A stretch of 64,000 nt of DNA from Prevotella sp. (lineage in GTDB: Bacteria; Bacteroidota; Bacteroidia; Bacteroidales; Bacteroidaceae). The notes below the pieces were generated by a model. It was not told where the DNA came from, made no database searches, and saw nothing but the letters and a program-made list of their open reading frames with translations. Both the position numbers and the translations under genes were made by a program. The stretch is taken from positions 44,154 through 108,153 of the forward strand of contig JAFTFO010000033.1 of assembly GCA_017449495.1 (NCBI GenBank). Reading direction: 5' to 3'. Of this stretch, positions 1 through 64,000 are shown piece after piece; within the stretch, counting starts at the first letter, position 1, and each line of letters starts with the position of its first letter.

Positions 1-150
1 TCTTGGGGAAACGAGTGTGGTATTGCGCCCATTTCGGAGATTGGAGATTAACTCTTCTGTCTCTTCTGCTCTGTCGCAGAAATATTCCGGACCCTCATAT
101 CCTTCGTAAATAAAGGGGTTTCTGGGTTTAAATACATGTTTCTTAGCCAT
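1..150 (-). CDS. AAA ATPase, N-terminal part only (runs off the window)
   Basis: The first 50 codons of a minus-strand gene are present, starting at the ATG at 150; the rest lies before base 1. The peptide contains NPFIYEGYEGPEYFCDR and ends NGRNTTLVSPR, which matches the opening of the archaeal-type AAA ATPases that are abundant in Bacteroidales, where the next residues normally form the Walker A loop. Function in this group is poorly known; members are often thought to be phase-variable or mobile, with a C-terminal nuclease-like DUF234 region. It was too short for an ORF listing but is preceded by a good promoter at 206-237. Confidence 0.75.
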   Translation of the reverse strand, partial: MAKKHVFKPRNPFIYEGYEGPEYFCDRAEETEELISNLRNGRNTTLVSPR

Positions 151-205
151 TGTCTTTATCGTACTTTTAGTATTTTACTTTTGGTGTGATACCATTTGTG
201 CGATG

Positions 206-237
206 CAAAGATACAACAAACAACTGAAACAAACAAA
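206..237 (-). promoter_or_regulatory. Bacteroidetes-type promoter for the ATPase gene
   Basis: On the minus strand TTTG (237-234), a 20-base spacer and TATCTTTG (213-206) match the -33/-7 consensus of the Bacteroidetes primary sigma factor. The start codon at 150 leaves a leader of about 50 bases. Confidence 0.6.
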
Positions 238-243
238 TATTTT

Positions 244-277
244 GGGCGAAATCTTCCTTTTAGGGTAGATTTCGCCC
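244..277 (-). terminator. Hairpin after the FtsX permease gene
   Basis: A perfect 11-bp inverted repeat (GGGCGAAATCT at 244-254 against AGATTTCGCCC at 267-277) lies 7 bases after the stop codon of the permease gene. On the minus strand it is followed by AAAATATTTGTTTG, a modest T-rich tail. Confidence 0.6.
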
Positions 278-283
278 GTTATA

Positions 284-2653
284 CTATTCGGTCTTGATGC
301 TTTCGACGGGATTGGTGCGGACGGCCTTGATGATCTGGAGGCCGACGGAGAGGACGGCGACCAGGAGGGCGAAGGCGCAGGTAGCGGCGAAGATCCAGGG
401 ACTGAGCGCGATGCGATACGAGAAGTTGGTGAGCCAGTCGCGCATGATGTACCACGAGAGCGGCACGGCGATGACGAACGACAGCAGCAACGGTGAACAG
501 AAGATGCGCAGCATCAGCACCATCACCTCGCCCGATGTCGAGCCCATAATCTTTCGGATGCCTATCTCCTTCTGCCGCTGACGGATAAAGAAGAGCGACA
601 TGCCGACGTAGCCCATCACGGAGATGATGACGGCAATGATGGTGAAGAGCGTGATAATCTTCAGCGTGTTCTGCTGGTCCTCGAAGGTTTCTGCGATACC
701 CTCTTCCAGACTGCTGACGTACCACTGCAGGGCTTCCTCTGGGACGCCCAGTTCTCTTATCATTTCGATGAAGGCTGCCTTCGCCTGCTTGTCACCGTTT
801 GTCTTGACCAGGAAGTTGGGATTTTCCACATGCTCCTGCACACGGATGGCAAAGGGCTCTGCTTCCGTCAGCACGTTGATGCGATGGAAGTCCTTGAGGA
901 TGCCCCTGATGGGAGCCGTCTCGTCTTTTCCCCAGACCATCTCGCGGTCATCATCCGTCAACTCCAACCGGCGCTTGGCATCCTCGTTCAGATAATAGCC
1001 ATTGCTGGTGTTGCCGTAGTCTTTGAGAATGTCCAGTCCGTAGAGGGCGAAGGCAGTCGAGTCCAGATCGGTCAGAAACAGGCTTGTCAGTTTGTCGCCG
1101 TTCGTGATACTCCTTATGCTACTGCTGTAGGTGACAAAGGTTGTTCCGCTATACTCACCAATGCGCTCCACGAAAGGCATCTTCTCCAACAGATTCCTCA
1201 CCGTCTGGCTCTTACCCTCGGGCGTGTTCACATAATAGAGCCGTTCCGTATTGAAGCCTAAGGGGGCATGTATGAGATGGTTGAGTTGCAGCCAGATGAC
1301 GAGAGCCGAGGTGAGCATGGTGACCGTAACGATATTCTGCACAATGATGAACAGCCGCCCCATCACCATCTTGGAGTGATAGCGGAAGTTGCCCTTCACG
1401 ATGTCGATGGGCTGGAAGCGGGAAATCTGATACGAGGGCATGATGCCGGAGACGATGCCCACCAGCAGGATGAAACCGAGGCAGACACTCACCGTGCCGA
1501 CGCTAACATCGTTGAGCAGGGCAATCTTGCCTCTGAAGAGTTCGGCCGCATCGTCCTGGAAGCAGAGCGCCAAGGCAAGGCCCATGAGGAAGGCAACGGC
1601 TATCATCAGCGTCGACTCTGCTATCAGTTTCAGCGAGATCTGGCGCTGACTGCTGCCAAAGAGTCTGCGCGTAGCCATCTCTTTGGCGCGGAAGCCTGTA
1701 TTCGCCACCGTCAGGTTGATGTAGTTGCTGACGGCGAAGAACAGGATGGCCAATACGGCGGCCAGCAGGATGCGGAGCCGCGTCTTGTCACCTTTCTGCA
1801 TGCCGTAGCCATTGTTCTGCGGCGCAAACATGATGTCTGTCAGCGGTGTTGCTATGAACTCTTGATTGTCCATGTGTGTCCACATGTAGTTCTTGGCCAG
1901 ATGGTCTTCAATCACTTTCTTCTTGCCATCAAGTGTCGCATTAGGACGCAACATGAAAAATGCTTTGCAGGCTCCTGTACTGCTATATGCGAAAGAATGG
2001 GGCCTGAGCGTATAGCCCATCACCTGAGGGAAACGCTCCATGCTGGCAATGAGTTGCGTCTCATTGGGCAGCACCGTACGGTCGAAATCCTTCACGATGC
2101 CGCTAACGGTATAGACCAGCGTCGAGTCGTAGGGATCTTCATTGTTCATGAAGACAGAGCGGTCTCCCACAATCTGCAACGACTCGCCAATAGGATCCTT
2201 CCCGCCAAAGAGCCGCTGGGCCAGCCTTTCGGTGATGACGCACTTGTCTGGTGCGTCGAGTACTGTCCGCCGGTCTCCCTTCGTTAATTCGAAATCGAAG
2301 AAACGGAAGAAGGTGGAGTCTGCCAGCATGATGATGCCGTTCTCCTTATCCCCTTCCTTCACCTCTCGTTGACCGTACTTTATACGGCCTCTCTGACTCA
2401 TCACACAGCAGGTCTGTTCTATTTCCGGGCATATCTCCTTGATCTCTTGTGCCGCTTGCGGCCACATAAAGAAGTCCTCGCCACTACCCGTCAGGTAGAT
2501 GCGGTCGGCATTCTTGTGCCACGAGTCGATACTATATTGCCGCCATGCATAATCGCCCATCAGGATGATGAACATCAGCGATACCACCAGACCCGCTATA
2601 TTAATAAAGGTGTAGGCCTTGTTACGAGATAGAAACTTGAAATAACTCTTCAT
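284..2653 (-). CDS. FtsX/MacB-like ABC transporter permease
   Basis: A 789-residue inner-membrane permease of the FtsX/MacB-PCD class. A membrane segment lies near residues 13-33, an extracytoplasmic domain fills about 35-285, a first core of transmembrane helices lies at about 293-455, a second extracytoplasmic domain follows, and three helices end the protein. Both halves have the motif after a core helix (FRAKEMATRRLFGSS, and RQKEIGIRKIMGST). Members work with an ABC ATPase in export of lipids, peptides or toxic compounds; no ATPase gene is adjacent. I chose the ATG at 2653 because the longer reading from 2719 begins upstream of the promoter at 2677-2707 and the hydrophobic start MKSYFKFLSRNKAYTFINI is typical. 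It shares its upstream operator with the TolC-HlyD operon, so the three probably serve one export process. Confidence 0.85.
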   Translation of the reverse strand: MKSYFKFLSRNKAYTFINIAGLVVSLMFIILMGDYAWRQYSIDSWHKNADRIYLTGSGEDFFMWPQAAQEIKEICPEIEQTCCVMSQRGRIKYGQREVKEGDKENGIIMLADSTFFRFFDFELTKGDRRTVLDAPDKCVITERLAQRLFGGKDPIGESLQIVGDRSVFMNNEDPYDSTLVYTVSGIVKDFDRTVLPNETQLIASMERFPQVMGYTLRPHSFAYSSTGACKAFFMLRPNATLDGKKKVIEDHLAKNYMWTHMDNQEFIATPLTDIMFAPQNNGYGMQKGDKTRLRILLAAVLAILFFAVSNYINLTVANTGFRAKEMATRRLFGSSQRQISLKLIAESTLMIAVAFLMGLALALCFQDDAAELFRGKIALLNDVSVGTVSVCLGFILLVGIVSGIMPSYQISRFQPIDIVKGNFRYHSKMVMGRLFIIVQNIVTVTMLTSALVIWLQLNHLIHAPLGFNTERLYYVNTPEGKSQTVRNLLEKMPFVERIGEYSGTTFVTYSSSIRSITNGDKLTSLFLTDLDSTAFALYGLDILKDYGNTSNGYYLNEDAKRRLELTDDDREMVWGKDETAPIRGILKDFHRINVLTEAEPFAIRVQEHVENPNFLVKTNGDKQAKAAFIEMIRELGVPEEALQWYVSSLEEGIAETFEDQQNTLKIITLFTIIAVIISVMGYVGMSLFFIRQRQKEIGIRKIMGSTSGEVMVLMLRIFCSPLLLSFVIAVPLSWYIMRDWLTNFSYRIALSPWIFAATCAFALLVAVLSVGLQIIKAVRTNPVESIKTE

Positions 2654-2676
2654 AATCTTCTTTGTTTTTTCTTTTG

Positions 2677-2707
2677 CAAAGGTACGGCAGAAAAACGAAT
2701 CCGCCAA
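2677..2707 (-). promoter_or_regulatory. Promoter of the FtsX permease gene
   Basis: Minus strand: TTGG (2707-2704), exactly 19 bases, TACCTTTG (2684-2677). The -33 box begins exactly 26 bases downstream of the operator palindrome, the same distance as in the copy before the TolC gene. Confidence 0.7.
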
Positions 2708-2733
2708 GACTTTCGGCACTGGCGGATGCAGAT

Positions 2734-2773
2734 TGTCTAAAAATTAGACACCCGAGCGTATGAATTTTAGACA
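2734..2773. promoter_or_regulatory. Palindromic operator plus half-site, copy 1
   Basis: TGTCTAA-AAA-TTAGACA (2734-2750) is a perfect 7-bp inverted repeat with a 3-base centre. A further TTAGACA half-site lies at 2767-2773, 23 bases from the matching half of the palindrome. The same arrangement occurs at 7623-7662. The length, symmetry and upstream position suit a dimeric activator with a Fis-type HTH such as the response regulator at 7694. Confidence 0.75.
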
Positions 2774-3580
2774 CTAATTCTTCTCGGTCATGTATTTCCA
2801 ATAGCGACGGGGCATGTCGTTGAGTTGTTTACGAGGATTCAGACGCTCACGGATGCAGATGGCCTTGAAATAGGTGCGCCAGAGATCCTGCAACAGTTGA
2901 TCGTCGCTGCTGAGCACGGATTCATCGAGTTTGCCGTTAACTAAACTGAAAGGAACGGCCGATTCATCTTCGAAAGTGATGCGAACAACCTGATGGTCAA
3001 TTCCCGACCTGCGGTCGCCTACCGGTTGCCTTTCGTAGTAATAACCATAGTGACGGCGGGCATCGTAGATGAGCCAAGGCTGGTCGTTGAAACGATCCTG
3101 AAAGTGGTCGATGACCAAGGGGAGCACGTTGTGGTCAGGGCTGACGACGCCGAGGTAGGTGCCGTCCTTCGCTTTCTGGAAACGGATGAACTGCTTCATG
3201 CGGAGTTGCTCGTGGAGCACACGGCGGGCGATGTTTGTCACGGCCAGCACGTCTGGGTCGGCGAAGTTACGTTCAGTCCCGTGACCGACAGCAAACACCT
3301 TACAGATATAGCGGAACATCGGCGCCCAGAGTTCTGGCAGTTCCGACAGCCAACTGACAGAGATCAGTTTCATGGCCTCGTGTGACAGGTGCCGCTCCAA
3401 TCCCGCCCACACTCGCCGGGCCTTTTCCTCATCAGTATGCACGGTATAGGCACGCTCACAGAACAGGGGCAGCGCATCACCCTCGGTGAGTACCGTCTCT
3501 GGCTGCTCGTGCAGGGCAAAGGCATCGAACACGGCTGTCAGCAGCCCGTCGATTGTTCCGTCGAAGAGGTAGATGGTCAT
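2774..3580 (-). CDS. DUF4130 protein, partner of the radical-SAM gene (TIGR03915 type)
   Basis: A 268-residue soluble protein beginning MTIYLFDGTIDGLLTAVFDA and ending RRYWKYMTEKN, both typical of DUF4130 (probable DNA metabolism protein, TIGR03915). The family is nearly always encoded next to a TIGR03916 radical-SAM protein; in many bacteria the domain is fused to uracil-DNA glycosylase. Here the start codon overlaps the stop of the radical-SAM gene by four bases (ATGA), so the two are co-translated and probably work in one DNA repair or modification step. The biochemical function is unknown, and no catalytic residues can be assigned from the sequence alone. Confidence 0.85.
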   Translation of the reverse strand: MTIYLFDGTIDGLLTAVFDAFALHEQPETVLTEGDALPLFCERAYTVHTDEEKARRVWAGLERHLSHEAMKLISVSWLSELPELWAPMFRYICKVFAVGHGTERNFADPDVLAVTNIARRVLHEQLRMKQFIRFQKAKDGTYLGVVSPDHNVLPLVIDHFQDRFNDQPWLIYDARRHYGYYYERQPVGDRRSGIDHQVVRITFEDESAVPFSLVNGKLDESVLSSDDQLLQDLWRTYFKAICIRERLNPRKQLNDMPRRYWKYMTEKN

Positions 3581-4866
3581 TCCTTAAAGTCGAGTTTCAG
3601 TTGCTGTTCCTCGGCCGCCCGTTTCTGTTGCGCCTTCGAGACCAACAGGGGGCGCAGGCGCTCAGGGTGCAATTCGTTGATGCCGACGATGGGCATCGAG
3701 TAACCGTCGGTCAGTTCACGACAGGTGATGAAGAACCTGGCCTTCTTCATCACCACGCCCATCTTCTTGAGGTCGAAAGAGGTGAGGTGGCTGAAACGGC
3801 GCGAGTTCACAATGAGCCAGGCCGACTTCGTGCCAAGCCCCGGCACACGTAACAGTTGCTCGTAGTCGGCGGTATTGATGTCCACGGGGAAGGCCTCGGG
3901 GTGACGTAGTGCCCAGGCCAGTTTGGGGTCTATCTCTAAATCGAGGTTCGTGTGCAGATCGTCAACAATCTCTTCCACCTTGAAGTGGTAGAAACGCATC
4001 AGCCAGTCGGCCTGATAGAGACGGTTCTCACGAACGAGTGGTGGTTGCTTGAGAACGGGCAGACGGGGATCGTAGGTATTCACGCTGACGTAGCCCGAAT
4101 AATACACGCGTCGCATCGTGGGCTGCCCGTAGAGCATCGACGACATTGTAAGAATGTCGCGGTCGGTCTCTTTCGTGGCACCTACAATCATCTGCGTCGA
4201 CTGCCCGGCAGGCACGAAACGAGGCACATGGCGATACTTCCGACGGTCTTCCTTATTCTCCAGCACGCCCTGCTGGATCAACTTCATCGGCTGGAACACG
4301 CTCTTGTGGTCTTTCTCGGGTGCCAGCAACTTGAGCGACTCTTCCTTGGGTATCTCAATGTTTACACTCATGCGGTCGGCATAGCGCCCTGCCTCGTTGA
4401 GCAGTTCCTGCGAACAGCCGGGGATGCTCTTCAGATGGATATAGCCGTTGAAGCGGTGCACGGTGCGCAGATCGCGGGCAATGGCTGCCAGCCGTTCCAT
4501 CGTGTAGTCAGGATTGCGTACCACACCACTCGACAGGAACAGCCCCTCGATATAGTTGCGCCGATAGAACTCCATCGTGATCTCCTCCAGTTCCGACACC
4601 GAGAGCGTGGCCCGCTTGATGTCGTTCGAGCGACGGTTGATACAGTAGGCACAGTCGTACATGCAGTAGTTGGTCAGCATCACCTTCAACAGGGAGATGC
4701 AGCGCCCGTCATCGGCAAAGGAGTGGCAGATGCCCACGCCGCCGACGGTGGAGCCTACCATGCCCTTCTTGCCGCTGCGCACGGTGCCACTCGACGAGCA
4801 CGACACATCGTACTTCGCCGACTCTGCGAGTATCCGCAGGCGTTCCATTGTCTTCTCCGTCAGCAT
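3577..4866 (-). CDS. Radical SAM protein of the putative DNA modification/repair family (TIGR03916 type)
   Basis: A 429-residue radical-SAM enzyme. The 4Fe-4S motif CMYDCAYC (CX3CX2C) sits near residue 70, and a helix-hairpin-helix segment (YEQLLRVPGLGTKSAWLIV) near residues 340-360 suggests DNA binding. This is the domain order of TIGR03916. A TATCTTTG -7 element at 4880-4873 lies directly before the ATG at 4866, so transcripts would start almost at that codon. The ATG at 4848 has GGAGAAG six bases upstream and is a serious alternative start. The downstream gene is its DUF4130 partner. The substrate is unknown. Confidence 0.87.
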   Translation of the reverse strand: MLTEKTMERLRILAESAKYDVSCSSSGTVRSGKKGMVGSTVGGVGICHSFADDGRCISLLKVMLTNYCMYDCAYCINRRSNDIKRATLSVSELEEITMEFYRRNYIEGLFLSSGVVRNPDYTMERLAAIARDLRTVHRFNGYIHLKSIPGCSQELLNEAGRYADRMSVNIEIPKEESLKLLAPEKDHKSVFQPMKLIQQGVLENKEDRRKYRHVPRFVPAGQSTQMIVGATKETDRDILTMSSMLYGQPTMRRVYYSGYVSVNTYDPRLPVLKQPPLVRENRLYQADWLMRFYHFKVEEIVDDLHTNLDLEIDPKLAWALRHPEAFPVDINTADYEQLLRVPGLGTKSAWLIVNSRRFSHLTSFDLKKMGVVMKKARFFITCRELTDGYSMPIVGINELHPERLRPLLVSKAQQKRAAEEQQLKLDFKE

Positions 4867-4974
4867 GCAGGTGCAAAGATACGAAATTATTCATAATTCA
4901 TCAAGCTTAATTCATAATTTTTTTGATAATCTGTGCAATCTGTGACTTTTTTTATTCCCTCTCAGGCCGACGCC

Positions 4975-6228
4975 TCATTTGAGGATCAGCACCTCGTTAT
5001 CCTTGAAGGCCTCGTAGCCGCTGGAAACGACGCGCTCGCCAGGTTCCAGACCTTCCAGCACCTCGTAGTACTGCGGATTCTGTCGGCCAATGCGGATGCT
5101 GCGACGATAGGCTTTGGTGCCACTCTTGTCGAGCACGAAGATCCATTGGCCACCCGTTGTCTGGAAGAAGGTGCCGCGAGGGATGAGCACGGCCTGTTCG
5201 GGCTGGCCCAGTTCGAGGTCGATGTAATAGGTCTGGCCGCTTCGGATCTGTTCAGGGCGCTCACCGCGGAACACGAAGTCACAACGGAACTTGCCCTCCC
5301 GTACCTCGGGATAGACCTTGCGCACTTGCAACTGGTACTGCTTATCACCTCGCTGGAAGGTTGCCGTCAGCCCTTGGCGCACACGATCGATATAGTGCTC
5401 GTCGATCTGCGCCTGCACCTTATAGTCTGAGAGGTCGTTGATCTGTCCGATCTTCTGTCCAGCCTGCACACTCTGGCCCAGTTCCACGTCGAGCAGTCCT
5501 AACTCGCCGTCGATGGCTGAGCGCACTTCGAGTTTGTCCTTGCGCTGACGAACCAGCACCACGTTGCGGCGCATGTTCTGCAGGTTGTCCTCCATCTGGT
5601 CCATCTGAACAGTTCGATAGAGCGAGTCCTGCTTCAGGCGCTTCGACACCAACGAGCGTTTCTTGGCCGAGAGTTGATAGTCCTCCTGCGACTGGACGAA
5701 GTCCTCCTGGCTGATAAGCTTCTCCTGATAGAGGCGACGGTTCTGCTCGTAGGTGCGCTGCTTGCGCTGGGTGTCCATATCCAACTGGGCCTGCTCCGTC
5801 TGATTGTTCAGACGATCCTGCTGCATGGCCACCTGCGTGTTCCTCAACAGGTTCTGTTTCTCGGCCAGTTCAGCCTCTGCGTTCAGAATCTGCAGGTCGA
5901 GGTTCGAGTTGCTCAGGCGGACGATGACGTCGCCCTTCCTGACGGTAGTCCCTTCCTCGACCACCTTCTCCATCACGATGCCGCCTTCCTCGGGCGAGAT
6001 CTGCACTACCTGAATAGGCATCACCTGGCCGTTGGTGCGCACATAGTCCTTGAACTCCGCACGGCTCACCTCGCTGACGGTCAGTTCGTCGGCACTCACC
6101 TTGAGTGTCGAGGCGTGATTGCCAAACAACACCCAACAAACTAAAACCAGCAACAGGACTCCACCAGCCACGTAGGGATAATGCTTCTTCAACTGGAAAC
6201 CCTTTTTCTTTTCAATTACTCTGTCCAT
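4975..6228 (-). CDS. HlyD-family membrane fusion protein
   Basis: A 417-residue periplasmic adaptor. One N-terminal membrane anchor (about residues 19-36) is followed by a first beta/lipoyl half (RTNGQVMPIQVVQISPEEGG), a long coiled coil (about 110-215, rich in Q, E, K, R), the second lipoyl half (RSAIDGELGLLDVELGQSV) and a beta-barrel region. It should bridge an inner-membrane transporter to the TolC-type channel. Its start overlaps the end of the TolC gene by 13 bases, so the two are translationally coupled. The transporter is probably the FtsX-like permease at 284-2653, which has the same operator. Confidence 0.88.
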   Translation of the reverse strand: MDRVIEKKKGFQLKKHYPYVAGGVLLLVLVCWVLFGNHASTLKVSADELTVSEVSRAEFKDYVRTNGQVMPIQVVQISPEEGGIVMEKVVEEGTTVRKGDVIVRLSNSNLDLQILNAEAELAEKQNLLRNTQVAMQQDRLNNQTEQAQLDMDTQRKQRTYEQNRRLYQEKLISQEDFVQSQEDYQLSAKKRSLVSKRLKQDSLYRTVQMDQMEDNLQNMRRNVVLVRQRKDKLEVRSAIDGELGLLDVELGQSVQAGQKIGQINDLSDYKVQAQIDEHYIDRVRQGLTATFQRGDKQYQLQVRKVYPEVREGKFRCDFVFRGERPEQIRSGQTYYIDLELGQPEQAVLIPRGTFFQTTGGQWIFVLDKSGTKAYRRSIRIGRQNPQYYEVLEGLEPGERVVSSGYEAFKDNEVLILK

Positions 6229-7547
6229 ATTTGTTCTCCGTTATAATATCTTACTAATTCATGTTTCAGCATGGCCATCAGCCGACATTGTAGCAGGGTG
6301 GCCTTCGACTGTAGCAGGGTGGCCGATGTCGTGTGTAGGTCGATGGCCGTAGAGAGGCCTTCTTCATACTGGCGGCGCGTCAGTTGATAGGCCAGATGGT
6401 CGGCCTCCACCTTCTTCTCCATCTGCTCCGCCTGCCTCAGATAGGCGTTCAGGTCCTGCCAGGCCTCACGACTGAGTTTCTCCAACTCCAACTGTTTCTC
6501 CTCGTAGGCCTCGCGGGCCATGCGATAGTTGTTCTTCGCCCTGCGGACGCTGGTGACGGTCTGCAGGCGGTTGAAGAGGGGGATGCTCAGCGTGGCGGCT
6601 ATGTATTCACCCATGTTGTTCCTCATCTGGTCGCTGAAAGGAGCGGCCGTCTGCGAGTGCAGGGTCTTGTAAAAGGTGGTGCTCAGGCCCGCACTAAGAG
6701 AGAGAGCAGGTAAACATTCAGCACGAACCTGGCGCCACTCGTAGAGTTTGGACTGCATGGAATGGTACTTCATCAGCAGTTCCGGATGAGTTTCCTTAGG
6801 GTAAACTGGCAGTTTACTTAGACTAAACTGCCAGTTTAGCTTAGGGAAACTGTCAGTTCCTGCCGTATAAACTGTGCATTTCATGCTATCAGCGAGAGGG
6901 AAACCCATCACCTTTTTCAGTTCAAGCAGGGCTGAAGCAAGCAGATTCTGCTGGCGTGTCAACTCATAGGCGGCCTCTGCCTGCTGCGCTTCCATCTGTG
7001 CAAGGTCGGCTTGGCTCTTGCGGCCCACCTCGACCATCACCTGTGTCTGGCGCACCAGCAGGTCGGCCTCGCGCTGTTTCTCCTCGGCCATCGCCACCAG
7101 TCCTTCGTAGTAGACGCTGTTCACCCAGGCCTGAAGGGTGGTGAGGGCCGTCTGGTCCTGCTGCTCTCGCAAGGCGCTGCGCCCCATCAGCACGCTGGCC
7201 TTGGCGGCTTTCAGGGCATTCAGGCGGCTGAAACCGTCGAACACGGGCAGCGAGGCGTGTACCGAATAGCCGTTATAGAAGGTGCTGACGTCGGTATAGC
7301 CATTGGTCTCTGGGTCGATGGCACGCCCGAAGTTGTACTGCAGGCCGACACTCGCGTCGACGGCTGGCAGGAAACTGCCGACGGCACTCAGCCGCGAAGC
7401 CTCGTAGTTGTCGAGTTCTAACGAGGCGCGATGTACCTGCGTGTTGTGCTCTACGGCATATTGCATGCACCTTTGGGCCGACCACTCCTGTGCCTTTATC
7501 TGAATGGAACACAGAGATACAATTAAAAAATATCTTAGTCTCATCAT
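6216..7547 (-). CDS. TolC-family outer membrane efflux protein
   Basis: An outer-membrane factor of about 443 residues with signal peptide (MMRLRYFLIVSLCSIQIKAQ) and the alternating coiled-coil pattern of TolC proteins. I start at 7547 because a longer reading from 7568 would begin inside the -7 promoter element (7566-7573). A tandem repeat of 22-bp units at 6789-6854 lies inside the gene and encodes a stretch around SFPKLNWQFSLSKLPV that is not part of the family fold; a near-identical peptide occurs in CbiA. First gene of the export operon, followed by the HlyD gene. Confidence 0.87.
   Translation of the reverse strand: MMRLRYFLIVSLCSIQIKAQEWSAQRCMQYAVEHNTQVHRASLELDNYEASRLSAVGSFLPAVDASVGLQYNFGRAIDPETNGYTDVSTFYNGYSVHASLPVFDGFSRLNALKAAKASVLMGRSALREQQDQTALTTLQAWVNSVYYEGLVAMAEEKQREADLLVRQTQVMVEVGRKSQADLAQMEAQQAEAAYELTRQQNLLASALLELKKVMGFPLADSMKCTVYTAGTDSFPKLNWQFSLSKLPVYPKETHPELLMKYHSMQSKLYEWRQVRAECLPALSLSAGLSTTFYKTLHSQTAAPFSDQMRNNMGEYIAATLSIPLFNRLQTVTSVRRAKNNYRMAREAYEEKQLELEKLSREAWQDLNAYLRQAEQMEKKVEADHLAYQLTRRQYEEGLSTAIDLHTTSATLLQSKATLLQCRLMAMLKHELVRYYNGEQIWTE
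6789..6854. repeat. Three 22-bp palindromic units inside the TolC gene
   Basis: Units at 6789-6810, 6811-6832 and 6833-6854, each of the form AGTTT...AAACTGnC. Total 66 bases, a multiple of three, so the frame is kept. Same period and consensus as the array in cbiA at 24845-24910. Confidence 0.8.
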
Positions 7548-7565
7548 TGTAACGAATTTTTGCTG

Positions 7566-7596
7566 CAAAGTTAGGCGTTTGACGGTAACACAGCAA
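7566..7596 (-). promoter_or_regulatory. Promoter of the TolC-HlyD operon
   Basis: Minus strand: TTGC (7596-7593), exactly 19 bases, TAACTTTG (7573-7566). The -33 box lies 26 bases from the operator palindrome, identical to the permease promoter. Confidence 0.7.
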
Positions 7597-7622
7597 GGAA
7601 ATCTGAGGGCTATGAGGCAGAT

Positions 7623-7662
7623 TGTCTAAAAATTAGACACCCTTTTGTATGAGAATTAGACA
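7623..7662. promoter_or_regulatory. Palindromic operator plus half-site, copy 2
   Basis: TGTCTAA-AAA-TTAGACA at 7623-7639 and a half-site TTAGACA at 7656-7662, again 23 bases from the matching half. It stands between the TolC operon (minus) and the response regulator gene (plus). The half-site lies just upstream of a TAACTTTG -7 element (7672-7679) for the regulator, so the same site could also give autoregulation. Confidence 0.75.
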
Positions 7663-7693
7663 GAAAGGTTGTAACTTTGCACGCAAAAAAGAG

Positions 7694-8221
7694 ATGATGA
7701 ACAAATACGGCACCATACTGATAGTAGACGATAACACATCGATCCTGACAGCCTTGCGCTACTGTCTGGAGGGCACCTTCGAGCGCATCGTAACACTCGA
7801 CAGGCCTGACGACATCCTGAAGACGATGTCGCAGGAGGACGTCAACCTCGTGCTGCTCGACATGAACTTCTCGCTTGGCGTGAATAGCGGGCAGGAGGGA
7901 TTGCTCTGGCTGCGCACCATCCGCAAGCACCACCCTCAGACGCCCGTAGTGTTGCTGACGGCCTACGCCGACGTGAACTTAGCCGTCAGGGGACTGAAGA
8001 GCGGAGCCGCCGACTTTCTCGTGAAACCTTGGGACAATGAAGAACTCGTCCGTAAGCTGAAAGACGTGCTCGACATGCAAAGCGAAATCGTCACCCTCGA
8101 CGAGATGGAGGCCGAGCATATCCGCCGTACCCTCGACCACTGTCACGGCAATCTCTCGAAAGCAGCAGAACTATTGGGCATCACCCGCCAAACGCTCTAT
8201 AACAAGATGAAACGATTATAA
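7694..8221 (+). CDS. Response regulator, receiver plus Fis-type HTH, without AAA+ domain
   Basis: About 175 residues. The receiver domain (1-120) has the acidic pair DD near residue 11, the phosphorylation Asp near 55 (LVLLDMNF), and the conserved Lys in FLVKPW. It is followed directly by a C-terminal Fis-type helix-turn-helix (LSKAAELLGITRQTLYNKMK). NtrC-type regulators have an AAA+ sigma-54 domain between these; here it is absent, giving the RegA/PrrA/ActR layout. I start at 7694 because a -7 element (7672-7679) excludes the upstream ATG at 7649; 7697 is equally possible. It is followed by its histidine kinase and probably binds the TGTCTAA palindromes. Confidence 0.85.
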   Translation: MMNKYGTILIVDDNTSILTALRYCLEGTFERIVTLDRPDDILKTMSQEDVNLVLLDMNFSLGVNSGQEGLLWLRTIRKHHPQTPVVLLTAYADVNLAVRGLKSGAADFLVKPWDNEELVRKLKDVLDMQSEIVTLDEMEAEHIRRTLDHCHGNLSKAAELLGITRQTLYNKMKRL

Positions 8222-8227
8222 CGACAT

Positions 8228-9070
8228 ATGGTATATATTATAATAGGTATAATCTGTCTGGTAGTGATTGGCATCGTCTGGCTCGTACGCAGACAGCGGT
8301 CGCTGAAGGTAAGGGCCCATTTGATGCAGGAGGCTATTCGTAATCACGACTTTACCTTCCGTCTGCCTACCAACGGGCTTCTGTCAGGAGAGAGGGCCAT
8401 GCAACAGACGCTGAACCAACTGGGCGACATCATCCGCCAGCAGGTGAACCAGAACGAGGTGGAGTCCTGGGAGCGTCTTACCCGTGTGCTGACTCATGAG
8501 ATTATGAACGCGACGGCACCAATTGCCAGCATCAGCCAGTCGATGCTGATACGTGACGATGTCAAGGGGACTGCACTCGAGGACGGCATACAGGCCATCT
8601 ACGAGACATCGCACCACCTGAGTGAGTTTGTGGCCAATTATCGCAAGATGTCGGAACTGGAGCGCCCCGTGTTGGCAGAGGTTTCTCTCCGTACCATGCT
8701 CGACGATATCAGCAGGACGTATCCTCAATTGGAATGGGAGATAAACGTCGATAAAGACTTGGCGGTAAACGCCGATGCCGGCATGTTGCGACAAGTGGTG
8801 ATGAACTTGGCTAAGAATGCCATAGAGGCTCATGCCAAGAAGATGGTTGTTGAGCATAGGGGTGATGGGTTATACATCGGCAACGACGGGCTGCCCATTC
8901 CTGCTGAGAACAGGCAGTCGCTCTTTGTACCTTTCTTCACGACAAAACGCCACGGCAGCGGCATCGGACTGTCACTCTCGCGCCGCATGATGATCCAGCA
9001 AGGAGGGTTGCTCGAACTGACCGAGCAACCCCTACAAGGCTGTCATGTAACCTTTATTCTTACCTTTTAA
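8228..9070 (+). CDS. Sensor histidine kinase
   Basis: A 280-residue kinase with one N-terminal membrane segment (about 2-20), almost no periplasmic part, a dimerisation/phosphoacceptor helix with His near residue 90 (RVLTHEIMNATAPI), and an ATP-binding domain with N box (VMNLAKNAIEAH) and G box (GSGIGLSLSRRM). It lies six bases after the response regulator and must be its partner. The lack of a sensor domain suggests it senses through the membrane or a partner protein. The gene end overlaps the convergent gene at 9060 by 11 bases. Confidence 0.88.
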   Translation: MVYIIIGIICLVVIGIVWLVRRQRSLKVRAHLMQEAIRNHDFTFRLPTNGLLSGERAMQQTLNQLGDIIRQQVNQNEVESWERLTRVLTHEIMNATAPIASISQSMLIRDDVKGTALEDGIQAIYETSHHLSEFVANYRKMSELERPVLAEVSLRTMLDDISRTYPQLEWEINVDKDLAVNADAGMLRQVVMNLAKNAIEAHAKKMVVEHRGDGLYIGNDGLPIPAENRQSLFVPFFTTKRHGSGIGLSLSRRMMIQQGGLLELTEQPLQGCHVTFILTF

Positions 9071-9710
9071 CCCTACTATTCTCCCCTCTTTCTTTTATAA
9101 TCAAGATAACGACGACTGCGACAATAGGCAGCATAAGAATGACTGAGAGTGGTATATGGTTCCATAGAATCTCTGCCTCTACACGCCATGAGGGTAGGGG
9201 CGCCATGTCGGCAGGGCGTGGCTGGATGAGCTGACCCTTGGTGAGAAGGATGATGGTACCTACCCGTTCGTCGAGGTCAATGGTGGCTGGACTCTCTCTC
9301 ACCAGTGCCCGCATCCGCTCTGGAAGGTCTGAGCCCAACGAGTGTAGCTTGTAGCCGAGGGTGTCGTCGAACAGTTCGGAGAACTTGGCATACTCGCCTT
9401 TGATGTTTAACTGCCGCTGAAGGTCTGGGTCGGGGATATGGATCATAGGCTCGTCTTTCCAGACGTCTGGGCGGAGCATCCAGCCATAGACCACCTGCTC
9501 TGGCGAGAGGCCCCGATATGAAGTCTTGCCGTAAACAGACTTCAGGAAATCACTGGCAAAGGTGGCAAAAGGGCACAGGCGATCTTTCCAGATCACCTGT
9601 TCTCGTGCCACCTCGTGTGCCTTCTCTTCGTTGATGGTCTGAATGCTCCTTGAAGACAGAGGGAGGCAGAAGAATATAAATGAAGATAGAAGAAGATAGA
9701 AGAACTTCAT
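9060..9710 (-). CDS. Membrane-anchored protein resembling the periplasmic part of CcsA/ResB cytochrome c biogenesis proteins
   Basis: About 216 residues with an N-terminal signal or anchor (MKFFYLLLSSFIFFCLPLSS) and a C-terminal membrane helix (IPLSVILMLPIVAVVVILII). The central stretch CPFATFASDFLKSVYGKTSY followed by RGLSPEQVVYGWML resembles a segment of the large Bacteroidetes ResB/CcsA heme-handling proteins. Here it stands alone. Its ATG shares one base with the stop of the Rid gene (TAATG). Being last in an operon with two c-type cytochromes, it may help their maturation; this is inference. Confidence 0.6.
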   Translation of the reverse strand: MKFFYLLLSSFIFFCLPLSSRSIQTINEEKAHEVAREQVIWKDRLCPFATFASDFLKSVYGKTSYRGLSPEQVVYGWMLRPDVWKDEPMIHIPDPDLQRQLNIKGEYAKFSELFDDTLGYKLHSLGSDLPERMRALVRESPATIDLDERVGTIILLTKGQLIQPRPADMAPLPSWRVEAEILWNHIPLSVILMLPIVAVVVILIIKERGENSRVKR

Positions 9711-10858
9711 TAGAATTTTGGCATAGTGGGCAGGTCGACGGCCTTGACTGCCATACACTCCATCTCGATGAGCCAGCCTGGACGGCAGACAGGAGCATGG
9801 ACGATGACGTAGGGCTTGCCGTGGAATCGTTCTTCGTATAGTTCACGCACCAGTTCGTAGTCGGCCGTGTCGCGGAGATAGACCACCATCTCTGCCACAT
9901 CGTTGAAGTTACAGTCGGCCTCGGCCAACAGCGCTTCTACATTCTCCCACATGCGACGAGTCTGCTTGATGATGTCCTTAGGGTACATGATTTCGCCTTT
10001 GTTATTGATAGAGGCGGTACCCGAGATAAACACATGACGGCGATCGGCGTAGTTCACCAGCGTACCCCGCTCAAAGCTCACGCCATAGTCACTCGTGCGG
10101 TTCAGGTGAGTGGAGGCATATAGGTAATGTATCTGTTCCTTCTTGACACCCGCAATGGCATAGTTGTCCATCTGCGACAGCACGTTGGGGTCCTGCTGAC
10201 GGCCTCCGATGCCTGTGGAGGCGATGAAGTGGGTGTGGACGGTCAGTCCTTGTGTGAAGAAGAACTGGTTGCGGGCTCGCACCACTCCACCATAGTTCAG
10301 GTCTACGTCGTTGACGAAGAACCAGGTACGGATGCAGTTGGCCTCCAGCGTACAGCCTTCTTGGATGAGTTGCATGTTATATTCGTTGAAGAGCAGGCGG
10401 GTCTGGTATTCGGAATTGGCTGCCATGTTGTGGGCAGAGCCGTTCCAGAGGTGACGGAAACCGCCGTGACATACCTCATAGAGTCCGCTCTTGCCGATAC
10501 CTGTCTGTACATTCGTCATCAGGTATACCCAAAGGGCGATCTTTGTCCCGTCGAGGGGGGCTTGCTGGATGATGCTCTTGGCACAGTCGGTCACATCGGC
10601 CACGATGACGTCATCAGCCTGGTTAGCTGCATCGCTGAGGAAGTAACGCTTGAAGACGGCCTGTGCCCCACGGAGTGTCTCGTTAACGAGTTGGTTGTAT
10701 GCGTTCAAGACGGCTTCTAACTGCTGAGTGTAAGGCAGTCGGCTGGAGTTTACATGAATCATGACGTGGTATTCGCGTACCTCCGTCTCATTGTCGAAGC
10801 TGAAGATCTCAGCAAACGCGTTCTCGAACTGAATGGTTTGTTGTCTATTATCTTTCAT
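9710..10858 (-). CDS. Rid/YjgF-family protein, long form
   Basis: A 382-residue protein whose C-terminal part (around GTLVNYADRRHVFISGTAS and WENVEALLAEADCNFNDVAE) is a RidA/YjgF domain; the N-terminal half looks like a second, diverged copy. Small RidA proteins hydrolyse reactive enamine/imine intermediates; long forms include chorismate-acting enzymes (FkbO/Hyg5 type), so activity is uncertain. I chose ATG 10858 over the longer reading from 10954, which would run into the preceding gene. It sits inside the imelysin/cytochrome operon and overlaps the next gene by one base. Confidence 0.75.
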   Translation of the reverse strand: MKDNRQQTIQFENAFAEIFSFDNETEVREYHVMIHVNSSRLPYTQQLEAVLNAYNQLVNETLRGAQAVFKRYFLSDAANQADDVIVADVTDCAKSIIQQAPLDGTKIALWVYLMTNVQTGIGKSGLYEVCHGGFRHLWNGSAHNMAANSEYQTRLLFNEYNMQLIQEGCTLEANCIRTWFFVNDVDLNYGGVVRARNQFFFTQGLTVHTHFIASTGIGGRQQDPNVLSQMDNYAIAGVKKEQIHYLYASTHLNRTSDYGVSFERGTLVNYADRRHVFISGTASINNKGEIMYPKDIIKQTRRMWENVEALLAEADCNFNDVAEMVVYLRDTADYELVRELYEERFHGKPYVIVHAPVCRPGWLIEMECMAVKAVDLPTMPKF

Positions 10859-10877
10859 GTTTTTGTTCTTTCTTTTT

Positions 10878-11597
10878 TCAATCTTCCTTTGCACCGTGAT
10901 TAATCCAGCTGTCAATGAGCGGCAGGATGCTTTGCTCGTTTTTCTCCGACACAAGGTCGCGGTGTGTCATGGAGATGCCCTCTACCACCTCCTGATGGAG
11001 GATGGTGTGCAGCAGACTGCCTTCGGCATCGCCAGGCTCCACCATATTGATACCCTCGATCTTCGTGGAGGGCTTGCCTACCAGTGCCTGAAAACTCTGC
11101 CCTTCTGTCAGGTAAAGTCCTGCAGCGGCACGATTACTGGCTCCGTGACAGTTGGCGCAGGTGGTATTGAAATAGCTCTGCTGGATAGCGTTGAACATGC
11201 TGACATTGACAGTTCCAACTTCCATATACATCGTATCGCGTGTCTGCTCAAGTTCCATCTCAGAGAATGTCATCACATGACGACGCAGACGGTCGAGAAC
11301 ACAGAGTTGCACATGACTGACATTGTCGTTAATACCTGAAAGGACAATGCTCATAGCGCCGCCGGCATCCTTGGAGATAGCCTTGGAGATGATGGCATAG
11401 TCGTCCGTCCCGTCAAAGCCGGCGATGGCCACGTTATATTCGTCTGGCCAGTTCTCAAGACCCGCCAGTGTCCCCGTCAGTTTCACCACGCGCCCTTCCT
11501 TGAACGATACGACCTTTTCAGGGATGCGACCGTCGTCGCAGGCACTGAATCCAAGAGCCGTCAGTCCTAAAAGAGTTGCAAAAATTGTCTGTTTCAT
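10878..11597 (-). CDS. Monoheme cytochrome c lipoprotein
   Basis: About 239 residues with a lipoprotein signal (MKQTIFATLLGLTALGFSAC) and a single heme-binding motif CANCH near residue 145. The N-terminal part is an unrecognised beta-rich domain. As a lipid-anchored periplasmic cytochrome it could pass electrons to or from the di-heme oxidoreductase encoded two genes upstream. The start at 11597 gives the clean lipoprotein signal; a start at 11627 would overlap the porin gene. Confidence 0.8.
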   Translation of the reverse strand: MKQTIFATLLGLTALGFSACDDGRIPEKVVSFKEGRVVKLTGTLAGLENWPDEYNVAIAGFDGTDDYAIISKAISKDAGGAMSIVLSGINDNVSHVQLCVLDRLRRHVMTFSEMELEQTRDTMYMEVGTVNVSMFNAIQQSYFNTTCANCHGASNRAAAGLYLTEGQSFQALVGKPSTKIEGINMVEPGDAEGSLLHTILHQEVVEGISMTHRDLVSEKNEQSILPLIDSWINHGAKED

Positions 11598-11616
11598 TGA
11601 AATACGGGTTTGACGT

Positions 11617-12876
11617 TTAGAAGGCATATTGCAGCATGAGCTGTGCCGTGTGGGTACAGATGCCCAGGTCGTCGAGGTCGCGGTCCAGTTGTGTGTCGTG
11701 ACCTGTGCGGCCGATGTACTGGTACATGGCAGAGAGCTTAATATTTGTCTTGGGCACGAAGTAGTTCACACTGGCTGCTGGCATGTTCAGGATACCGTCC
11801 TTGCTTGAGCCATTGCGGTCGTAGAGGTCATAGCGGAGTCCGATCTGCCATTGTGGGTGAACGAAGTAGCCCACTTGTGCATAGCCACCCCAGTAGTTGA
11901 AGGTGTCATCAATCTTCTGACGGTCAGTGAAGCCAATGTGCATATAATAGGCCTCCAGCCCCACGTACCAACGGTCTTTCAACATGGCGAACTCGAAGCC
12001 GGCGCGGAAGTCGTTGGTAGATTCACTCTCGGCCTCATTGTTGAAGTTAGCACTCACACCGAAGAGCATCTTGTCTTCATGGAGCAACTTTGGGTTACCC
12101 TGCGTCATCGGCATGGCGCCTTTCGGCTGATAGGTCAGGCGACCTGCATACAACAGCGAGGGCAGATGGTTGTCGTCGCTCAGTCCCTTGGTGGCTCCGT
12201 TCTGGGCAGAGCCCGTACCATTCCAGAGTCCTACTTCATAACCGAACTTGTTGGCGATGAATCCGTGAACCTCTACACCGAGGTCGAAGCCTGTCCCAAT
12301 GCCTGGTGTAACGGCGTTGAGCGAGTAAGGCAGGATAGCCTGTGCTGTCAGCGAGGTAGGAAGACTGGAGAAAAGTGTCTCTCCCAAAGTCGTCAGATAA
12401 GCATGCGTGAACGGTGTCTTGAATTTACCGACTCTGAAGCGCAACTCAGGACTGGCGGCGTAGTCAATCCAAGCCTGCTGTAGGATGTTACCACCAGAAG
12501 CAGCCGCATTGATACAGACGTTATAGTCGATTTTACCAAAGGCCTTACCAGTGAAGCCAATGATGGCATAGGGCATGGCAAAACCTGAGTTGGCAACATT
12601 GTCCTGATTGTAAGCCTTGTCGAGACCCTCATCGTCATAATACTTGTAGCTGAGGGTACTCTGCATATAGAGATAAGGCTTAAAAACAAAGCTGCCGTCG
12701 TTAGACTGGAGGGTGAAGCCTCGGTCGTCGGCAATAGGGATCACGCCGTTGTCCATGTTCAACTTACTGGCTTCGGTCTGCTCAGCGACCTCAGACACGG
12801 TTACTTCTGTCTCAGCAAATGTGGTGGCTGAGAGGATGGTTGCCATGAGGATGGCATATATTCTATTATGTTTCAT
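11617..12876 (-). CDS. Outer membrane porin (phosphate-selective porin O/P-like)
   Basis: A 419-residue outer-membrane beta-barrel. A signal peptide (MKHNRIYAILMATILSATTFA) is followed by a charged N-terminal linker and alternating aromatic beta strands, ending in the terminal signature LMLQYAF with final Phe. The pattern FRVGKFKTPF is typical of the porin O/P family. Its substrate is unknown; position among imelysin and cytochrome genes suggests uptake of an iron or heme-related ligand. Confidence 0.8.
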   Translation of the reverse strand: MKHNRIYAILMATILSATTFAETEVTVSEVAEQTEASKLNMDNGVIPIADDRGFTLQSNDGSFVFKPYLYMQSTLSYKYYDDEGLDKAYNQDNVANSGFAMPYAIIGFTGKAFGKIDYNVCINAAASGGNILQQAWIDYAASPELRFRVGKFKTPFTHAYLTTLGETLFSSLPTSLTAQAILPYSLNAVTPGIGTGFDLGVEVHGFIANKFGYEVGLWNGTGSAQNGATKGLSDDNHLPSLLYAGRLTYQPKGAMPMTQGNPKLLHEDKMLFGVSANFNNEAESESTNDFRAGFEFAMLKDRWYVGLEAYYMHIGFTDRQKIDDTFNYWGGYAQVGYFVHPQWQIGLRYDLYDRNGSSKDGILNMPAASVNYFVPKTNIKLSAMYQYIGRTGHDTQLDRDLDDLGICTHTAQLMLQYAF

Positions 12877-12919
12877 CTTTTTTTGTCTTTTATATTTTTA
12901 CCTTCTTACTTTTTTACCT

Positions 12920-14374
12920 TTACAACGACCATAGGAATTGTACGAGCTGGTCGCGCTCTTTCTTGTTCATGTTCTTGAACTTGTTCTTCGAGGCCTCTCC
13001 CTCACCGCCGTGCCACATGATGGCCTCGACGAAGTTGCGGGCTCGTCCGTCGTGCAGGAAGTAGGTGTGTCCGTTTACTTTCTTCTGCAGTCCGACACCC
13101 CAGAGCGGTGTAGTGCGCCATTCGTTGCCGCGGGCCAGTCCGCTGACGAAGTTATCGTTCAAACCAACACCCATGATCTCTGATCCCATGTCGTGGAGCA
13201 GGTAGTCAGAGTAGGGGTGTATGGTCTGGCTGCCAAGCCATGGCAAGTTGGTGCCTGCAAGGAGGGTAGAGCCACGAGGCTTGGTGTGCAGGGTGGTGAC
13301 ATGGCAGAGGTGACAGCCAGCCTGATAGAACAGTTGCTCACCAGCCTTGACGTCGGGATCGTTGATATTCCGGCGTGCAGGCACAGCCAGAGCCTGCATA
13401 TAGAGATCCACACACTCCATATCCTCTGTCGGCACATCAAGCAAATCATAGGAGAGTCCCATCATGGAGCCTTCTTCCATTTGGCGTTGTCCCTCACAGA
13501 TCTCTTCTGGATAGCGGCTGTTGGTCATACCCATATCGCTGCTAAAGCCCAGTTCTACGGTGAGATCAGCATGGTGGGCCTTGTTGCCTGAGAGTCCCAA
13601 CTGTAGTTTGCCGCGCTCGGTGATGTAGTTGCATCGCCCGCTGATGCCCCATTCCGGGTAGTTGCTTTGGCGAGCTAATGCCTCAATCTCATTGGGGTCG
13701 ATGGCCATCATCTGTCCCATACCGACATGTCTCAACGGGACACGTACCGTACAGAACAGGTCTTCGGGCTTGACAGAGTCGGTATACCATTCCGTGACCG
13801 TCCACTTGGGTACGCAGAGCGTATACTCTTCACCGTCGGGGAAATGATAGGTCATAGAGTCGATCTTCACTTTTAGTTTGCCTTCTGGTCGCACCCCATA
13901 GATGGCCTGGTCGTGGATCACGCGGCCGTAGTTGGGAAAGAAGGTGCCGTTCTTGCGGGTGATGTAGATTAGCGAGGCCGTAAAGCCGTAAGGGCCGGAA
14001 CCGTCATTACTACCTTGTTTGAAACTGGTCCAGTAGGTTGGCTCTGTACGTCCGGCATTGCGGTGGCAACTGCCACAGCTGTAACCAGCATAGACAGGAC
14101 CGAGGCCACCGCCGTGACCATTTTCGTTAGAGCTTTTCACATTGTCATACAGACGGTCGCCTTTATTGAATCGTAGGTCGTAGGAACCTGACAGCCACCG
14201 TGCCCCCTGGTCATAGGCCACCGACGAGTTGTAGAATCCGGTAGCCGTTCCTGCCGAGAGTGCATAGCCCGACGGAATCTCGATATCGTCTACATCGAGT
14301 TGGTCGTCGTCTTCGCAGCCAGACAGCGTGAAAAGTCCTGTGATGAATAGTGAAATACTAAAGTATTTGTTCAT
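12920..14374 (-). CDS. Di-heme oxidoreductase lipoprotein (DUF1111/DHOR type)
   Basis: About 484 residues with a lipoprotein signal (MNKYFSISLFITGLFTLSGC) and two c-type heme motifs, CGSCH (about residue 100) and CHLCH (about 365). The segment YFLHDGRARNFVEAIMWHGG, which I read near the C-terminus, is characteristic of the DUF1111 di-heme family (thiol oxidoreductase/peroxidase-like). Such genes often neighbour imelysin genes, as here, where they appear to be part of a periplasmic iron system. ATG 14374 was chosen to fit the lipoprotein signal. Confidence 0.87.
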   Translation of the reverse strand: MNKYFSISLFITGLFTLSGCEDDDQLDVDDIEIPSGYALSAGTATGFYNSSVAYDQGARWLSGSYDLRFNKGDRLYDNVKSSNENGHGGGLGPVYAGYSCGSCHRNAGRTEPTYWTSFKQGSNDGSGPYGFTASLIYITRKNGTFFPNYGRVIHDQAIYGVRPEGKLKVKIDSMTYHFPDGEEYTLCVPKWTVTEWYTDSVKPEDLFCTVRVPLRHVGMGQMMAIDPNEIEALARQSNYPEWGISGRCNYITERGKLQLGLSGNKAHHADLTVELGFSSDMGMTNSRYPEEICEGQRQMEEGSMMGLSYDLLDVPTEDMECVDLYMQALAVPARRNINDPDVKAGEQLFYQAGCHLCHVTTLHTKPRGSTLLAGTNLPWLGSQTIHPYSDYLLHDMGSEIMGVGLNDNFVSGLARGNEWRTTPLWGVGLQKKVNGHTYFLHDGRARNFVEAIMWHGGEGEASKNKFKNMNKKERDQLVQFLWSL

Positions 14375-14474
14375 AAAAAGGATGAGTTTTCTCAATATTG
14401 TTCTTTTAACCACAATAGCGAAGGCAGGATTTGGGGTCCTGTCTCCGCTCTTGCGCTATTTTAATTTGTTCTGC

Positions 14475-15638
14475 TTACTTCACGGTGCGAGCCTTTCCAT
14501 CTTTGAATACGAGATACTCCAGAGTGTGGAATCCTCGGAGGCTCTGAGCAGCCTCAATTTTCTCGTCGCTGTCACCGTCTTCCCAGTTCAGACCAGCAAA
14601 GTTCTGATTTTTCATGATCTGTGCAATCATGGCCTGGTCGAGAGGCCAAGAGTCCATGTTGGGGTCAAGACCCATTTCATCGACGGGGCCGAAGAGGAAG
14701 GCCTCACTCGACTCCCACGGCTCACGGGCTGCCAGCCAAGCATTGGCACAGGCTGCAAAGGCGTTGTTGGATGGGGCTGCCTTGAAAGCCTTCACGGCAT
14801 CGTCGAGTTTGGCGTTGAGTTCTGCCAAATCTTTATAGGAAGGAAGCACCACAGCGTCAACATACTGCTTTACAATGGGATCGAGCGTTGCGTCGTCGTT
14901 GATGTTCTCACTAAAGTAGGGCTTAAGAGTGTTCTCTATAAAGTCGCCCAGATCGGCGCAGGCATCCATGGCCTCAGCAGCCTCCTTTGAGTTGATGTTG
15001 CTACGGAAGGGCTGTGGAATGGCGTAGATGGCATCGGCAGCGTTCTTGATAGCCTGCTTGGCCTGTGTGTCGAGTTCAGGATTCTTGGTTGCAAGAACAG
15101 CAGAAAGAGAGTTGGGGCTGATGCTTCCGTCGCGAGTGCCATAGTAAGCATTACGGATGGAGTAGATGTTGTTGCGATAGTCGTCGCGAGAGTGCCAACT
15201 GTACCACGACTCCACAGCATAGAGAGCCTCCTCGCGGTTGCCGGCCTGATACAGGCGATAGGGCTCGCCGATCTTCTGGTCACCCACCTCACCGGCGATG
15301 TCGATGCATCCGTCGAAGATCTGCTCCACGCAGTCGATGGCCGACTTATACTCGTCACTATTGTGGTTCTTGAAAATGGCAGCATAACCATTGTCCCACG
15401 CATCATAGAGGGTCTGGGCATCTGTCTTCAACAGGCTGGAGACGACCGTCATGTAATTGGCCCACTGCTCTGCATAACCTTCGTTGTAGTCGAGATCATT
15501 GGCGTTGTTTACATCGATCTCTACGGTCTCTGTTCCCGTGTTGGGATCGTCGTTCTTGTCATCACCACAGGCCACCACGCTGAATGTCAGGGTCAGCGCT
15601 GCGGCAAACATCATTGCAAACTTTGTAATCTTTTTCAT
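14475..15638 (-). CDS. Imelysin-family lipoprotein (peptidase M75/EfeO-IrpA-like)
   Basis: A 387-residue helical lipoprotein (signal MKKITKFAMMFAAALTLTFSVVAC is slightly long but ends in a good lipobox). The imelysin signature GFHTLEY (GxHxxE) lies near residue 370 and REPWESSEAFLFGP near 310, both conserved in the family. Imelysin proteins are iron-regulated periplasmic or outer-membrane proteins believed to bind iron; peptidase activity is doubtful. Second gene of the operon. Confidence 0.88.
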   Translation of the reverse strand: MKKITKFAMMFAAALTLTFSVVACGDDKNDDPNTGTETVEIDVNNANDLDYNEGYAEQWANYMTVVSSLLKTDAQTLYDAWDNGYAAIFKNHNSDEYKSAIDCVEQIFDGCIDIAGEVGDQKIGEPYRLYQAGNREEALYAVESWYSWHSRDDYRNNIYSIRNAYYGTRDGSISPNSLSAVLATKNPELDTQAKQAIKNAADAIYAIPQPFRSNINSKEAAEAMDACADLGDFIENTLKPYFSENINDDATLDPIVKQYVDAVVLPSYKDLAELNAKLDDAVKAFKAAPSNNAFAACANAWLAAREPWESSEAFLFGPVDEMGLDPNMDSWPLDQAMIAQIMKNQNFAGLNWEDGDSDEKIEAAQSLRGFHTLEYLVFKDGKARTVK

Positions 15639-15673
15639 TGTTGTTAAATTATTAATTGATGATTATTTTGTTC

Positions 15674-17056
15674 TCATTTCTTGGCGAACCAGAGTTGATA
15701 GGCTACGCCGATGCGGAATTCGTTCTCGCTATTATAGGGGCCGGAACCGAATATCTTGCTGGTACCGATCTGACGAGTGGTATAGTCTGCCTTCACGACC
15801 AGGTTAGACAGAGGACGCCAGTTCAGACCAAATGACCACAGGCTCACCTGACAGCGATCATCGCCAATCAAACCCTGCTCACACTCTTCCTGGGGGTTAT
15901 AATAATTATAATGTACGAAAGGAAAGACCACCGGGAAGGCACTGACGTTGGGGAAGAATGACTTCAAGTTGACACCAACCTCAGCACTCCAGTCAACGGC
16001 TTTCTTGGCTACTGGTCCCATGCGGCTGTAGGGCGACTTGCTGGAGTAGCGGCGGTTCGCGGCTGTGATACCTACTGTCTCCGTAATGTTTCCGGAGAGG
16101 TAGTTGGCACGAGCAGTCACGTACTTATTCACATATTGTGCGTCGAAAGAATAGAGCAGCACGTTGATATCATCGTATTCTGCATAGGTAATCAGCTTGT
16201 CGGCATTCTTCTGGGCCTTTGGGTTATAGAGCACCGAAGCACCCAGACGAAGACCCTTGATGCCCGTCCAGTTCAGTCGGGCTGTATAGGCAGGGGCTGA
16301 GAAATTGTCTACCTCCAAGAAACCCTGCTTGGCTTTCTTCACCCAGTTGTAACAATCGAATCCGTTCGGGTTGAGGCCGCTGGTAATCATGGCTTCATAG
16401 TCAAATGTGGCGGCACCCTTGCCGAAGCGTCCGAAGAATTCCAGACCCGTTTCGTGCCACGTCGATGCCATGATGGTCGTGGCACCCTCAGGACGGGCTG
16501 CCGTGAAGAAGTTCAGCGGCTCGTGGTGAGAGTTTGTCAGACCTACGGGGATGATCATATGGCCCACACGGACATTGAAGGCTGGAATGATCAGACGTGT
16601 CAGATGGAATTGCTCAAGGGCCACCTCACCACCTTTTTCTACTTCCGTCTCGTATTCGCCGTTCTCACTACCCGACTGTGACTCTATCTCGTAGGTGATA
16701 CCCGTACCACCCGATTCAAATTCTACCTCGGCCGAGAGAATCCAGTTGGGAGTGATCTTGTATTCACCCTCCAGCACGAAACGGGGGATGCTGATCTCGT
16801 TGTGGTTCTTCTTCGTATTTCCCTTGCTACTGCCATAGTATCGGTTCAATCCGTAATCCTTAAAGGTTGCAAGCATCTCACCATAGCTGCCAATACGCCA
16901 TTTGTTGTAACCATTCACATCGTCAGAAGGCGCTTTGGCCTGTGTGCTCTGAACTTCCTGAGTTTCAGGAGCCTCAAGACTGATGTTCTCTGGTTCTGCT
17001 GCCTGTGCTGAACAAAGAATGGCTCCTGTTGCGAGCATACTGAATAGTCTTCTCAT
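15674..17056 (-). CDS. Outer membrane porin, first gene of the imelysin operon
   Basis: A 460-residue barrel protein with signal peptide (MRRLFSMLATGAILCSAQAA), a proline/glutamate-rich linker, then beta strands ending in VAYQLWFAKK. The region FNVRVGHMIIPVGLTNSHHE resembles OprO/OprP-like and other Bacteroidetes porins found beside imelysin. The promoter at 17108-17138 drives the whole seven-gene operon. Confidence 0.78.
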   Translation of the reverse strand: MRRLFSMLATGAILCSAQAAEPENISLEAPETQEVQSTQAKAPSDDVNGYNKWRIGSYGEMLATFKDYGLNRYYGSSKGNTKKNHNEISIPRFVLEGEYKITPNWILSAEVEFESGGTGITYEIESQSGSENGEYETEVEKGGEVALEQFHLTRLIIPAFNVRVGHMIIPVGLTNSHHEPLNFFTAARPEGATTIMASTWHETGLEFFGRFGKGAATFDYEAMITSGLNPNGFDCYNWVKKAKQGFLEVDNFSAPAYTARLNWTGIKGLRLGASVLYNPKAQKNADKLITYAEYDDINVLLYSFDAQYVNKYVTARANYLSGNITETVGITAANRRYSSKSPYSRMGPVAKKAVDWSAEVGVNLKSFFPNVSAFPVVFPFVHYNYYNPQEECEQGLIGDDRCQVSLWSFGLNWRPLSNLVVKADYTTRQIGTSKIFGSGPYNSENEFRIGVAYQLWFAKK

Positions 17057-17107
17057 ATCTTATATTACTCTTTTACTCTTATATTTCTCTTTTACATTTT
17101 TCGGCTG

Positions 17108-17138
17108 CAAAGGTACGTCGATTCGGGCAATACGCCAA
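17108..17138 (-). promoter_or_regulatory. Promoter of the imelysin/cytochrome operon
   Basis: Minus strand: TTGG (17138-17135), 19 bases, TACCTTTG (17115-17108). It faces away from a TAATTTTG -7 element (17239-17246) for the hemerythrin regulator; the roughly 100 bases between the two promoters should hold the operator. Confidence 0.65.
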
Positions 17139-17290
17139 TACCTAAAAATGGTGAAATCGCCTGAAATGGGGATTCCTGGCAAATAAAGAAAAGTGAAAAT
17201 ACCTACTTGTTATTATTGTCTATGTCGAAAAATATGTCTAATTTTGCACCCAGTAATCAAAAATAGGTAATAAAAAGGTAAAAAGTAAAG

Positions 17291-18253
17291 ATGAAGAATC
17301 AAAAGCTATACGAGGCCGATGATAAGATGATTTCGCTTATCCGTGACAATTACGACCTGCTCCAGTCCTTGGGCAGTTTCGGCATCAACCTTGGCTTTGG
17401 CGACAAGACCGTGAAGGAGACTTGTGAAGACAACCATGTGGATACCTACACATTCCTCGCCGTGGTGAACTATACCATCAACGGTAACGGCGAGTTCGAG
17501 GCTGACGAACAACTCAGTGTCCCCACGCTGCTCCACTATCTGGAGGCCAGCCACGCTTACTTCCTCGATTTCCAACTGCCCTTTATCCGCAGGGAACTTG
17601 CTGAGTCGCTCAACGAAGACGACTCTTTGGCTCGCCTCATTCTTCGCTTCTACGATGAGTATGCCCACGAAATACGCCGTCACATGAAGTATGAGCAGAA
17701 AACATTGTTCCCCTATGTGGAGTCGCTGATAGAAGGACATCCGGCCAACGACTATAACGTTGAGACGTTCTCAAAACACCATGGGGCTACCGATAAGAAA
17801 CTGCGTGAGCTGAAACTCCTTATTATTAAATATCTGCCTCAGGACGGACTTCACAACAACCAACTCACCGCCACCCTTCACGATATCTACGAGAATGAGG
17901 TGTGGCTGCGTCAGCACGCCATGGTCGAGGATCATATCTTCGTGCCAGCTATTCGACGCTTAGAGCAGGAAACCAAACAAAGTGATGTGGCGCGCAACAT
18001 CTCCGACATGGTCTTCAAGAGCAGTGCCAGTCAGAACCCTGATGCTCTCTCCGACCGTGAGAAAGATGTCATCATCTCATTAGTGCAAGGCATGTCGAAT
18101 AAAGAGATTGCCGATCACCTTTGCATCTCGGTGAATACGGTTATCACCCATCGTCGTAACATTGCCCGTAAGCTACAGATTCATTCCCCCGCAGGTCTCA
18201 CTATCTACGCCATTGTTAACAACCTTGTGGATATTTCCTCTGTCAAACTCTAA
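17291..18253 (+). CDS. Hemerythrin domain fused to a LuxR-type DNA-binding domain
   Basis: A 320-residue cytosolic protein. Residues about 80-230 form a hemerythrin four-helix bundle with the expected metal ligands: HYLEASHAYF, HMKYEQKTLF (HxxxE), SKHHG and HAMVEDHIFVP (HxxxD). The N-terminus resembles the DUF438/ScdA-like lead-in. Residues 250-315 are a LuxR/GerE HTH (LSDREKDVIISLVQGMSNKE). A di-iron centre could sense oxygen, nitric oxide or iron supply and alter DNA binding. It is divergent from the imelysin/cytochrome operon and is the natural candidate for its regulator. Confidence 0.85.
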   Translation: MKNQKLYEADDKMISLIRDNYDLLQSLGSFGINLGFGDKTVKETCEDNHVDTYTFLAVVNYTINGNGEFEADEQLSVPTLLHYLEASHAYFLDFQLPFIRRELAESLNEDDSLARLILRFYDEYAHEIRRHMKYEQKTLFPYVESLIEGHPANDYNVETFSKHHGATDKKLRELKLLIIKYLPQDGLHNNQLTATLHDIYENEVWLRQHAMVEDHIFVPAIRRLEQETKQSDVARNISDMVFKSSASQNPDALSDREKDVIISLVQGMSNKEIADHLCISVNTVITHRRNIARKLQIHSPAGLTIYAIVNNLVDISSVKL

Positions 18254-18264
18254 ATTTCACCAGT

Positions 18265-20385
18265 TTACTGTTTGAACCTTATTTTTAATCCGACGACCAG
18301 CATACGGCCGGGGGAGTAGAGGGCGTATTTGCGATTGGTGCTGTCGATACGACGGTCTACACGGTTGAAGAGATTGTCAATACCGAGAGTGGGCTCCAGA
18401 ACCGAGGAAGAACGATGAAGGACGAAGGTGTGGCGGGTGTGGAGATTCCACAGTCCGAAGCCTGGGGCATCTTCATAACTTGTGTAATAGGTCTTTGACT
18501 GGAGTTTGCCGTTGAGGTTGACATGCAGGGCATAGCGGGACCATGAGTGATGCCAATTGGCAGCCACGGTGGCGGCATGGCGGATGCTGCGCTCCATGAC
18601 GGTCCACTCCCCATCGCTCTTGGTGCGGGCATAGGTGTAGGCGTAGTTGGCTGAGAGATTGAACCCCTTGAAGAGATTGGCAGAGACGTTCACCTGCACC
18701 CCCTTCACATCGCCCATATCGCTGTTCTGATAGCGCGAATAGCGCTCCAGCTTTGAACCTTGGTCGTCGGTCATCTCCGGGAACTCCTGACGCAGACGTC
18801 CAAGGGAACTGTCGTCAACGGGGATGTCCTGACGCACCACCATATCATTGATACGATTGAGGAATCCTGTCAGGCTGACAGCCACGGCATCGCTCCGGTA
18901 TTCGGCATTGAGCGACACGTAATGGCTGCGCTCGGCCTGAAGGTCTTGGTTGCCGAAGATAATCTGGGGCTTGCCACGATTCACGGAGAAATAGCGGTAG
19001 TATATCTCATCGAGCCCGGGGGCACGGAAGCCTGCCGAGTAAGTGGCACGGAAACGGAAGTCGCCCGATGCGGCCATCAGCACAAACTTGGGTGTGAACT
19101 GGCTGCCGAAAGTCTCGTGGCTGGTATAACGCAGGCCGAGGGTGGCCGTCAGGGTGCGCAGGAACTGCTGATCGTGTTGGGCATAGGCAGCGATGGTGTA
19201 GGCTCGTTGGTGGATATCGCCCGAAGTGGCTGTCAGACGATCCTGACGCCAGTCGGCTCCGAAGATGGTGGTGCCATGATCCACGAGTCCGAGGATGGCT
19301 TTCAGCTCTGCCTCCATGGAGCGTTGCTTCTTCGACTGCACATAGTCGCCAATAGCATACGTCTTTGTCTCCACGTCGTACTCCTTGCCATAGCGGAAGC
19401 GGTCGACGGTGAATGAGGCCTGCAACGAGTTTTTGGCCGTAAACTTATAGATACCCCCCACATCATAGCGAAACCCTTTGTAGCGCATCTCGTAGTCCGT
19501 GCCACCAGTGATGTCGTCGCGGGTGTTGGGACGGTCGGTGATCTTGTGAGAATAGTCTAAATCTGCATGGAGGGCCAGATGCTGGTTGGGGGCGTAGGTG
19601 AATGTCTGCGAGACAACGTTGGAGCGGTAGCCCGTAAACAGCGGGGCGATGGTCTGCTGCGTCTCCGTGTCCGATCCCTTCTTGTATTCCAGGTCGTTGT
19701 TTTGGTAGCTGTCGGCCCGGTCGTGGGTGAACGACGTGTAGGAGCCGAAGCCTTTCTGAGAGATGTCGAGGTTGACGCTCTCTGCCAACACGCCATGACC
19801 GCTGGCAGTAGTAGCGTTGGTAACGCTACAGATAGAGTTGGTGGGCTGGTCGGTGATGATGTTGATGACACCGCCGATGGCATCGGAGCCATAGAGCGAA
19901 GAGGCTGCACCGTCGAGGATCTCGATACGCTTCACTCGCGACATGTTGATTCGCGAGAGGTCAACGTTGTTCGAGATGTCGCCAGAGAGTTTCTGTCCGT
20001 TGATCAAGATGAGGATATACTTGTTGCCGAGTCCGTTCAGACGGAGGAAGGAGCCCATTGAGTTGGGAGCCATCGACACCTGAGGCAGCATGCGTGTCAG
20101 GGCGTCGCCGAAGTTGGTGATGCCTTGTTCGCGTATCTCCTGGGCAGAGAGCACGTGTACAGGTGTGGCCGTAGACTTTAGGCGCTGGTGGTGACCAGAG
20201 CCAGTGACCACGACGGGATTGAGATGATAGGTGCGGCTCGTCGCCGACGAGTCGTTGTGAGTCATGGTATGTATCTGCGCCTGCGTCTCTAAAGAGATGA
20301 GAGAGAGCAGGAGGGAAAGAAGGAGATGCTGTCTCACGACAGCACCCCCACGCACAAACTTATATAATAATACACGTAATAACAT
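18265..20385 (-). CDS. TonB-dependent outer membrane receptor, second receptor of the corrinoid operon
   Basis: A 706-residue receptor with signal peptide, plug domain beginning after LNPVVVTGSGHHQR (a TonB-box-like start), the plug motif IEILDGAASSLYGSDAIGGV, a 22-strand-type barrel and a final LKIRFKQ. The plug is close to that of BtuB-like receptors. It lies downstream of the CbiK gene and the riboswitch-controlled receptor, so it probably imports a cobalamin, cobinamide or metal-porphyrin ligand. The N-terminus before the signal peptide is long (MLLRVLLYKFVRGG); a later start cannot be excluded. Confidence 0.85.
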   Translation of the reverse strand: MLLRVLLYKFVRGGAVVRQHLLLSLLLSLISLETQAQIHTMTHNDSSATSRTYHLNPVVVTGSGHHQRLKSTATPVHVLSAQEIREQGITNFGDALTRMLPQVSMAPNSMGSFLRLNGLGNKYILILINGQKLSGDISNNVDLSRINMSRVKRIEILDGAASSLYGSDAIGGVINIITDQPTNSICSVTNATTASGHGVLAESVNLDISQKGFGSYTSFTHDRADSYQNNDLEYKKGSDTETQQTIAPLFTGYRSNVVSQTFTYAPNQHLALHADLDYSHKITDRPNTRDDITGGTDYEMRYKGFRYDVGGIYKFTAKNSLQASFTVDRFRYGKEYDVETKTYAIGDYVQSKKQRSMEAELKAILGLVDHGTTIFGADWRQDRLTATSGDIHQRAYTIAAYAQHDQQFLRTLTATLGLRYTSHETFGSQFTPKFVLMAASGDFRFRATYSAGFRAPGLDEIYYRYFSVNRGKPQIIFGNQDLQAERSHYVSLNAEYRSDAVAVSLTGFLNRINDMVVRQDIPVDDSSLGRLRQEFPEMTDDQGSKLERYSRYQNSDMGDVKGVQVNVSANLFKGFNLSANYAYTYARTKSDGEWTVMERSIRHAATVAANWHHSWSRYALHVNLNGKLQSKTYYTSYEDAPGFGLWNLHTRHTFVLHRSSSVLEPTLGIDNLFNRVDRRIDSTNRKYALYSPGRMLVVGLKIRFKQ

Positions 20386-20394
20386 TTTTCATTC

Positions 20395-20450
20395 TTTTTA
20401 AACTAATTCCCGTAATAACTCGTAATTATTTATTATGAACAATTACGGCA
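20395..20450. repeat. Intergenic repeat with hairpin potential, copy 1
   Basis: A 33-bp stretch (20395-20427) is identical to 27904-27936, and similarity continues for about 25 more bases. CCGTAAT (20409-20415) can pair with ATTACGG (about 20441-20447). It fills the gap between the CbiK gene and the start codon of the TonB receptor at 20385. Confidence 0.7.
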
Positions 20451-20464
20451 ATTTATTTCTTATT

Positions 20465-21703
20465 TTATTCCTCAGAAGCGGTTGTAGGAGTAGATAGGGC
20501 TTCGTCGGTGCCCAGTTTACGGATGGCTTCCTGCGTGTGGTTCATCCACAGTTTACGGACAGCAGAGCGCTCAGCCAGACCGGGGATATAGCCCTCGCCA
20601 GACTTATAGTTGCGCCAGCAGGCCTCAGAGAAGTTAGTCTCGTAGGCAGCGGTCTCGATGCCAGCCTCGTTGAACAATGAGAACCAGCTCTCGTCGTCCT
20701 CGTCGTCGGCCATATCGTTGTGGGCATGGTCACCGGCGATGCTCATCAGCGGATAGAGCTGAGCCTTCGTGGCTGCGTTGGCAGTATAGCTCATGTTGAC
20801 GGTCACGTCGCCCACCTCGATGTCGAAGTCGCCGCCAGCCACGTGCTCCAGCACATTCTCGGCGTAGGTGTCGTCCATATCCACCGTACCTACATAGTAG
20901 TTCTGATTGATCTCTCGCAGATAGTTCTCCAACTGCAGGTAGCGCACGTTACCGCCATAGTAGTCGTAACCCTCAGGATTACCATGACCCATGAAGGCCA
21001 CAATACCTTGAGCCACAGCTGCCTTCACGTCGGCCTCCTGGTTCAGCGTCGCAGCCAACTTCTGGGCGTCACTCTCCTCAGCCATCAACGGCGTGCCCAC
21101 GACCACGTTCAGGTCGAGACTCTTCATATACTCGTCGGTAAAGTCTCCATTGCGGTTGTTCATGAAGTCCTTCACATAGCTGTCGCGAACACGACGATAT
21201 TCCTCACCGGGTATCACCTGTAGCGACTGCACCACTACCTGACGATAGCCTGCCAGTCCGATGGCCGTCAGCCAATGCTCGGGATCGTAGTAATCCTTCG
21301 GATCCACGTTCTCACCGGCACGGGCATTGTTGATACAGATGGCCGAAGAGAAAGAAAGGAACACGTCCCAGCCCGAGAAGTTGGCCTTGTAGTCGTCGAC
21401 CACCTTGTCGAAGGTGTCGTAGGCCTGCTCCCACGTCGAGCCGAAGGCCACGAGCAGGATCACCTTGTTGTTCTTCTTCTGCGAGTTCACTGTCTGGTTG
21501 ACAGCCTGTTGGTACTTCTCGTAGTTCGACTGCGTACCGTTGTTGTCGTCATCGTCATCACTACAAGCGATGAACGTTGTGCTGGCGATGAATGTCATCA
21601 TGGTCAGCATCAAAAATTTAATCTGTTTGAACTGCGTTCCAAATTTCTCACGCTCGGCAGAACAAGCCTGCTTGCTCTGCACTCTCTTAATCAAAATTTT
21701 CAT
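20465..21703 (-). CDS. cbiK: CbiK-type sirohydrochlorin cobaltochelatase with lipoprotein-like N-terminus
   Basis: A 412-residue protein with a class II chelatase fold: VILLVAFGSTWEQAYDTF near residue 80, the catalytic-type His in AFMGHGNPEG, and a second His region in MSIAGDHAHNDMADDEDD. CbiK inserts Co2+ into sirohydrochlorin in the anaerobic B12 pathway. This copy has a hydrophobic segment ending in a lipobox (FIASTTFIAC) followed by SDDDDDN, so it should be an exported lipoprotein. The start at 21703 overlaps the receptor gene by 17 bases; an internal ATG at 21610 would give only the hydrophobic part. A periplasmic chelatase between two TonB receptors may handle imported tetrapyrroles or cobalt rather than de novo synthesis. 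Confidence 0.83.
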   Translation of the reverse strand: MKILIKRVQSKQACSAEREKFGTQFKQIKFLMLTMMTFIASTTFIACSDDDDDNNGTQSNYEKYQQAVNQTVNSQKKNNKVILLVAFGSTWEQAYDTFDKVVDDYKANFSGWDVFLSFSSAICINNARAGENVDPKDYYDPEHWLTAIGLAGYRQVVVQSLQVIPGEEYRRVRDSYVKDFMNNRNGDFTDEYMKSLDLNVVVGTPLMAEESDAQKLAATLNQEADVKAAVAQGIVAFMGHGNPEGYDYYGGNVRYLQLENYLREINQNYYVGTVDMDDTYAENVLEHVAGGDFDIEVGDVTVNMSYTANAATKAQLYPLMSIAGDHAHNDMADDEDDESWFSLFNEAGIETAAYETNFSEACWRNYKSGEGYIPGLAERSAVRKLWMNHTQEAIRKLGTDEALSTPTTASEE

Positions 21704-23807
21704 TGTTGTTTGAATTAAAATTAGACTTATATTTGTTTGTCAGTTTCTTGCCTTGATTCAGTCTGACGGTTAGCGAGGCGTACACCGTCCGTCCTGGCGA
21801 GGTCGTGCCTAAATGCAGGCCGTGAGGCGTACGGTCGCAATAGTCGAAGATATTGTCGACGCCGGCCTCTACCCTGTATATCTTGCCAAACTGGTGACTG
21901 GTGGAGAGACGCCACAGTTGATAACCCTTGCCGTCGCCGTCAATCTGATAGTAGCGCTTGCTTGAGAGTCGTCCATAAAGACCGATGCCTAACTGATAAC
22001 CTTTAGAAAACTCGTGATTCCATGTGACATAGACATTCGCCTTGTGGTGGGCCATGCCGTCGATGGTCACCCGCTGCATCACGTCGTTTTCCGAGTCATA
22101 CTGGTTAGCCTCCGTATCGAGATAACTATAGGAGCCACCTGCCGTGAAGCGCTTCGTCTGGTAGCGCACCGTCACGTCGACACCGTATGTCCTCGCGTCC
22201 TCTATGTTCTGATACTGTCGCACCCGGATGGGATCATATTTCGAGACGAGATCGCCAGGTGCCTGCTTTGTGGGGATCGTCACCAGCGCAATCATGTCAT
22301 CCACCTTAATATAATAGGGGGCGACGGTCAGCGTCAGCTGGCCGAGGGTGTATTCTGCGCTCACGCCAATATAGTTGGAGTGCTGTGCCTTGAGATCGGT
22401 ATTGCCTAAATAGAGATACACGCCATTCATGTTACGGATGTACTGGTAGTGCAGTTCCTTGATGGTGGGTGTCTTGTAGCCCTGACTCCAGGTGGCCCGC
22501 AGGCGCAGGTCGTCGCCCAGTTTCAGCATGGCCGAGAGCTTGGGGGTGAGTCGGAAGCCGAAGCCCTCGTTCCTGGTCAGTCTCACGCCAGCCGTGAGGT
22601 AGAGCGGGCTCCACAGCCCCAACTCGTCCTGCACGTAGATGGCCTCTGTGTTGTCTGTTGCCTTGCCGCCTGCCACTCGCATGGGTGCCTTCAGCCAGTC
22701 GTAGCGATAGTCGAAGCCCGCACTCAGCCGTTGCTCTGCAGGCAGCGAGAATACGCCCTTCAGCGAGACGTTCGTCATCCGCTGGTCGCTCTGCAACTCC
22801 TTGTCGCCAGGGAAATAGGGGAAATAGTTGGTGAAGCGCCCATTCACGTAGCCGTCAGTCAGCGTGGTGTCGGTATAGGCATAGTTGTAGGCGTGCCTTT
22901 TCCAGTCGGCATCGAGGGTGATCACGTCTGTTGCATTCAACTTCCACTTGCCGCCAGCTGATAGCGAGGCATTATTGTATTGCAGGTCCCACGTCTTCAC
23001 GTCCACCCCGGGATGATGGCCACAGGGACGGTAGATGCGCTTCCAATAGATGCTCCCGTCGGCATAGAGCTCGATAGCTGGGGACAACTGATAGGTCAGA
23101 CGCTCGGCCACCTGCCAGTTGGTGTGACGGTTCACGGTCTTGTTGCGCGAGTCTGTGATGTGGTATTCCGTTTGCGATGGTGCCTCTTCCGAGGTGTTCT
23201 GCCAGCCGTCGGAGTGCTGCAGTTGGAAGTTCGTATAGCTCGACCATCGACCATAGTTCAGGGCAATACCGTTGTGCTGGCGAACATCTCCATAAGAGCC
23301 AACGCGAGTGGTATTCTCGAACATTGCGCCCTTTTCACGATGCTTCTTGGTGATGATGTTGATCACGCCTGCTATCGCATCGCTGCCATAGAGGGCCGAA
23401 GAGGCTCCTTTCACCACTTCTATCTTCTCGATATTGTGGGGATCGATGAGCGAGAGGTCGTTCTCGCCGCCATTATCGCCGTGCAGCCGTCGTCCGTCGA
23501 TGAGGATGAGCACGTAGGAGTTACCCAGACCGTTCATTTGGAGGTGAGAACCCATATCGTTCTCGCTGAAGTCGAACGAGGCTGTCAGCCCGCTCAGGAT
23601 ATCCTCGATGCTCTTGCCGGCATACTGTTGCAGCTGGCGATGGCTGATGACCTCCATCTGCACAGGCGCATCCTTCAGCAGATGCTGGGTGCCTGTACCA
23701 GTCACCACCACCTCCTGCAAGCTGTCAGAACGCCAGATATCCGTCTGGGCAGAGATACTGCCAGCCAACAGCATCAGGCCGAAAGCCAATGTCTGTCTTC
23801 TCGTCAT
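21687..23807 (-). CDS. btuB: BtuB-like TonB-dependent corrinoid receptor under riboswitch control
   Basis: A 706-residue receptor with signal peptide (MTRRQTLAFGLMLLAGSISA), TonB-box-like LQEVVVTGTG, plug motif IEKVVKGASSALYGSDAIAG, and barrel. It is the first gene after a cobalamin riboswitch, which makes corrinoid uptake the likely function. Homology alone cannot separate cobalamin from cobinamide specificity. The downstream CbiK gene overlaps its end. Confidence 0.88.
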   Translation of the reverse strand: MTRRQTLAFGLMLLAGSISAQTDIWRSDSLQEVVVTGTGTQHLLKDAPVQMEVISHRQLQQYAGKSIEDILSGLTASFDFSENDMGSHLQMNGLGNSYVLILIDGRRLHGDNGGENDLSLIDPHNIEKIEVVKGASSALYGSDAIAGVINIITKKHREKGAMFENTTRVGSYGDVRQHNGIALNYGRWSSYTNFQLQHSDGWQNTSEEAPSQTEYHITDSRNKTVNRHTNWQVAERLTYQLSPAIELYADGSIYWKRIYRPCGHHPGVDVKTWDLQYNNASLSAGGKWKLNATDVITLDADWKRHAYNYAYTDTTLTDGYVNGRFTNYFPYFPGDKELQSDQRMTNVSLKGVFSLPAEQRLSAGFDYRYDWLKAPMRVAGGKATDNTEAIYVQDELGLWSPLYLTAGVRLTRNEGFGFRLTPKLSAMLKLGDDLRLRATWSQGYKTPTIKELHYQYIRNMNGVYLYLGNTDLKAQHSNYIGVSAEYTLGQLTLTVAPYYIKVDDMIALVTIPTKQAPGDLVSKYDPIRVRQYQNIEDARTYGVDVTVRYQTKRFTAGGSYSYLDTEANQYDSENDVMQRVTIDGMAHHKANVYVTWNHEFSKGYQLGIGLYGRLSSKRYYQIDGDGKGYQLWRLSTSHQFGKIYRVEAGVDNIFDYCDRTPHGLHLGTTSPGRTVYASLTVRLNQGKKLTNKYKSNFNSNNNENFD

Positions 23808-23937
23808 AAATTCTTCGTTTCACCTCCCGCTAACTCCTGAGCGGTGTTGCTAAATATTTTTGGCAGGCTTGACGCTTTGCGTCGAGCCCTGCCCTCGCTC
23901 GACAATACTGGAACTTGTTCCGTATCGTTCTCGCTCT

Positions 23938-24095
23938 TGGCAGGTCTTCTGACTCTCCCCAGTCTGCTTTACCTTCCCGACATGCGTCAGTGGCGTTATA
24001 CAAGCAGACCCTTCTAAGGGGGATTACAGCTGCAGGAACAGTTCCGGACTCACACCGGATTCCCTTACATCAGGCGGCATCAGCCACCAGATTGC
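23938..24095 (-). promoter_or_regulatory. Cobalamin (AdoCbl) riboswitch
   Basis: Read on the minus strand, the region contains GGGAATCCGGTGTGAGTCC followed by GGAACTGTTCCTGCAGCTGT, a CCACTG element, GGGAAGG, and the B12 box AGTCAGAAGACCTGCC (23954-23939), in canonical order. Downstream of it (23868-23903) are small hairpins (GTCGAGC...GCTCGAC and GACGC-AAA-GCGTC) and then GGGAGGTG shortly before the btuB start, suggesting control of translation or attenuation. A minus-strand TAACTTTG -7 element lies at 24116-24109. The segment 23808-23937 holds only this expression platform. Confidence 0.92.
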
Positions 24096-24182
24096 CATGA
24101 TTTGGCGACAAAGTTACAACTTTTTATCCATAGTCAGCGCATATTTCATGGATTTTTTTTAATTTTGCACCAAATTCGTGTG

Positions 24183-25451
24183 ATGATGACCCCTAAGACG
24201 GCATTTCTGATAGCAGCTCCCACCAGCGGCTCTGGCAAGACGACGATTGCCAGAGGACTGATGGCGCTACTGACCAAAAGAGGCCTGAAGGTGCAGCCCT
24301 TCAAGTGCGGACCCGACTATATCGATACGAAGTTCCACGAGGCAGTCTGCGGAAGGCCCAGCGTGAACCTCGACACGTTTATGGCAACACCAGAGCACGT
24401 CCGACAGCTCTTCCGTCACTACGGGGCCGATGCCGACGTCTGTATCGTGGAAGGCATGATGGGCCTCTTCGACGGCTACGATCGCGACAAGGGCTCATCC
24501 TACGAGATAGCCCGCACGCTGGATATCCCCATCGTCTTGGTGGTCGATGCGAAAAGCGCCGCCTACTCAATGGCTGCCCTCCTTTCGGGTTTCATCCACT
24601 TCAGGCATGATGTGCGTTTCGCAGGCGTAATATATAATAAGGTGGGATCGGAGCGACACTTCCAGATGCTGCAACAGGTGTGCGACGACCTCGACATTGC
24701 CTGCTTGGGCTATCTGCCGAAGGAGCCTTCGCTCGAACAGGGCTCACGCTATCTGGGGCTTGACTTCTCTGAAAAGGCAGAAACCAGGGAGCTAACCCAA
24801 CTTCTTGAGGCACATATCGACGTGTCCAAGCTAAGTGAACTGACAGTTTCCCTAAAGGAAACTCAGAGTTTCCCTAAAGGAAACTGCCAGTTTCCCCTAA
24901 GGAAACTCTCAGTCCTCATAGCCCAAAATGCCGAAAGCTTCTCTTTTATCTATCAGGAAACCGTAGGCTTGTTCGAACACAAAGCCTTCTTCGATCCAGA
25001 AAAGGATGTGCCCGACCTCAGCGGCATTGACCTGCTCTATCTGCCAGGTGGCTATCCAGAGAAACATGTAGAGGCGCTGGTGAAGAACGAAGCCTGCCGC
25101 CAAGCCATCAAGGACTATGCGGAACGGGGAGGAAGGATCGTTGCCGAGTGTGGGGGTATGATGTATCTCTGCGAGAAGATCGTGACAGATGAGAGCGACT
25201 ATCCCATGTGTGGCGTACTGCCCTACGCCATCACAGCCCGCAAGGCGGACAGGAAACTGTCGTTGGGATACAGGCACTTTGTGCTCGACGGTCAGGAGTA
25301 TCGTGGGCATGAGTTCCACTATACACAATTTTTAGGCGAGACACCTCCCTCCGTCACCCAGGTCTATAACGCCAAGGGGGAGCCTGTGCCCACTCCCGTG
25401 TTCCGATATAAGAATGTTTTAGCAAGCTATACGCACCTGTATCATATATGA
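24183..25451 (+). CDS. cbiA: Cobyrinate a,c-diamide synthase
   Basis: About 422 residues. An N-terminal P-loop amidoligase domain (LIAAPTSGSGKTTIARGLM) with CGPDYID, and a C-terminal class I glutamine amidotransferase domain with nucleophile Cys in VAECGGMMYLCE. It amidates the a and c side chains of cobyrinate. Start ATG 24183 (24186 also possible) follows a TAATTTTG -7 element at 24160-24167, which excludes the longer reading. A 66-base repeat array at 24845-24910 inserts about 22 residues (SFPKGNCQFPLRKLSV) between the two domains. The end overlaps cbiP by four bases. Confidence 0.92.
   Translation: MMTPKTAFLIAAPTSGSGKTTIARGLMALLTKRGLKVQPFKCGPDYIDTKFHEAVCGRPSVNLDTFMATPEHVRQLFRHYGADADVCIVEGMMGLFDGYDRDKGSSYEIARTLDIPIVLVVDAKSAAYSMAALLSGFIHFRHDVRFAGVIYNKVGSERHFQMLQQVCDDLDIACLGYLPKEPSLEQGSRYLGLDFSEKAETRELTQLLEAHIDVSKLSELTVSLKETQSFPKGNCQFPLRKLSVLIAQNAESFSFIYQETVGLFEHKAFFDPEKDVPDLSGIDLLYLPGGYPEKHVEALVKNEACRQAIKDYAERGGRIVAECGGMMYLCEKIVTDESDYPMCGVLPYAITARKADRKLSLGYRHFVLDGQEYRGHEFHYTQFLGETPPSVTQVYNAKGEPVPTPVFRYKNVLASYTHLYHI
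24845..24910. repeat. Three 22-bp palindromic units inside cbiA
   Basis: Units at 24845-24866, 24867-24888 and 24889-24910, each AGTTTCC...GGAAACTnnn. Total 66 bases, frame preserved. Same design as the array in the TolC gene at 6789-6854. Confidence 0.85.
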
Positions 25452-26902
25452 AGAAGTTACACCCCGTGATGCTGGCTGGTACTGGCAGCGACGTAGGCAA
25501 GAGCGTTATTGCGGCCGCCTTCTGCCGGATATTCCTTCAGGACGGCTACCACCCAGCCCCCTTCAAGGCCCAGAACATGGCCCTCAACTCCTACGCTACC
25601 CCTGAGGGACTGGAGATTGGTCGTGCCCAGGCCGTACAGGCTGAGGCTGCCGGCATCCCTTGCCATACGGACATGAACCCCTTGTTGCTGAAGCCCCAGA
25701 GCGACCATACCTCGCAGGTGGTGCTGAACGGAAAGCCCATCGGAAACCGCGATGCCTACGATTTCTGGAGGAAGAGGGGTAAAGATAAAGGGGGTTACGC
25801 CTCAACAGCCATTGATTTCCGCCGAGAGGTTTGCAATGCCTTCGATCGTCTTGCCGCCCGTTACAATCCCATCGTGATGGAAGGGGCAGGCAGCATCAGC
25901 GAAATCAACCTGCGCGACACCGACTTGGTGAATCTTCCGATGGCCCGCCACGCAAAGGCAGACGTGATCCTTGTGGGTGACATCGACCGCGGGGGCGTCT
26001 TTGCCTCCGTCTACGGCAGTATAGCCCTCCAGACACCTGAGGACCGAAAGCGCATCAAGGGCATCATCATCAACAAGTTTCGTGGTGACATGCGCCTCTT
26101 CGACGAAGGCAGGCGGATGCTGGAAGACATCTGCGGTGTGCCCGTCTTAGGGGTGGTTCCGTACTATCGGGATATCTTTATCGACGAGGAGGACAGCGTA
26201 AGCCTCGAACAGAAACGGCGACAGTTGGCTGAAGGGAAGGTGAACATCGCGGTCGTACTCCTGCGACACATCAGTAACTTTACAGACTTTGACACGCTGG
26301 AGCGGGATCCTCGCGTGAACCTCTTCTATACTAACAATACCAGCGATATCAGTCGTTCCGACATCATCATCCTGCCTGGCACCAAGGCGACACTCGACGA
26401 TCTGCTGGAGTTGCGCCGTAATGGTTGTGCGCAGGCCATTGTGCGAGCCCATCGTGAGGGGCGTGTCGTGGTCGGCATCTGTGGGGGCTACCAGATGTTA
26501 GGGCAGATGGTGAGCGATCCTGACGGCATCGAAGGCTCAATCACCAGTTTGCCTGGTCTCGGCCTGCTGCCTATCCATACCACTATGACTGCGGAGAAAA
26601 CCACAAGACAGGTGACATTCCAATTCGACGGACAGACGTGCCAAGGCTATGAGATTCATCAGGGCAAAAGCGACACGGACCAGCCCATCATGCAGACAGA
26701 CCATTGCATCGGCACTTATATCCACGGGTTCCTCGACAATGCGCCCGTCATCGACTATCTGCTCAAAGGTCGCACGACGGGCAGCACGCCTGTCCAGAGT
26801 TTGGCGGACTGGAAGGAAGAGCAATACGATCGTCTGGCTGAGCATGTCCGACAGCATGTCGACATGGATGCCATCTACAAGATACTGACTACTGACTCCT
26901 GA
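25448..26902 (+). CDS. cbiP: Cobyric acid synthase
   Basis: A 484-residue amidotransferase (CobQ/CbiP) that adds four amide groups to adenosylcobyrinate diamide. The N-terminal ligase domain begins VMLAGTGSDVGKSVIAAAF and has the family hallmark APFKAQNMALNSY. The C-terminal domain has the Cys nucleophile in GICGGYQMLG and the His in YEIHQGK. ATGA overlap with cbiA and a three-base gap to cbiB show one operon. Confidence 0.94.
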   Translation: MKKLHPVMLAGTGSDVGKSVIAAAFCRIFLQDGYHPAPFKAQNMALNSYATPEGLEIGRAQAVQAEAAGIPCHTDMNPLLLKPQSDHTSQVVLNGKPIGNRDAYDFWRKRGKDKGGYASTAIDFRREVCNAFDRLAARYNPIVMEGAGSISEINLRDTDLVNLPMARHAKADVILVGDIDRGGVFASVYGSIALQTPEDRKRIKGIIINKFRGDMRLFDEGRRMLEDICGVPVLGVVPYYRDIFIDEEDSVSLEQKRRQLAEGKVNIAVVLLRHISNFTDFDTLERDPRVNLFYTNNTSDISRSDIIILPGTKATLDDLLELRRNGCAQAIVRAHREGRVVVGICGGYQMLGQMVSDPDGIEGSITSLPGLGLLPIHTTMTAEKTTRQVTFQFDGQTCQGYEIHQGKSDTDQPIMQTDHCIGTYIHGFLDNAPVIDYLLKGRTTGSTPVQSLADWKEEQYDRLAEHVRQHVDMDAIYKILTTDS

Positions 26903-26905
26903 CAG

Positions 26906-27910
26906 ATGATTAACCCCGTGTCTCTCCTCCTTGGCTGGGTGCTCGACCTGATTTTTGGCGACCCACAGCGTTTGCCCCATCCTGTGGTGTGGTTCGGACG
27001 GATGATTGCTGTTGGTGAACGGCTGCTCAACAAAGGCAGTCATCGCAAGGCGAAGGGTGCTTTGATGGCCATCGCCCTCATCCTGCTGGTATTCTGTCTG
27101 GCCTGGATGCTTCGCAGAGTGTTCGGTCTCTTTGCCTTGTTCATCTACGACGGCAGCCATCAACAGGTGTATCAGATACCCGTGTTTCTCTATCTCCTCG
27201 ATGCCGTGATCGTATTCTATTGTCTGGCTGGCACTACGTTGATTCGTGAAGTCCGCGCCGTGTTCCTCGCCCTCGACCGCTCATTGGAAGAAGGTCGACG
27301 GCAGGTGGCTCGTATCGTTGGACGGGACACGTCGCAGCTTACTGCTCAGGAGGTGAGGACTGCCGCCCTTGAGACACTGGCCGAGAACCTGAGCGACGGT
27401 GTCATCGCCCCACTCTTCTGGCTGGCCCTGTTAGGAACACCAGGAATGTTGGCCTACAAGATGGTGAATACGCTCGACTCGATGATTGGCTACAAGACGG
27501 AACGGTATAGGGACTTTGGCTGTTGGGCTGCACATATCGACGATGTGGCCAACTACATTCCTGCACGACTGACGGCTCTGCTGATGGTAGTAGGAGCCCC
27601 CTTCTTATTCCCCCAATGGAGGGAAAGATTGAGGGGACTTTTCCGTTTTGTCCGTCGTTACGGACGAAACCACGCATCTCCTAATAGCGGCTATCCAGAG
27701 GCTGCTCTGGCTGGCATCCTCGACTGTCGTTTTGGCGGACCGCATTATTACTTTGGCGAACTATTCGACAAACCGTATATCGGAGAGAATGACCGTCCTC
27801 TCACTACTGCCGACATGCAAAAAGCCATCCGCATCAATCGGACAGCAGAAGTGATCATGGTCACCCTGACGTTTCTATTCTCACTCCTCGCTTCTCGCTT
27901 CTATTTTTAA
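26906..27910 (+). CDS. cbiB: Adenosylcobinamide-phosphate synthase
   Basis: A 334-residue integral membrane protein starting LLGWVLDLIFGDPQRLPHPV, the hallmark of CbiB/CobD, with several hydrophobic helices and the conserved ENLSDGVIAPLFW and MINTLDSMIGYK-type region (MVNTLDSMIGYKTERY). It attaches aminopropanol phosphate to cobyric acid. Third gene of the cbiA-cbiP-cbiB operon; its stop codon lies inside the intergenic repeat at 27904. Confidence 0.93.
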   Translation: MINPVSLLLGWVLDLIFGDPQRLPHPVVWFGRMIAVGERLLNKGSHRKAKGALMAIALILLVFCLAWMLRRVFGLFALFIYDGSHQQVYQIPVFLYLLDAVIVFYCLAGTTLIREVRAVFLALDRSLEEGRRQVARIVGRDTSQLTAQEVRTAALETLAENLSDGVIAPLFWLALLGTPGMLAYKMVNTLDSMIGYKTERYRDFGCWAAHIDDVANYIPARLTALLMVVGAPFLFPQWRERLRGLFRFVRRYGRNHASPNSGYPEAALAGILDCRFGGPHYYFGELFDKPYIGENDRPLTTADMQKAIRINRTAEVIMVTLTFLFSLLASRFYF

Positions 27911-27960
27911 ACTAATTCCCGTAATAACTCGTAATTGTTTTATTATGAATAATTATGGTA
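27904..27960. repeat. Intergenic repeat with hairpin potential, copy 2
   Basis: 33 bases (27904-27936) identical to 20395-20427, then about 25 similar bases. The hairpin partner here reads ATTATGG, which keeps pairing with CCGTAAT through a G-U. It lies between the convergent cbiB and cobT genes. Confidence 0.7.
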
Positions 27961-27989
27961 ATTTGTTTCTATATTTTCACTTTTTACCT

Positions 27990-29051
27990 TTAAAAGTATT
28001 TGGTGATCTTCGCATTGTCGAAGTTGTTCATCTCGTTCACCATCCTGATGGCAGAGTCGATGATGGGGAAGGCACAGAGTGCGCCCGTTCCCTCTCCAAG
28101 GCGCAGGCCTAAATGGAGCAACGGTTTGGCGCCCACAATGTCGAGCATCCGCTTGTGACCACTCTCGTCGCCACAATGGGTGAAGATCATATAGTCTTGT
28201 GAGGTAGGATACAGTTTGATGGCTGCAACGGCACAGGCTGTCATGATGAAGCCGTCTATTAATATAATAAGGTGTCGCTCTGCTGTCCTGAGCATCGCCC
28301 CGATGGCCGCTATCATCTCGAAGCCACCGAAGTATCTTAGTGGAGTGAGGAGTGTGGAGTGAGGAGTGTGGAGTGAGGAGTATGTATAACTGGAAAGCGC
28401 TTTTGAGAGAATCGCGTACTTGTGACGGATGCCCTCATCGTTGAGTCCAGCACCAGCGCCGATACACTCATCGAGGGGGATACCTCCAAAGAGGTGCATC
28501 CAGATGCTGGAGGGAGATGTGTTGCCGATGCCCATCTCACCAATACTCAGGATGCGGCAACCCTCAGCGATACAGTCATCCACCAGGTCTGAGCCAATCT
28601 GGATGGCTTGATTGAACTCTTCTTCCGTCATCGCCGGCTCATAGAGGAAATCCTTCGTGCCTCGGGCGATCTTACGATCGATGATACCAGGGACAGACGA
28701 GAGGTCGTAATCCACGCCAACATCGACAATACGCAGTTTGAAGCCGTGCTGGCGACAGAACATGTTCACCCCTCCACCACCACGGGTGAAGTTGATCATC
28801 TGTTGCCAAGTCACCTCACGGGGACTGACGCTGACACCCTCACGCTCAATACCATGATCACCGCCCAAGAGCAGATGACAGGGATGAGCCAGCGAAGGTT
28901 CTAAAGTCTGTTGTATCAGACACACCTGCATGGCCAACTCCTCCAAGCGCCCCAAAGAGCCTTTAGGCTTGTTCAGGTTGTCGATCTTTCGCTGAATATC
29001 AGCTTGCATCGTACGATCGACGGGCTTTATATCGAACTTTATCATAGCCAC
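27990..29051 (-). CDS. cobT: Nicotinate-nucleotide--dimethylbenzimidazole phosphoribosyltransferase
   Basis: A 353-residue enzyme that activates the lower ligand base. The N-terminal LNKPKGSLGRLEELA, the phosphate-binding MGIGNTSPSS region and the catalytic Glu in GLRLGEGTGA are all present. An insert around YSSLHTPHSTLLTP (repeat at 28341-28382) interrupts the conserved sequence after SKAL; the same DNA is found in the HAD gene at 33132. Last gene of cobS-cobU-cobT. The second Met (29045) may be the true start. Confidence 0.93.
   Translation of the reverse strand: MAMIKFDIKPVDRTMQADIQRKIDNLNKPKGSLGRLEELAMQVCLIQQTLEPSLAHPCHLLLGGDHGIEREGVSVSPREVTWQQMINFTRGGGGVNMFCRQHGFKLRIVDVGVDYDLSSVPGIIDRKIARGTKDFLYEPAMTEEEFNQAIQIGSDLVDDCIAEGCRILSIGEMGIGNTSPSSIWMHLFGGIPLDECIGAGAGLNDEGIRHKYAILSKALSSYTYSSLHTPHSTLLTPLRYFGGFEMIAAIGAMLRTAERHLIILIDGFIMTACAVAAIKLYPTSQDYMIFTHCGDESGHKRMLDIVGAKPLLHLGLRLGEGTGALCAFPIIDSAIRMVNEMNNFDNAKITKYF
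28341..28382. repeat. GGAGTGAGGAGTGT minisatellite inside cobT
   Basis: Tandem copies of about 14 bases (GTGTGGAGTGAGGA). Thirty bases at 28352-28381 are identical to 33132-33161 in the HAD gene. Translated on the minus strand as SSLHTPHST in both genes. Confidence 0.85.
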
Positions 29052-29064
29052 AGATTACACAGAT

Positions 29065-29574
29065 TTATTTGATTTTGAAGGGGATGCCGCTGACCATGAG
29101 GATGACCTCGTCGGCACGGGAGGCGATATACTGGTTCATCCACCCTTGCAGATCAGTAAACTTACGCTGAATGGCATTGTCGCTGACGCCCCCGCTGCCA
29201 ATCTCGTTGGTCACGAAGATATAGGTTGCTTCGGGTGTTGTAAACTTGTCGAACTCGGCCTTTGCCTGTTCGAGGGAACGGTCTGTATCGGAATCATTGG
29301 CGAAGAAGAAGTTCGTCAGCCAAAGCGTCACGCAGTCGATGACCACCACCCGACTCGTCAAATCATGACGGCTGAGGTACATCTCTTCCTCGATGTTCGT
29401 CCACTGAGGTCCACGACGCTCCTGATGCTTCCTCACTCGCTCACGGAACTCGTCGTCCCAGATATGGGCTGTGGCGACATAGACAGGGCTGGGCGACAGA
29501 CTGAGCGCCAATGTCTCGGCCTGGCTGCTCTTGCCTGAGCGCTGACCTCCTGTTATCAGAATGATTCGTTTCAT
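29065..29574 (-). CDS. cobU: Adenosylcobinamide kinase / guanylyltransferase
   Basis: A 169-residue enzyme with P-loop GGQRSGKSS at residues 9-17, the conserved VYVATAHIWDDEFRERVRKH region, VVVIDCVTLWLTN and VTNEIGSGG. It phosphorylates and guanylylates cobinamide. It overlaps cobS by four bases and lies 13 bases before cobT. Confidence 0.94.
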   Translation of the reverse strand: MKRIILITGGQRSGKSSQAETLALSLSPSPVYVATAHIWDDEFRERVRKHQERRGPQWTNIEEEMYLSRHDLTSRVVVIDCVTLWLTNFFFANDSDTDRSLEQAKAEFDKFTTPEATYIFVTNEIGSGGVSDNAIQRKFTDLQGWMNQYIASRADEVILMVSGIPFKIK

Positions 29575-30368
29575 AATGGGTTCATATAGTTAATGGCGCT
29601 GATGACCAGATAGACCGACAACTCTACCAGCAGGCACACCGCTCCACAACAGTCGCCCGTATAGCCTTGCAACTTTCTCCATATCAGCAGATAGAGTAGA
29701 TAGAACACGACTGCGGGAATGAAAATGACGACCTGCCAGTCGAGCCCCATCATCCAGATGAAGAACAACATCGGTGGCAGCCCCTGAAGGGCCAGACTGA
29801 TGCCCGCCCACAGGCCAAACTTCCTGTATACCGTCTTAGACTTCGCCTCAGCCTCGCTTCTGGCGTATGGCATCATCAGTATCAGTTGCGAGGCCAGCAT
29901 CTTGGAATAGGTATCGGCAGCCAGCACCATCACGGCGGCGCAATATGGAGGTATCGACACGAGGGAGGCAAAAAGCAACAGCTCGTAGAATACGAGTCCT
30001 AGCACGCCGTATGTGCCGATGTGGGAATCCTTCATAATGTCGAGGATGCGCTGCCGATGATTGCCGCCACCGCCGAAACCGTCGAAGAAGTCGGCCAGCC
30101 CGTCCTCATGGAGTGCTCCTGTGATCAGCAGACGTACGGCTATGGCCAACAATACGGCCACAGTCATCGGCAACACTAAGCTGCCGAAATAGATGACCAG
30201 CCCCATCACACCACCCGTGAGCCAGCCCGTCAGCGGCCAGTGCTCCACCACCGTCTGATAGCACTCTTTCGGCGGCTGGTGCAGTCGCCAGAAGGGTAGT
30301 CGCGTGAAGAAAATGAACGCCGCCCAGATGCGGTCGTACCACTTTGTCTGATCGATACTCGTCTGCAT
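29571..30368 (-). CDS. cobS: Adenosylcobinamide-GDP ribazoletransferase (cobalamin synthase)
   Basis: A 265-residue polytopic membrane enzyme that joins the activated lower ligand to GDP-cobinamide. The catalytic motif DGLADFFDGFGGGG followed by RQRILDIMKDSHIGTYG is intact. It is the first gene of cobS-cobU-cobT; its promoter has a TAACTTTG -7 element (30395-30388). Confidence 0.94.
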   Translation of the reverse strand: MQTSIDQTKWYDRIWAAFIFFTRLPFWRLHQPPKECYQTVVEHWPLTGWLTGGVMGLVIYFGSLVLPMTVAVLLAIAVRLLITGALHEDGLADFFDGFGGGGNHRQRILDIMKDSHIGTYGVLGLVFYELLLFASLVSIPPYCAAVMVLAADTYSKMLASQLILMMPYARSEAEAKSKTVYRKFGLWAGISLALQGLPPMLFFIWMMGLDWQVVIFIPAVVFYLLYLLIWRKLQGYTGDCCGAVCLLVELSVYLVISAINYMNPL

Positions 30369-30387
30369 ACGTCTCGCTATTTTTCTG

Positions 30388-30446
30388 CAAAGTTACAATA
30401 AATTATCAATTATCAATTGTCAATTATCAATTATTTTGTATCTTTG
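30388..30446. promoter_or_regulatory. Divergent promoters for cobS and btuF
   Basis: A minus-strand TAACTTTG (30395-30388) and a plus-strand TATCTTTG (30439-30446) flank a stretch of repeated AATTATCAATT. Good -33 boxes are not evident for either. No riboswitch fits in the 87-base gap. Confidence 0.5.
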
Positions 30447-30455
30447 CACTCGAAA

Positions 30456-31586
30456 ATGAAAAAATTGACCTATCTCCTCATCATAGCTGCTACCTGCTGT
30501 GCTTGTTCTGGGAAAAATGCCAAGGGGCAAGCAACGGAAGGTGGGGCTTTAAGTGATTCCATCGAAGCTATCGATGTCAGATATGCCACGGGCTTCAGCG
30601 TAAGAGACTCAGCCAGTGTCAGACTGGTGGATGTGGGCAAGCACGACCGTTTTGCCTTAGTACGAACAGACGATGCTGAGGTGCCTCGTGGCTATACGAA
30701 GATTCGCGTGCCGATCAGGAGTACCATCTGTATGACGGCCCTGCAGTTGTCGAACTTCACGATTCTCGACGCCCACGACGTGGTGAAGGGACTCACGGGT
30801 ACGAAGAACCTCTTCAACGAAGACATCCTGCAACGGGTGAAGGATGGCCGTATCGTAAAGATCGGCATGGAGGGAAACTTCGATACGGAGATGGTGCTGG
30901 CCGCCAATCCCGATGTGATATTCATCTCACCCTTCAAGCGTGGCGGCTATGAGCCTATCAAGGAAACGGGTATCACTCTCGTACCCCATTTAGGCTATAA
31001 GGAGTTGGACCCCTTAGGACAGGCGGAATGGATTAAATTCATCGGCATGTTCATTGGCAAGGAACGGGAGGCCAACGAGATATTCGCCGGCATTGAGAGC
31101 CGCTACAACGAACTGAAGAAGGTGGCTGGGGCTGCCGAAGTGCGCCCTGTGGTGTTCAGCGGCGAGATGCACTATGGCAATTGGCACGCCGTGGGGGGCA
31201 AGAACTATCTGGCACAGATATTCCGAGATGCTGGGGCCGACTACGTGATCAACGACGACGAGACGAGCGGTGAGGATCTGGAGTTTGAGAAAATGTATGC
31301 CCTCGCTGCCAAGGCCGACTACTGGCGCATACTGAACAGTTATCCTGATGAATTCAGCTACGAGGCACTGAAGGCCTCGGAACCTCGCAATGAACTGTTT
31401 AAGGCTTTCAAGGAACGGAAGGTGATCTACTGCAACATGAAGCAGACACCCTACTACGAGATCTCGCCCGTGATGCCCGACATACTGCTAAAGGATTTCG
31501 TGGCCATCTTCCACCCAGCATTGGTAGAAGCAGGCTACAAACCAACGTTCTATCATTTATTAAAGGAGGTAGAGGAAGATAGATGA
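30456..31586 (+). CDS. btuF: ABC transporter substrate-binding lipoprotein, BtuF-like
   Basis: About 376 residues with lipoprotein signal (MKKLTYLLIIAATCCACSG) and a type III substrate-binding fold (helical-backbone metal/cobalamin receptor): NPDVIFISPF in the first lobe and VVFSGEMHYGNWHAVGGKNY in the second. Such proteins bind siderophores, heme or cobalamin; the cobalamin gene context favours a corrinoid. ATG 30456 is ten bases after the -7 element. The stop overlaps btuC by four bases. Confidence 0.83.
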   Translation: MKKLTYLLIIAATCCACSGKNAKGQATEGGALSDSIEAIDVRYATGFSVRDSASVRLVDVGKHDRFALVRTDDAEVPRGYTKIRVPIRSTICMTALQLSNFTILDAHDVVKGLTGTKNLFNEDILQRVKDGRIVKIGMEGNFDTEMVLAANPDVIFISPFKRGGYEPIKETGITLVPHLGYKELDPLGQAEWIKFIGMFIGKEREANEIFAGIESRYNELKKVAGAAEVRPVVFSGEMHYGNWHAVGGKNYLAQIFRDAGADYVINDDETSGEDLEFEKMYALAAKADYWRILNSYPDEFSYEALKASEPRNELFKAFKERKVIYCNMKQTPYYEISPVMPDILLKDFVAIFHPALVEAGYKPTFYHLLKEVEEDR

Positions 31587-32680
31587 AGACAGAAGGAGAT
31601 AAAAGACAATACACTGAGGCGGGATTCCGAGGACAAGACTATCGTCCTCTATCTTCTTCTGTCTTCCTCTTTCTCCTTTTATCTTCATTCATTTTGGTGC
31701 TGGCTATCGTCAACCTGCTCATTGGCTCAGTGAGGATTCCTGTGGCTGACGTGTGTCGTATCCTGATGGGCGACGACAGCAATGAGATCGCAACGAACAT
31801 CATCTTCAGCAGTCGACTGCCTCAGGCGTTGACGGCTATCGTGGCTGGTGCAGGCTTGGCTGTCAGCGGACTACAGATGCAGACGGTCTTCCGCAACCCT
31901 TTGGCTGGGCCTTCCGTCTTGGGCATCTCGAATGGTTCTGCCTTAGGCGTGGCCTTCGTGGTGCTACTCTCTGGCAGGATTGGGGGCGTGGCGCTGAGTC
32001 GCTTAGGCTATTTGGGCGATGCTGCCATGAGTGTGGCTGCCATCATCGGTGCCCTGGCTGTGATGCTGCTCATTCTCTGGGTGTCGCAGAAAGTAAAGGG
32101 TAACGTCACCTTATTAATAATAGGTGTGATGATTGGCTATCTGGCCAATGCCATCATCGGCGTGCTGAAGTTCCTGTCGCCAGAGGAGGACGTGAAGGCG
32201 TTTGTGGTGTGGGGTCTCGGCTCGTTCTCAAGGGTCTCTGGCGACGAGATGGTGCTTTTCGTGGTGCTGATGTGTGTCTTGCTGCCATTGGCCTGTCTGT
32301 TGGTGAAACCCATGAACCTACTGCTGTTGGGTGATCGCTATGCCGCCAATCTGGGCCTGAACATCCGCAGGGCCAGAATGTTGGTGATTGTCAGTTCAGG
32401 CGTCTTAGTGGCCATCGTCACAGCCTACTGTGGTCCCATCATGTTCATTGGTCTGGCTGTGCCCCATCTGGCTCGTGCCATCTTCCGCACCTCCGACCAT
32501 CGCATCCTGATGCCTGCCACGATGCTTTGTGGGGCTGTCTTGGCTCTGATCTGCAATCTCATTGCCCGCATGCCGGGCTTCGAGGGTGCCCTGCCTGTGA
32601 ACAGCGTCACGGCCCTTGTGGGGGCGCCCGTCATTGCTGCCGTCCTCTTCCGCCGACGCAGAGAAGAGGTGGGGGAATAA
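31583..32680 (+). CDS. btuC: FecCD-family ABC permease, BtuC-like
   Basis: A 365-residue polytopic permease with the family hallmarks RLPQALTAIVAGAGLAVSGL, QTVFRNPLAGPSVLG and a C-terminal VGAPVIAAVLFRRRR. With BtuF it should form the cobalamin importer, but no ATPase gene (btuD) follows: the next gene is on the opposite strand two bases away. The N-terminal 40 residues are encoded by a repetitive AGAAGA/TCTTCT-rich segment. Confidence 0.87.
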   Translation: MKTEGDKRQYTEAGFRGQDYRPLSSSVFLFLLLSSFILVLAIVNLLIGSVRIPVADVCRILMGDDSNEIATNIIFSSRLPQALTAIVAGAGLAVSGLQMQTVFRNPLAGPSVLGISNGSALGVAFVVLLSGRIGGVALSRLGYLGDAAMSVAAIIGALAVMLLILWVSQKVKGNVTLLIIGVMIGYLANAIIGVLKFLSPEEDVKAFVVWGLGSFSRVSGDEMVLFVVLMCVLLPLACLLVKPMNLLLLGDRYAANLGLNIRRARMLVIVSSGVLVAIVTAYCGPIMFIGLAVPHLARAIFRTSDHRILMPATMLCGAVLALICNLIARMPGFEGALPVNSVTALVGAPVIAAVLFRRRREEVGE

Positions 32681-32682
32681 AA

Positions 32683-33423
32683 TTACAGAATCTTCATGAT
32701 GTCACGCAGCGATTCGACGACGTAGGTGGGAGGCTGCGGACCATCGTCTGTCTTCACCTGCCAGCGATTGAAGAGCAGGGCATCGAAGCCGGCATTCATG
32801 GCACCAAGGATATCCGTCTGCAGGTTGTCGCCAATCATCAGCGTCGTCTCTCGTTGGGCACCAGACTGGCGCAGGGCATAGTCGAAATAGAGCGGCGAGG
32901 GTTTATTGACACCAGCGTCCTCGCTCAGGATGATGGTATCGAAATAGTCCTTGAGGCCACAGGCGGCGAGTTTCTTATACTGCACTTCGTGGAAGCCGTT
33001 GCTGGTCATGTGCATCCGATAGCCCTTTGCCTTCAGGTAGTCCATCAGTTCATGGGCACCCTCAACCACGCCAGGCTTCGTAGAACAGAAGTCGAGGAAA
33101 CGATCACTCATGTTTAAGAGGTAAGTGTGGGGTGTGGAGTGAGGAGTGTGGAGTGAGGAGTGAGAGGCTCTAAACTTTTCACTCTCCATCAGCGGACGAC
33201 GGAAGCGCTCTTCGATCAGGTAGTCGCGAGTGATCTCCCCTTTCGAGTAGCGCGACCACAGGTCGATATTGACAGCCCAATAGGCATCATAGAACGTCTG
33301 CGGATGGTCGAAATACTGTTCGAGGTGAAAAGCGTCGAATGTCTCTTGCAGGGCGATGACAGCATTGCCGTAGGTATCATAGAGCGTATCGTCGAAGTCG
33401 AGAAAAAGATCTTTGTAGCGCAT
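32683..33423 (-). CDS. HAD-superfamily hydrolase, YjjG-like
   Basis: A 246-residue phosphatase with motif I DLFLDFDDTLYDTY, motif II (TSNGF), and motif III/IV (KPSPLYFDYAL ... MIGDNLQTDILGA). YjjG-type enzymes dephosphorylate nucleotides. An insert ASHSSLHTPHST (repeat at 33124-33163) lies in the cap region. The gene is 26 bases downstream of cobK-cbiD on the same strand; a role as the missing alpha-ribazole or cobalamin phosphate phosphatase is possible but unproven. Confidence 0.85.
   Translation of the reverse strand: MRYKDLFLDFDDTLYDTYGNAVIALQETFDAFHLEQYFDHPQTFYDAYWAVNIDLWSRYSKGEITRDYLIEERFRRPLMESEKFRASHSSLHTPHSTPHTYLLNMSDRFLDFCSTKPGVVEGAHELMDYLKAKGYRMHMTSNGFHEVQYKKLAACGLKDYFDTIILSEDAGVNKPSPLYFDYALRQSGAQRETTLMIGDNLQTDILGAMNAGFDALLFNRWQVKTDDGPQPPTYVVESLRDIMKIL
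33124..33163. repeat. GGAGTGAGGAGTGT minisatellite inside the HAD gene
   Basis: Thirty bases at 33132-33161 are identical to 28352-28381 in cobT. Encodes the SSLHTPHST peptide on the minus strand. Confidence 0.85.
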
Positions 33424-33449
33424 ATCTGTTCGTTTAGTTTTTTACCTTT

Positions 33450-35285
33450 TTACCTTTTGAAAATAGTTCCGTTGTCGTCGATGAGCAGGATGGTGAGAGA
33501 GCCGTCTGGCAGCAGGGGAAGGCAATGGTCGGCACAATGGCGGATGACGGTATGGGCAAACCCCTCGAGTTGGTCTGAGGGGATGCGTTCCCACAGTTCC
33601 CTGGCCAGCGTGATGTCGCTGATGTCGATAGCAATACCCGACTCTTGGAGCATCTGTCGGATGAAGTCCTTATCCATCGTGGTCTTGCGGCTATGGGTGT
33701 CGAGATGGCCAGCGGCGAGTTTCACGGCCTTACCCAGCATTACGCCAAGGGTGACGTGCTTGAACTGCAGTTCGTGGGCCATCTTCAGCGTCTCGCCGAT
33801 ATAGTTGCCGTATTCTACAAACGCCTGAGCTGGCAGATCAGGATAGAGAGCCTTCACGAAGCGCTCACTCTTGCCACCGCTGTTGATGACCACCCGTTCT
33901 GAGCCTGAGGCCTTTGCCACCGTCATACATTTGCGGATACTGTCGATGAACGCCTCTTCTGAGAAGGGCTTCACGATGCCAGAGACCCCAATGATCGAGA
34001 TGCCACCCTCGATGCCAAGACGAGGATTAAACGTGCGACGGGCGATCTCTGCACCCTGAGGAACGGAAATCCTCACCTCACAGGGGGAGGTAATCAGCCG
34101 AGTGAGGTTCTCGCGTATCATCTGGCGAGGGGCTTTGTTGATGGCAGCCTCACCTGGGGGATAGTCGAAGCCAGACAGCGTAAACTCGCCTACACCCTCT
34201 CCGCCCTCAATGGAAATCAAATTCCCCTCCCTTTGGGAGGGGTTCTTGGACGAGCCAAGCGGCAGAGCCGAGCAGGGGGGGGGGTTCACCGTCGCCCTGA
34301 TCTCGAGCCCGTTGGTCACATCAGGGTCATCGCCAGCCTCCTTAAAGACCGAGGCATAGCCGTCGCCATAACTCACCCTCACATATATCGTCTCCCCGTC
34401 AGGCAGAATCACAGGCACCTCCTCTGGCGTCTCGTTCTTCAGCAGCCTCAGCGTCTCTGCCACAGCAGCGGCCGTCGCACAAGTGCCAGTCGTCAGTCCG
34501 CTGTGCAAGGGGAAGAACGCTGGCAACAGTTTCTCAACAGCCCTTCGCAATCCGTAAGGACCGTTAACATATTCTATCTTTACATGCTGCGGATTAGGCG
34601 TATGTGGTGGATAATCCGGACGTTCTACAACAAACACTTTGATACCCGCTCGCCTTGCCGCCTCCACCTTTTCCGTAAAGCCTCCACTAAGTCCACTCTC
34701 CTTGGTGATGATGGCCTGGGGGTGAAGGTCACGAATCAAGTCCGTAGTGTCGTCAGTCTCATAATATACCAAGCGCTCTTCTGGAAAACGGTTCGCCATA
34801 GCGACAACATGCGATGCTCGGCGGTTCAGAATTCTGAACCAACTCTCCTCATGTTTCTCCCAGAAAGGTCGCAACCGTCCTATGGTGCCTACGCCCGTCA
34901 AAGCCAACAGCCGTTCTATGTGGTGCTCCTCCAATTGCAGCAGAGCCTCGTCGTAGTCTTTGCACCAGATGAGATCCTGATCGTGTGCAGGATAGATCCT
35001 GTCGTATCGGATGATGGGTGCCTGTATATGCTTAGCGAGGAAGAGCAGGTTGCGATGCAAGTCCTCTGCAAAGGGGTGGGCAGCGTCGACGATCAATCGA
35101 TTATCGTGTTCACGACAGCAAGCGATCATCTCTGGCACCTCCATTCCTCCCGTCAGGTGGATGCCGTGCACCAGTTCTATCTTCTGCCCGTCACTACGGG
35201 TAGAATAATAATAAGGAGTGCCGGCCTCCTCCAGCACCTCCACGGCCTTCCGCCCCTCCGTCGTTCCTCCAAATACCAGTATCAT
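33450..35285 (-). CDS. cobK-cbiD: Fusion of precorrin-6A reductase (CobK/CbiJ) and cobalt-precorrin-5B methyltransferase (CbiD)
   Basis: About 611 residues. Residues 1-245 are CobK (MILVFGGTTEGRKAVEVLEE, IVDAAHPFAEDLHRN, ITKESGLSGGF). From about 265 the CbiD part starts with HSGLTTGTCATAAA and includes INKAPRQMIRENL. The fusion is usual in Bacteroidetes. The segment CSALPLGSSKNPSQREG interrupts CbiD and derives from repeats at 34221-34284. The true start is ATG 35285; the apparent start at 35294 is a TTG inside the TATCTTTG -7 element (35299-35292), so the leader is only a few bases. Confidence 0.92.
   Translation of the reverse strand: MILVFGGTTEGRKAVEVLEEAGTPYYYSTRSDGQKIELVHGIHLTGGMEVPEMIACCREHDNRLIVDAAHPFAEDLHRNLLFLAKHIQAPIIRYDRIYPAHDQDLIWCKDYDEALLQLEEHHIERLLALTGVGTIGRLRPFWEKHEESWFRILNRRASHVVAMANRFPEERLVYYETDDTTDLIRDLHPQAIITKESGLSGGFTEKVEAARRAGIKVFVVERPDYPPHTPNPQHVKIEYVNGPYGLRRAVEKLLPAFFPLHSGLTTGTCATAAAVAETLRLLKNETPEEVPVILPDGETIYVRVSYGDGYASVFKEAGDDPDVTNGLEIRATVNPPPCSALPLGSSKNPSQREGNLISIEGGEGVGEFTLSGFDYPPGEAAINKAPRQMIRENLTRLITSPCEVRISVPQGAEIARRTFNPRLGIEGGISIIGVSGIVKPFSEEAFIDSIRKCMTVAKASGSERVVINSGGKSERFVKALYPDLPAQAFVEYGNYIGETLKMAHELQFKHVTLGVMLGKAVKLAAGHLDTHSRKTTMDKDFIRQMLQESGIAIDISDITLARELWERIPSDQLEGFAHTVIRHCADHCLPLLPDGSLTILLIDDNGTIFKR
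34221..34284. repeat. Composite repeat inside the CbiD coding region
   Basis: A CCCCTCCCTTTGGGAGGGG palindrome (34224-34242) abuts a 31-bp sequence (34243-34273) that is identical to 38252-38282 in cobL. A run of ten G follows (34275-34284). Confidence 0.85.
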
Positions 35286-35373
35286 TCGATGCAAAGATAC
35301 GGCAAATGTTTGAAACTACCAAATGTTTTCATCTTTTTCTTGTGCCCACGCACCAGGAGCCTCACGGAGTGAA

Positions 35374-35453
35374 AGAAAGGTGGCAGGTAACTAAGAGAAA
35401 GGTGGCTGGTTTCTCGGAGAAAGGTGGCAGGTTTCTGCCAGAAAGGTTAGACC
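35374..35453. repeat. 22-bp tandem array between cobK-cbiD and cbiG-cobM
   Basis: Units AGAAAGGTGGCnGGTnnCTnnG at 35374-35395, 35396-35417 and 35418-35439, then a partial unit to 35453, two bases before the cbiG-cobM stop codon. Same period as the arrays in the TolC and cbiA genes but a different sequence. Confidence 0.85.
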
Positions 35454-35455
35454 TT

Positions 35456-37261
35456 TTACGAGGCCTGCTCGTCGTCACCCTGACGGAAGAGGTGGGTGAA
35501 GTGCTTGGAATAGAGCTCGGAGAGGCCTTGGCGGTTGTCGATGGCCTCGCCCACGACGAGCATCGTGGTGAGGGTGAGGTGGTTGTCGTGGACGATCTTG
35601 GCAAGGTCCTTGAGCTGGCCGCGATAGATCTTCTGGTCTGGCCACGTGAGGTGGTAGCAGGCGGCCACGGGGGTGTCGGCGGGGTATTCCTGAAGCAGTT
35701 CGCGCTGCACATCGTCGACGATGGAGGCCGAGAGGAAGATGCACATCGTGGACTGACTGCGAGCCAGCAGGTGCAGTTGCTCTTTCTCTGGCATGGGGGT
35801 ACGCCCCTCGCCACGAGTGAGGATGATGGTCTGGCAACGCTCAGGGATGGTGAACTGGCTCTGCAGTTCTGCCGCTGCTGCGAGGAACGACGAGATGCCA
35901 GGGGTGATGTGATACGACATGCTCTGCTGATCGAAGAAGGCCATCTGCTCCTGAATGGCACCGAAGATACAAGGATCGCCTGTGTGCAGACGAACGATGA
36001 AGTGGCCTCGGTCGTAGTGCTCCTTCATCAGGGCGCATTGCTCCTCGAGGTTCATGTCGGCAGAAGAGCGCACGATGGCGCCGGGCTTGTGACAGTCGGT
36101 GAGCGCCTTGGGCACCAATGAGCCTGCGTAGAGGATGAGGTCGGCCTTCTCGAGCATCTTGCGACCTCGCACACTCACCAAGTCAGGATCGCCAGGGCCT
36201 GCTCCCACAATCTCGATATGACCTTTTCTCTCGCGAAGATGGTCGCGGCTGATGGCGAGGGCTGCCGTCCAGTTCTTGCCTTTCACCTTGGGGATGATCA
36301 GCTGGCCGTGATTGGAGCCCAGGATGGCTGCTGCCTCGCAGACAGAGGGCGTGCCCACATGCTTGGCTACGACGTCGCTGGGATGAGGCACATCGACGGC
36401 AGCCAACTGCTCAGCCGTGAAGAAGATGACCTCCTCGTCGTACACGTCTTCAAGTTCTTCCACAAACTCCTCATCGGCCTTCACGTCGATGGTGCAATAG
36501 CGATGGGCGCAGGGCAAGACTCCACGATGGGCAAAGGCCTCGTCGATCTCGTCGTAGATAGCCTCATAGTCGTCAGGATGATGGGCCAGTCCGAAGCCGA
36601 TGGTACCTACCATAGGCGTGAAGTGCAGCTCAAGCATGCCCTCTGGTGCATGGCGGATGAAGGGCGAGACGATGATCAGCAGTTTGTATTTGCTCGGATC
36701 GGCCTCGGCGATGGTGTCGATGATGGTCACGTGGTCTGGCTTCGTCTGTTCCAGATAGTCCGTGCCCTCGTCGCGGGCCTCTAAGAGCAAGGCTGTAGGC
36801 TCACGGTTGACGAAGGCGAAGATGCACTGGTTCATGTCGTCGATATCGCTGGCCACGGGCCAGTCGAAGCGTTGCTCGAAGGTGTCGAGGGTCCAGAGGC
36901 CGGCATTGTCGCTCTGGGTGGTGATCACCTCATGGGCACCAATCATGGCTGCAATGTCTCGTGCCAGGTCGTTGGCGCCGCCGATATGTCCGCTGAGCAC
37001 GGCAATCACATTCTGCCCTAAGCTGTCGACACATACCACAGCGGGATCTTCGTGCTTGTCCTTGATACAGGGGGCTATCGTCCTCACGCAGATGCCCAAG
37101 GCTCCAACAAACACGAAGGCGTCGAAGTCCTTCCAACGCTTGCCCACGTTCTGGCGACTGATGATCTCTGCCTCATTCTTCCGGGCATACACCTGACTCA
37201 ATATCAAACGGGCTATGTGCTGGCCCTCTTCGCTGATCTGGATGATGGCTATCTGCTGCAT
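35456..37261 (-). CDS. cbiG-cobM: Fusion of CbiG (cobalt-precorrin-5A hydrolase) and CobM/CbiF (C11-methyltransferase)
   Basis: A 601-residue bifunctional protein. The CbiG part (1 to about 345) contains FVGALGICVRTIAP and SGHIGGANDLARDIA. The methyltransferase part starts IEIVGAGPGDPDLVSVRG and has LHTGDPCIFGAIQEQM and the ITPGISSFLAAAA region of SAM-dependent tetrapyrrole methylases. It methylates C11 and opens the delta-lactone during ring contraction. Overlaps cobL by 13 bases. Confidence 0.93.
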   Translation of the reverse strand: MQQIAIIQISEEGQHIARLILSQVYARKNEAEIISRQNVGKRWKDFDAFVFVGALGICVRTIAPCIKDKHEDPAVVCVDSLGQNVIAVLSGHIGGANDLARDIAAMIGAHEVITTQSDNAGLWTLDTFEQRFDWPVASDIDDMNQCIFAFVNREPTALLLEARDEGTDYLEQTKPDHVTIIDTIAEADPSKYKLLIIVSPFIRHAPEGMLELHFTPMVGTIGFGLAHHPDDYEAIYDEIDEAFAHRGVLPCAHRYCTIDVKADEEFVEELEDVYDEEVIFFTAEQLAAVDVPHPSDVVAKHVGTPSVCEAAAILGSNHGQLIIPKVKGKNWTAALAISRDHLRERKGHIEIVGAGPGDPDLVSVRGRKMLEKADLILYAGSLVPKALTDCHKPGAIVRSSADMNLEEQCALMKEHYDRGHFIVRLHTGDPCIFGAIQEQMAFFDQQSMSYHITPGISSFLAAAAELQSQFTIPERCQTIILTRGEGRTPMPEKEQLHLLARSQSTMCIFLSASIVDDVQRELLQEYPADTPVAACYHLTWPDQKIYRGQLKDLAKIVHDNHLTLTTMLVVGEAIDNRQGLSELYSKHFTHLFRQGDDEQAS

Positions 37262-38496
37262 TTCAATATCTCTATGGGGTTATATTCATTCAGTTGTATT
37301 CTTAGTGGCGGCTCCTGTTGCAGTCCCAAGGCGGTGCAGGCCTCGTCCCAGAGCTGATGGCTGTCTGTATGTACTTTGGGAGAGGATACGCTGTTGAAGA
37401 CGATGCAGCCGTCAGGGGCGAGGTAACGGAGGGCCTTGGCCATGATCTCCTTCAGGTGGCCGCCGTGGCCGCCGATGAAGATGGCATCAGGGACCCCCTC
37501 CCCAAGAGGGAGGGGAGTGGATAGGAAGTCGCCGATATGGACGTTGATGCCTGGGGCGCCAAAGCGACGGGCATTCTCATGGATGATGGCCTCGCACTCA
37601 GGGCGAATCTCGAAGGCATGTATCTGTAGATGGGGAAACTGTAGACGGGCTTCGATGGAAACGCTACCCGTGCAGAAACCGATGTCCCAGAAGACGTGGC
37701 GACGAGGCAGGTCGAGGGCCTGGAGCGTGAGCAGGCGAATGGGCATCTTCGTGATCATCTTCTCGCGACCATCGAGAAGGGTGAACTCAGAGTCGGGGAT
37801 GCCAAACCGCGATTGTCGTTTCGACCACGAATGAAGGATCACGCAGTTGGGATAGTCGAAATCACGCTGGGCAGCCTCTTCGAGGGAGAGCGTCGAGACT
37901 CTTTCGAGAGTGGGATTGCCCAGATGCTCGCCCACAGACATCTTATAAGAGGTATAGCCATAGTCCATCATGCGCTGGGCGATGGCAGCAGGGGTATGTT
38001 CACGATCCGTCAGCACACCTATCTTCACCGCCTGCTCGATGAGGGCCTTGTCGAACTCAGGCCAGGGACGGCCCGTCAGCGAGACGATGCGCATGTCGTG
38101 ATAGGGCATCACCAAGCGGTGGGCCAGCATCTGCAGGGAGTTGAAGGCAGGATAGAGCACGACTTCTGCCTCAGGCATCTTGCGGCGGATGGTATTGGCA
38201 AAGCCAAAGAACAACGGGTCGCCAGAGGCGAAGATGATGATGAATTGACAATTCTTGGACGAGCCAAGCGGCAGAGCCGAGCGGACACTTGACAATTGAT
38301 AATTATTGAAGACGGCATCGAGGGGCGCCGTGATGTCTATCCATTCTGCATCGGCAGGCAGCAATGGCGCCACGATCTCATGATGGCGCTTACCACCAGA
38401 GAAGACCTTTCCATTCCGAATGATGTCCATCACTTCAGGCGGGAAGTACGGCTTCGGATTGTCTGTAATCCCTATGACTATAAACTTTTCACTCAT
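37249..38496 (-). CDS. cobL: Precorrin-6Y C5,15-methyltransferase (CbiE-CbiT fusion)
   Basis: About 415 residues. The N-terminal CbiE domain (FIVIGITDNPKPYFPPEVMD, FASGDPLFFGFANTI, VSLTGRPW) is followed by a CbiT domain (FWDIGFCTGSVSIEARLQFP, AIFIGGHGGHLKEIM). Two repeat-derived inserts are visible: SSVRSALPLGSSKN in CbiE (38252-38282) and STPLPLGEG in CbiT (37493-37519). Both lie in linker positions beside intact motifs. The ATG at 38496 is preferred over GTG 38499. Confidence 0.92.
   Translation of the reverse strand: MSEKFIVIGITDNPKPYFPPEVMDIIRNGKVFSGGKRHHEIVAPLLPADAEWIDITAPLDAVFNNYQLSSVRSALPLGSSKNCQFIIIFASGDPLFFGFANTIRRKMPEAEVVLYPAFNSLQMLAHRLVMPYHDMRIVSLTGRPWPEFDKALIEQAVKIGVLTDREHTPAAIAQRMMDYGYTSYKMSVGEHLGNPTLERVSTLSLEEAAQRDFDYPNCVILHSWSKRQSRFGIPDSEFTLLDGREKMITKMPIRLLTLQALDLPRRHVFWDIGFCTGSVSIEARLQFPHLQIHAFEIRPECEAIIHENARRFGAPGINVHIGDFLSTPLPLGEGVPDAIFIGGHGGHLKEIMAKALRYLAPDGCIVFNSVSSPKVHTDSHQLWDEACTALGLQQEPPLRIQLNEYNPIEILKCSR
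37493..37519. repeat. C-rich/G-rich palindrome inside cobL (CbiT part)
   Basis: ACCCCCTCCCCAAGAGGGAG followed by GGGAGTG forms an imperfect palindrome. On the minus strand it encodes STPLPLGEG, a peptide typical of Bacteroidales interspersed palindromes. Confidence 0.75.
38252..38282. repeat. 31-bp repeat inside cobL (CbiE part)
   Basis: Identical to 34243-34273 in cobK-cbiD and translated in the same frame in both, giving SALPLGSSKN. It is flanked by AATTGACAATT and TTGACAATTGATAATTATT, which resemble the AT repeats at 30400-30435. Confidence 0.88.
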
Positions 38497-38516
38497 CACT
38501 TTTCACTTATCACTCC

Positions 38517-39956
38517 TTAAAGGTCGCGACCAGGCATGAGTTGAGCGGCATCGTCAAACGTCAGGATCGCGTTGCAGAGTGTGGCCGCGAGATTCGAGCC
38601 TCCCTTACGACCCTCGACGATGATCTTGGGAATATCCTTAAAGGGCTTCACCATGTGCTTCGACTCTTTGACGTGCACAAAGCCCACAGGGGCAGCGATG
38701 ATGCCCGCAGGATGAGCCTTGCCCTTGCGGATCAGGTCGCAGAGTTCCATCAAGGCCGTTGGGGCATTGCCAAAGGCGAAGAGGGCATCAGGGTGCTCCT
38801 CGACAGCCAGACGGATGCCTGCCTGAGTACGGGTGATCCCCCCCTCACTCCCCCCAAGGGGAGAATGACTGGTCAGTTCGGCTACACGAGGGTCAGAGAG
38901 ATAGCACTTGGCTTCGATGCCTAAACGCTGGAGGGCTCCCTTGCGGATACCGCTCGTCACCATCGTCACGTCTGTCACGATGGTTTTCAAAGAGCCGTCC
39001 TTTACCTTATTATATAGAGTCTCTACAGCCCCCTCGTCTGTATAGAGGATGTCCTCCATGTCGAAGTCGGCTGTGGTGTGGATGGCGTGTAGTAGCGCCC
39101 AAAGATGGTCTAAGGGATAGTCCTGGCGTTTCAGTTCGGAAGCAATCGTACGGAAGGATTCCATCATGATACTCTGTCCTTTAGAGTAATTACTCCCCTC
39201 GCCATTCGAAGAGGGGTTGGGAGTGAGGCTGTATCCCCTCGGGGTGATGATCTTACCGTCTGAGATATACGACTGTGAATTGCCGATGAGGATGACGGTA
39301 AACATATCTACATCCTCAGGGTCGAAGGCACCAAGCGTCGTCACCTTCACCTCCTGTTCCTCGCGACCAGCCTGACGGACATAGCCCACGGGGGTCTCTG
39401 GCGAACGCTCCTGCAGGAACAACTCCTGCAATCGATACAGTTGCCAGTAGCGACCATGCGACTTCGGATTATAGACGGCTGTCACGAAGTCGCCTGTGGC
39501 AGCAGCCTTGACGCGTCGTTCTATCACTTCCCAGGGGGTCATCAGGTCGGAGAGCGATATTAGGCAAGTGTCGTGGCCAATGGGGGCACCCAATAGCGAG
39601 GCTGCCTTCTGGAAGGCGGAGATGCCTGGCAGAGTCTCAACCTCTATCAAGGACCCCCGCTGCATCCTCATCTCGTAGATCAGCGGTGCCATGCCGTAGA
39701 GCCCTGCGTCGCCAGAGGAAATGACCACAACGGTCTTCCCCTGCTCTGCCAACAGGAATGCCTGCTCAGCCCGTTCTCGCTCTTTCTTCATCCCTGTGTC
39801 GATACACTCACAGCCCTCCTTCACATACGCCTCTATGAACTGGAAGTAGTACTTGTATCCCACTACGGCATCAGCCTCCCTGACAGCCTGTAAGACTGCG
39901 GGAGTGATGTCTTCCTTGCTGCCAGGACCTATGCCTGCAATAATTATTTTACTCAT
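38517..39956 (-). CDS. cobJ-cbiC: Fusion of precorrin-3B C17-methyltransferase (CobJ/CbiH) and precorrin-8X methylmutase (CbiC/CobH)
   Basis: A 479-residue bifunctional protein. The CobJ part starts IIIAGIGPGSKEDITPAVLQ and has SSGDAGLYGMA and LPGISAFQKAASLLGAP. The CbiC part (from about 265) has HTTADFDMEDILYTD with the catalytic His, VTMVTSGIRK and AAPVGFVHVKESK. Two repeat-derived inserts, YSLTPNPSSNGEGSN between the domains and SHSPLGGSEGGIT within CbiC, leave the reading frame open. First gene of the minus-strand operon; a TATCTTTG -7 element lies at 39972-39965. Confidence 0.92.
   Translation of the reverse strand: MSKIIIAGIGPGSKEDITPAVLQAVREADAVVGYKYYFQFIEAYVKEGCECIDTGMKKERERAEQAFLLAEQGKTVVVISSGDAGLYGMAPLIYEMRMQRGSLIEVETLPGISAFQKAASLLGAPIGHDTCLISLSDLMTPWEVIERRVKAAATGDFVTAVYNPKSHGRYWQLYRLQELFLQERSPETPVGYVRQAGREEQEVKVTTLGAFDPEDVDMFTVILIGNSQSYISDGKIITPRGYSLTPNPSSNGEGSNYSKGQSIMMESFRTIASELKRQDYPLDHLWALLHAIHTTADFDMEDILYTDEGAVETLYNKVKDGSLKTIVTDVTMVTSGIRKGALQRLGIEAKCYLSDPRVAELTSHSPLGGSEGGITRTQAGIRLAVEEHPDALFAFGNAPTALMELCDLIRKGKAHPAGIIAAPVGFVHVKESKHMVKPFKDIPKIIVEGRKGGSNLAATLCNAILTFDDAAQLMPGRDL
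38836..38863. repeat. Palindrome inside cobJ-cbiC (CbiC part)
   Basis: A CCCCCCCTCACTCCCCCCAAGGGGAGAA-type segment encodes SHSPLGGSEGG on the minus strand, inserted before the conserved TRTQAGIR. Confidence 0.7.
39191..39225. repeat. Palindrome inside cobJ-cbiC (linker)
   Basis: TACTCCCCTCGCCATTCGAA followed by GAGGGGTTGGGAGTG is an imperfect inverted repeat (CCCCTC...GAGGGG) encoding LTPNPSSNGEG between the two enzyme domains. Confidence 0.75.
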
Positions 39957-40105
39957 ATTTTCTGCAAAGATAATGTATTTATTTGATATTCGACCTTATT
40001 TCTATGTTAATTAGAAAAAAAATATCCTTTTCCCAATATTCAATAATGTGTGAGAAAGAGCGGAGGCCCTAATTAACTTAAAAATGTTTCATCAAAATTT
40101 GGAGT

Positions 40106-40144
40106 AAAAAAATCCCCGCAAACATCGATTTGCAGGGATTTTTT
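40106..40144 (-). terminator. Terminator-like hairpin next to the first attachment core
   Basis: AAAAATCCCCGCAAA and TTTGCAGGGATTTTT form a stem around CATCGA. On the minus strand it directly follows the 19-bp core, like the terminator after a tRNA 3' end, and ends in a T run. The rest of 39957-40516 holds the core, a tandem arm-like repeat and an int promoter region; I see no gene there. Confidence 0.6.
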
Positions 40145-40147
40145 GTG

Positions 40148-40166
40148 GGGTGCCCGGACGGACTCG
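40148..40166. other. Attachment core, left end of element 1
   Basis: GGGTGCCCGGACGGACTCG is repeated exactly at 52302-52320, and each copy is bordered on the low side by a terminator-like hairpin. On the minus strand it reads CGAGTCCGTCCGGGCACCC, like the T-arm plus acceptor strand of a tRNA 3' end. No complete tRNA was found nearby. Confidence 0.75.
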
Positions 40167-40283
40167 GTTCCTGTTAGTTGAAACCTTGTTTTATAAAACG
40201 TGCTGATATTCAATGATTTGCAATTTTAGTCCGCTTGATATGCGATGCATTAAATTGCGTTAAATTTCAACCTTTTGAGAAAA

Positions 40284-40305
40284 TCAGTATCAAATCAGTA
40301 TCAAC
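40284..40305. repeat. Arm-type 11-bp tandem repeat, left end of element 1
   Basis: TCAGTATCAAA (40284-40294) followed by TCAGTATCAAC (40295-40305). A matching copy lies at the right end of the element, so these are likely integrase arm-binding sites. Confidence 0.7.
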
Positions 40306-40516
40306 TTTTCAAATATTATTTGTACCTTTGCACCATTAATTATCGGCCCGCCCTCCCGGGTTTTGTATTCCTGGAATTGGCCATTGACAGAGGTGAACCG
40401 TGGACTTCAGAAACACAGCGTGCGGAGAAGTCTGTTTTTCAGAATTCAAGGTGCCGATAATTGATATATTGTGACTATTTTCTTTTTTCGGCACTGTAAC
40501 CGTAAAAAAGAGAATT

Positions 40517-41989
40517 ATGGCAAAGTTATTTTTGAGAACAACAAGAAAGAGTGGTATAGCCAAGCTATACACAAGGGTGCAGCGTAATGGTATGAACATG
40601 ATTGTCTGCACAGGCGTGAGTGTGAGTATTAAAGAGTGGCAGAAGGCAGAAAAGAGTCTGACTGCCATGTCTAAGTATGAAAATACTGAGGAAGGTAAGA
40701 AGGTGCATGAGCAGACGCAAGAGGTCTTGCAGATTATCGACAAACTATTTGTTGACGGAAAGATCCTATCAGTCAAAGACAAGACCGTTATTGACCAGGC
40801 AATCAAGAGAGTAGTCAATGCTGAAGCGATAGCAGCAGAACAAACAATGCTCCAGATGGAGAATGAAGCAGAAGAAAGACAGAGGCATTCCGTCACTCGC
40901 TATTATGATCAATTCTATGAAGGAATCCATGATGGAAAAATCCGTCAGGGTCACAACGAAAAATACACTGCTGGAAGTGTAAAGGTATGGCAGATATTTG
41001 GTGTTTACCTGAAAGAATTCTGTGATGAAGCATTATTGTTTGATGACATTACGCGTCAGTTTGCTGACGATTTCTCTTCTTTCTTGGAAAAGAAAGGCTT
41101 GATGCCGGAGACTGTCAATAAGAACGTGAATTGCTTTCGAAAGCTATGCAATCTCGCTGCAGAGGAAGGACTAAACAAGAATGCGGTTTCACTAAGAGTA
41201 TGGAAAGAACGGACGGTTGCTCAAGATGACAAACGGACAGAGTTATATATGACAGATGAAGAATTAGATGCACTTTTCCAAATGCCATTGTCTGGCATTC
41301 GTGAGCAAGTACGTGATGTCTTTTTCTTAGGATATTTGAGTTGTCAGCGTTTTAGTGACTATGGTTCACTCGACCGTTCTAATTTCAAGACGGTTATTGA
41401 TGATGTAGAGGTGATAGGATTGAAGCAGCAGAAAACCAAACGATATGTTGAAATCCCCATCGTAGATGAACGCGTCCATGAACTATGCCAAAAGTATGAT
41501 TACAACTTCCCGCAGTTAGACCGTCGGCATATCAATCGCTATATCAAACTGGCACTAAAGGAACTGGCAAAGACCGTTCCTTCATTAGCAGAAAAGCACC
41601 CTACATTATTATATTTAAAAGAACGCCAGTCTGAAGAATATTTCAAGGAACTAACCAGACGTTTAAAAGCTGGAGAAACATTAAATGTGAATGAACTGAA
41701 TCATTATGGCAAATTGAAACGCTATGCTGATGAACACAATGGAAGTCCACTGTGGGAACGTAATGCCAAAGGTGAGGTAATCCGTCCAAAGTATGAACTG
41801 ATAACCAGCCACACCGCCAGAAGAAGCGGCGTTACAAACCTGTATAAAACAGGCTTGCTTGACACGAGAGAAATGATGAGTATCAGTGGGCATCTGTCAG
41901 AAAAGGTTTTTGAGAAATATATCAAGGTGGGAACTTCTGAGCAGGCTGCTCGAATTGCCGCCAAACTAAAGAATGCCAAGAAAAAGTAA
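40517..41989 (+). CDS. int: Tyrosine recombinase (integrase) of element 1
   Basis: A 490-residue site-specific recombinase. The N-terminal arm-binding domain begins MAKLFLRTTRKSGIAKLYTR, followed by a SAM-like core-binding domain. The catalytic domain shows YLSCQRFSDYGSL (first Arg), HTARRSGVTNL (His-x-x-Arg) and SGHLSEKVFEKYI (His and Tyr nucleophile). It resembles the integrase of element 2 at 52511 along its length and is the Bacteroidetes mobilizable-element type. Closest to the att core, as expected. Confidence 0.92.
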   Translation: MAKLFLRTTRKSGIAKLYTRVQRNGMNMIVCTGVSVSIKEWQKAEKSLTAMSKYENTEEGKKVHEQTQEVLQIIDKLFVDGKILSVKDKTVIDQAIKRVVNAEAIAAEQTMLQMENEAEERQRHSVTRYYDQFYEGIHDGKIRQGHNEKYTAGSVKVWQIFGVYLKEFCDEALLFDDITRQFADDFSSFLEKKGLMPETVNKNVNCFRKLCNLAAEEGLNKNAVSLRVWKERTVAQDDKRTELYMTDEELDALFQMPLSGIREQVRDVFFLGYLSCQRFSDYGSLDRSNFKTVIDDVEVIGLKQQKTKRYVEIPIVDERVHELCQKYDYNFPQLDRRHINRYIKLALKELAKTVPSLAEKHPTLLYLKERQSEEYFKELTRRLKAGETLNVNELNHYGKLKRYADEHNGSPLWERNAKGEVIRPKYELITSHTARRSGVTNLYKTGLLDTREMMSISGHLSEKVFEKYIKVGTSEQAARIAAKLKNAKKK

Positions 41990-42059
41990 AAATAACCATG
42001 TTGACAGATTGAATTTCTCTAATGAGTTGTCAACTTGTCAACCATATAAAGACTGTATT

Positions 42060-42584
42060 ATGGATAAGAGTAAAGGATTGAAATGTGATGTAACGGATTT
42101 TTTGAGGAACGGTGAGAACTATTTGGATGTATTGGTCGAGAAAGGCATGTTAAGCCAAGAAGATGCCAATGAGTATCTAAGGCTTGCAAGAGCATTCGTA
42201 GAAGAGAATCAGGAAGTCGTCGGACTGGCTTGTGAACTCTTTCTGCGTTTTTTCTTGAATGGGAATCCTTTGGCCTTAGATCAGCCAGATACTCTTGCAG
42301 ACTACTTTGTCGCTTCATTCAAAGGGATAGGCCCTTCGCATCCAATCAATTTCTATGCCATGCTAAGAGAAGCCCTTCATCTGAAAAGGAACGATATTGA
42401 TTATGCCAGGATAGCCCTGCTGATCTATCAAAGCAATAAACTGCAACCGCAAAAACGGCCAAAATCTTTTGCAACATGGTATCGGATATTCTGCAAAAGC
42501 ATAGGTTGCAAATATCATTCGCATTATAGGCCGAATAAACTGATAATTCATGATAGCCTAAGAAAAGAATTGTATTACTTATAG
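42060..42584 (+). CDS. Hypothetical protein following the integrase
   Basis: A 174-residue protein from ATG 42060 (MDKSKGLKCDV). The frame is open from an ATG at 41973 overlapping int, but the longer N-terminus is low-complexity and lies over a GTTGTCAACTTGTCAAC repeat. The region LALDQPDTLADYFVASFKGI and the C-terminal KSFATWYRIFCKSIGCKYHS suggest a small helical protein; the end KLIIHDSLRKELYYL is shared in style with other element proteins. Element 2 has a different protein in the same place. I do not recognise the family. Confidence 0.65.
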   Translation: MDKSKGLKCDVTDFLRNGENYLDVLVEKGMLSQEDANEYLRLARAFVEENQEVVGLACELFLRFFLNGNPLALDQPDTLADYFVASFKGIGPSHPINFYAMLREALHLKRNDIDYARIALLIYQSNKLQPQKRPKSFATWYRIFCKSIGCKYHSHYRPNKLIIHDSLRKELYYL

Positions 42585-42627
42585 TAGGGAATTTCTCCCC
42601 CAAATCCCCTTTGTGAGTATCCTGAAA

Positions 42628-42664
42628 GAAAGGTAAGTTGTTTATAATAAGCAACTTGCCTTTC
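42628..42664 (+). terminator. Strong hairpin terminator after the integrase module
   Basis: GAAAGGTAAGTTG (42628-42640) pairs with CAACTTGCCTTTC (42652-42664), 13 bp including one G-U. Followed by TGTTTCC. Element 2 has a terminator at the same map position. Confidence 0.65.
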
Positions 42665-42746
42665 TGTTTCCATTCCCCTTTTAGTCATTTGGCAATTATA
42701 GTCGTACCTTTGCAGCCAGTTTCAAATCATTTAATATTTTCAGGAT

Positions 42747-43040
42747 ATGATAAAAGACTTTATTTCAGTGAATGTAGAAGGCATTCAAGAAGCTATTAAA
42801 GAGGCTGTTGCTGAGGCTTTGGGCAATAACGTACAAATTGCAAAGACCGAGGAGAAACACTCTGAGTATTACGACCGTCAAGAACTGTGCCGACTGGCTC
42901 ACATCTCTACATGTACCCTGTGGCGAATGGAAAGCGAAGGATTGATCCACAAGATGAAATTTGGGCGGAGAAACCTGTATGATAAAGAGGAAATAGATGC
43001 ATTATTGGCATCTGGCAAACTGGCAAAGTATTCTCGATAA
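42747..43040 (+). CDS. xis: Excisionase-like HTH protein of element 1
   Basis: A 97-residue protein with a MerR/excisionase-type winged HTH in its C-terminal half (YYDRQELCRLAHISTCTLWR ... FGRRNLYDKEEIDALL). The N-terminus NVEGIQEAIKEAVAEAL is shared with the element 2 protein at 55206. It probably controls excision or binds to start replication/transfer genes. A TACCTTTG -7 element lies at 42705-42712. Confidence 0.8.
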   Translation: MIKDFISVNVEGIQEAIKEAVAEALGNNVQIAKTEEKHSEYYDRQELCRLAHISTCTLWRMESEGLIHKMKFGRRNLYDKEEIDALLASGKLAKYSR

Positions 43041-43049
43041 CGAAGAAGC

Positions 43050-44000
43050 ATGGAAAAAGAAATAACGGCAGAATACTTACTTTTGCAGAACGTGACAGAG
43101 ATACCCACATTATGGGGTGCCTATATGCAGAAAGCAGGTTTAGGATGTATCTGTGGCGCATCCGATACGGGAAAATCCGCTTTCTTACGCCAGTTGGCAA
43201 TGTGCGTTGCAGCAGGTCGAGACGAGTTCCTGGGAATACCACTCCATCCCATCCATCGAAGTGTTATCTATGTGTCAACAGAAGATGACGCACTTGCTAC
43301 AGCCTATCTTCTTTATAAACAGAATAAAGACTTAAAGATTCCCATTGAAGAATTGAGAGGACTGCGTTTTATCTTCGATGCAACAGACTTGTTGCTGCAG
43401 CTTGAAGAAAGGCTGACTGCGCAACCTGCTGACTTAATCATCATAGATTGCTTTGCTGATTTATACTATGGTAATATCAACGAAAGTAATCAAGTGAGGA
43501 CATTCTTACAGCAATATTTGCAACTGGCCGAAAGACATCAATGTTTAGTATTATTCCTGCATCATTGTGGGAAACGTACTGAAGACTTACCTCCTTCCAA
43601 GCACCACTTGTTAGGTTCACAGGCTTTCGAAGGGAAAATGCGTTTGGTATTTGAGTTACGGACAGACATAGATAGCAACCAATATAAGCATCTGTGCTGT
43701 GTGAAGGGGAACTATCTTTCTCAGCGAGACAAGTCAGCATCCATCAAACTTAAATTCCAAGAGAACATGACTTTTGAGAATACAGGTTTGCATGTCCCTT
43801 TTGATCTCCTTGTGAAGTCTGACAAGCAAGATGCAGTTAAATATGACCGTATTAAAGAATTGCAGTCACAAGGTAAAACGCAGGATGAGATTGCTGAGGA
43901 ATTTGGCTATAGCAACAAATCTGGCATCTGTAAATGGGTGAGTAGGTATGAGAAGAAACACCCAGAATGTAGGAAGCAGAAAGATAGAAATTCTGAATAA
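43050..44000 (+). CDS. RecA-fold AAA ATPase, RepA-like, with C-terminal HTH
   Basis: A 316-residue protein with Walker A GASDTGKSAFL near residue 35, Walker B LIIIDCFADLY near 130 and a LFLHHCGK sensor region, the layout of RepA/AAA_25 hexameric helicases. The last 60 residues (QGKTQDEIAEEFGYSNKSGI) form an HTH. Such proteins support replication of mobile plasmids and elements. It lies just before the 16-bp repeat array at 44074-44137. Confidence 0.8.
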   Translation: MEKEITAEYLLLQNVTEIPTLWGAYMQKAGLGCICGASDTGKSAFLRQLAMCVAAGRDEFLGIPLHPIHRSVIYVSTEDDALATAYLLYKQNKDLKIPIEELRGLRFIFDATDLLLQLEERLTAQPADLIIIDCFADLYYGNINESNQVRTFLQQYLQLAERHQCLVLFLHHCGKRTEDLPPSKHHLLGSQAFEGKMRLVFELRTDIDSNQYKHLCCVKGNYLSQRDKSASIKLKFQENMTFENTGLHVPFDLLVKSDKQDAVKYDRIKELQSQGKTQDEIAEEFGYSNKSGICKWVSRYEKKHPECRKQKDRNSE

Positions 44001-44073
44001 TCGAAAAACAGAAATATAGAAATACAATAATTATGAAATACAGAAATACAGTTTTATAGTTTTTCAGTATTAC

Positions 44074-44137
44074 AGTAAAACAGTATAATAGTAAAACAAT
44101 AAAATAGTAAAACAATAAAATAGTAAAACAGAAATAC
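44074..44137. repeat. Four 16-bp tandem repeats (iteron-like)
   Basis: AGTAAAACAGTATAAT (44074-44089), then AGTAAAACAATAAAAT twice (44090-44105, 44106-44121), then AGTAAAACAGAAATAC (44122-44137). They lie in an AT-rich 380-base gap (44001-44380) after the RepA-like gene that holds no credible ORF. Confidence 0.8.
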
Positions 44138-44273
44138 TATAATACATAAATGCGGTAATATTGTAAACACGAGAAAAATGTTTGTGGTCGAAGAACGATG
44201 CCACAAGGAACAAATATGTAAAGAAATAAGAAATATCGGTGATGGAAGATGTCTGTTCTATGAGAAATGAATA

Positions 44274-44319
44274 GCAAGTTGTACTTTTTACCGGTAAACC
44301 CGCTAAAAAGTATTCTTGC
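44274..44319. other. Candidate oriT of element 1
   Basis: Nested inverted repeats: GCAAG (44274-44278) with CTTGC (44315-44319), and TACTTTTT (44282-44289) with AAAAAGTA (44305-44312), with ACCGGTAAACCCGCT in the loop. It lies 62 bases upstream of mobC, the usual place for oriT. Confidence 0.6.
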
Positions 44320-44380
44320 CAACTCTTACAGATGTTGGAATATTTTACCTCGCAACTCGGCATATTAAATCATAAGAAGA

Positions 44381-44782
44381 ATGAGAAAAGAAGATAAGAC
44401 TAAGTACGACTACAAAAGAATAGAGATCTATTTGAAGCCAAAGGATGCTGCCCTTTTTGAAAGGAAAGCTAAACGCTACAGGTATATGAGCTGCATGATT
44501 CGTGATGCTGTCAAGCAGTTTAACGACCTTGCAACCAAAGGAAAACTTGAAGCACTATGTGAAATGGTGAATCTGTACAAGAAACACCAGCAAGAACTAA
44601 GCTGGCTTGGCGGTAATTTGAACCAGGCAATGAAACGAGCCAACGAGATGGCTCAAAGCGAGGAACTTTCTCAGTCTTATTTTGATGAAGTTCTTTTCCC
44701 TCAGGTAAGAGAGATACAAGAGTTTCTGCACGACATTAAAGAAGAACAACATCAAATCGCCAAGAAACTGACTCGTCTATAA
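44381..44782 (+). CDS. mobC: MobC-family mobilization accessory protein
   Basis: A 133-residue protein. An N-terminal ribbon-helix-helix-like part (RIEIYLKPKDAALFERKAKR) precedes the MobC hallmark QQELSWLGGNLNQAMKRANE, then a coiled coil. MobC binds oriT and assists the relaxase. The relaxase gene that normally follows is absent; the next gene is the cargo regulator. Confidence 0.8.
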   Translation: MRKEDKTKYDYKRIEIYLKPKDAALFERKAKRYRYMSCMIRDAVKQFNDLATKGKLEALCEMVNLYKKHQQELSWLGGNLNQAMKRANEMAQSEELSQSYFDEVLFPQVREIQEFLHDIKEEQHQIAKKLTRL

Positions 44783-44910
44783 CGGATTTTCCATCATGAA
44801 TTGCAAAAATATAGTAAAAACACCCTTCAAAGAATATATTTTTTCCAAATCAGACAAATAATTGAGAAATAATCACTATCTTTGCAGAAATTATAATTAG
44901 AAACCAAGCG

Positions 44911-45132
44911 ATGGAAGATATTAATCGTCTAAAAATAGTTCTCGTAGAGAAAAAGAAAACAAGTAAATGGCTATCTGAACAATTGAAGATAACCCCATCT
45001 ACTGTTTCCAAATGGTGTACTAATACATCTCAACCTGATATTGGAACTCTTATTAAGATTTCGAAACTATTAAATATTTCAATAGAAGATTTAATAAACA
45101 AAGAATATGCAAACTCGGTGCTTCCAGAATGA
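44911..45132 (+). CDS. XRE-family transcriptional regulator, first cargo gene
   Basis: A 73-residue HTH_3 protein (WLSEQLKITPSTVSKWCTNT). A TATCTTTG -7 element lies at 44877-44884. Small Cro/CI-type regulators often lead defence operons and restriction-modification systems. It is followed after 57 bases by the HNH gene. Confidence 0.8.
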   Translation: MEDINRLKIVLVEKKKTSKWLSEQLKITPSTVSKWCTNTSQPDIGTLIKISKLLNISIEDLINKEYANSVLPE

Positions 45133-45189
45133 TTCCAAATAATAGTTGAATAGAGTATATAAAAATATCAACTTAAACAAGAGGAAACG

Positions 45190-46260
45190 ATGCAGATACC
45201 GCAATCCGACATATTGACCACGAATCGACTTGGGAAGATTTTCTCAAATACGGTGGCGACATACAAATTCTTTTGGTTTGTATCGATTATGCAGATACAT
45301 GCGAAATCGGACAACCCGAAAATCAGCGTGTGGGATGTTGTCATCAGAATGGTGGCTAATGCTTGGTATCCTATTCACTATTTCCGTTTGTCCTTTGGCA
45401 AGAGCGATTCGCTGTTTGATATTGTGATGGAATTGCAGCACATTACTCAGATTCCCATTGATGCCAATTCTCAGACGATTATTGACGGTTTGCAAAGCAG
45501 ATTGGATGACAAGCAAATAAAGCGTTTGTTGAATACGCTTACGTTGAACGTCCCCTATCGTTTTCTGCGTCCATGGATTGATACTTCTGATGACAAGGAG
45601 ATGGTCAGACGCTCCCAAACATTGGAGAATGGAAGTCTTTATGCTTTGTATAAAAATGGCTCGGATTTCTATATCGTTCTGAATCAGGCTTGGGATGCTT
45701 ATCTGCATACACACTATAACATTCTGGTGGATTTTGCCTATTGGAATCTGACATTGTTTCTACAAACAAGGAATCCCAATGTGCCAGCCATTCCAAATAA
45801 ACTGATACGCCCTGAAGTCAGAAACTCATTGACAAAGCAGCATAACTATTGGGATATGGTGATGACGATAGGAGGCCCTATTCATTGTATCTATACAGAT
45901 AAGTTGCTACATCCAAAAGACTATGATCTTGACCATTTTATTCCGTGGAGTTTCGTGTGTCATGATCTGCTATGGAATTTGATACCATCGAATGGTAGCA
46001 TCAATTCATCTAAGAGCGACAAGTTGCCAGACTTAGGCTTTTATCTGCCAAAACTCGCAGCATTGCAGCATCATTCCTTGCAAGTCTTAATCAATGCCGA
46101 TAGGGAGCCGAAGGTAATGGAGGACTTTGTGTCTCTTGGCTACTCAGCAAAAGATTTGGCTGCAATGAGTGAGGAGAAGTTTCGTGAAATCTACGAAAGA
46201 ACGTTTAACCCCATCAATCAGATAGCCCTCAATATGGGCTTCGAAACGTGGAAATACTAA
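45190..46260 (+). CDS. HNH endonuclease domain protein
   Basis: A 356-residue protein. The C-terminal part has an HNH fold: YDLDHFIPWSFVCHDLLWNL followed by IPSNGSINSSKSDKLP, with Asp-His and Asn in the expected places. The N-terminal 230 residues (VWDVVIRMVANAWYPIHYFR) are helical and unrecognised. The RBS GAGGAAACG precedes the ATG. The stop is five bases before the methyltransferase-HIT gene, so these form an operon. It could cut invading DNA or RNA; target recognition is unknown. Confidence 0.8.
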   Translation: MQIPQSDILTTNRLGKIFSNTVATYKFFWFVSIMQIHAKSDNPKISVWDVVIRMVANAWYPIHYFRLSFGKSDSLFDIVMELQHITQIPIDANSQTIIDGLQSRLDDKQIKRLLNTLTLNVPYRFLRPWIDTSDDKEMVRRSQTLENGSLYALYKNGSDFYIVLNQAWDAYLHTHYNILVDFAYWNLTLFLQTRNPNVPAIPNKLIRPEVRNSLTKQHNYWDMVMTIGGPIHCIYTDKLLHPKDYDLDHFIPWSFVCHDLLWNLIPSNGSINSSKSDKLPDLGFYLPKLAALQHHSLQVLINADREPKVMEDFVSLGYSAKDLAAMSEEKFREIYERTFNPINQIALNMGFETWKY

Positions 46261-46265
46261 CGACT

Positions 46266-47129
46266 ATGGAACCAGAGAAAATCAATCATCCGTATCTGAC
46301 AGCTATCAAGCGAACGGAATTATCCGTACCAACACGCTATCTTTTGCAGCACGACTTGCTAAAGGGGAAAATACTGGATTTCGGCTGCGGTTTTGGTTTC
46401 GACACGGATGATTTGAAGCGTCAGGGGTTTGACATAGTGGGCTATGATTATTATTATCGCCCTGATTATCCCGAAGGTAAGTTTGATACTATCATTTGCA
46501 ATTATGTCCTGAATGTGCTGGAACCGTATGCACAAGCAGAAGTGATGATGAACGTCACCAATCTGCTTTCGCCCAAAGGAACGGCATACTTTGCTGTGCG
46601 CAGAGACTTGACGGAAGAAGGTTTTAGGTTACATGCCATTCACAAGCAATACACCTATCAGTGTAATGTTAAGCTGCCCTATAAGAGTCTGGTAGCCAAT
46701 AAAAGTTATGAACTCTATCAATATCAGCACTTTAACAAATTGCCTCGTAAGGAAGGCGAAACATGCCCCTTCTGCCGTTTGTCGCGACGCGTTGAGATTA
46801 TTTGCGAGACAGCCACTTGTGTCGCTTTCTATGATGGCTATCCCGTCTCACCTGGGCACGCCCTGATTATTCCAAAACGTCATGTCGCTAATTACTTCGA
46901 CCTCACTAACCACGAGCGAGAAGCAATGAACGTCGTACTGCAATACGTGAAGCAAAAGGTTGACGAGCGTTTCCATCCCGATGGCTACAACGTGGGCATT
47001 AACATCAACGAAGCTGCAGGCCAGTCGGTATTCCATTGCCACATGCACTTGATACCAAGGTACAAGGGCGATGTGCCTAATCCGAAAGGTGGTGTGAGAG
47101 GTGTGATTCCAAGTAAACAGAAATATTAG
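46266..47129 (+). CDS. SAM methyltransferase fused to a HIT-family nucleotide hydrolase/transferase domain
   Basis: A 287-residue protein. Residues 30-155 are a class I methyltransferase (motif I ILDFGCGFGFD; later IICNYVLNVLE). A CPFC pair near residue 160 starts the HIT domain, which has GYPVSPGHALIIPKRHV and the active-site HCHMH at about 257-261 (HxHxH). HIT proteins act on nucleotide-phosphate bonds, and HIT transferases on nucleotidyl intermediates. The ATG at 46266 is preferred to the GTG at 46248. Function is unknown; adjacency to HNH and HD-Hsp90 genes suggests nucleotide- or nucleic-acid-directed defence. Confidence 0.83.
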   Translation: MEPEKINHPYLTAIKRTELSVPTRYLLQHDLLKGKILDFGCGFGFDTDDLKRQGFDIVGYDYYYRPDYPEGKFDTIICNYVLNVLEPYAQAEVMMNVTNLLSPKGTAYFAVRRDLTEEGFRLHAIHKQYTYQCNVKLPYKSLVANKSYELYQYQHFNKLPRKEGETCPFCRLSRRVEIICETATCVAFYDGYPVSPGHALIIPKRHVANYFDLTNHEREAMNVVLQYVKQKVDERFHPDGYNVGININEAAGQSVFHCHMHLIPRYKGDVPNPKGGVRGVIPSKQKY

Positions 47130-47163
47130 TTTTTACAAATACTAACAAAACAATTATTAGATT

Positions 47164-50094
47164 ATGAATTACATAGAAGAATTGCTGTTTGAGAAAACGA
47201 AAGATTTCAATGAAGGTCATGTATATGCTGATCAATGGAAGATAGCCAAATCGTATCTTCCTCAGGTGTTAGATACAATCTCTCATATTTTTCCCCATTA
47301 TAGTTTACATAACTCAACCCATTCGGAAGCAATCATTAATAACATAATAAGAATATTAGGAACTGACAGTATTAAAAAGTTGTCAGTTGTTGATTTATGG
47401 TTATTATTGGCGGCTGCATATTATCACGATTGTGGAATGGCTGTATCAGGTAGTGATAAAGAAAAAATGTTTGAAGGAGGAAGCGATTTTGTTAAATTTG
47501 TCGAAGACAAGCAACATGATCTACTATCTCCAATGAATCAATATGCAGTTCTATTCAATATAAAAGACAATAAGATTTATTATAAAGACGAATTATTGAC
47601 TCGTGAAAGTTATGAAGGAGCTCGTTTCTTAATTGCTGATTATATCCGTAATAAACATGCAGAAAGATCTGGAGATAGAATCGAAACAGAAGAATCCTTA
47701 CATTTTCCTGGCAACCCAATTCCAGACAGAATAATAAGGATATTAAAATCTATTTGTAGTTGTCATACAAAAGACATTAATAGTGTTATGGATTTGCAAT
47801 CTGTAGAATCTTCTGGGTGCGGTATTGACGATTGTCATCCACGCTTTGTTGCTGCAATGTTACGTTTAGGAGATTTACTGGATGTAGATAGCAATCGCAT
47901 TTCAGAAGTTCTTTTATCAACATTAGGAAGTATACCGTCTGATTCAAAATACTACAATAAAACCAATAGGGCAATAACTCATATTAGGATTGACAAATCC
48001 ATTATTGAAATAACAGCGGAATGTGACGATTATAATGTGGCAGATTTGATAAATAGATGGTTCCAATGGTTAAATGACGAACTTGTGTTTTATATGAAAC
48101 AATGGCATAGGATTGTACCACATGAATCCTTTAGCTATTTGCCAACTGTAGGTGACCTTAAAGTTAATTTGGCTAGTTATGATACATTTGATGGTAAAAA
48201 ACGCCCAAGTTTTGATATAGATCCATCAAAAGCAATTGAGTTGTTGCAAGGCGCAGGATTGTACTCTGATTCATGTGAATGCATAAGAGAATTACTGCAG
48301 AATGCAGTGGATGCGACTTACCTGCGCATATATAAAGAGAATCCAGGGATTAGCGATTTGAAAAAGTTCAAAGAAGAATGTACAAAATATCCTATAGTAG
48401 TAAAGTTGGATAAACATAACAATCCTGATAATAGTAATAAATGTACATATTGGCATGTCGAGATTGCAGATGAAGGTATTGGAATGACTAAAGACGATTT
48501 GAAATTTCTGTCTACAACGGGAAGTTCTGGGAAGAACACAGAAAAAAAACAACTGACAGAATCTGTTCCTGAATTTTTATGGCCATCAGGAACTTTTGGA
48601 ATTGGATTTCAAAGTGTTTTTTTAATTACAGATAAGGTTAATATTATCACTCGAAAACTTAATAAAGATTATTATATAGAAGCAGAGATGCATAATCCTT
48701 CGGGAAAGGAAAAAGGTGCAATTCTTATCAAATCTGTAAATAAAGAAGATATCAGATCCGGAACATCCTTATGCTTTGATTTTAAAGATGAGAATGAAGG
48801 ACATCAATTATTAGGTTATGAGGATCGATACTCTATGTCAGAGTTTAATTCTTTTGATTTTGCCAAAACAGAACATGTTAATTTGATTGGCATGAAAGTT
48901 ATGGATGAAATTGTACGTTTTGCAAGTGGAACTTTTATACCTGTTCATTTTATTTATGAGGGAAAAGAAAGAAAGTGTAAATTACAGAAATCAAAAATTG
49001 AATTTGAAGAAATTGATTTAGAAACGGGATTACAATTGTGTTTGGACAAATCTCATACAGGAATATCCTATCCTTATGATTCAATGGTATATTATCGTAA
49101 TCAATGGGTACGCAATTACGACCCGTACATTCCTTTTGTAACCTTGCATATTAATATATTAAAAGGTAGTGCAAAAGACATCTTGTCTCTAAGCCGAAAT
49201 CAGATAAGGAGAGAATACGAACCAATTCTTTTCGATAACATCAAAAAGTCTGCGATTAGGTATTTGAACCAGAAATTTGACACATTTGATAATATAAGGA
49301 AGCAGTTAGCTTCTATGTATATAGAATCTCAAAAAGAGTTTATTTCAAAAAACGATATTGCAAATGTTGTTTATAGGGATAATTGGAAACATTACGAATT
49401 AACTGTAAACAGAAAAGACTCTGATAATAGCGAAAAGTTTTCTATTGAGAAATTATTGCAGGCGAATACAATAGAATATATAAGCAAAGAGAATGAAATG
49501 GATCAATTAATATTTGATTATACAGATACTAAATACACAATGGCATTTGATTATAGACTAAGAAGTATTTGCTATTTTATGCTAAAAATGGCATCTTCAA
49601 ATTATCACTTGCAATTTAAAAAGGGAGGATATATCCTATCCAAAGAAACCGAATATGATTTAATTGATGACACAAAAGAAACGAAAGAAGAATTGATGTA
49701 TAATTATTTAAGAAGGGAAGAGCGTGCCAGAGAATTAATTCCCTGCAGTAAAAAATATCAGGTGTTACAAATCGACAGACACAAGTTAGATAAATATATA
49801 AATTTAGATAGTTATTTAGATTATTCGTGTATGATATGCCCGTATATCAGGAAATATGACATAGAACATGCAAATGAAGCGATATGCTTAGAATATGATG
49901 TTGATAATAAAGTTATCAATACAACATATGAAAATCGAATTGACCCTAATGTAACAAAAAAACAGATATCAGATGCGTATGCAGCATTTAAAAATGAATG
50001 GGACCCAATAGTTGAGAAGGTAAATTCTAAAGCGAAAAAAGATTCTTTGGATTCTAATTTGTATAGATGTAGAGCATTTAGGATTATATTATAA
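47164..50094 (+). CDS. Large HD-domain plus Hsp90-like (GHKL) ATPase protein
   Basis: A 976-residue protein, markedly more AT-rich than its neighbours. An N-terminal HD hydrolase-like domain has HNSTHSEAIINN (His 49, His 53) and YYHDCGM (His 88, Asp 89). From about residue 365 a GHKL ATPase domain has ECIRELLQNAVDAT, IADEGIGMTKDDLKF and SGTFGIGFQSVF, the Hsp90/MutL-type ATP lid and glycine motifs. The remaining 450 residues, including LHINILKGSAKDILSLSRNQ, resemble the middle region of Hsp90-like conflict-system proteins. HD domains often cleave nucleotides or cyclic nucleotides. Start ATG 47164 is 34 bases after the MTase-HIT stop. Confidence 0.85.
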   Translation: MNYIEELLFEKTKDFNEGHVYADQWKIAKSYLPQVLDTISHIFPHYSLHNSTHSEAIINNIIRILGTDSIKKLSVVDLWLLLAAAYYHDCGMAVSGSDKEKMFEGGSDFVKFVEDKQHDLLSPMNQYAVLFNIKDNKIYYKDELLTRESYEGARFLIADYIRNKHAERSGDRIETEESLHFPGNPIPDRIIRILKSICSCHTKDINSVMDLQSVESSGCGIDDCHPRFVAAMLRLGDLLDVDSNRISEVLLSTLGSIPSDSKYYNKTNRAITHIRIDKSIIEITAECDDYNVADLINRWFQWLNDELVFYMKQWHRIVPHESFSYLPTVGDLKVNLASYDTFDGKKRPSFDIDPSKAIELLQGAGLYSDSCECIRELLQNAVDATYLRIYKENPGISDLKKFKEECTKYPIVVKLDKHNNPDNSNKCTYWHVEIADEGIGMTKDDLKFLSTTGSSGKNTEKKQLTESVPEFLWPSGTFGIGFQSVFLITDKVNIITRKLNKDYYIEAEMHNPSGKEKGAILIKSVNKEDIRSGTSLCFDFKDENEGHQLLGYEDRYSMSEFNSFDFAKTEHVNLIGMKVMDEIVRFASGTFIPVHFIYEGKERKCKLQKSKIEFEEIDLETGLQLCLDKSHTGISYPYDSMVYYRNQWVRNYDPYIPFVTLHINILKGSAKDILSLSRNQIRREYEPILFDNIKKSAIRYLNQKFDTFDNIRKQLASMYIESQKEFISKNDIANVVYRDNWKHYELTVNRKDSDNSEKFSIEKLLQANTIEYISKENEMDQLIFDYTDTKYTMAFDYRLRSICYFMLKMASSNYHLQFKKGGYILSKETEYDLIDDTKETKEELMYNYLRREERARELIPCSKKYQVLQIDRHKLDKYINLDSYLDYSCMICPYIRKYDIEHANEAICLEYDVDNKVINTTYENRIDPNVTKKQISDAYAAFKNEWDPIVEKVNSKAKKDSLDSNLYRCRAFRIIL

Positions 50095-50232
50095 AGTCGG
50101 AAAGACGTACAAGATAAACAAAGCAAGAGTTACAATAATTATTAAACATAACGGGAAACCGTGTGTAAAAAGATGTTTATAACTACAAAATCAATTGAGT
50201 AGTAGAAATATTTGTAACTTTGCAAGCAAAAT

Positions 50233-51717
50233 ATGAATATGAACGAGAAAACGATAAAGGAAGCACTGCTGAAAGGCGAGCGTGTAACGCTGGAATGCAA
50301 GAAAGCAAAATCTGAGGTTCCCAAAGAACTTTGGAATACGTACTCTGCCTTTGCGAATACTATCGGCGGCTTAATATTGCTTGGCATAGAGGAGCATCGG
50401 AAGGAAACTGACCCTGCCAAACGCTTTGAGATAATAGGTGTTGACAATCATCAGAAGATTCTGACGGACTTCTGGAACACCATCAACAGCGACAAGGTGA
50501 ATGAAAACATTCTTGTTGAGAAGGATGTTGAAGTAATTGATCTGGATGGAAAGAAGATAATATGTATCCATGTGCCTATGGCAGATTTCCGCATGAAGCC
50601 AATCTACCTGAACGGCAACGTTTATAAGGGAACGTATAGGCGTAACCATGAAGGTGATTACCATTGCACAGAGCGGCAGGTGAGAGCCATGATACGTGAC
50701 TCTTTTGAGGATGGCAATGATGGCATCCTGATTGAGCATTACAACATGGATGATATTGACCTCGACACGCTGCATCGTTATCGTACATTGTTCCGGGTAT
50801 GGAACAATGACCATGTATGGAACGAAGTAGATGACAAAACGTTCCTCAGGAATCTCGGAGGCTATATCGTCAATAGAGAAGAAGGGAAAGAGGGTTTGTC
50901 GATGGCTGGCTTGATGATGTTTGGAAAGGGGTTGCCTATACGGGAACGCTTCGATAATTTCCGCATGGACTACCTTAACTTCTGCAACCTTATTGGTGAG
51001 GAGCGCTATAGCGACCGCCTGACTTATGATGGGCGTTGGGAAAACAACTTGTATCAGTTCTTCAGCATCGTATTGCCAAAGATGACTTTCGACTTGCCGA
51101 GGCCGTTCCGTATGGAAGGCTTGCAGCGAGTAGATGACACACCTCAACACAAAGCTGTACGCGAAGCCTTTACCAACTCCATAATTCATGCAGACCTGAT
51201 GATGGATGCTGGTATTTTACGAATTGAGAAGCATGATGACCGTCTCTGCTTCCGTAATCCAGGATTGTTGAGATTGCCTATAGAGCTGATCTACGAAGGT
51301 GGCAACTCCAAGGCCCGTAACCCTCGCATCCAGAATATGCTTCGCATGGTAGGCTTTGGTGAGAACATTGGCTCTGGTTTCCCCAAGATCATTGCTGCTT
51401 GGAAAGAGACTGGTTGGGGCGAGCCTGAGTTGAAAAACAAGATAGAGGTAGACGAGGTGGAATTGGTTCTGCCAGTATCAGCTGTAACAACAAATGTCGT
51501 AAAAGATGTCGTAAAAGAACTAACTGATAGACAGCGAGTTATACTTGGACTAATAAAAGAGAATCCTTCGTTGAGCGCCAGTGAAATGTCACAAAAGACA
51601 GGCATGGTGATACGAACTATTCAAAGAGACTTGGCATCACTACACGAAAAAGGCATCCTCACTCGTGAAGGTGGCCGTAAAGAAGGTAAATGGGTAATAC
51701 TTAATATTTCGAAATAA
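50233..51717 (+). CDS. ATP-binding DNA-binding regulator (AlbA_2/Schlafen-like plus HATPase plus wHTH)
   Basis: A 494-residue protein. The N-terminal AlbA_2/Schlafen domain (VTLECKKAKSEVPKELWNTY, FANTIGGLILLGIEE) is followed by a HATPase_c_4 region (HKAVREAFTNSIIHADL, NIGSGFPKI) and a C-terminal winged HTH (SLSASEMSQKTGMVIRTIQR). It has its own promoter (TAACTTTG at 50215-50222). Such proteins are common in mobile elements and defence islands; it may be a separate cargo gene or the regulator of the upstream operon. Confidence 0.85.
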   Translation: MNMNEKTIKEALLKGERVTLECKKAKSEVPKELWNTYSAFANTIGGLILLGIEEHRKETDPAKRFEIIGVDNHQKILTDFWNTINSDKVNENILVEKDVEVIDLDGKKIICIHVPMADFRMKPIYLNGNVYKGTYRRNHEGDYHCTERQVRAMIRDSFEDGNDGILIEHYNMDDIDLDTLHRYRTLFRVWNNDHVWNEVDDKTFLRNLGGYIVNREEGKEGLSMAGLMMFGKGLPIRERFDNFRMDYLNFCNLIGEERYSDRLTYDGRWENNLYQFFSIVLPKMTFDLPRPFRMEGLQRVDDTPQHKAVREAFTNSIIHADLMMDAGILRIEKHDDRLCFRNPGLLRLPIELIYEGGNSKARNPRIQNMLRMVGFGENIGSGFPKIIAAWKETGWGEPELKNKIEVDEVELVLPVSAVTTNVVKDVVKELTDRQRVILGLIKENPSLSASEMSQKTGMVIRTIQRDLASLHEKGILTREGGRKEGKWVILNISK

Positions 51718-51721
51718 TTGA

Positions 51722-52069
51722 TTAACTTTCTTTGTAAAGCAAAGCGAAAGGATACGGGTAGGCGCGACAGCGGGAATCCTTAGGGTCGAGCGGCATATAA
51801 AATATGACGACACGCTCAATGAGTTCGTTGTGACGGTGGAGCGTAAAAATGTCGAAGTTAGTGATAGAGATAATGATAGAGTTGATGATAGAGATGACAG
51901 AGATAAGGCGTTGAACGACAATAATTTAAGAAATTCAACTAACTCAAAAACAGACAGAGAAGACAGAGATCCAGACAGAGATAAAAATGTCGAAGTTGAT
52001 GTTGAATTAACTATTCCCGACAAGCCTAATAGCAAGAATCAGAAATATCGGAAAGTAAGAAAGGAGTGA
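51722..52069 (+). CDS. Open frame encoding a D/R-rich protein tail, possibly a gene remnant
   Basis: The frame is open from 51722, right after a TGA, to 52069; its only usable internal start is GTG at 51830. The start KQSERIRVGATAGILRVERH and DDTLNEFVV look like a real domain fragment. The tail, with DRDNDRVDDRDDRDK and DREDRDPDRDK, is extremely charged. No ATG or ribosome binding site is evident. It is best seen as the C-terminal remnant of a lost gene at the right end of element 1. Confidence 0.4.
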   Translation, partial: LTFFVKQSERIRVGATAGILRVERHIKYDDTLNEFVVTVERKNVEVSDRDNDRVDDRDDRDKALNDNNLRNSTNSKTDREDRDPDRDKNVEVDVELTIPDKPNSKNQKYRKVRKE

Positions 52070-52124
52070 TGGTTGACGGGTTGACACCTATATGACAATA
52101 TCAACTTGTCAACGTTGAATAATA

Positions 52125-52173
52125 TTCTTTTCCCTTAAGGTTCCTCATGGGCTTTAAGGGAAAAGAAGTTTTT
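52125..52173 (+). terminator. Strong terminator at the right end of element 1
   Basis: A perfect 14-bp stem, TTCTTTTCCCTTAA (52125-52138) with TTAAGGGAAAAGAA (52154-52167), 15-base loop, followed by GTTTTT. The rest of 52070-52510 holds arm repeats, the second core with its hairpin, and the int promoter region; no gene is seen. Confidence 0.85.
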
Positions 52174-52221
52174 ATGAGGAAATGCGCCAGTAGCACCGCT
52201 GAAATTGAGTGATAGGCGTAG

Positions 52222-52243
52222 CAGTATCAAATCAGTATCAAAT
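52222..52243. repeat. Arm-type repeat, right end of element 1
   Basis: CAGTATCAAATCAGTATCAA at 52222-52241 is identical to 40285-40304 at the left end and lies about 60 bases inside the right core. Confidence 0.75.
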
Positions 52244-52301
52244 ATGCAATAATTAAAAAGAAAAAGCCCCGTAAATCATTGATTTACAGGACTTTCTTGA
52301 A

Positions 52302-52320
52302 GGGTGCCCGGACGGACTCG
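52302..52320. other. Attachment core between elements 1 and 2
   Basis: Identical to 40148-40166. The adjoining hairpin (52262-52295, AAAGCCCCGTAAATC against GATTTACAGGACTTT) has the same design as the one at 40106-40144 but a different sequence, so the copies are not a recent simple duplication. Confidence 0.75.
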
Positions 52321-52437
52321 ATAAAGTTTTGTTAGTTTTCAGAAGATTTCAAATATTTTCAAAGTAATTGGTAATGAATAGGTTACATAAAGTTTTAAAG
52401 AGTTAAATAATTAAAATTATAGCATTGTTTTTCAAAA

Positions 52438-52459
52438 TGTGCCTACAATGTGCCTACAA
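52438..52459. repeat. Arm-type 11-bp tandem repeat, left end of element 2
   Basis: TGTGCCTACAA twice in tandem (52438-52448, 52449-52459), at the place equivalent to TCAGTATCAAA in element 1, just upstream of int. The different sequence implies a different arm specificity. Confidence 0.7.
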
Positions 52460-52510
52460 CTTTCAAAATAATTTTGTATATTTGTCGGCGAATTCAAAAA
52501 TAGATGAGTT

Positions 52511-54016
52511 ATGGCAGCGTTTTTTCTTCGAACTAAAAGGACTGAAGGTATAGCGAACCTCTATACCAGAGTCAAGAAGCGTAATCCATACATCAAATGG
52601 GAATACGTAAATACTGGCATTGGAGTTGACATCGAGACATGGCAAAAAGCCAACAGGTCAATTATCACATGGAATAAATTCATAGGAGGGGAAGGCAAGG
52701 AATTAAATGTAAAACTTGACAGGGTTTCTCAGACCATAGATATGCTTTTCGCAGAGAATAAACTTCAGTCAAATTCTGATAAAACAATTCTTGAGAATGC
52801 TTTGGCTCTGATAGCGAACAATGAGGCCATAAAAGCCAAGGAAGAAATCAAAGAACGTCAAAAAAAGGAGCAAGAACGTGCAAAAGCCGAAAATCTACGC
52901 AAACAGAAACAGATAGTTCATTTCTATGAATGCTTTGTAAATGGCATAGTAGAAGGATCTATTCGTTACGGAAAGGGCAGTGAGTACACAAAGAGTTCCA
53001 TTCAGATATGGAAAACATTTGGTCGCTACCTGAAAGAGTTTTGCCCAGAAGACAAAACTTTTGATGACGTGACAAGACTATTTGCTGATAATTTCCGACA
53101 GTTCCTCGAAAAAAAACAATTTATGGAGATGACCATCAACAAATATGTGACTTGTTTCCGCAAATTATGTAATCTTGCTGCAGAGGAAGGTATCAACAAT
53201 AATGCCGTGAGTCTTAAAGTATGGAAAGAGCGTACTGTGAAAGGTTCAGAGGCAAAGGCAGAAGTGTACTTGACAGAACATGAAATAGATTCGCTCTATG
53301 CGATGAGACTATCTGGTATAGAAGAGGCAGTAAGGGACGTATTCTTTCTTGGAATTTGCAGCGGTCAACGTGTCTCAGACTATGCTTCCCTTAATCGGAG
53401 CAATTTCAAAATAACAGACAGGGGAACCAATATCATTAGTTTATATCAGGTTAAGACAGGGACTTATGTGGAGATTCCAATTGTGGACGAACGTGCTTTT
53501 GAAATTTGCGAAAAGTATAACTACAAGTTCCCTGACGTGAACAAGCGAGACATTAACCGTTATATTAAAGTTATCCTTAAGCACCTCAGTGATTCTGTAC
53601 CTTCATTAAAGCAAGATTTCCCAACAACTCTGACAGCCATCGAACGCAGGAAAGAAGAACGCTATCTATCATACCAAAGAAGGATAGAGAGTGGGGAGAA
53701 GTTGATAGGCGAGGATCGTCATTATTATGTTAAGTTAAAACGTATCGCTGAAGAGCAACAAGGAAGTCCTATATTTAGGCGTGATGAGAATGGTAGAGTA
53801 GTCATGGCCAAGTATGAGTTGATAGGTACACATACAGCTCGTCGTTCAGCCCTTACCAATCTTTACAAGACTGGGTTGTTTGATACCCGTGAAATGATGA
53901 GTATCAGCGGACACAAATCCGAGAGGGTCTTTGAGCATTATATTCGAATGACTGCTACTGAGCAAGCTGATAGGATAGCAGAGAAGTTGAGAAAGTTAAA
54001 GAGTGGTCAACTATAG
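52511..54016 (+). CDS. int: Tyrosine recombinase (integrase) of element 2
   Basis: A 501-residue recombinase related to the element 1 integrase. The N-terminus MAAFFLRTKRTEGIANLYTR is the arm-binding domain; the catalytic residues appear in GICSGQRVSDYASL, HTARRSALTNLYKTG and SGHKSERVFEHYIRM (Arg, His-Arg, His, Tyr). The related core domains fit the shared att core; the divergent N-terminal part fits the different arm repeats. Confidence 0.92.
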   Translation: MAAFFLRTKRTEGIANLYTRVKKRNPYIKWEYVNTGIGVDIETWQKANRSIITWNKFIGGEGKELNVKLDRVSQTIDMLFAENKLQSNSDKTILENALALIANNEAIKAKEEIKERQKKEQERAKAENLRKQKQIVHFYECFVNGIVEGSIRYGKGSEYTKSSIQIWKTFGRYLKEFCPEDKTFDDVTRLFADNFRQFLEKKQFMEMTINKYVTCFRKLCNLAAEEGINNNAVSLKVWKERTVKGSEAKAEVYLTEHEIDSLYAMRLSGIEEAVRDVFFLGICSGQRVSDYASLNRSNFKITDRGTNIISLYQVKTGTYVEIPIVDERAFEICEKYNYKFPDVNKRDINRYIKVILKHLSDSVPSLKQDFPTTLTAIERRKEERYLSYQRRIESGEKLIGEDRHYYVKLKRIAEEQQGSPIFRRDENGRVVMAKYELIGTHTARRSALTNLYKTGLFDTREMMSISGHKSERVFEHYIRMTATEQADRIAEKLRKLKSGQL

Positions 54017-54041
54017 TATATATTAATAATGTGTAAGAGTT

Positions 54042-55019
54042 ATGATAGACAATTCACAAACTAAAAACATCGAAGTAGCCATCGAGGCTTTTAGAACAAT
54101 AAAAAAAGCTGTTCAAGAATACGGTTTCTGCCCTCGTGAACTTAAGACAACGCCATTGGATGAAGAAGACATGGACAATCCTGCACTCAGGCAAAGGTTA
54201 AGAAACAATTTCGATGAATATGCAAATATTTATGTTGCCATATACAATCGAGTGTTACCTGCATTGATAGAGAGTATGAGAAATATTGAATCAGAATATA
54301 ACTATCTGACGATTAATTCTCGTAATCTAAAGAAAGCATTAGACCTTTTCACATCTAAAATTTCAGAAAGCCTCATTGATTTAGAGGGCATATCGAAGAA
54401 GTCGGGGTACATGAAGTTTTTTATTGTGCCACTTAGATCATACTCAATAATATCGAATGAAGAAGCTGACATGTATTTTCAGAAGCTAAATGATATAAGT
54501 TGGAATTATTGTCAAGCAGCAATACATATACGTGATGTCTTTAAAATTAAACAGCCTTGGAGCACTCCTGAATGGGAAAAGAATCGGGGATTACTTGAGA
54601 ACATGATTAATGACCAAGAAAGCAGGGTACAAGATGAGAGGTCTGAGAGTCTGTCTGCAAAACAACCAATTAATTTTCAAGTCATGCGCAGTTATTCACC
54701 AAAAACAGGAACATTTGTCCCATATTCAAAACTTTACACATATCTTATAGAGGCTGGCAAAATCAAAGACATCGATGAATCAACTTTCAAAGATTGTATC
54801 ACCCATGCTAACTTTGTTAGTATCTATTTCAAAGGGAATCATGTTAATATGTTGTATGTCATTGAACAATTAGGCAATCTTTTCTTTGGAAAAGAGTGGC
54901 GCAAGGCTGCGTGTGAGTCAATAGAAGTGGATAATAACCATGTAACTAAAAACAAACCTTCGCAGAAATTTATGGATGATATTATGGCAATTTTGAAAGG
55001 TAAAGAGACGCAAAATTGA
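54042..55019 (+). CDS. Hypothetical protein following the element 2 integrase
   Basis: A 325-residue, mostly helical protein of unknown function, 25 bases after int. It has long amphipathic stretches (IYNRVLPALIESMRNIESEY) and a C-terminal INFQVMRSYSPKTGTF segment. It resembles RteC-like element regulators in size and position but I cannot confirm the family. Confidence 0.7.
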   Translation: MIDNSQTKNIEVAIEAFRTIKKAVQEYGFCPRELKTTPLDEEDMDNPALRQRLRNNFDEYANIYVAIYNRVLPALIESMRNIESEYNYLTINSRNLKKALDLFTSKISESLIDLEGISKKSGYMKFFIVPLRSYSIISNEEADMYFQKLNDISWNYCQAAIHIRDVFKIKQPWSTPEWEKNRGLLENMINDQESRVQDERSESLSAKQPINFQVMRSYSPKTGTFVPYSKLYTYLIEAGKIKDIDESTFKDCITHANFVSIYFKGNHVNMLYVIEQLGNLFFGKEWRKAACESIEVDNNHVTKNKPSQKFMDDIMAILKGKETQN

Positions 55020-55044
55020 AAAATACCATAGGGAGTACATATGG

Positions 55045-55075
55045 AGTCCATACCCATTAAAGGTATGGACTTTTT
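55045..55075 (+). terminator. Rho-independent terminator after the integrase module of element 2
   Basis: AGTCCATACC (55045-55054) pairs perfectly with GGTATGGACT (55062-55071) around a 7-base loop, followed by TTTTG. Confidence 0.85.
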
Positions 55076-55205
55076 GTATATAATTGGAAACCAATAATAT
55101 AGATGTGCTTTTTGGTTAATAGTAATACCATATTTTTTCTTTGCCTATATCTCTAAAAAAACCGAAATTTGCAGAAAATTTTAATAAATAACATAAGAAG
55201 GGCAT

Positions 55206-55514
55206 ATGGATACGTCACTAATTTCATTTAATGTCGAAGGCATTCAGGAAGCCGTAAGACAAGCCATTCGTGAAGAAATTGGCAAACAGGTAAGGAGCGT
55301 GGTTCAGCAGGAGTCTGTTAAACCTGAATATTACGAGAGAAAACAGCTTTGTGAATTCGGGCATATTTCTTCAAGCACATTATGGAGAATGGAAAGAGAG
55401 GGAGTAATAAAGAAGGTAAAATTCGGAAGGCGTAACTTATATTTAAAGACCGAAGTCGATGAACTTCTGTCCTCTGGCAAACTGGCAAAATATTCAAGAA
55501 GCAAACATACATAA
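55206..55514 (+). CDS. xis: Excisionase-like HTH protein of element 2
   Basis: A 102-residue homologue of the element 1 protein: shared NVEGIQEA, YYER-QLC, HISSSTLWRMEREGVI, KFGRRNLYLK and SGKLAKYSR. A winged HTH of the MerR/excisionase class. It lies before parA and may regulate the following operon. Confidence 0.82.
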   Translation: MDTSLISFNVEGIQEAVRQAIREEIGKQVRSVVQQESVKPEYYERKQLCEFGHISSSTLWRMEREGVIKKVKFGRRNLYLKTEVDELLSSGKLAKYSRSKHT

Positions 55515-55623
55515 TCCTAAAATGTTTACCCATTGAGTATTCCCTTATAATACTTAAGGGACTCCAAATTATTATAAAATATCAATTAGCTAATTCAAAT
55601 AGATTATTTAAAATAGTGTAATT

Positions 55624-56250
55624 ATGGCAAAAGTAATTGTTATTTCAAATTCTAAGGGTGGCACAGGCAAGAGTACACTCTGTATGCAGTTTGCTAATTA
55701 TTTGGCATTTCAAGGCAAAAAAGTCGCTGTGCTCGATTGTGACGAAGGTCAGTCTGTCATGGAACTCCGTCAGATGGAACTCCGTCAGAGTCAGGATGCC
55801 ACTCTCCCATGGGAAGTTTACAATGCGACCTCTAACTCTCGTCTTTTTGTTGAGAGAGCAAGGGCTATGGGAGAAGTCTATATTCTTGTTGATTGTCCTG
55901 GATCTCTAAATCCCAACCTTCTGCCCTTCTTCCAGAACGCAGATGCGATTGTTATACCTTTCCGATATGACGATGTCGTTGTGCTACGCACAATGACTTT
56001 TGTAAAGGTTCTCAATGTTGCCCGTATTACTGCAAAGAAGTTATTCTTACCGAACAATATTGACATTCGCGTTAAGAATCCCAACGAAGAGTCAATACGG
56101 GAAATGTTCCGCAAGATCGGGGCTATTCTGCCTCGAATCAAGCAGGGCGTTGCCATACAGAGAGTGTCTACGCTGAGACCTATTGATACATATCAGCAGA
56201 AGGCTATCATGTACACCGTTGAGGAGATTCTAAAAGCAGTTAATCCTTAG
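55624..56250 (+). CDS. parA: ParA-family partition ATPase
   Basis: A 208-residue P-loop ATPase with the deviant Walker A motif SKGGTGKST (residues 9-17), VAVLDCDEGQSVMEL and VYILVDCPGSLNP. It probably stabilises the element or places its excised form. A short tandem duplication (MELRQ MELRQ, residues about 47-56) is visible. The following small gene is its likely partner. Confidence 0.88.
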   Translation: MAKVIVISNSKGGTGKSTLCMQFANYLAFQGKKVAVLDCDEGQSVMELRQMELRQSQDATLPWEVYNATSNSRLFVERARAMGEVYILVDCPGSLNPNLLPFFQNADAIVIPFRYDDVVVLRTMTFVKVLNVARITAKKLFLPNNIDIRVKNPNEESIREMFRKIGAILPRIKQGVAIQRVSTLRPIDTYQQKAIMYTVEEILKAVNP

Positions 56251-56332
56251 TTCTATGAGTGTTTCTGTGTAATTAGTGGCATAAACACTTTTAAATAATT
56301 CAACTAAAGTAGTTCAATTAGTTAATTGTAAT

Positions 56333-56656
56333 ATGGCAAAGAATGATAACAAGTCTGCATTGACAACAAGTACGTTTGGCGAAATAAATTCAGAAAAAGC
56401 GCCAGAGCAGATGGGGCTCGAATCCCTTGGGTTAAAGAATCGTCCCTTAAAGGGTGCAGCAGCTGGCTGCAAGCCTGGCTCTATCAGGCATACGTATGTC
56501 ATGCCATTGGAAATGATAAGCAAGCTGAAAGCTATTGCAGGTTATTTCGGGAAGCCAGAAGTAGGCATTGTGTTGGAGATTCTTGAAAAAGGTATTGCTG
56601 ATTACGAGACCCAATATGGTTCTTGTGTGTCAGACATAAATAGAGGTAATAGTTAA
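56333..56656 (+). CDS. Small ParA-partner protein
   Basis: A 107-residue protein. The N-terminal 45 residues are low-complexity; residues 55-95 (RHTYVMPLEMISKLKAIAGY) look like a ribbon-helix-helix DNA-binding domain. Position after ParA suggests a ParB-like centromere-binding partner (inference). Confidence 0.65.
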   Translation: MAKNDNKSALTTSTFGEINSEKAPEQMGLESLGLKNRPLKGAAAGCKPGSIRHTYVMPLEMISKLKAIAGYFGKPEVGIVLEILEKGIADYETQYGSCVSDINRGNS

Positions 56657-56706
56657 TTTAGTAACAATAGTTATATTAGTTCAATTAGTTAATTTAAGAA
56701 ATAGAC

Positions 56707-57819
56707 ATGAGCAAACAAGTTAAAATCAAAGTAGATGCTGCAGCGTTTGAATATAGCAGCAAGAAATGGGCCGCAATCACAGGTATTGACCCTTCCAAGG
56801 TAACTCTCAGGCTTTCTAAAGGTGAAGGATTACCAAGCAGAGAAGATGCTGCAATAGTGGCTCAGTTAGACCAATTATTAATCGCTATTGAGAATTTCAA
56901 GCCGATGACACTCATGGGTGGCAAAGATGGGGCATACTATCATACACAGATTGCGATGTGGCATAAACATCTGTTATCTCTAAAGAAGAAATTGAAGAAA
57001 CAATCTAAGCCACAATATCTGGTTGATGTAGTGAACGGTATTTTAAAGGAGTCCAAGTCAAAACTTCGTTGCTCTCTTCTCATCTTAACCAAGTGCTTAC
57101 ACATCTTAGGCGAACAGAATCTTTCTCCAGAAACTATCGTTTCAACCATCATGGGCAATGAAAGTACAGACTGGGAGAAGTTGCCTGTTCCGCTCAATTT
57201 GGTAAAGAAAACATTAATGATCCATTGTCCTAAGACTTCCGATCAACAAGCCTCAGAACAAGATGTTGATGAGAGGAGTGCTCGTAAGCGTCTCACTCTT
57301 ACCGAACAAGTTATGATGATGTACATGTTTCCCTATTCTTGTCAGACCAAGGTTGACAATACTGAACTGGGCAACAAAATAAAGAACGACTTGCATGTTA
57401 TAGAAGAATACGTCAAGTGGGCCAGAGAATCAGCGATATTCCATCTCAATGATGTCTATAAGGCTCAGTTCAACTCATTCCGTTACAGATTACAGACATT
57501 GCCTCAGAAGAATGGTGATAAGAATACAGAAGAAACGCATTGTACAACAACTGAGATAAAGCAGAACAACACTCCGTTCGAAGTCGCTCTTGAGAAGCGT
57601 AAAAGGATGGAGGTCTTAACTGAGGACGATCAGCTTGCAATGCTAAAAGAGCGCCAATGTCCAAGATGTGGTCATACGATAGAACAGGCAGCGAATTTGA
57701 AGGGGGTAGCATACCTACGTTGTAATACCTGTAAATACTATGCAGGAATTGAGAATGGACAACCCTATGTGAACAGAGAGCACCTCGACGGAGTAACACC
57801 GATACGCCATGACAGTTAG
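56707..57819 (+). CDS. Element protein with C-terminal zinc ribbon
   Basis: A 370-residue protein of unknown function. It ends with a zinc-ribbon-like QCPRCGHTIEQAANL ... LRCNTCKYYAG. The middle is helical. It lies between the ParA module and the oriT-like site, which suggests a replication or transfer role. No family was recognised. Confidence 0.7.
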   Translation: MSKQVKIKVDAAAFEYSSKKWAAITGIDPSKVTLRLSKGEGLPSREDAAIVAQLDQLLIAIENFKPMTLMGGKDGAYYHTQIAMWHKHLLSLKKKLKKQSKPQYLVDVVNGILKESKSKLRCSLLILTKCLHILGEQNLSPETIVSTIMGNESTDWEKLPVPLNLVKKTLMIHCPKTSDQQASEQDVDERSARKRLTLTEQVMMMYMFPYSCQTKVDNTELGNKIKNDLHVIEEYVKWARESAIFHLNDVYKAQFNSFRYRLQTLPQKNGDKNTEETHCTTTEIKQNNTPFEVALEKRKRMEVLTEDDQLAMLKERQCPRCGHTIEQAANLKGVAYLRCNTCKYYAGIENGQPYVNREHLDGVTPIRHDS

Positions 57820-57861
57820 GCCGAAACGCGATGGGCAGCAATCTACACACCCGTGGGTAAT

Positions 57862-57920
57862 CAAGACTTGTTTTCAGGGCCCGAAAACGTCTTGCAAAAT
57901 TCACCTTTAAAGGTAAATTT
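57862..57920. other. Candidate oriT of element 2
   Basis: Two inverted repeats precede mobC. CAAGACTTGTTTTC (57862-57875) pairs with GAAAACGTCTTG (57883-57894) across AGGGCCC with a two-base bulge; AAATTCACCTTTAAAGGTAAATTT-type palindrome spans 57897-57920 with 11 of 12 pairs matching. The layout (IR beside a nic-like region, upstream of mobC and relaxase) is that of an oriT. Confidence 0.65.
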
Positions 57921-57984
57921 CGGATCAGAGTACTCGCAAGCTCGCACCTCTTTTCATAGTAGAAAAAACTAAAGTGAAATAATT

Positions 57985-58386
57985 ATGGTAGACAAAAGTA
58001 AATCTGGATATATCAAGAAAAGTCGTGGAAGAAAAAAGTCTTCTGACGGCTTTAAGGAGAATGTGCGCAAGGCACACAAAATCTACTTCAAGGATGATGA
58101 ATGGAAAACCATAACAAGCAAGGCAAATGCACTTGACATGGAACGTTCAGTTTATGTCCGCGAAGTTTCTCTCGGTTATAAGCCCGTCACACCTGACAGA
58201 GAATTCCGTCGTGAGTTGATGGCAGTGCGTGATGACTTGAAGAAGTTTTTTGCTTTCATCTCTGCACAACGTTGGACGCAGGATGAACGCATGAAAAAAC
58301 TGTGGGATATTGGCTTCCTTAAAACATGGTCTAAAGGCATCATGAAGGAGCTTGATTTTTTAAATAAATGGATAAGGAGATTCTAA
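57985..58386 (+). CDS. mobC: MobC-like mobilization accessory protein
   Basis: A 133-residue basic protein with an N-terminal KSGYIKKSRGRKKSSDGFKE stretch, then a ribbon-helix-helix-like region (HKIYFKDDEWKTITSKANAL) and an SVYVREVSLGYKP segment typical of relaxosome accessory proteins. It ends one base before the relaxase ATG, so the two are coupled. Confidence 0.78.
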   Translation: MVDKSKSGYIKKSRGRKKSSDGFKENVRKAHKIYFKDDEWKTITSKANALDMERSVYVREVSLGYKPVTPDREFRRELMAVRDDLKKFFAFISAQRWTQDERMKKLWDIGFLKTWSKGIMKELDFLNKWIRRF

Positions 58387-58387
58387 T

Positions 58388-60052
58388 ATGGCAACAGCAG
58401 TAGGACGAAGTATTCCGCATGGAAAAGCGTACACAGAATACTCGCAGAAAAAAGATGAGAATGGCATCCCCACAGCAGAGTTTGTTGGGGCCAAGAATAT
58501 GGTCGGGAACATTGACCTTATCTTCGAGCCGACGCAACTTGATGACCTATGGTTGGAACTGCAAGAGGCTGGCCGTGATTATGTCCGCAAAGGTAAGGAT
58601 GTCACACGCGACACCATTGTTATAGAGTTTTCACCATCTTCTGAAGAGTCTATCGGATGGACTCTCGATGATTGGATGAAGGCTGCCGAGGAACTTATTG
58701 ACAACATCGACGACATTCAGCTATACAAGCAGAGACGAGGCCCCAAGACCAAGGACTGGATCCGTGACGAGAACGGTGAGCCGGTGAAGTTCCCAGTACC
58801 GAAAACCGATTTGAAGAGCAGCAAGTGGTTCGCATTTCTGCATAGGGATTCCAAAAGCGGAATTCTCCATCTTCACATAACAATATCTCGCTATACTGAG
58901 GACAATCAGCTTAACTGCGATACTGACATTGCCAAGAAGACTGCTCAAGCATGCGAGAGACTTAATGTAAGTCGTGGATGGACGAAGGCGAAGGACATTC
59001 AGGCCGCACACATTGAGGAAATCAATAATGTCATCAACTCCATTATGGAAGAACTTAACGGCTATGATATCGATCTACCTGACTTCAAATCCAAGGTAGA
59101 AGCACAGACATTCAAGGACTACAAAGGACATGAACGACAGTATGAGCTTCAGTACCACCATGACAAGAACGGGAAGGTCGATGGTTATTCCGTCAAACGG
59201 GGTAACAGTGTTTATACTGCTAACCAGCTCGGCCAGAAGGTAGCGAACATCACAGCAGACCACAAGGAAGAAATCAAGGATGCTATCTATGATGTGCTGC
59301 GTAAGATGGACACACCGAAATTCGATTGGATGAAGTTTAAAGCAATGATGGAGTCCTCGGGCCGTTATCAACTTGAACTGATACGCGATTCCAAGGATGA
59401 CGTTGTCAGGTACAACGTCAAATGCGGTGGCAGGATATATAACGCTTCTCAGATTGGTGCGAATGTCACGGCATTGAAGATTTTACGTGAATATGAGCGC
59501 ATCAAGCGGGAACAGGAAAAACTTAGGCAACAGGCAACAGCCCAGGACAAACTCGTGGCAAAAACAGAACAGACGAAACAGCCTGTTACAAAAAACTCTG
59601 CATTGCCAAAATCCACCTCGCAGGAATCGGCAATCCAGTCTCCTGTGATAATGCATGAACCTACTCAGGGCGAACAGGAACGCAGGTCTGCTATCGACAA
59701 GACATTGGATGTATTGCAGAAGTTTGCCAAGTCTACCTTTAATGTGTTAGATGGTGATGAACGTGCCGATATAATACCAGGCATCATTGCGAATGCCATT
59801 AACAAGGGCTTTGCAACCAATACAGAGTCAGGTCTGGAGTTGTCTGCACGTGATCTGTTGAGTGCCTTCGACGAAAAGGCTGTTGATGGAGCATTGTCGG
59901 CTATTGCTCTATTTCCAATTCCTTCTTATGTGCCATCTGCTGGTGGTGTTGGAGGTGGCGGCAACAATGATCTACCGAAGAAGAAGGATGATGAATGGGA
60001 GTGGTGGAAGAAAAATGTCTTTCATGGAAGACGTAGCGGATGGAAACGGTAA
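58388..60052 (+). CDS. Relaxase/mobilization nuclease
   Basis: A 554-residue relaxase. The metal-binding HxH motif appears in SGILHLHITISRY near residue 160 and the conserved WFAFLHRDSKSG precedes it. The C-terminal half is a coiled coil and linker with a Gly-rich tail (GGVGGGGNNDLPKK). It cleaves and relays one strand at oriT during conjugative transfer using another element's secretion system. Catalytic Tyr is probably near the N-terminus (KAYTEY). Confidence 0.85.
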   Translation: MATAVGRSIPHGKAYTEYSQKKDENGIPTAEFVGAKNMVGNIDLIFEPTQLDDLWLELQEAGRDYVRKGKDVTRDTIVIEFSPSSEESIGWTLDDWMKAAEELIDNIDDIQLYKQRRGPKTKDWIRDENGEPVKFPVPKTDLKSSKWFAFLHRDSKSGILHLHITISRYTEDNQLNCDTDIAKKTAQACERLNVSRGWTKAKDIQAAHIEEINNVINSIMEELNGYDIDLPDFKSKVEAQTFKDYKGHERQYELQYHHDKNGKVDGYSVKRGNSVYTANQLGQKVANITADHKEEIKDAIYDVLRKMDTPKFDWMKFKAMMESSGRYQLELIRDSKDDVVRYNVKCGGRIYNASQIGANVTALKILREYERIKREQEKLRQQATAQDKLVAKTEQTKQPVTKNSALPKSTSQESAIQSPVIMHEPTQGEQERRSAIDKTLDVLQKFAKSTFNVLDGDERADIIPGIIANAINKGFATNTESGLELSARDLLSAFDEKAVDGALSAIALFPIPSYVPSAGGVGGGGNNDLPKKKDDEWEWWKKNVFHGRRSGWKR

Positions 60053-60067
60053 TAATAAATAATATCT

Positions 60068-61084
60068 ATGGCAGAAAACAGAAACATGTACGGCGGACAT
60101 GATGTTAGCGGTTATGTACCGCCAACATCAAATGCATTGCCATCGGAAAATCCTGATCAGGCACCAGATCTTAATATGGAGTATCTGGAGAAAGTCTCTT
60201 CAATTCTTGACAGAATGGAGAAAATGGAAGCTTTTGTTGCCTGTGATGATAAGCGAAGAAAGGCCTATGAGGAACAGCGGACTGCGGACATCAATGCTCT
60301 TAGAATTGCCGCCCATGACATAACAGAGGTTAAAAATAAGATCTGGGAGGCAGGCAGCAACACTGACGACATGCTGAAGGATATATCAGAACTTAAAAAA
60401 CAGGGTGTTGGTTTGTCGGCATCAGCCATGGAAATTCTGCAGGATGCAGGAGGCTCCATCAAGAAGGAAATGGCAGAGTACCTGGAAGGAGATTTTGTCG
60501 GACAGGTTGATGCCCATATGGACGGTCTGAAGAATAAGGTTGAGACTATCGAGGCTACTCACAGGCAGGCACTTGACAAACTGAAGCATGAATACGAAGA
60601 GAGCATCAACACACTTGAAAGTAAACAAGGTAAGTTGCTTGCTCAGGCCATCGAGGAACAAAATCGCATCATTATACCTTCTATGCCGTTCTGGTCAATA
60701 ATTTGCATTTTAGGGACAACTGTCCTCTGTGGATTCATGTGCTGGTTTAAGTTCTGGAAAACACCTGACAATGATGAAACAATGACTTATATGACCGTTG
60801 CTGTTATCGTAGAAGTCATATATTATGGGATGATGGCTTGGAACCACTTCACAGACAGCGAAAAACGAAAGAAGGGAAAAGCGAATGTGTTCAGTGTGAC
60901 ATTATCAGAAGCCATATACATTATATTAATGGCATTTGCTTCGATAGTATATATCGTGTGGTCGCAGTTGGATGTTATCGGTGGTAGAAAACTGCTGATA
61001 TACCTCTTACCTATAGTATTCGCATCCAATTTCATCTGGCTGCTTTTACGGGCGTTAGCATACGGAGTATTTCAAGAAGATTGA
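60068..61084 (+). CDS. Coiled-coil membrane protein of element 2
   Basis: A 338-residue protein: a long N-terminal coiled-coil region (about 30-205) followed by four membrane segments (about 215-230, 240-262, 277-300, 310-330). It lies 15 bases after the relaxase gene. Similar proteins occur after relaxases in Bacteroidetes mobilizable elements; function is unknown. Confidence 0.72.
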   Translation: MAENRNMYGGHDVSGYVPPTSNALPSENPDQAPDLNMEYLEKVSSILDRMEKMEAFVACDDKRRKAYEEQRTADINALRIAAHDITEVKNKIWEAGSNTDDMLKDISELKKQGVGLSASAMEILQDAGGSIKKEMAEYLEGDFVGQVDAHMDGLKNKVETIEATHRQALDKLKHEYEESINTLESKQGKLLAQAIEEQNRIIIPSMPFWSIICILGTTVLCGFMCWFKFWKTPDNDETMTYMTVAVIVEVIYYGMMAWNHFTDSEKRKKGKANVFSVTLSEAIYIILMAFASIVYIVWSQLDVIGGRKLLIYLLPIVFASNFIWLLLRALAYGVFQED

Positions 61085-61272
61085 CAACCATCAGGTATTA
61101 TTTATAGATTTGCATAGAGATATTTTTCAAAAGGGGAAAATCCTACTAAGGTTTAGGAGTTTCACCCCTCCACTTTAGGATTTATCCTTTGCAAATGAGC
61201 CGAAAAATGCCGTACTTTGCACTGTGAACAAGAAACAAAATGTATAACTCTTTAAAGATAGGAGAAAAAGAT
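61085..61272. other. Non-coding boundary region after element 2
   Basis: It contains GGGG (61133-61136) able to pair with CCCC (61165-61168), TCCT (61141-61144) with AGGA (61155-61158), and the AGGAT-TT-ATCCT palindrome (61177-61188). No core or arm repeat is present. The right end of element 2 probably lies here. Confidence 0.45.
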
Positions 61273-61923
61273 ATGAAGAAGATGATGATCCTTGCAATGA
61301 TGATGGTCATGACTATCTCGGCCAACGCTATGAGCTATAACGCAGCAAAGAACGAAGCCCTCTTCCTCTCTGACAAGATGGCTTACGAGCTCAACCTTAC
61401 CGCTGCGCAGTATGAGGCTGTCTATGAGATCAATCTCGACTACCTGATGAGCCTGAACGGACACGGTGATGTCTTCGGCATCTGGTGGGATCGCCGTAAC
61501 GCTGACCTCCGCTATGTCCTGAACAGCTGGCAGTACGACAAGTATGTGGCACTCTCACACTTCTATCGTCCTGTGGCTTGGAAGGCAGGCAGCTGGACGT
61601 TCGCAGTGTACTCTCACTACAACAGAGGCCGTTTCTACAATGACCGGCCGACGGTGTTCGTGACATACAAGGGTGGAAACAACCGCCGCGATGTCCGCTT
61701 CTATGCTGACCGCAAGGTGACAAAGCCTGCTGTACATCATGCTAACAACGTTCCTGCTAAAGTCAACAAGTCCAGCAACGGCTCTACTTGGAGAAATACA
61801 GGAAATACCTCTCGTCCTGCTACCACAACGAAGCCCAACGGTCATTCTAACGGCAATCGCCAGATTGCAATGAATACAAACAACAATCGCAGTGGTTCAG
61901 GCCACTTCGGAGGACGCAGATAA
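61273..61923 (+). CDS. Small secreted Gly/Asn-rich protein
   Basis: About 216 residues with signal peptide (MKKMMILAMMMVMTISANA) and RBS GGAGAAAAAG. The mature part has an N-terminal helical region (LSDKMAYELNLTAAQYEAVY, DUF3012-like or Prevotella-specific) and an Asn/Gly/Thr-rich tail ending GSGHFGGRR. Function unknown. Its codon use resembles the chromosome, not the elements. Confidence 0.72.
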   Translation: MKKMMILAMMMVMTISANAMSYNAAKNEALFLSDKMAYELNLTAAQYEAVYEINLDYLMSLNGHGDVFGIWWDRRNADLRYVLNSWQYDKYVALSHFYRPVAWKAGSWTFAVYSHYNRGRFYNDRPTVFVTYKGGNNRRDVRFYADRKVTKPAVHHANNVPAKVNKSSNGSTWRNTGNTSRPATTTKPNGHSNGNRQIAMNTNNNRSGSGHFGGRR

Positions 61924-61954
61924 AAGCACACGTTTTGCCTTTATATATGCCTTC

Positions 61955-61998
61955 AAAAAAGGACATGGGGAATTCTCAGCAATGGGAGTTCCCTTTTT
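61955..61998. terminator. Bidirectional terminator-like hairpin
   Basis: AAAAA...GGGAA (61956-61960, 61968-61972) pairs with TTCCC...TTTTT (61989-61993, 61994-61998). It separates the plus-strand secreted protein gene from the minus-strand operon. Confidence 0.55.
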
Positions 61999-62229
61999 AC
62001 ATATAAAATACAAACTTTGTTCCTTTCGAGCCTATTCCGTCATATTCAGCCGTAACTGGGAACTGGTTGATAAGCATGTCAACCTCTTCCTCCTCCAGAT
62101 ACTTGGTCAACTCCAGTTCAATGGCCATCCGTCGTTCGTTATAGCTCAGATTCCAGATACATTCTCCCAGAACAGCATTCACTACAGTTCTAATTTCGTC
62201 TAAGGCCAGATGGAATCAAAATCTGTCAT
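61997..62229 (-). pseudogene. Small gene with a one-base frameshift, last in the minus-strand operon
   Basis: An ATG at 62229-62227 overlaps the TGA of the thioredoxin-like gene, reads MTDFDSIWP and meets TAG. Shifting by one base at that point continues as LDEIRTVVNAVLGECIWNLS to the stop at 61997, a well-formed small protein (about 77 residues in all). The 233-base span is not a multiple of three. Either an indel in this strain or a sequencing error; a programmed -1 shift is less likely because no slippery heptamer is evident. Function unknown. Confidence 0.6.
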
Positions 62230-62552
62230 TGTTCTGAAAGCGTAAGAAATCGGTTAATGTTGTATTCCAGTTCCTCCAAGTCAATGAACTGGGAACCACG
62301 ATATACTTCCTTTCCATCCATCAGCAGCAGGACTGTTGGCCCTGAATAGACGAGGAACTGACCTGCTATCAGAGGCTCTTCGGTTATATCCGTATAAAAG
62401 GAATATACCGCAGTGATACTGTCTGCCAACCGCTCCACTTTGTTGAGCATAACATTGCAAACTCCGCAGTCAGGAGCTTTGATGTAGAACAGACACAGGC
62501 GATTGTCTGCTATAGCCTTCTCGATATCCTTTATGCTTGTCTGATGAATCAT
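62226..62552 (-). CDS. Thioredoxin-fold protein
   Basis: About 108 residues starting MIHQTSIKDIEKAIADNRLC, with the motif CGVC (DCGVCNVML) and YSGPTVLLLMDGKEVYRGSQ with the cis-Pro. The ORF extends upstream but the frame overlaps the preceding gene, so 62552 is chosen. It lies one base after the previous gene's stop. A redox role for this operon is likely. Confidence 0.8.
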   Translation of the reverse strand: MIHQTSIKDIEKAIADNRLCLFYIKAPDCGVCNVMLNKVERLADSITAVYSFYTDITEEPLIAGQFLVYSGPTVLLLMDGKEVYRGSQFIDLEELEYNINRFLTLSEQ

Positions 62553-62553
62553 A

Positions 62554-62892
62554 CTATCTGATAATCTTTGCTTTTTGAAGGTTGTCGAATTCATCCCAAA
62601 AGGCTGACTCGTCTGAATCGCTGAAACCGTTGGATGACAATTCATGGAGAATGGCATCGAGAAGTTGGACTTTTGAGATGTTCAAGTCTGGTTCAACGTC
62701 GATGGGATAAGTCAGAATATCACCCAACGAGCCAACATGAACGTTGGTAATTGCAACCTCTCCACTTAGCAACTTTACCTGAATATGCCTATTTGAGCCG
62801 TATTCGGGTTTTGTTTTGCGCAACTTTTGAAATAGCGGAGAATCGCTGTACTGCTCAGAATCTACGGATAGAATGAGTTCACGTAACGTCAT
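62554..62892 (-). CDS. Hypothetical protein (DUF-type, conserved in Bacteroidales)
   Basis: A 112-residue acidic protein starting MTLRELILSVDSEQYSDSPL, no membrane segment or recognised domain. Co-directional and one base from its neighbours. Function unknown. Confidence 0.65.
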   Translation of the reverse strand: MTLRELILSVDSEQYSDSPLFQKLRKTKPEYGSNRHIQVKLLSGEVAITNVHVGSLGDILTYPIDVEPDLNISKVQLLDAILHELSSNGFSDSDESAFWDEFDNLQKAKIIR

Positions 62893-62893
62893 A

Positions 62894-63382
62894 TCAGCGA
62901 TTTACCAGTTCTATAGCCTCCTTGCCAGTCAGATGCTCAATGTCGAAACGAATCATCAGCATACGGGAAAGGCCGCTCTCTATCTCCTTTTTCAGGCTCT
63001 CATCATCATTGGGATTATAGCGGTTGCCCAGCATACGGGCTGTTGACAATTTCTCCGCTTCATCCTCGATGACATGGATTCTTCCAAAAGCTATCACGCT
63101 ACGGAAGAAGGTCGTGTATTTCTTCGGTTGAACATCATCCTGTTCGATGACACAGAACGAGGCCTTGTCGCACTGACGAATAGCATCAACTTTGTGGCCT
63201 GACAAGGCACTATGAAAATACATCTTACCTTCGTGATATACATAGCTGATGGGGACAGCATAGGGATAGCCGTTGTCACCCAGCAGTGCCAATGTGCCAG
63301 AAGTTGCCTTCTGTAATATGCCAATACTCTCTGATTCAGAAAGCTGTTGGCGTTTGCGTCTCATGTCTCTAAACTCGCTCAT
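62894..63382 (-). CDS. Pyridoxamine 5'-phosphate oxidase-family flavoprotein (NimA-like)
   Basis: A 162-residue FMN-binding split-barrel protein (GTLALLGDNGYPYAVPISYV ... HKVDAIRQCDKASFCVIEQD ... YTTFFRSVIAFGRIHVIEDE). The family includes NimA nitroimidazole reductases and other small FMN proteins; sequence alone does not prove resistance. Start 63382 fits. Downstream of the SMR gene by two bases. Confidence 0.85.
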   Translation of the reverse strand: MSEFRDMRRKRQQLSESESIGILQKATSGTLALLGDNGYPYAVPISYVYHEGKMYFHSALSGHKVDAIRQCDKASFCVIEQDDVQPKKYTTFFRSVIAFGRIHVIEDEAEKLSTARMLGNRYNPNDDESLKKEIESGLSRMLMIRFDIEHLTGKEAIELVNR

Positions 63383-63384
63383 AT

Positions 63385-63708
63385 TTACGACAATGCTTTA
63401 AGTCCGACGATTGACCCGATGAGGGTGGTCAGGAAGAATAATCTCCAGAAAGTGGCTGGCTCGTGGAAGACGAAGATGCCTATGAAAACCGTTCCTACGG
63501 CACCTATTCCCGTCCATACCGGGTAGGCTGTTCCCAAAGGAAGCGTCTGTATGGCTTTTGCCAATAGTACCATACTGAGAATGGAGAATGCGAGGAAACC
63601 ACCTATCCAGAGCCACCATTCTGTTCCTGTCACATACTTTGCACGACCAAGACAACAAGTGAATCCTGTCTCACATAGTCCTGCTACAATCAATATAATC
63701 CAGTTCAT
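63385..63708 (-). CDS. SMR-family exporter, SugE/Gdx-like
   Basis: A 107-residue protein with four membrane helices; the conserved Glu of helix 1 is in MNWIILIVAGLCETGFTCC. LGTAYPVWTGIGAVGTVFIG is the helix 3 signature. SugE-type proteins export guanidinium or quaternary ammonium. Start 63708 is chosen over 63774, which lies inside the promoter (TAATTTTG, 63779-63772). First gene of the operon. Confidence 0.85.
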   Translation of the reverse strand: MNWIILIVAGLCETGFTCCLGRAKYVTGTEWWLWIGGFLAFSILSMVLLAKAIQTLPLGTAYPVWTGIGAVGTVFIGIFVFHEPATFWRLFFLTTLIGSIVGLKALS

Positions 63709-64000
63709 TTGGTTACTGATTGCCTGTTTGAGGGCTGCAGAACTATTCCGGCGACTCCTTCTAAGGCGGTGCAAAATTACGAAAAATCGGGCGAAAATGA
63801 GTACCTTTATCCGTTGATTTAATAAGATTTAGTATGATTGGGCAGGTTGTTGCTGAGATTTTTCGTAACTTTGGAAGAATTTTCAGGATTTCTTTGTATA
63901 AAGGCAGTTCGGGGAATTGAGAATAATCGGGGTTACGATTTGGCTACCGTTCTCAATTCTTCATTCTGCTATAAATTGCCTTTCAATGAGCACCCGACTC
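63709..64000. other. Upstream region of the SMR operon and window edge
   Basis: Contains the minus-strand TAATTTTG -7 element (63779-63772), a plus-strand TAACTTTG-like element near 63870, and a perfect 10-bp inverted repeat GAATTGAGAA (63914-63923) with TTCTCAATTC (63950-63959). No gene is recognised; a plus-strand gene may start beyond the window. Confidence 0.45.

What the first reader, a model, noticed from the sequence alone, without database searches (positions are those of the whole stretch)
44911..50094. Candidate defence operon: XRE regulator, HNH nuclease, methyltransferase-HIT fusion and HD-Hsp90-like ATPase
Seen: four same-strand genes, tightly spaced, inside an integrative element at the position where a relaxase would follow mobC. 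Known: HNH nucleases, HD hydrolases, GHKL ATPases (for example MutL-like proteins in the MZA system) and small XRE regulators recur in prokaryotic immune systems. I do not know a described system with this combination. Inference: the HD-Hsp90 protein may sense a trigger, MTase-HIT may make or protect a nucleotide or nucleic-acid product, and HNH may be the effector.
Basis: partly seen in the sequence, partly recalled or inferred. Interest (0 to 1): 0.9.

Follow-up and report, generated by a model that had tools for sequence, protein, structure and literature searches.

The report
Nuclease and methyltransferase-HIT defence pair

Summary
The four genes are real; the four-gene system is not supported. 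In the 80 best homologous loci the HNH gene lies upstream of MTase-HIT in 79, a similar XRE in 26, HD-HSP90 in 0. HD-HSP90 matches in 7 of 296 genomes, and its 6 other carriers are not among the 14 other MTase-HIT carriers. The conserved unit is HNH + MTase-HIT, sometimes behind XRE. The next gene varies from locus to locus and is often of defence type (control). In 10 of 79 loci, intact or remnant SspB/SspC/SspD phosphorothioation genes lie upstream; on plasmids, HNH relatives lie near phosphorothioation-type genes in 6 of 12 loci opened. HNH and MTase-HIT stay under purifying selection where writers are absent. I read it as an uncatalogued nuclease module with a link to phosphorothioation systems, usually writer-less, its nuclease probably gated by MTase-HIT (inferred). 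HD-HSP90 would be swappable cargo. Against a fixed link: 22 of 25 SspB-like loci in Bacteroidota lack this HNH, and most pair loci show no Ssp trace. No HNH model was obtained.

The parts
44911..45132 (+). XRE/Cro-type regulator; similar to the XRE that heads the SspBCD-HNH-MTase-HIT operon of L109
   Evidence: PF13443 E 1.2e-11; 57% identical over 65 aa to the L109 XRE; present upstream of HNH in 26 of 80 loci, adjacent in 17 and with other sequence or genes in between in 9
45190..46260 (+). HNH nuclease, 356 aa: about 230-aa N-terminal region of unknown fold, then HNH_4 core
   Evidence: PF13395; C233, D248, H249, N263 and N272 invariant in 47 aligned sequences, window included; dN/dS 0.03-0.07 against 9 relatives
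46266..47129 (+). Class I SAM methyltransferase fused to a HIT domain, 287 aa (GTG at 46248 is an alternative start)
   Evidence: PF13489 and PF01230; sub-threshold TIGR04096 match, 61.2 bits against a cut-off of 150; all three triad His invariant in 24 close sequences, but L043 and L044 of the wider 15 each lack one; dN/dS 0.011-0.046 against 6 relatives; model pLDDT 74.7, top hits HIT proteins
47164..50094 (+). HD-CE + HSP90-like (GHKL) protein, 976 aa; read here as separate cargo downstream of the pair
   Evidence: PF24391 E 4.5e-48; 0 of 80 MTase-HIT loci carry it; relatives on Hymenobacter and Pantoea plasmids have other neighbours
50233..51717 (+). AlbA_2/Schlafen-type protein, further cargo of the same element
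   Evidence: PF04326 and PF13749; similar genes in 16 of 80 loci at variable positions
40148..40166 (.). left copy of the 19-bp direct repeat bounding the integrative element
52302..52320 (.). right copy of the same 19-bp repeat

Best explanation
The functional unit is a two-gene module, HNH nuclease + MTase-HIT, sometimes under an XRE regulator. Shown: the pair is co-conserved across Bacteroidota, both genes are under purifying selection, the pair sits among many unrelated defence-type genes, and in some loci it follows SspB-SspC-SspD phosphorothioate (PT) writer genes, in others only stubs of them. Inferred: HNH is the DNA-cutting effector of an Ssp-type system or a derivative of one, and in the window it works without writers. 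Because the pair persists with and without writers, HNH is unlikely to be a nuclease held off by PT marks alone. MTase-HIT, its constant partner, most likely gates it: it makes or removes a small nucleotide-type group (on a nucleotide, a DNA end or HNH itself), and infection disturbs that balance and frees the nuclease. HD-HSP90 is an independent defence-type gene carried in the slot behind the module.
For: Pair conserved: 13 of 14 full-length MTase-HIT genomes have this HNH family upstream, and the 14th has another HNH protein; 79 of 80 in the wider scan. HIT-only genes have a similar HNH upstream in 4 of 6 opened loci. Selection. Defence context: 55 downstream genes match 250 PADLOC models, 55 control genes match 5, at E 1e-10 (models, many redundant, not genes); individual partners. 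PT link: SspB E 1.7e-88, SspC E 0, SspD E 4.6e-74 upstream of HNH/MTase-HIT in L109; Ssp genes or stubs in 10 of 79 loci, none in 20 control loci; plasmid relatives of HNH near PT-type genes in 6 of 12; one MTase-HIT (L042) preceded by an HNH_2 protein matching a solved chain named SBDHga1, 8h0l, E 2.3e-7. Stubs keep gene ends: L060 has SspB 1-38 followed by SspC 1041-1072.
Against: 22 of 25 SspB-like (DUF4007) loci in 395 Bacteroidota genomes lack this HNH, so Ssp may be just one of many companions. 69 of 79 HNH/MTase-HIT loci show no Ssp trace, though 30 of the 79 have under 6.5 kb upstream. Three further plasmid loci with partial HNH matches show no PT genes. The MTase misses the TIGR04096 cut-off. 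The HNH N-terminus shows no significant match to the sulfur-binding-type HNH protein (hhalign probability 0.6%). Two of 15 diverse MTase-HIT sequences lack one triad His. No biochemical or phage data; gating is inference only. The 80 loci are those nearest the query, not an even sample.
Confidence: 0.55

Rival explanations
1. One reading: XRE, HNH, MTase-HIT and HD-HSP90 act as one defence operon with HD-HSP90 as the sensor.
For: Same strand, short gaps; parts of HD-HSP90 resemble defence proteins (RT_UG24 E 3.3e-17, TmtA E 5.6e-7).
Against: 0 of 80 homologous loci contain HD-HSP90; 64 of the 77 loci listed have more than 3 kb of downstream sequence in which it could have been seen; no shared carriers among 296 genomes apart from the window's own.
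Confidence: 0.04
2. Type IV-like restriction: HNH reads PT-modified or otherwise modified incoming DNA and cuts it; HIT removes sulfur from released nucleoside 5'-phosphorothioates and the MTase deals with the sulfide or thio-product.
For: PT genes near relatives; SBD-type HNH before one MTase-HIT; HINT1, a HIT enzyme, acts on dGMPS with H2S release (PMC8775712, abstract).
Against: Pairs beside apparently intact SspBCD (L078, L109) would attack their own DNA if PT were the trigger; no significant SBD similarity of this HNH; MTase-HIT is conserved where no PT genes are visible.
Confidence: 0.2
3. Restriction-modification-like pair: MTase-HIT marks self DNA, HNH cuts unmarked DNA, with HNH variants carrying different specificities.
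For: Constant pairing; HNH changes much faster than MTase-HIT, with 177 of 2346 pairs (68 loci and the window) showing MTase-HIT at least 90% identical but HNH under 56%.
Against: No Type II DNA MTase model is among the matches at E 1 and no amino-MTase motif (D/N/S)PP(Y/F/W) is visible (by eye, motif recalled); a fixed marking enzyme with diverging nucleases is the reverse of what matched specificities predict; I know of no role for HIT in R-M (recalled).
Confidence: 0.15
4. Addiction-type or otherwise selfish pair (nuclease toxin plus antidote enzyme) that rides in defence islands and stabilises whatever lies beside it.
For: Very varied neighbours; occurs behind what looks like an ATP synthase operon in L032 and L035 (genes named by eye); DUF3791/DUF3990 small genes also in the Ssp slot.
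Against: Recurrent physical link of HNH with PT-type genes across phyla is more specific than random riding.
Confidence: 0.15

Closest known systems
SspABCD-SspE / SspFGH phosphorothioation defence
   Same: L109 and L078 have SspB, SspC and SspD directly upstream of HNH and MTase-HIT; SspE has DNA-nicking nuclease activity in its C-terminal domain (PMC9646914, abstract).
   Different: Window has no SspB, C or D. Its HNH is HNH_4 with an unknown N-terminal region, not the DUF262 + DUF1524 HNH layout that PMC11662687 (passages) gives for DndI and likens to SspE.
IscS-DndBCDE-DndI
   Same: PT-linked single HNH nuclease.
   Different: DndI harms cells that lack PT (PMC11662687, passages), whereas this HNH persists under purifying selection without visible writers.
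wHTH(SBD)-SAD-HNH enzymes in Dnd neighbourhoods
   Same: HNH enzymes with a PT-reader domain next to PT genes (PMC10853773, passages); L042 carries a protein with a match to a solved SBD before MTase-HIT.
   Different: The window HNH shows no significant similarity to that L042 protein.
TIGR04096 DNA phosphorothioation-associated putative methyltransferase
   Same: N-terminal MTase half aligns, E 7.7e-17; the Synechocystis protein annotated with this name, about 5 kb from an HNH relative, aligns with Bacteroidota MTase-HIT at 28-45% over roughly 80-160 aa.
   Different: Below the family cut-off; fused to HIT; shorter than the 478-position model.
HIT hydrolases, and ThsC, the HIT protein found with 2.4% of Thoeris systems
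   Same: Fold and triad; ThsC is a precedent for a HIT gene as an optional companion of a defence system (PMC8565338, passages); HIT part matches ThsC, E 6.5e-11.
   Different: Here HIT is fused to a methyltransferase and tied to a nuclease.

Membership tests
   HD-HSP90 in 0 of 80 loci
HNH/MTase-HIT module (proposed) | HNH upstream of MTase-HIT | tested here: met
   79 of 80, with a further ORF in between in 5 of them and only part of HNH in L090 and L132; 13 of 14 in the phylum scan
Ssp phosphorothioation system | SspB, SspC and SspD in the locus | tested here: not met
   tblastn of the L109/L083 Ssp-operon proteins against the window found only the XRE
Ssp phosphorothioation system | SspB (DUF4007) elsewhere in the genome | tested here: inconclusive
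   not found in the own assembly, which is 68% complete; positive control G267 rang
SspE/DndI effector | DUF262 N-terminus and DUF1524 HNH | tested here: not met
   HNH_4 was the only Pfam match at E 1
TIGR04096 PT-associated methyltransferase | score at or above the curated cut-off of 150 bits | tested here: not met
   61.2 bits
Sulfur-binding-domain HNH | SBD/wHTH N-terminal domain | tested here: inconclusive
   hhalign probability 0.6% against one such protein; no HNH model could be made
HIT superfamily | PF01230 above cut-off and HxHxH triad | tested here: met
   90.7 against 21.5 bits; triad present in the window and invariant in 24 rows
Type II restriction-modification | DNA methyltransferase | tested here: not met
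   no MTase_II model among PADLOC matches at E 1 or less; HMMER filters can hide weak matches
Anti-phage system | protects cells from phage or plasmid | not testable with these tools
   needs an assay

The most novel reading that the evidence does not exclude
XRE ... HNH-MTase-HIT is an exchange chassis: a constant, self-contained nuclease gate with two swap slots, one between XRE and HNH (PT writers, other genes or nothing) and one behind MTase-HIT (Wadjet, Argonaute-type, helicase and restriction genes, HD-HSP90). MTase-HIT would be a new type of control enzyme, using SAM and nucleotide chemistry to arm the nuclease, and would explain how a PT-system nuclease can live without its PT mark.
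Probability: 0.2. Interest if true: 0.85.

Novelty: new variant of a known kind. Interest (0 to 1): 0.6.

Why it matters
[quoted passage not shown] An HNH + MTase-HIT pair directly behind SspBCD is a concrete candidate partner in a few of them. The reverse case, a conserved nuclease pair left where the writers have gone, contrasts with the toxicity reported for DndI in cells without PT (PMC11662687, passages), and makes the self/non-self question testable with two genes. PADLOC 2.0.0 matches only parts of the two proteins: the HNH core, the HIT part and a short MTase stretch. My paper searches for HNH with HIT or histidine triad and defence terms and for the PT-linked methyltransferase turned up no description of the pair: searches found no paper; the one paper (PMC8565338, passages) reports a HIT gene with Thoeris, not this pair; the one I saw only as a listing. 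Only open-licence papers are held there.

Tried and rejected
Four-gene operon: rejected. Simple Type II R-M: disfavoured. Cas9/IscB relative: the HNH core resembles Cas9 HNH only weakly (E 2.5e-4; TIGR01865 E 6.8e-4), and HNH_4 was the only Pfam match; not pursued. Thoeris ThsC matched the HIT part only; generic HIT similarity. SBD identity of the HNH N-terminus: tested, not significant. Swapped domain inside HNH: identity is low along the whole gene in discordant pairs, so gene-level exchange or divergence. Phage collection: only matches over the HIT part. Plasmid search with the MTase part: none. Viral contigs: one HIT-level locus. MTase-HIT model against PDB: HIT hits and poor MTase superpositions (rmsd about 18), little added. 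Recurrent 401-197-1220-287 gene set: only weak JetC/JetD similarity, so Wadjet-like at most.

Rows dropped before counts: 11 of 80 loci in the downstream-gap count (contig ends or broken MTase-HIT); 25 of 80 loci gave no qualifying downstream gene for A4; the 55 control genes come from 19 of the 20 control stretches; identity pairs use 68 of 80 loci plus the window; dN/dS was computed for 11 chosen loci, and saturated pairs are left out (5 of 11 for MTase-HIT, 2 of 11 for HNH); 30 of 79 loci have under 6.5 kb upstream of HNH, so Ssp genes may be missed. Of 15 plasmid records with at least 80% HNH coverage I opened 12; the other three are further Synechocystis copies. Three of the seven weaker records were opened too.
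Full report
Observation. Spacing is tight: 57 bases from XRE to HNH, 5 from HNH to the likely ATG of MTase-HIT at 46266, 34 to HD-HSP90, then 138 to an AlbA_2/Schlafen-type gene. GC content falls from mostly 0.50-0.60 to 0.30-0.46 at position 40000, and a 19-bp repeat at 40148 and 52302 brackets the segment, so I read it as an integrative element with the genes as cargo.

Which genes belong together. I searched 296 Bacteroidota genomes with MTase-HIT: 14 besides the own one hold a full-length or nearly full-length relative. In 13 of them a homologue of the window's HNH lies upstream; in the 14th (L042) another HNH protein does (HNH_2). Of six loci opened for HIT-only relatives (L046-L051), four have a similar HNH upstream. 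HNH is found upstream in 79 of 80, with another ORF in between in 5 of these and only as a fragment in L090 and L132; a similar XRE in 26; HD-HSP90 in 0 and the MobC-like gene in 0. HD-HSP90 itself matches in 7 of 296 genomes at E 1e-15, own included; none of the other six is an MTase-HIT carrier. On plasmids its relatives have other neighbours: a recombinase gene 36 bases upstream in Hymenobacter, no close same-strand gene listed in Pantoea (the plasmid gene tables are incomplete). The four-gene system is therefore not supported. HNH/MTase-HIT is.

What lies beside the pair. Of 69 loci where the next gene could be judged, 59 have it on the same strand and 35 within 50 bases; short gaps are common in bacterial genomes, so this alone proves little. 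The next gene differs from locus to locus: Wadjet JetA, with JetC behind it (E 4e-184 and 0), an Argonaute-associated TIR protein (Aga_TIR, E 6e-145), a Type II-like methylase followed by a GajB-like helicase, UvrD helicase, GmrSD, Mrr-nSTAND3, DUF4268, HerA, HNH_3, a weak CAP12-type TIR match below its cut-off, and AlbA_2 proteins. Several next genes had no Pfam match (3 of 10, 2). At E 1e-10, 55 such downstream genes match 250 PADLOC models; 55 genes from 19 arbitrary stretches of Bacteroidota genomes match 5. These are models, many of them redundant, not counts of genes, and the control comes from other species of the phylum. The upstream side is variable too: of 26 loci with XRE, 17 have it next to HNH and 9 have 0.9-6 kb in between.

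The phosphorothioation link. In L109 the order is XRE, SspB (DUF4007), SspC, DUF3791, DUF3990, a small ORF, SspD, HNH, MTase-HIT, with PADLOC matches SspB 1.7e-88, SspC 0, SspD 4.6e-74. L078 has the same order, with only a partial XRE match. L083 and L119 have SspB, SspC and an ABC/OLD-like ATPase gene (L083 scanned) and no SspD match. L043 has SspB and a short SspC-like gene. In all, 10 of 79 HNH loci have SspB, SspC or SspD sequence within 7.5 kb upstream, against 0 of 20 control loci (overlapping but not identical query set). Six of the ten hold only stubs of writer genes: SspB 1-38 followed by SspC 1041-1072 and SspD 1-37 in L060; SspB 1-100 and SspC 1009-1072 in L079; SspB 1-43 in L068; SspB 4-23 in L106; SspB 1-29 in L137; SspD 1-37 in L077. 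A further case from another family, G023, has a short SspB before the start of HNH at a contig end. The simplest reading is repeated loss or replacement of writer genes with the pair kept. Outside Bacteroidales, 12 plasmid loci with near-complete HNH relatives were opened; 6 hold a cysteine desulfurase, SspB/SspC/SspD-like or DndB genes (Hymenobacter, Synechocystis, Synechococcus NIES-970, Cyanobacterium HL-69, Geminocystis, Leptolyngbya) and 6 do not (Nostoc, Annamia, Allochromatium, Calothrix, Methylorubrum, Sinorhizobium). NIES-970 and Leptolyngbya hold only some of these genes in the stretch seen. Three loci with partial HNH matches hold none. In L042 the HNH partner matches a solved chain named SBDHga1 (8h0l, E 2.3e-7), which I take to be a sulfur-binding domain from its name.

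Evidence that limits this link. DUF4007 occurs in 25 of 395 Bacteroidota genomes; 20 of these 25 loci have SspB, SspC and SspD by similarity, but only 3 of 25 have this HNH nearby. So it is not the usual partner of Ssp. Of 79 pair loci 69 show no Ssp trace. The window shows none, and its 68%-complete genome has no detectable DUF4007. Ssp could be one more companion among many.

Selection and exchange. Against chosen relatives dN/dS is 0.03-0.07 for HNH (9 pairs) and 0.011-0.046 for MTase-HIT (6 pairs); other pairs, and some of these nearly, are saturated at synonymous sites. The relatives include loci where XRE directly precedes HNH, without writers (L059, L061, L062). MTase-HIT is far more uniform than HNH; in 177 of 2346 pairs MTase-HIT is at least 90% identical while HNH is under 56%. 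The pair is kept, the nuclease changes.

Mechanism. Shown by sequence: HNH core with conserved D, H and N residues; SAM-binding motif and HIT triad, though 2 of 15 diverse MTase-HIT sequences lack one triad His; HIT and class I MTase similarity. Inferred: HNH cuts DNA; MTase-HIT keeps it in check or arms it. The reasoning: DndI is reported to harm PT-deficient cells and SspE to need PT (PMC11662687, passages; PMC9646914, abstract), so a nuclease kept both with and without writers needs another control, and MTase-HIT is the most constant candidate. Its chemistry is unknown. A HIT enzyme acting on a sulfur-bearing nucleotide has a precedent (HINT1 on dGMPS with H2S release, PMC8775712, abstract). 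I give the gating step about 0.3 and the module-level statement about 0.8; the combined figure is 0.55.

Novelty. Two surveys by Rakesh and colleagues (PMC10853773, PMC12839542; abstracts, outlines and passages) describe HNH enzymes in Dnd and BREX neighbourhoods. The word HIT does not occur in the first; it occurs four times in the second, and the uses I saw are CD-HIT and 'top hit'. PADLOC has no full-length match. I file it as a new variant of a known kind: PT-linked HNH defence with a new constant partner and writer-less forms.

Noticed in passing
window 52302-61084: A second integrative element seems to start right behind the first, with its own integrase, ParA-like gene, a small MobC-like gene (57985-58386) and a 554-aa relaxase-like ORF (58388-60052), named by eye; the first element has cargo where the second has the relaxase-like gene.
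   Followed up: partly
L059, L073, L074 and others (14 of 24 rows of alignment A7): MTase-HIT carries a C-terminal extension that looks like a Myb/SANT-type helix-turn-helix (by eye); the window's copy lacks it.
   Followed up: no
L164 4681-6411 (Roseomonas mucosa plasmid): A single 576-aa protein joins a class I methyltransferase to an HNH resembling this family, independent support for an MTase-HNH link; its MTase resembles mad2.
   Followed up: partly
L133, L068-L071, L076, L131, L136 downstream of MTase-HIT; L127 upstream: A recurrent gene set of about 401, 197, 1220 and 287 aa with only weak JetC/JetD similarity; possibly a divergent Wadjet-like system.
   Followed up: partly
L109 and L078, between SspC and SspD: DUF3791 and DUF3990 small genes sit inside the Ssp operon; similar small genes remain in L060 and L079, where most of SspB and SspC is gone.
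   Followed up: no
L192 6801-11464: HNH relative without MTase-HIT, beside a PAPS-reductase-like gene and a 663-aa gene whose N-terminus looks DUF262-like (by eye).
   Followed up: no
L015/L045: The most divergent of the 14 MTase-HIT matches (39% identity) has a TGA inside the aligned frame.
   Followed up: no
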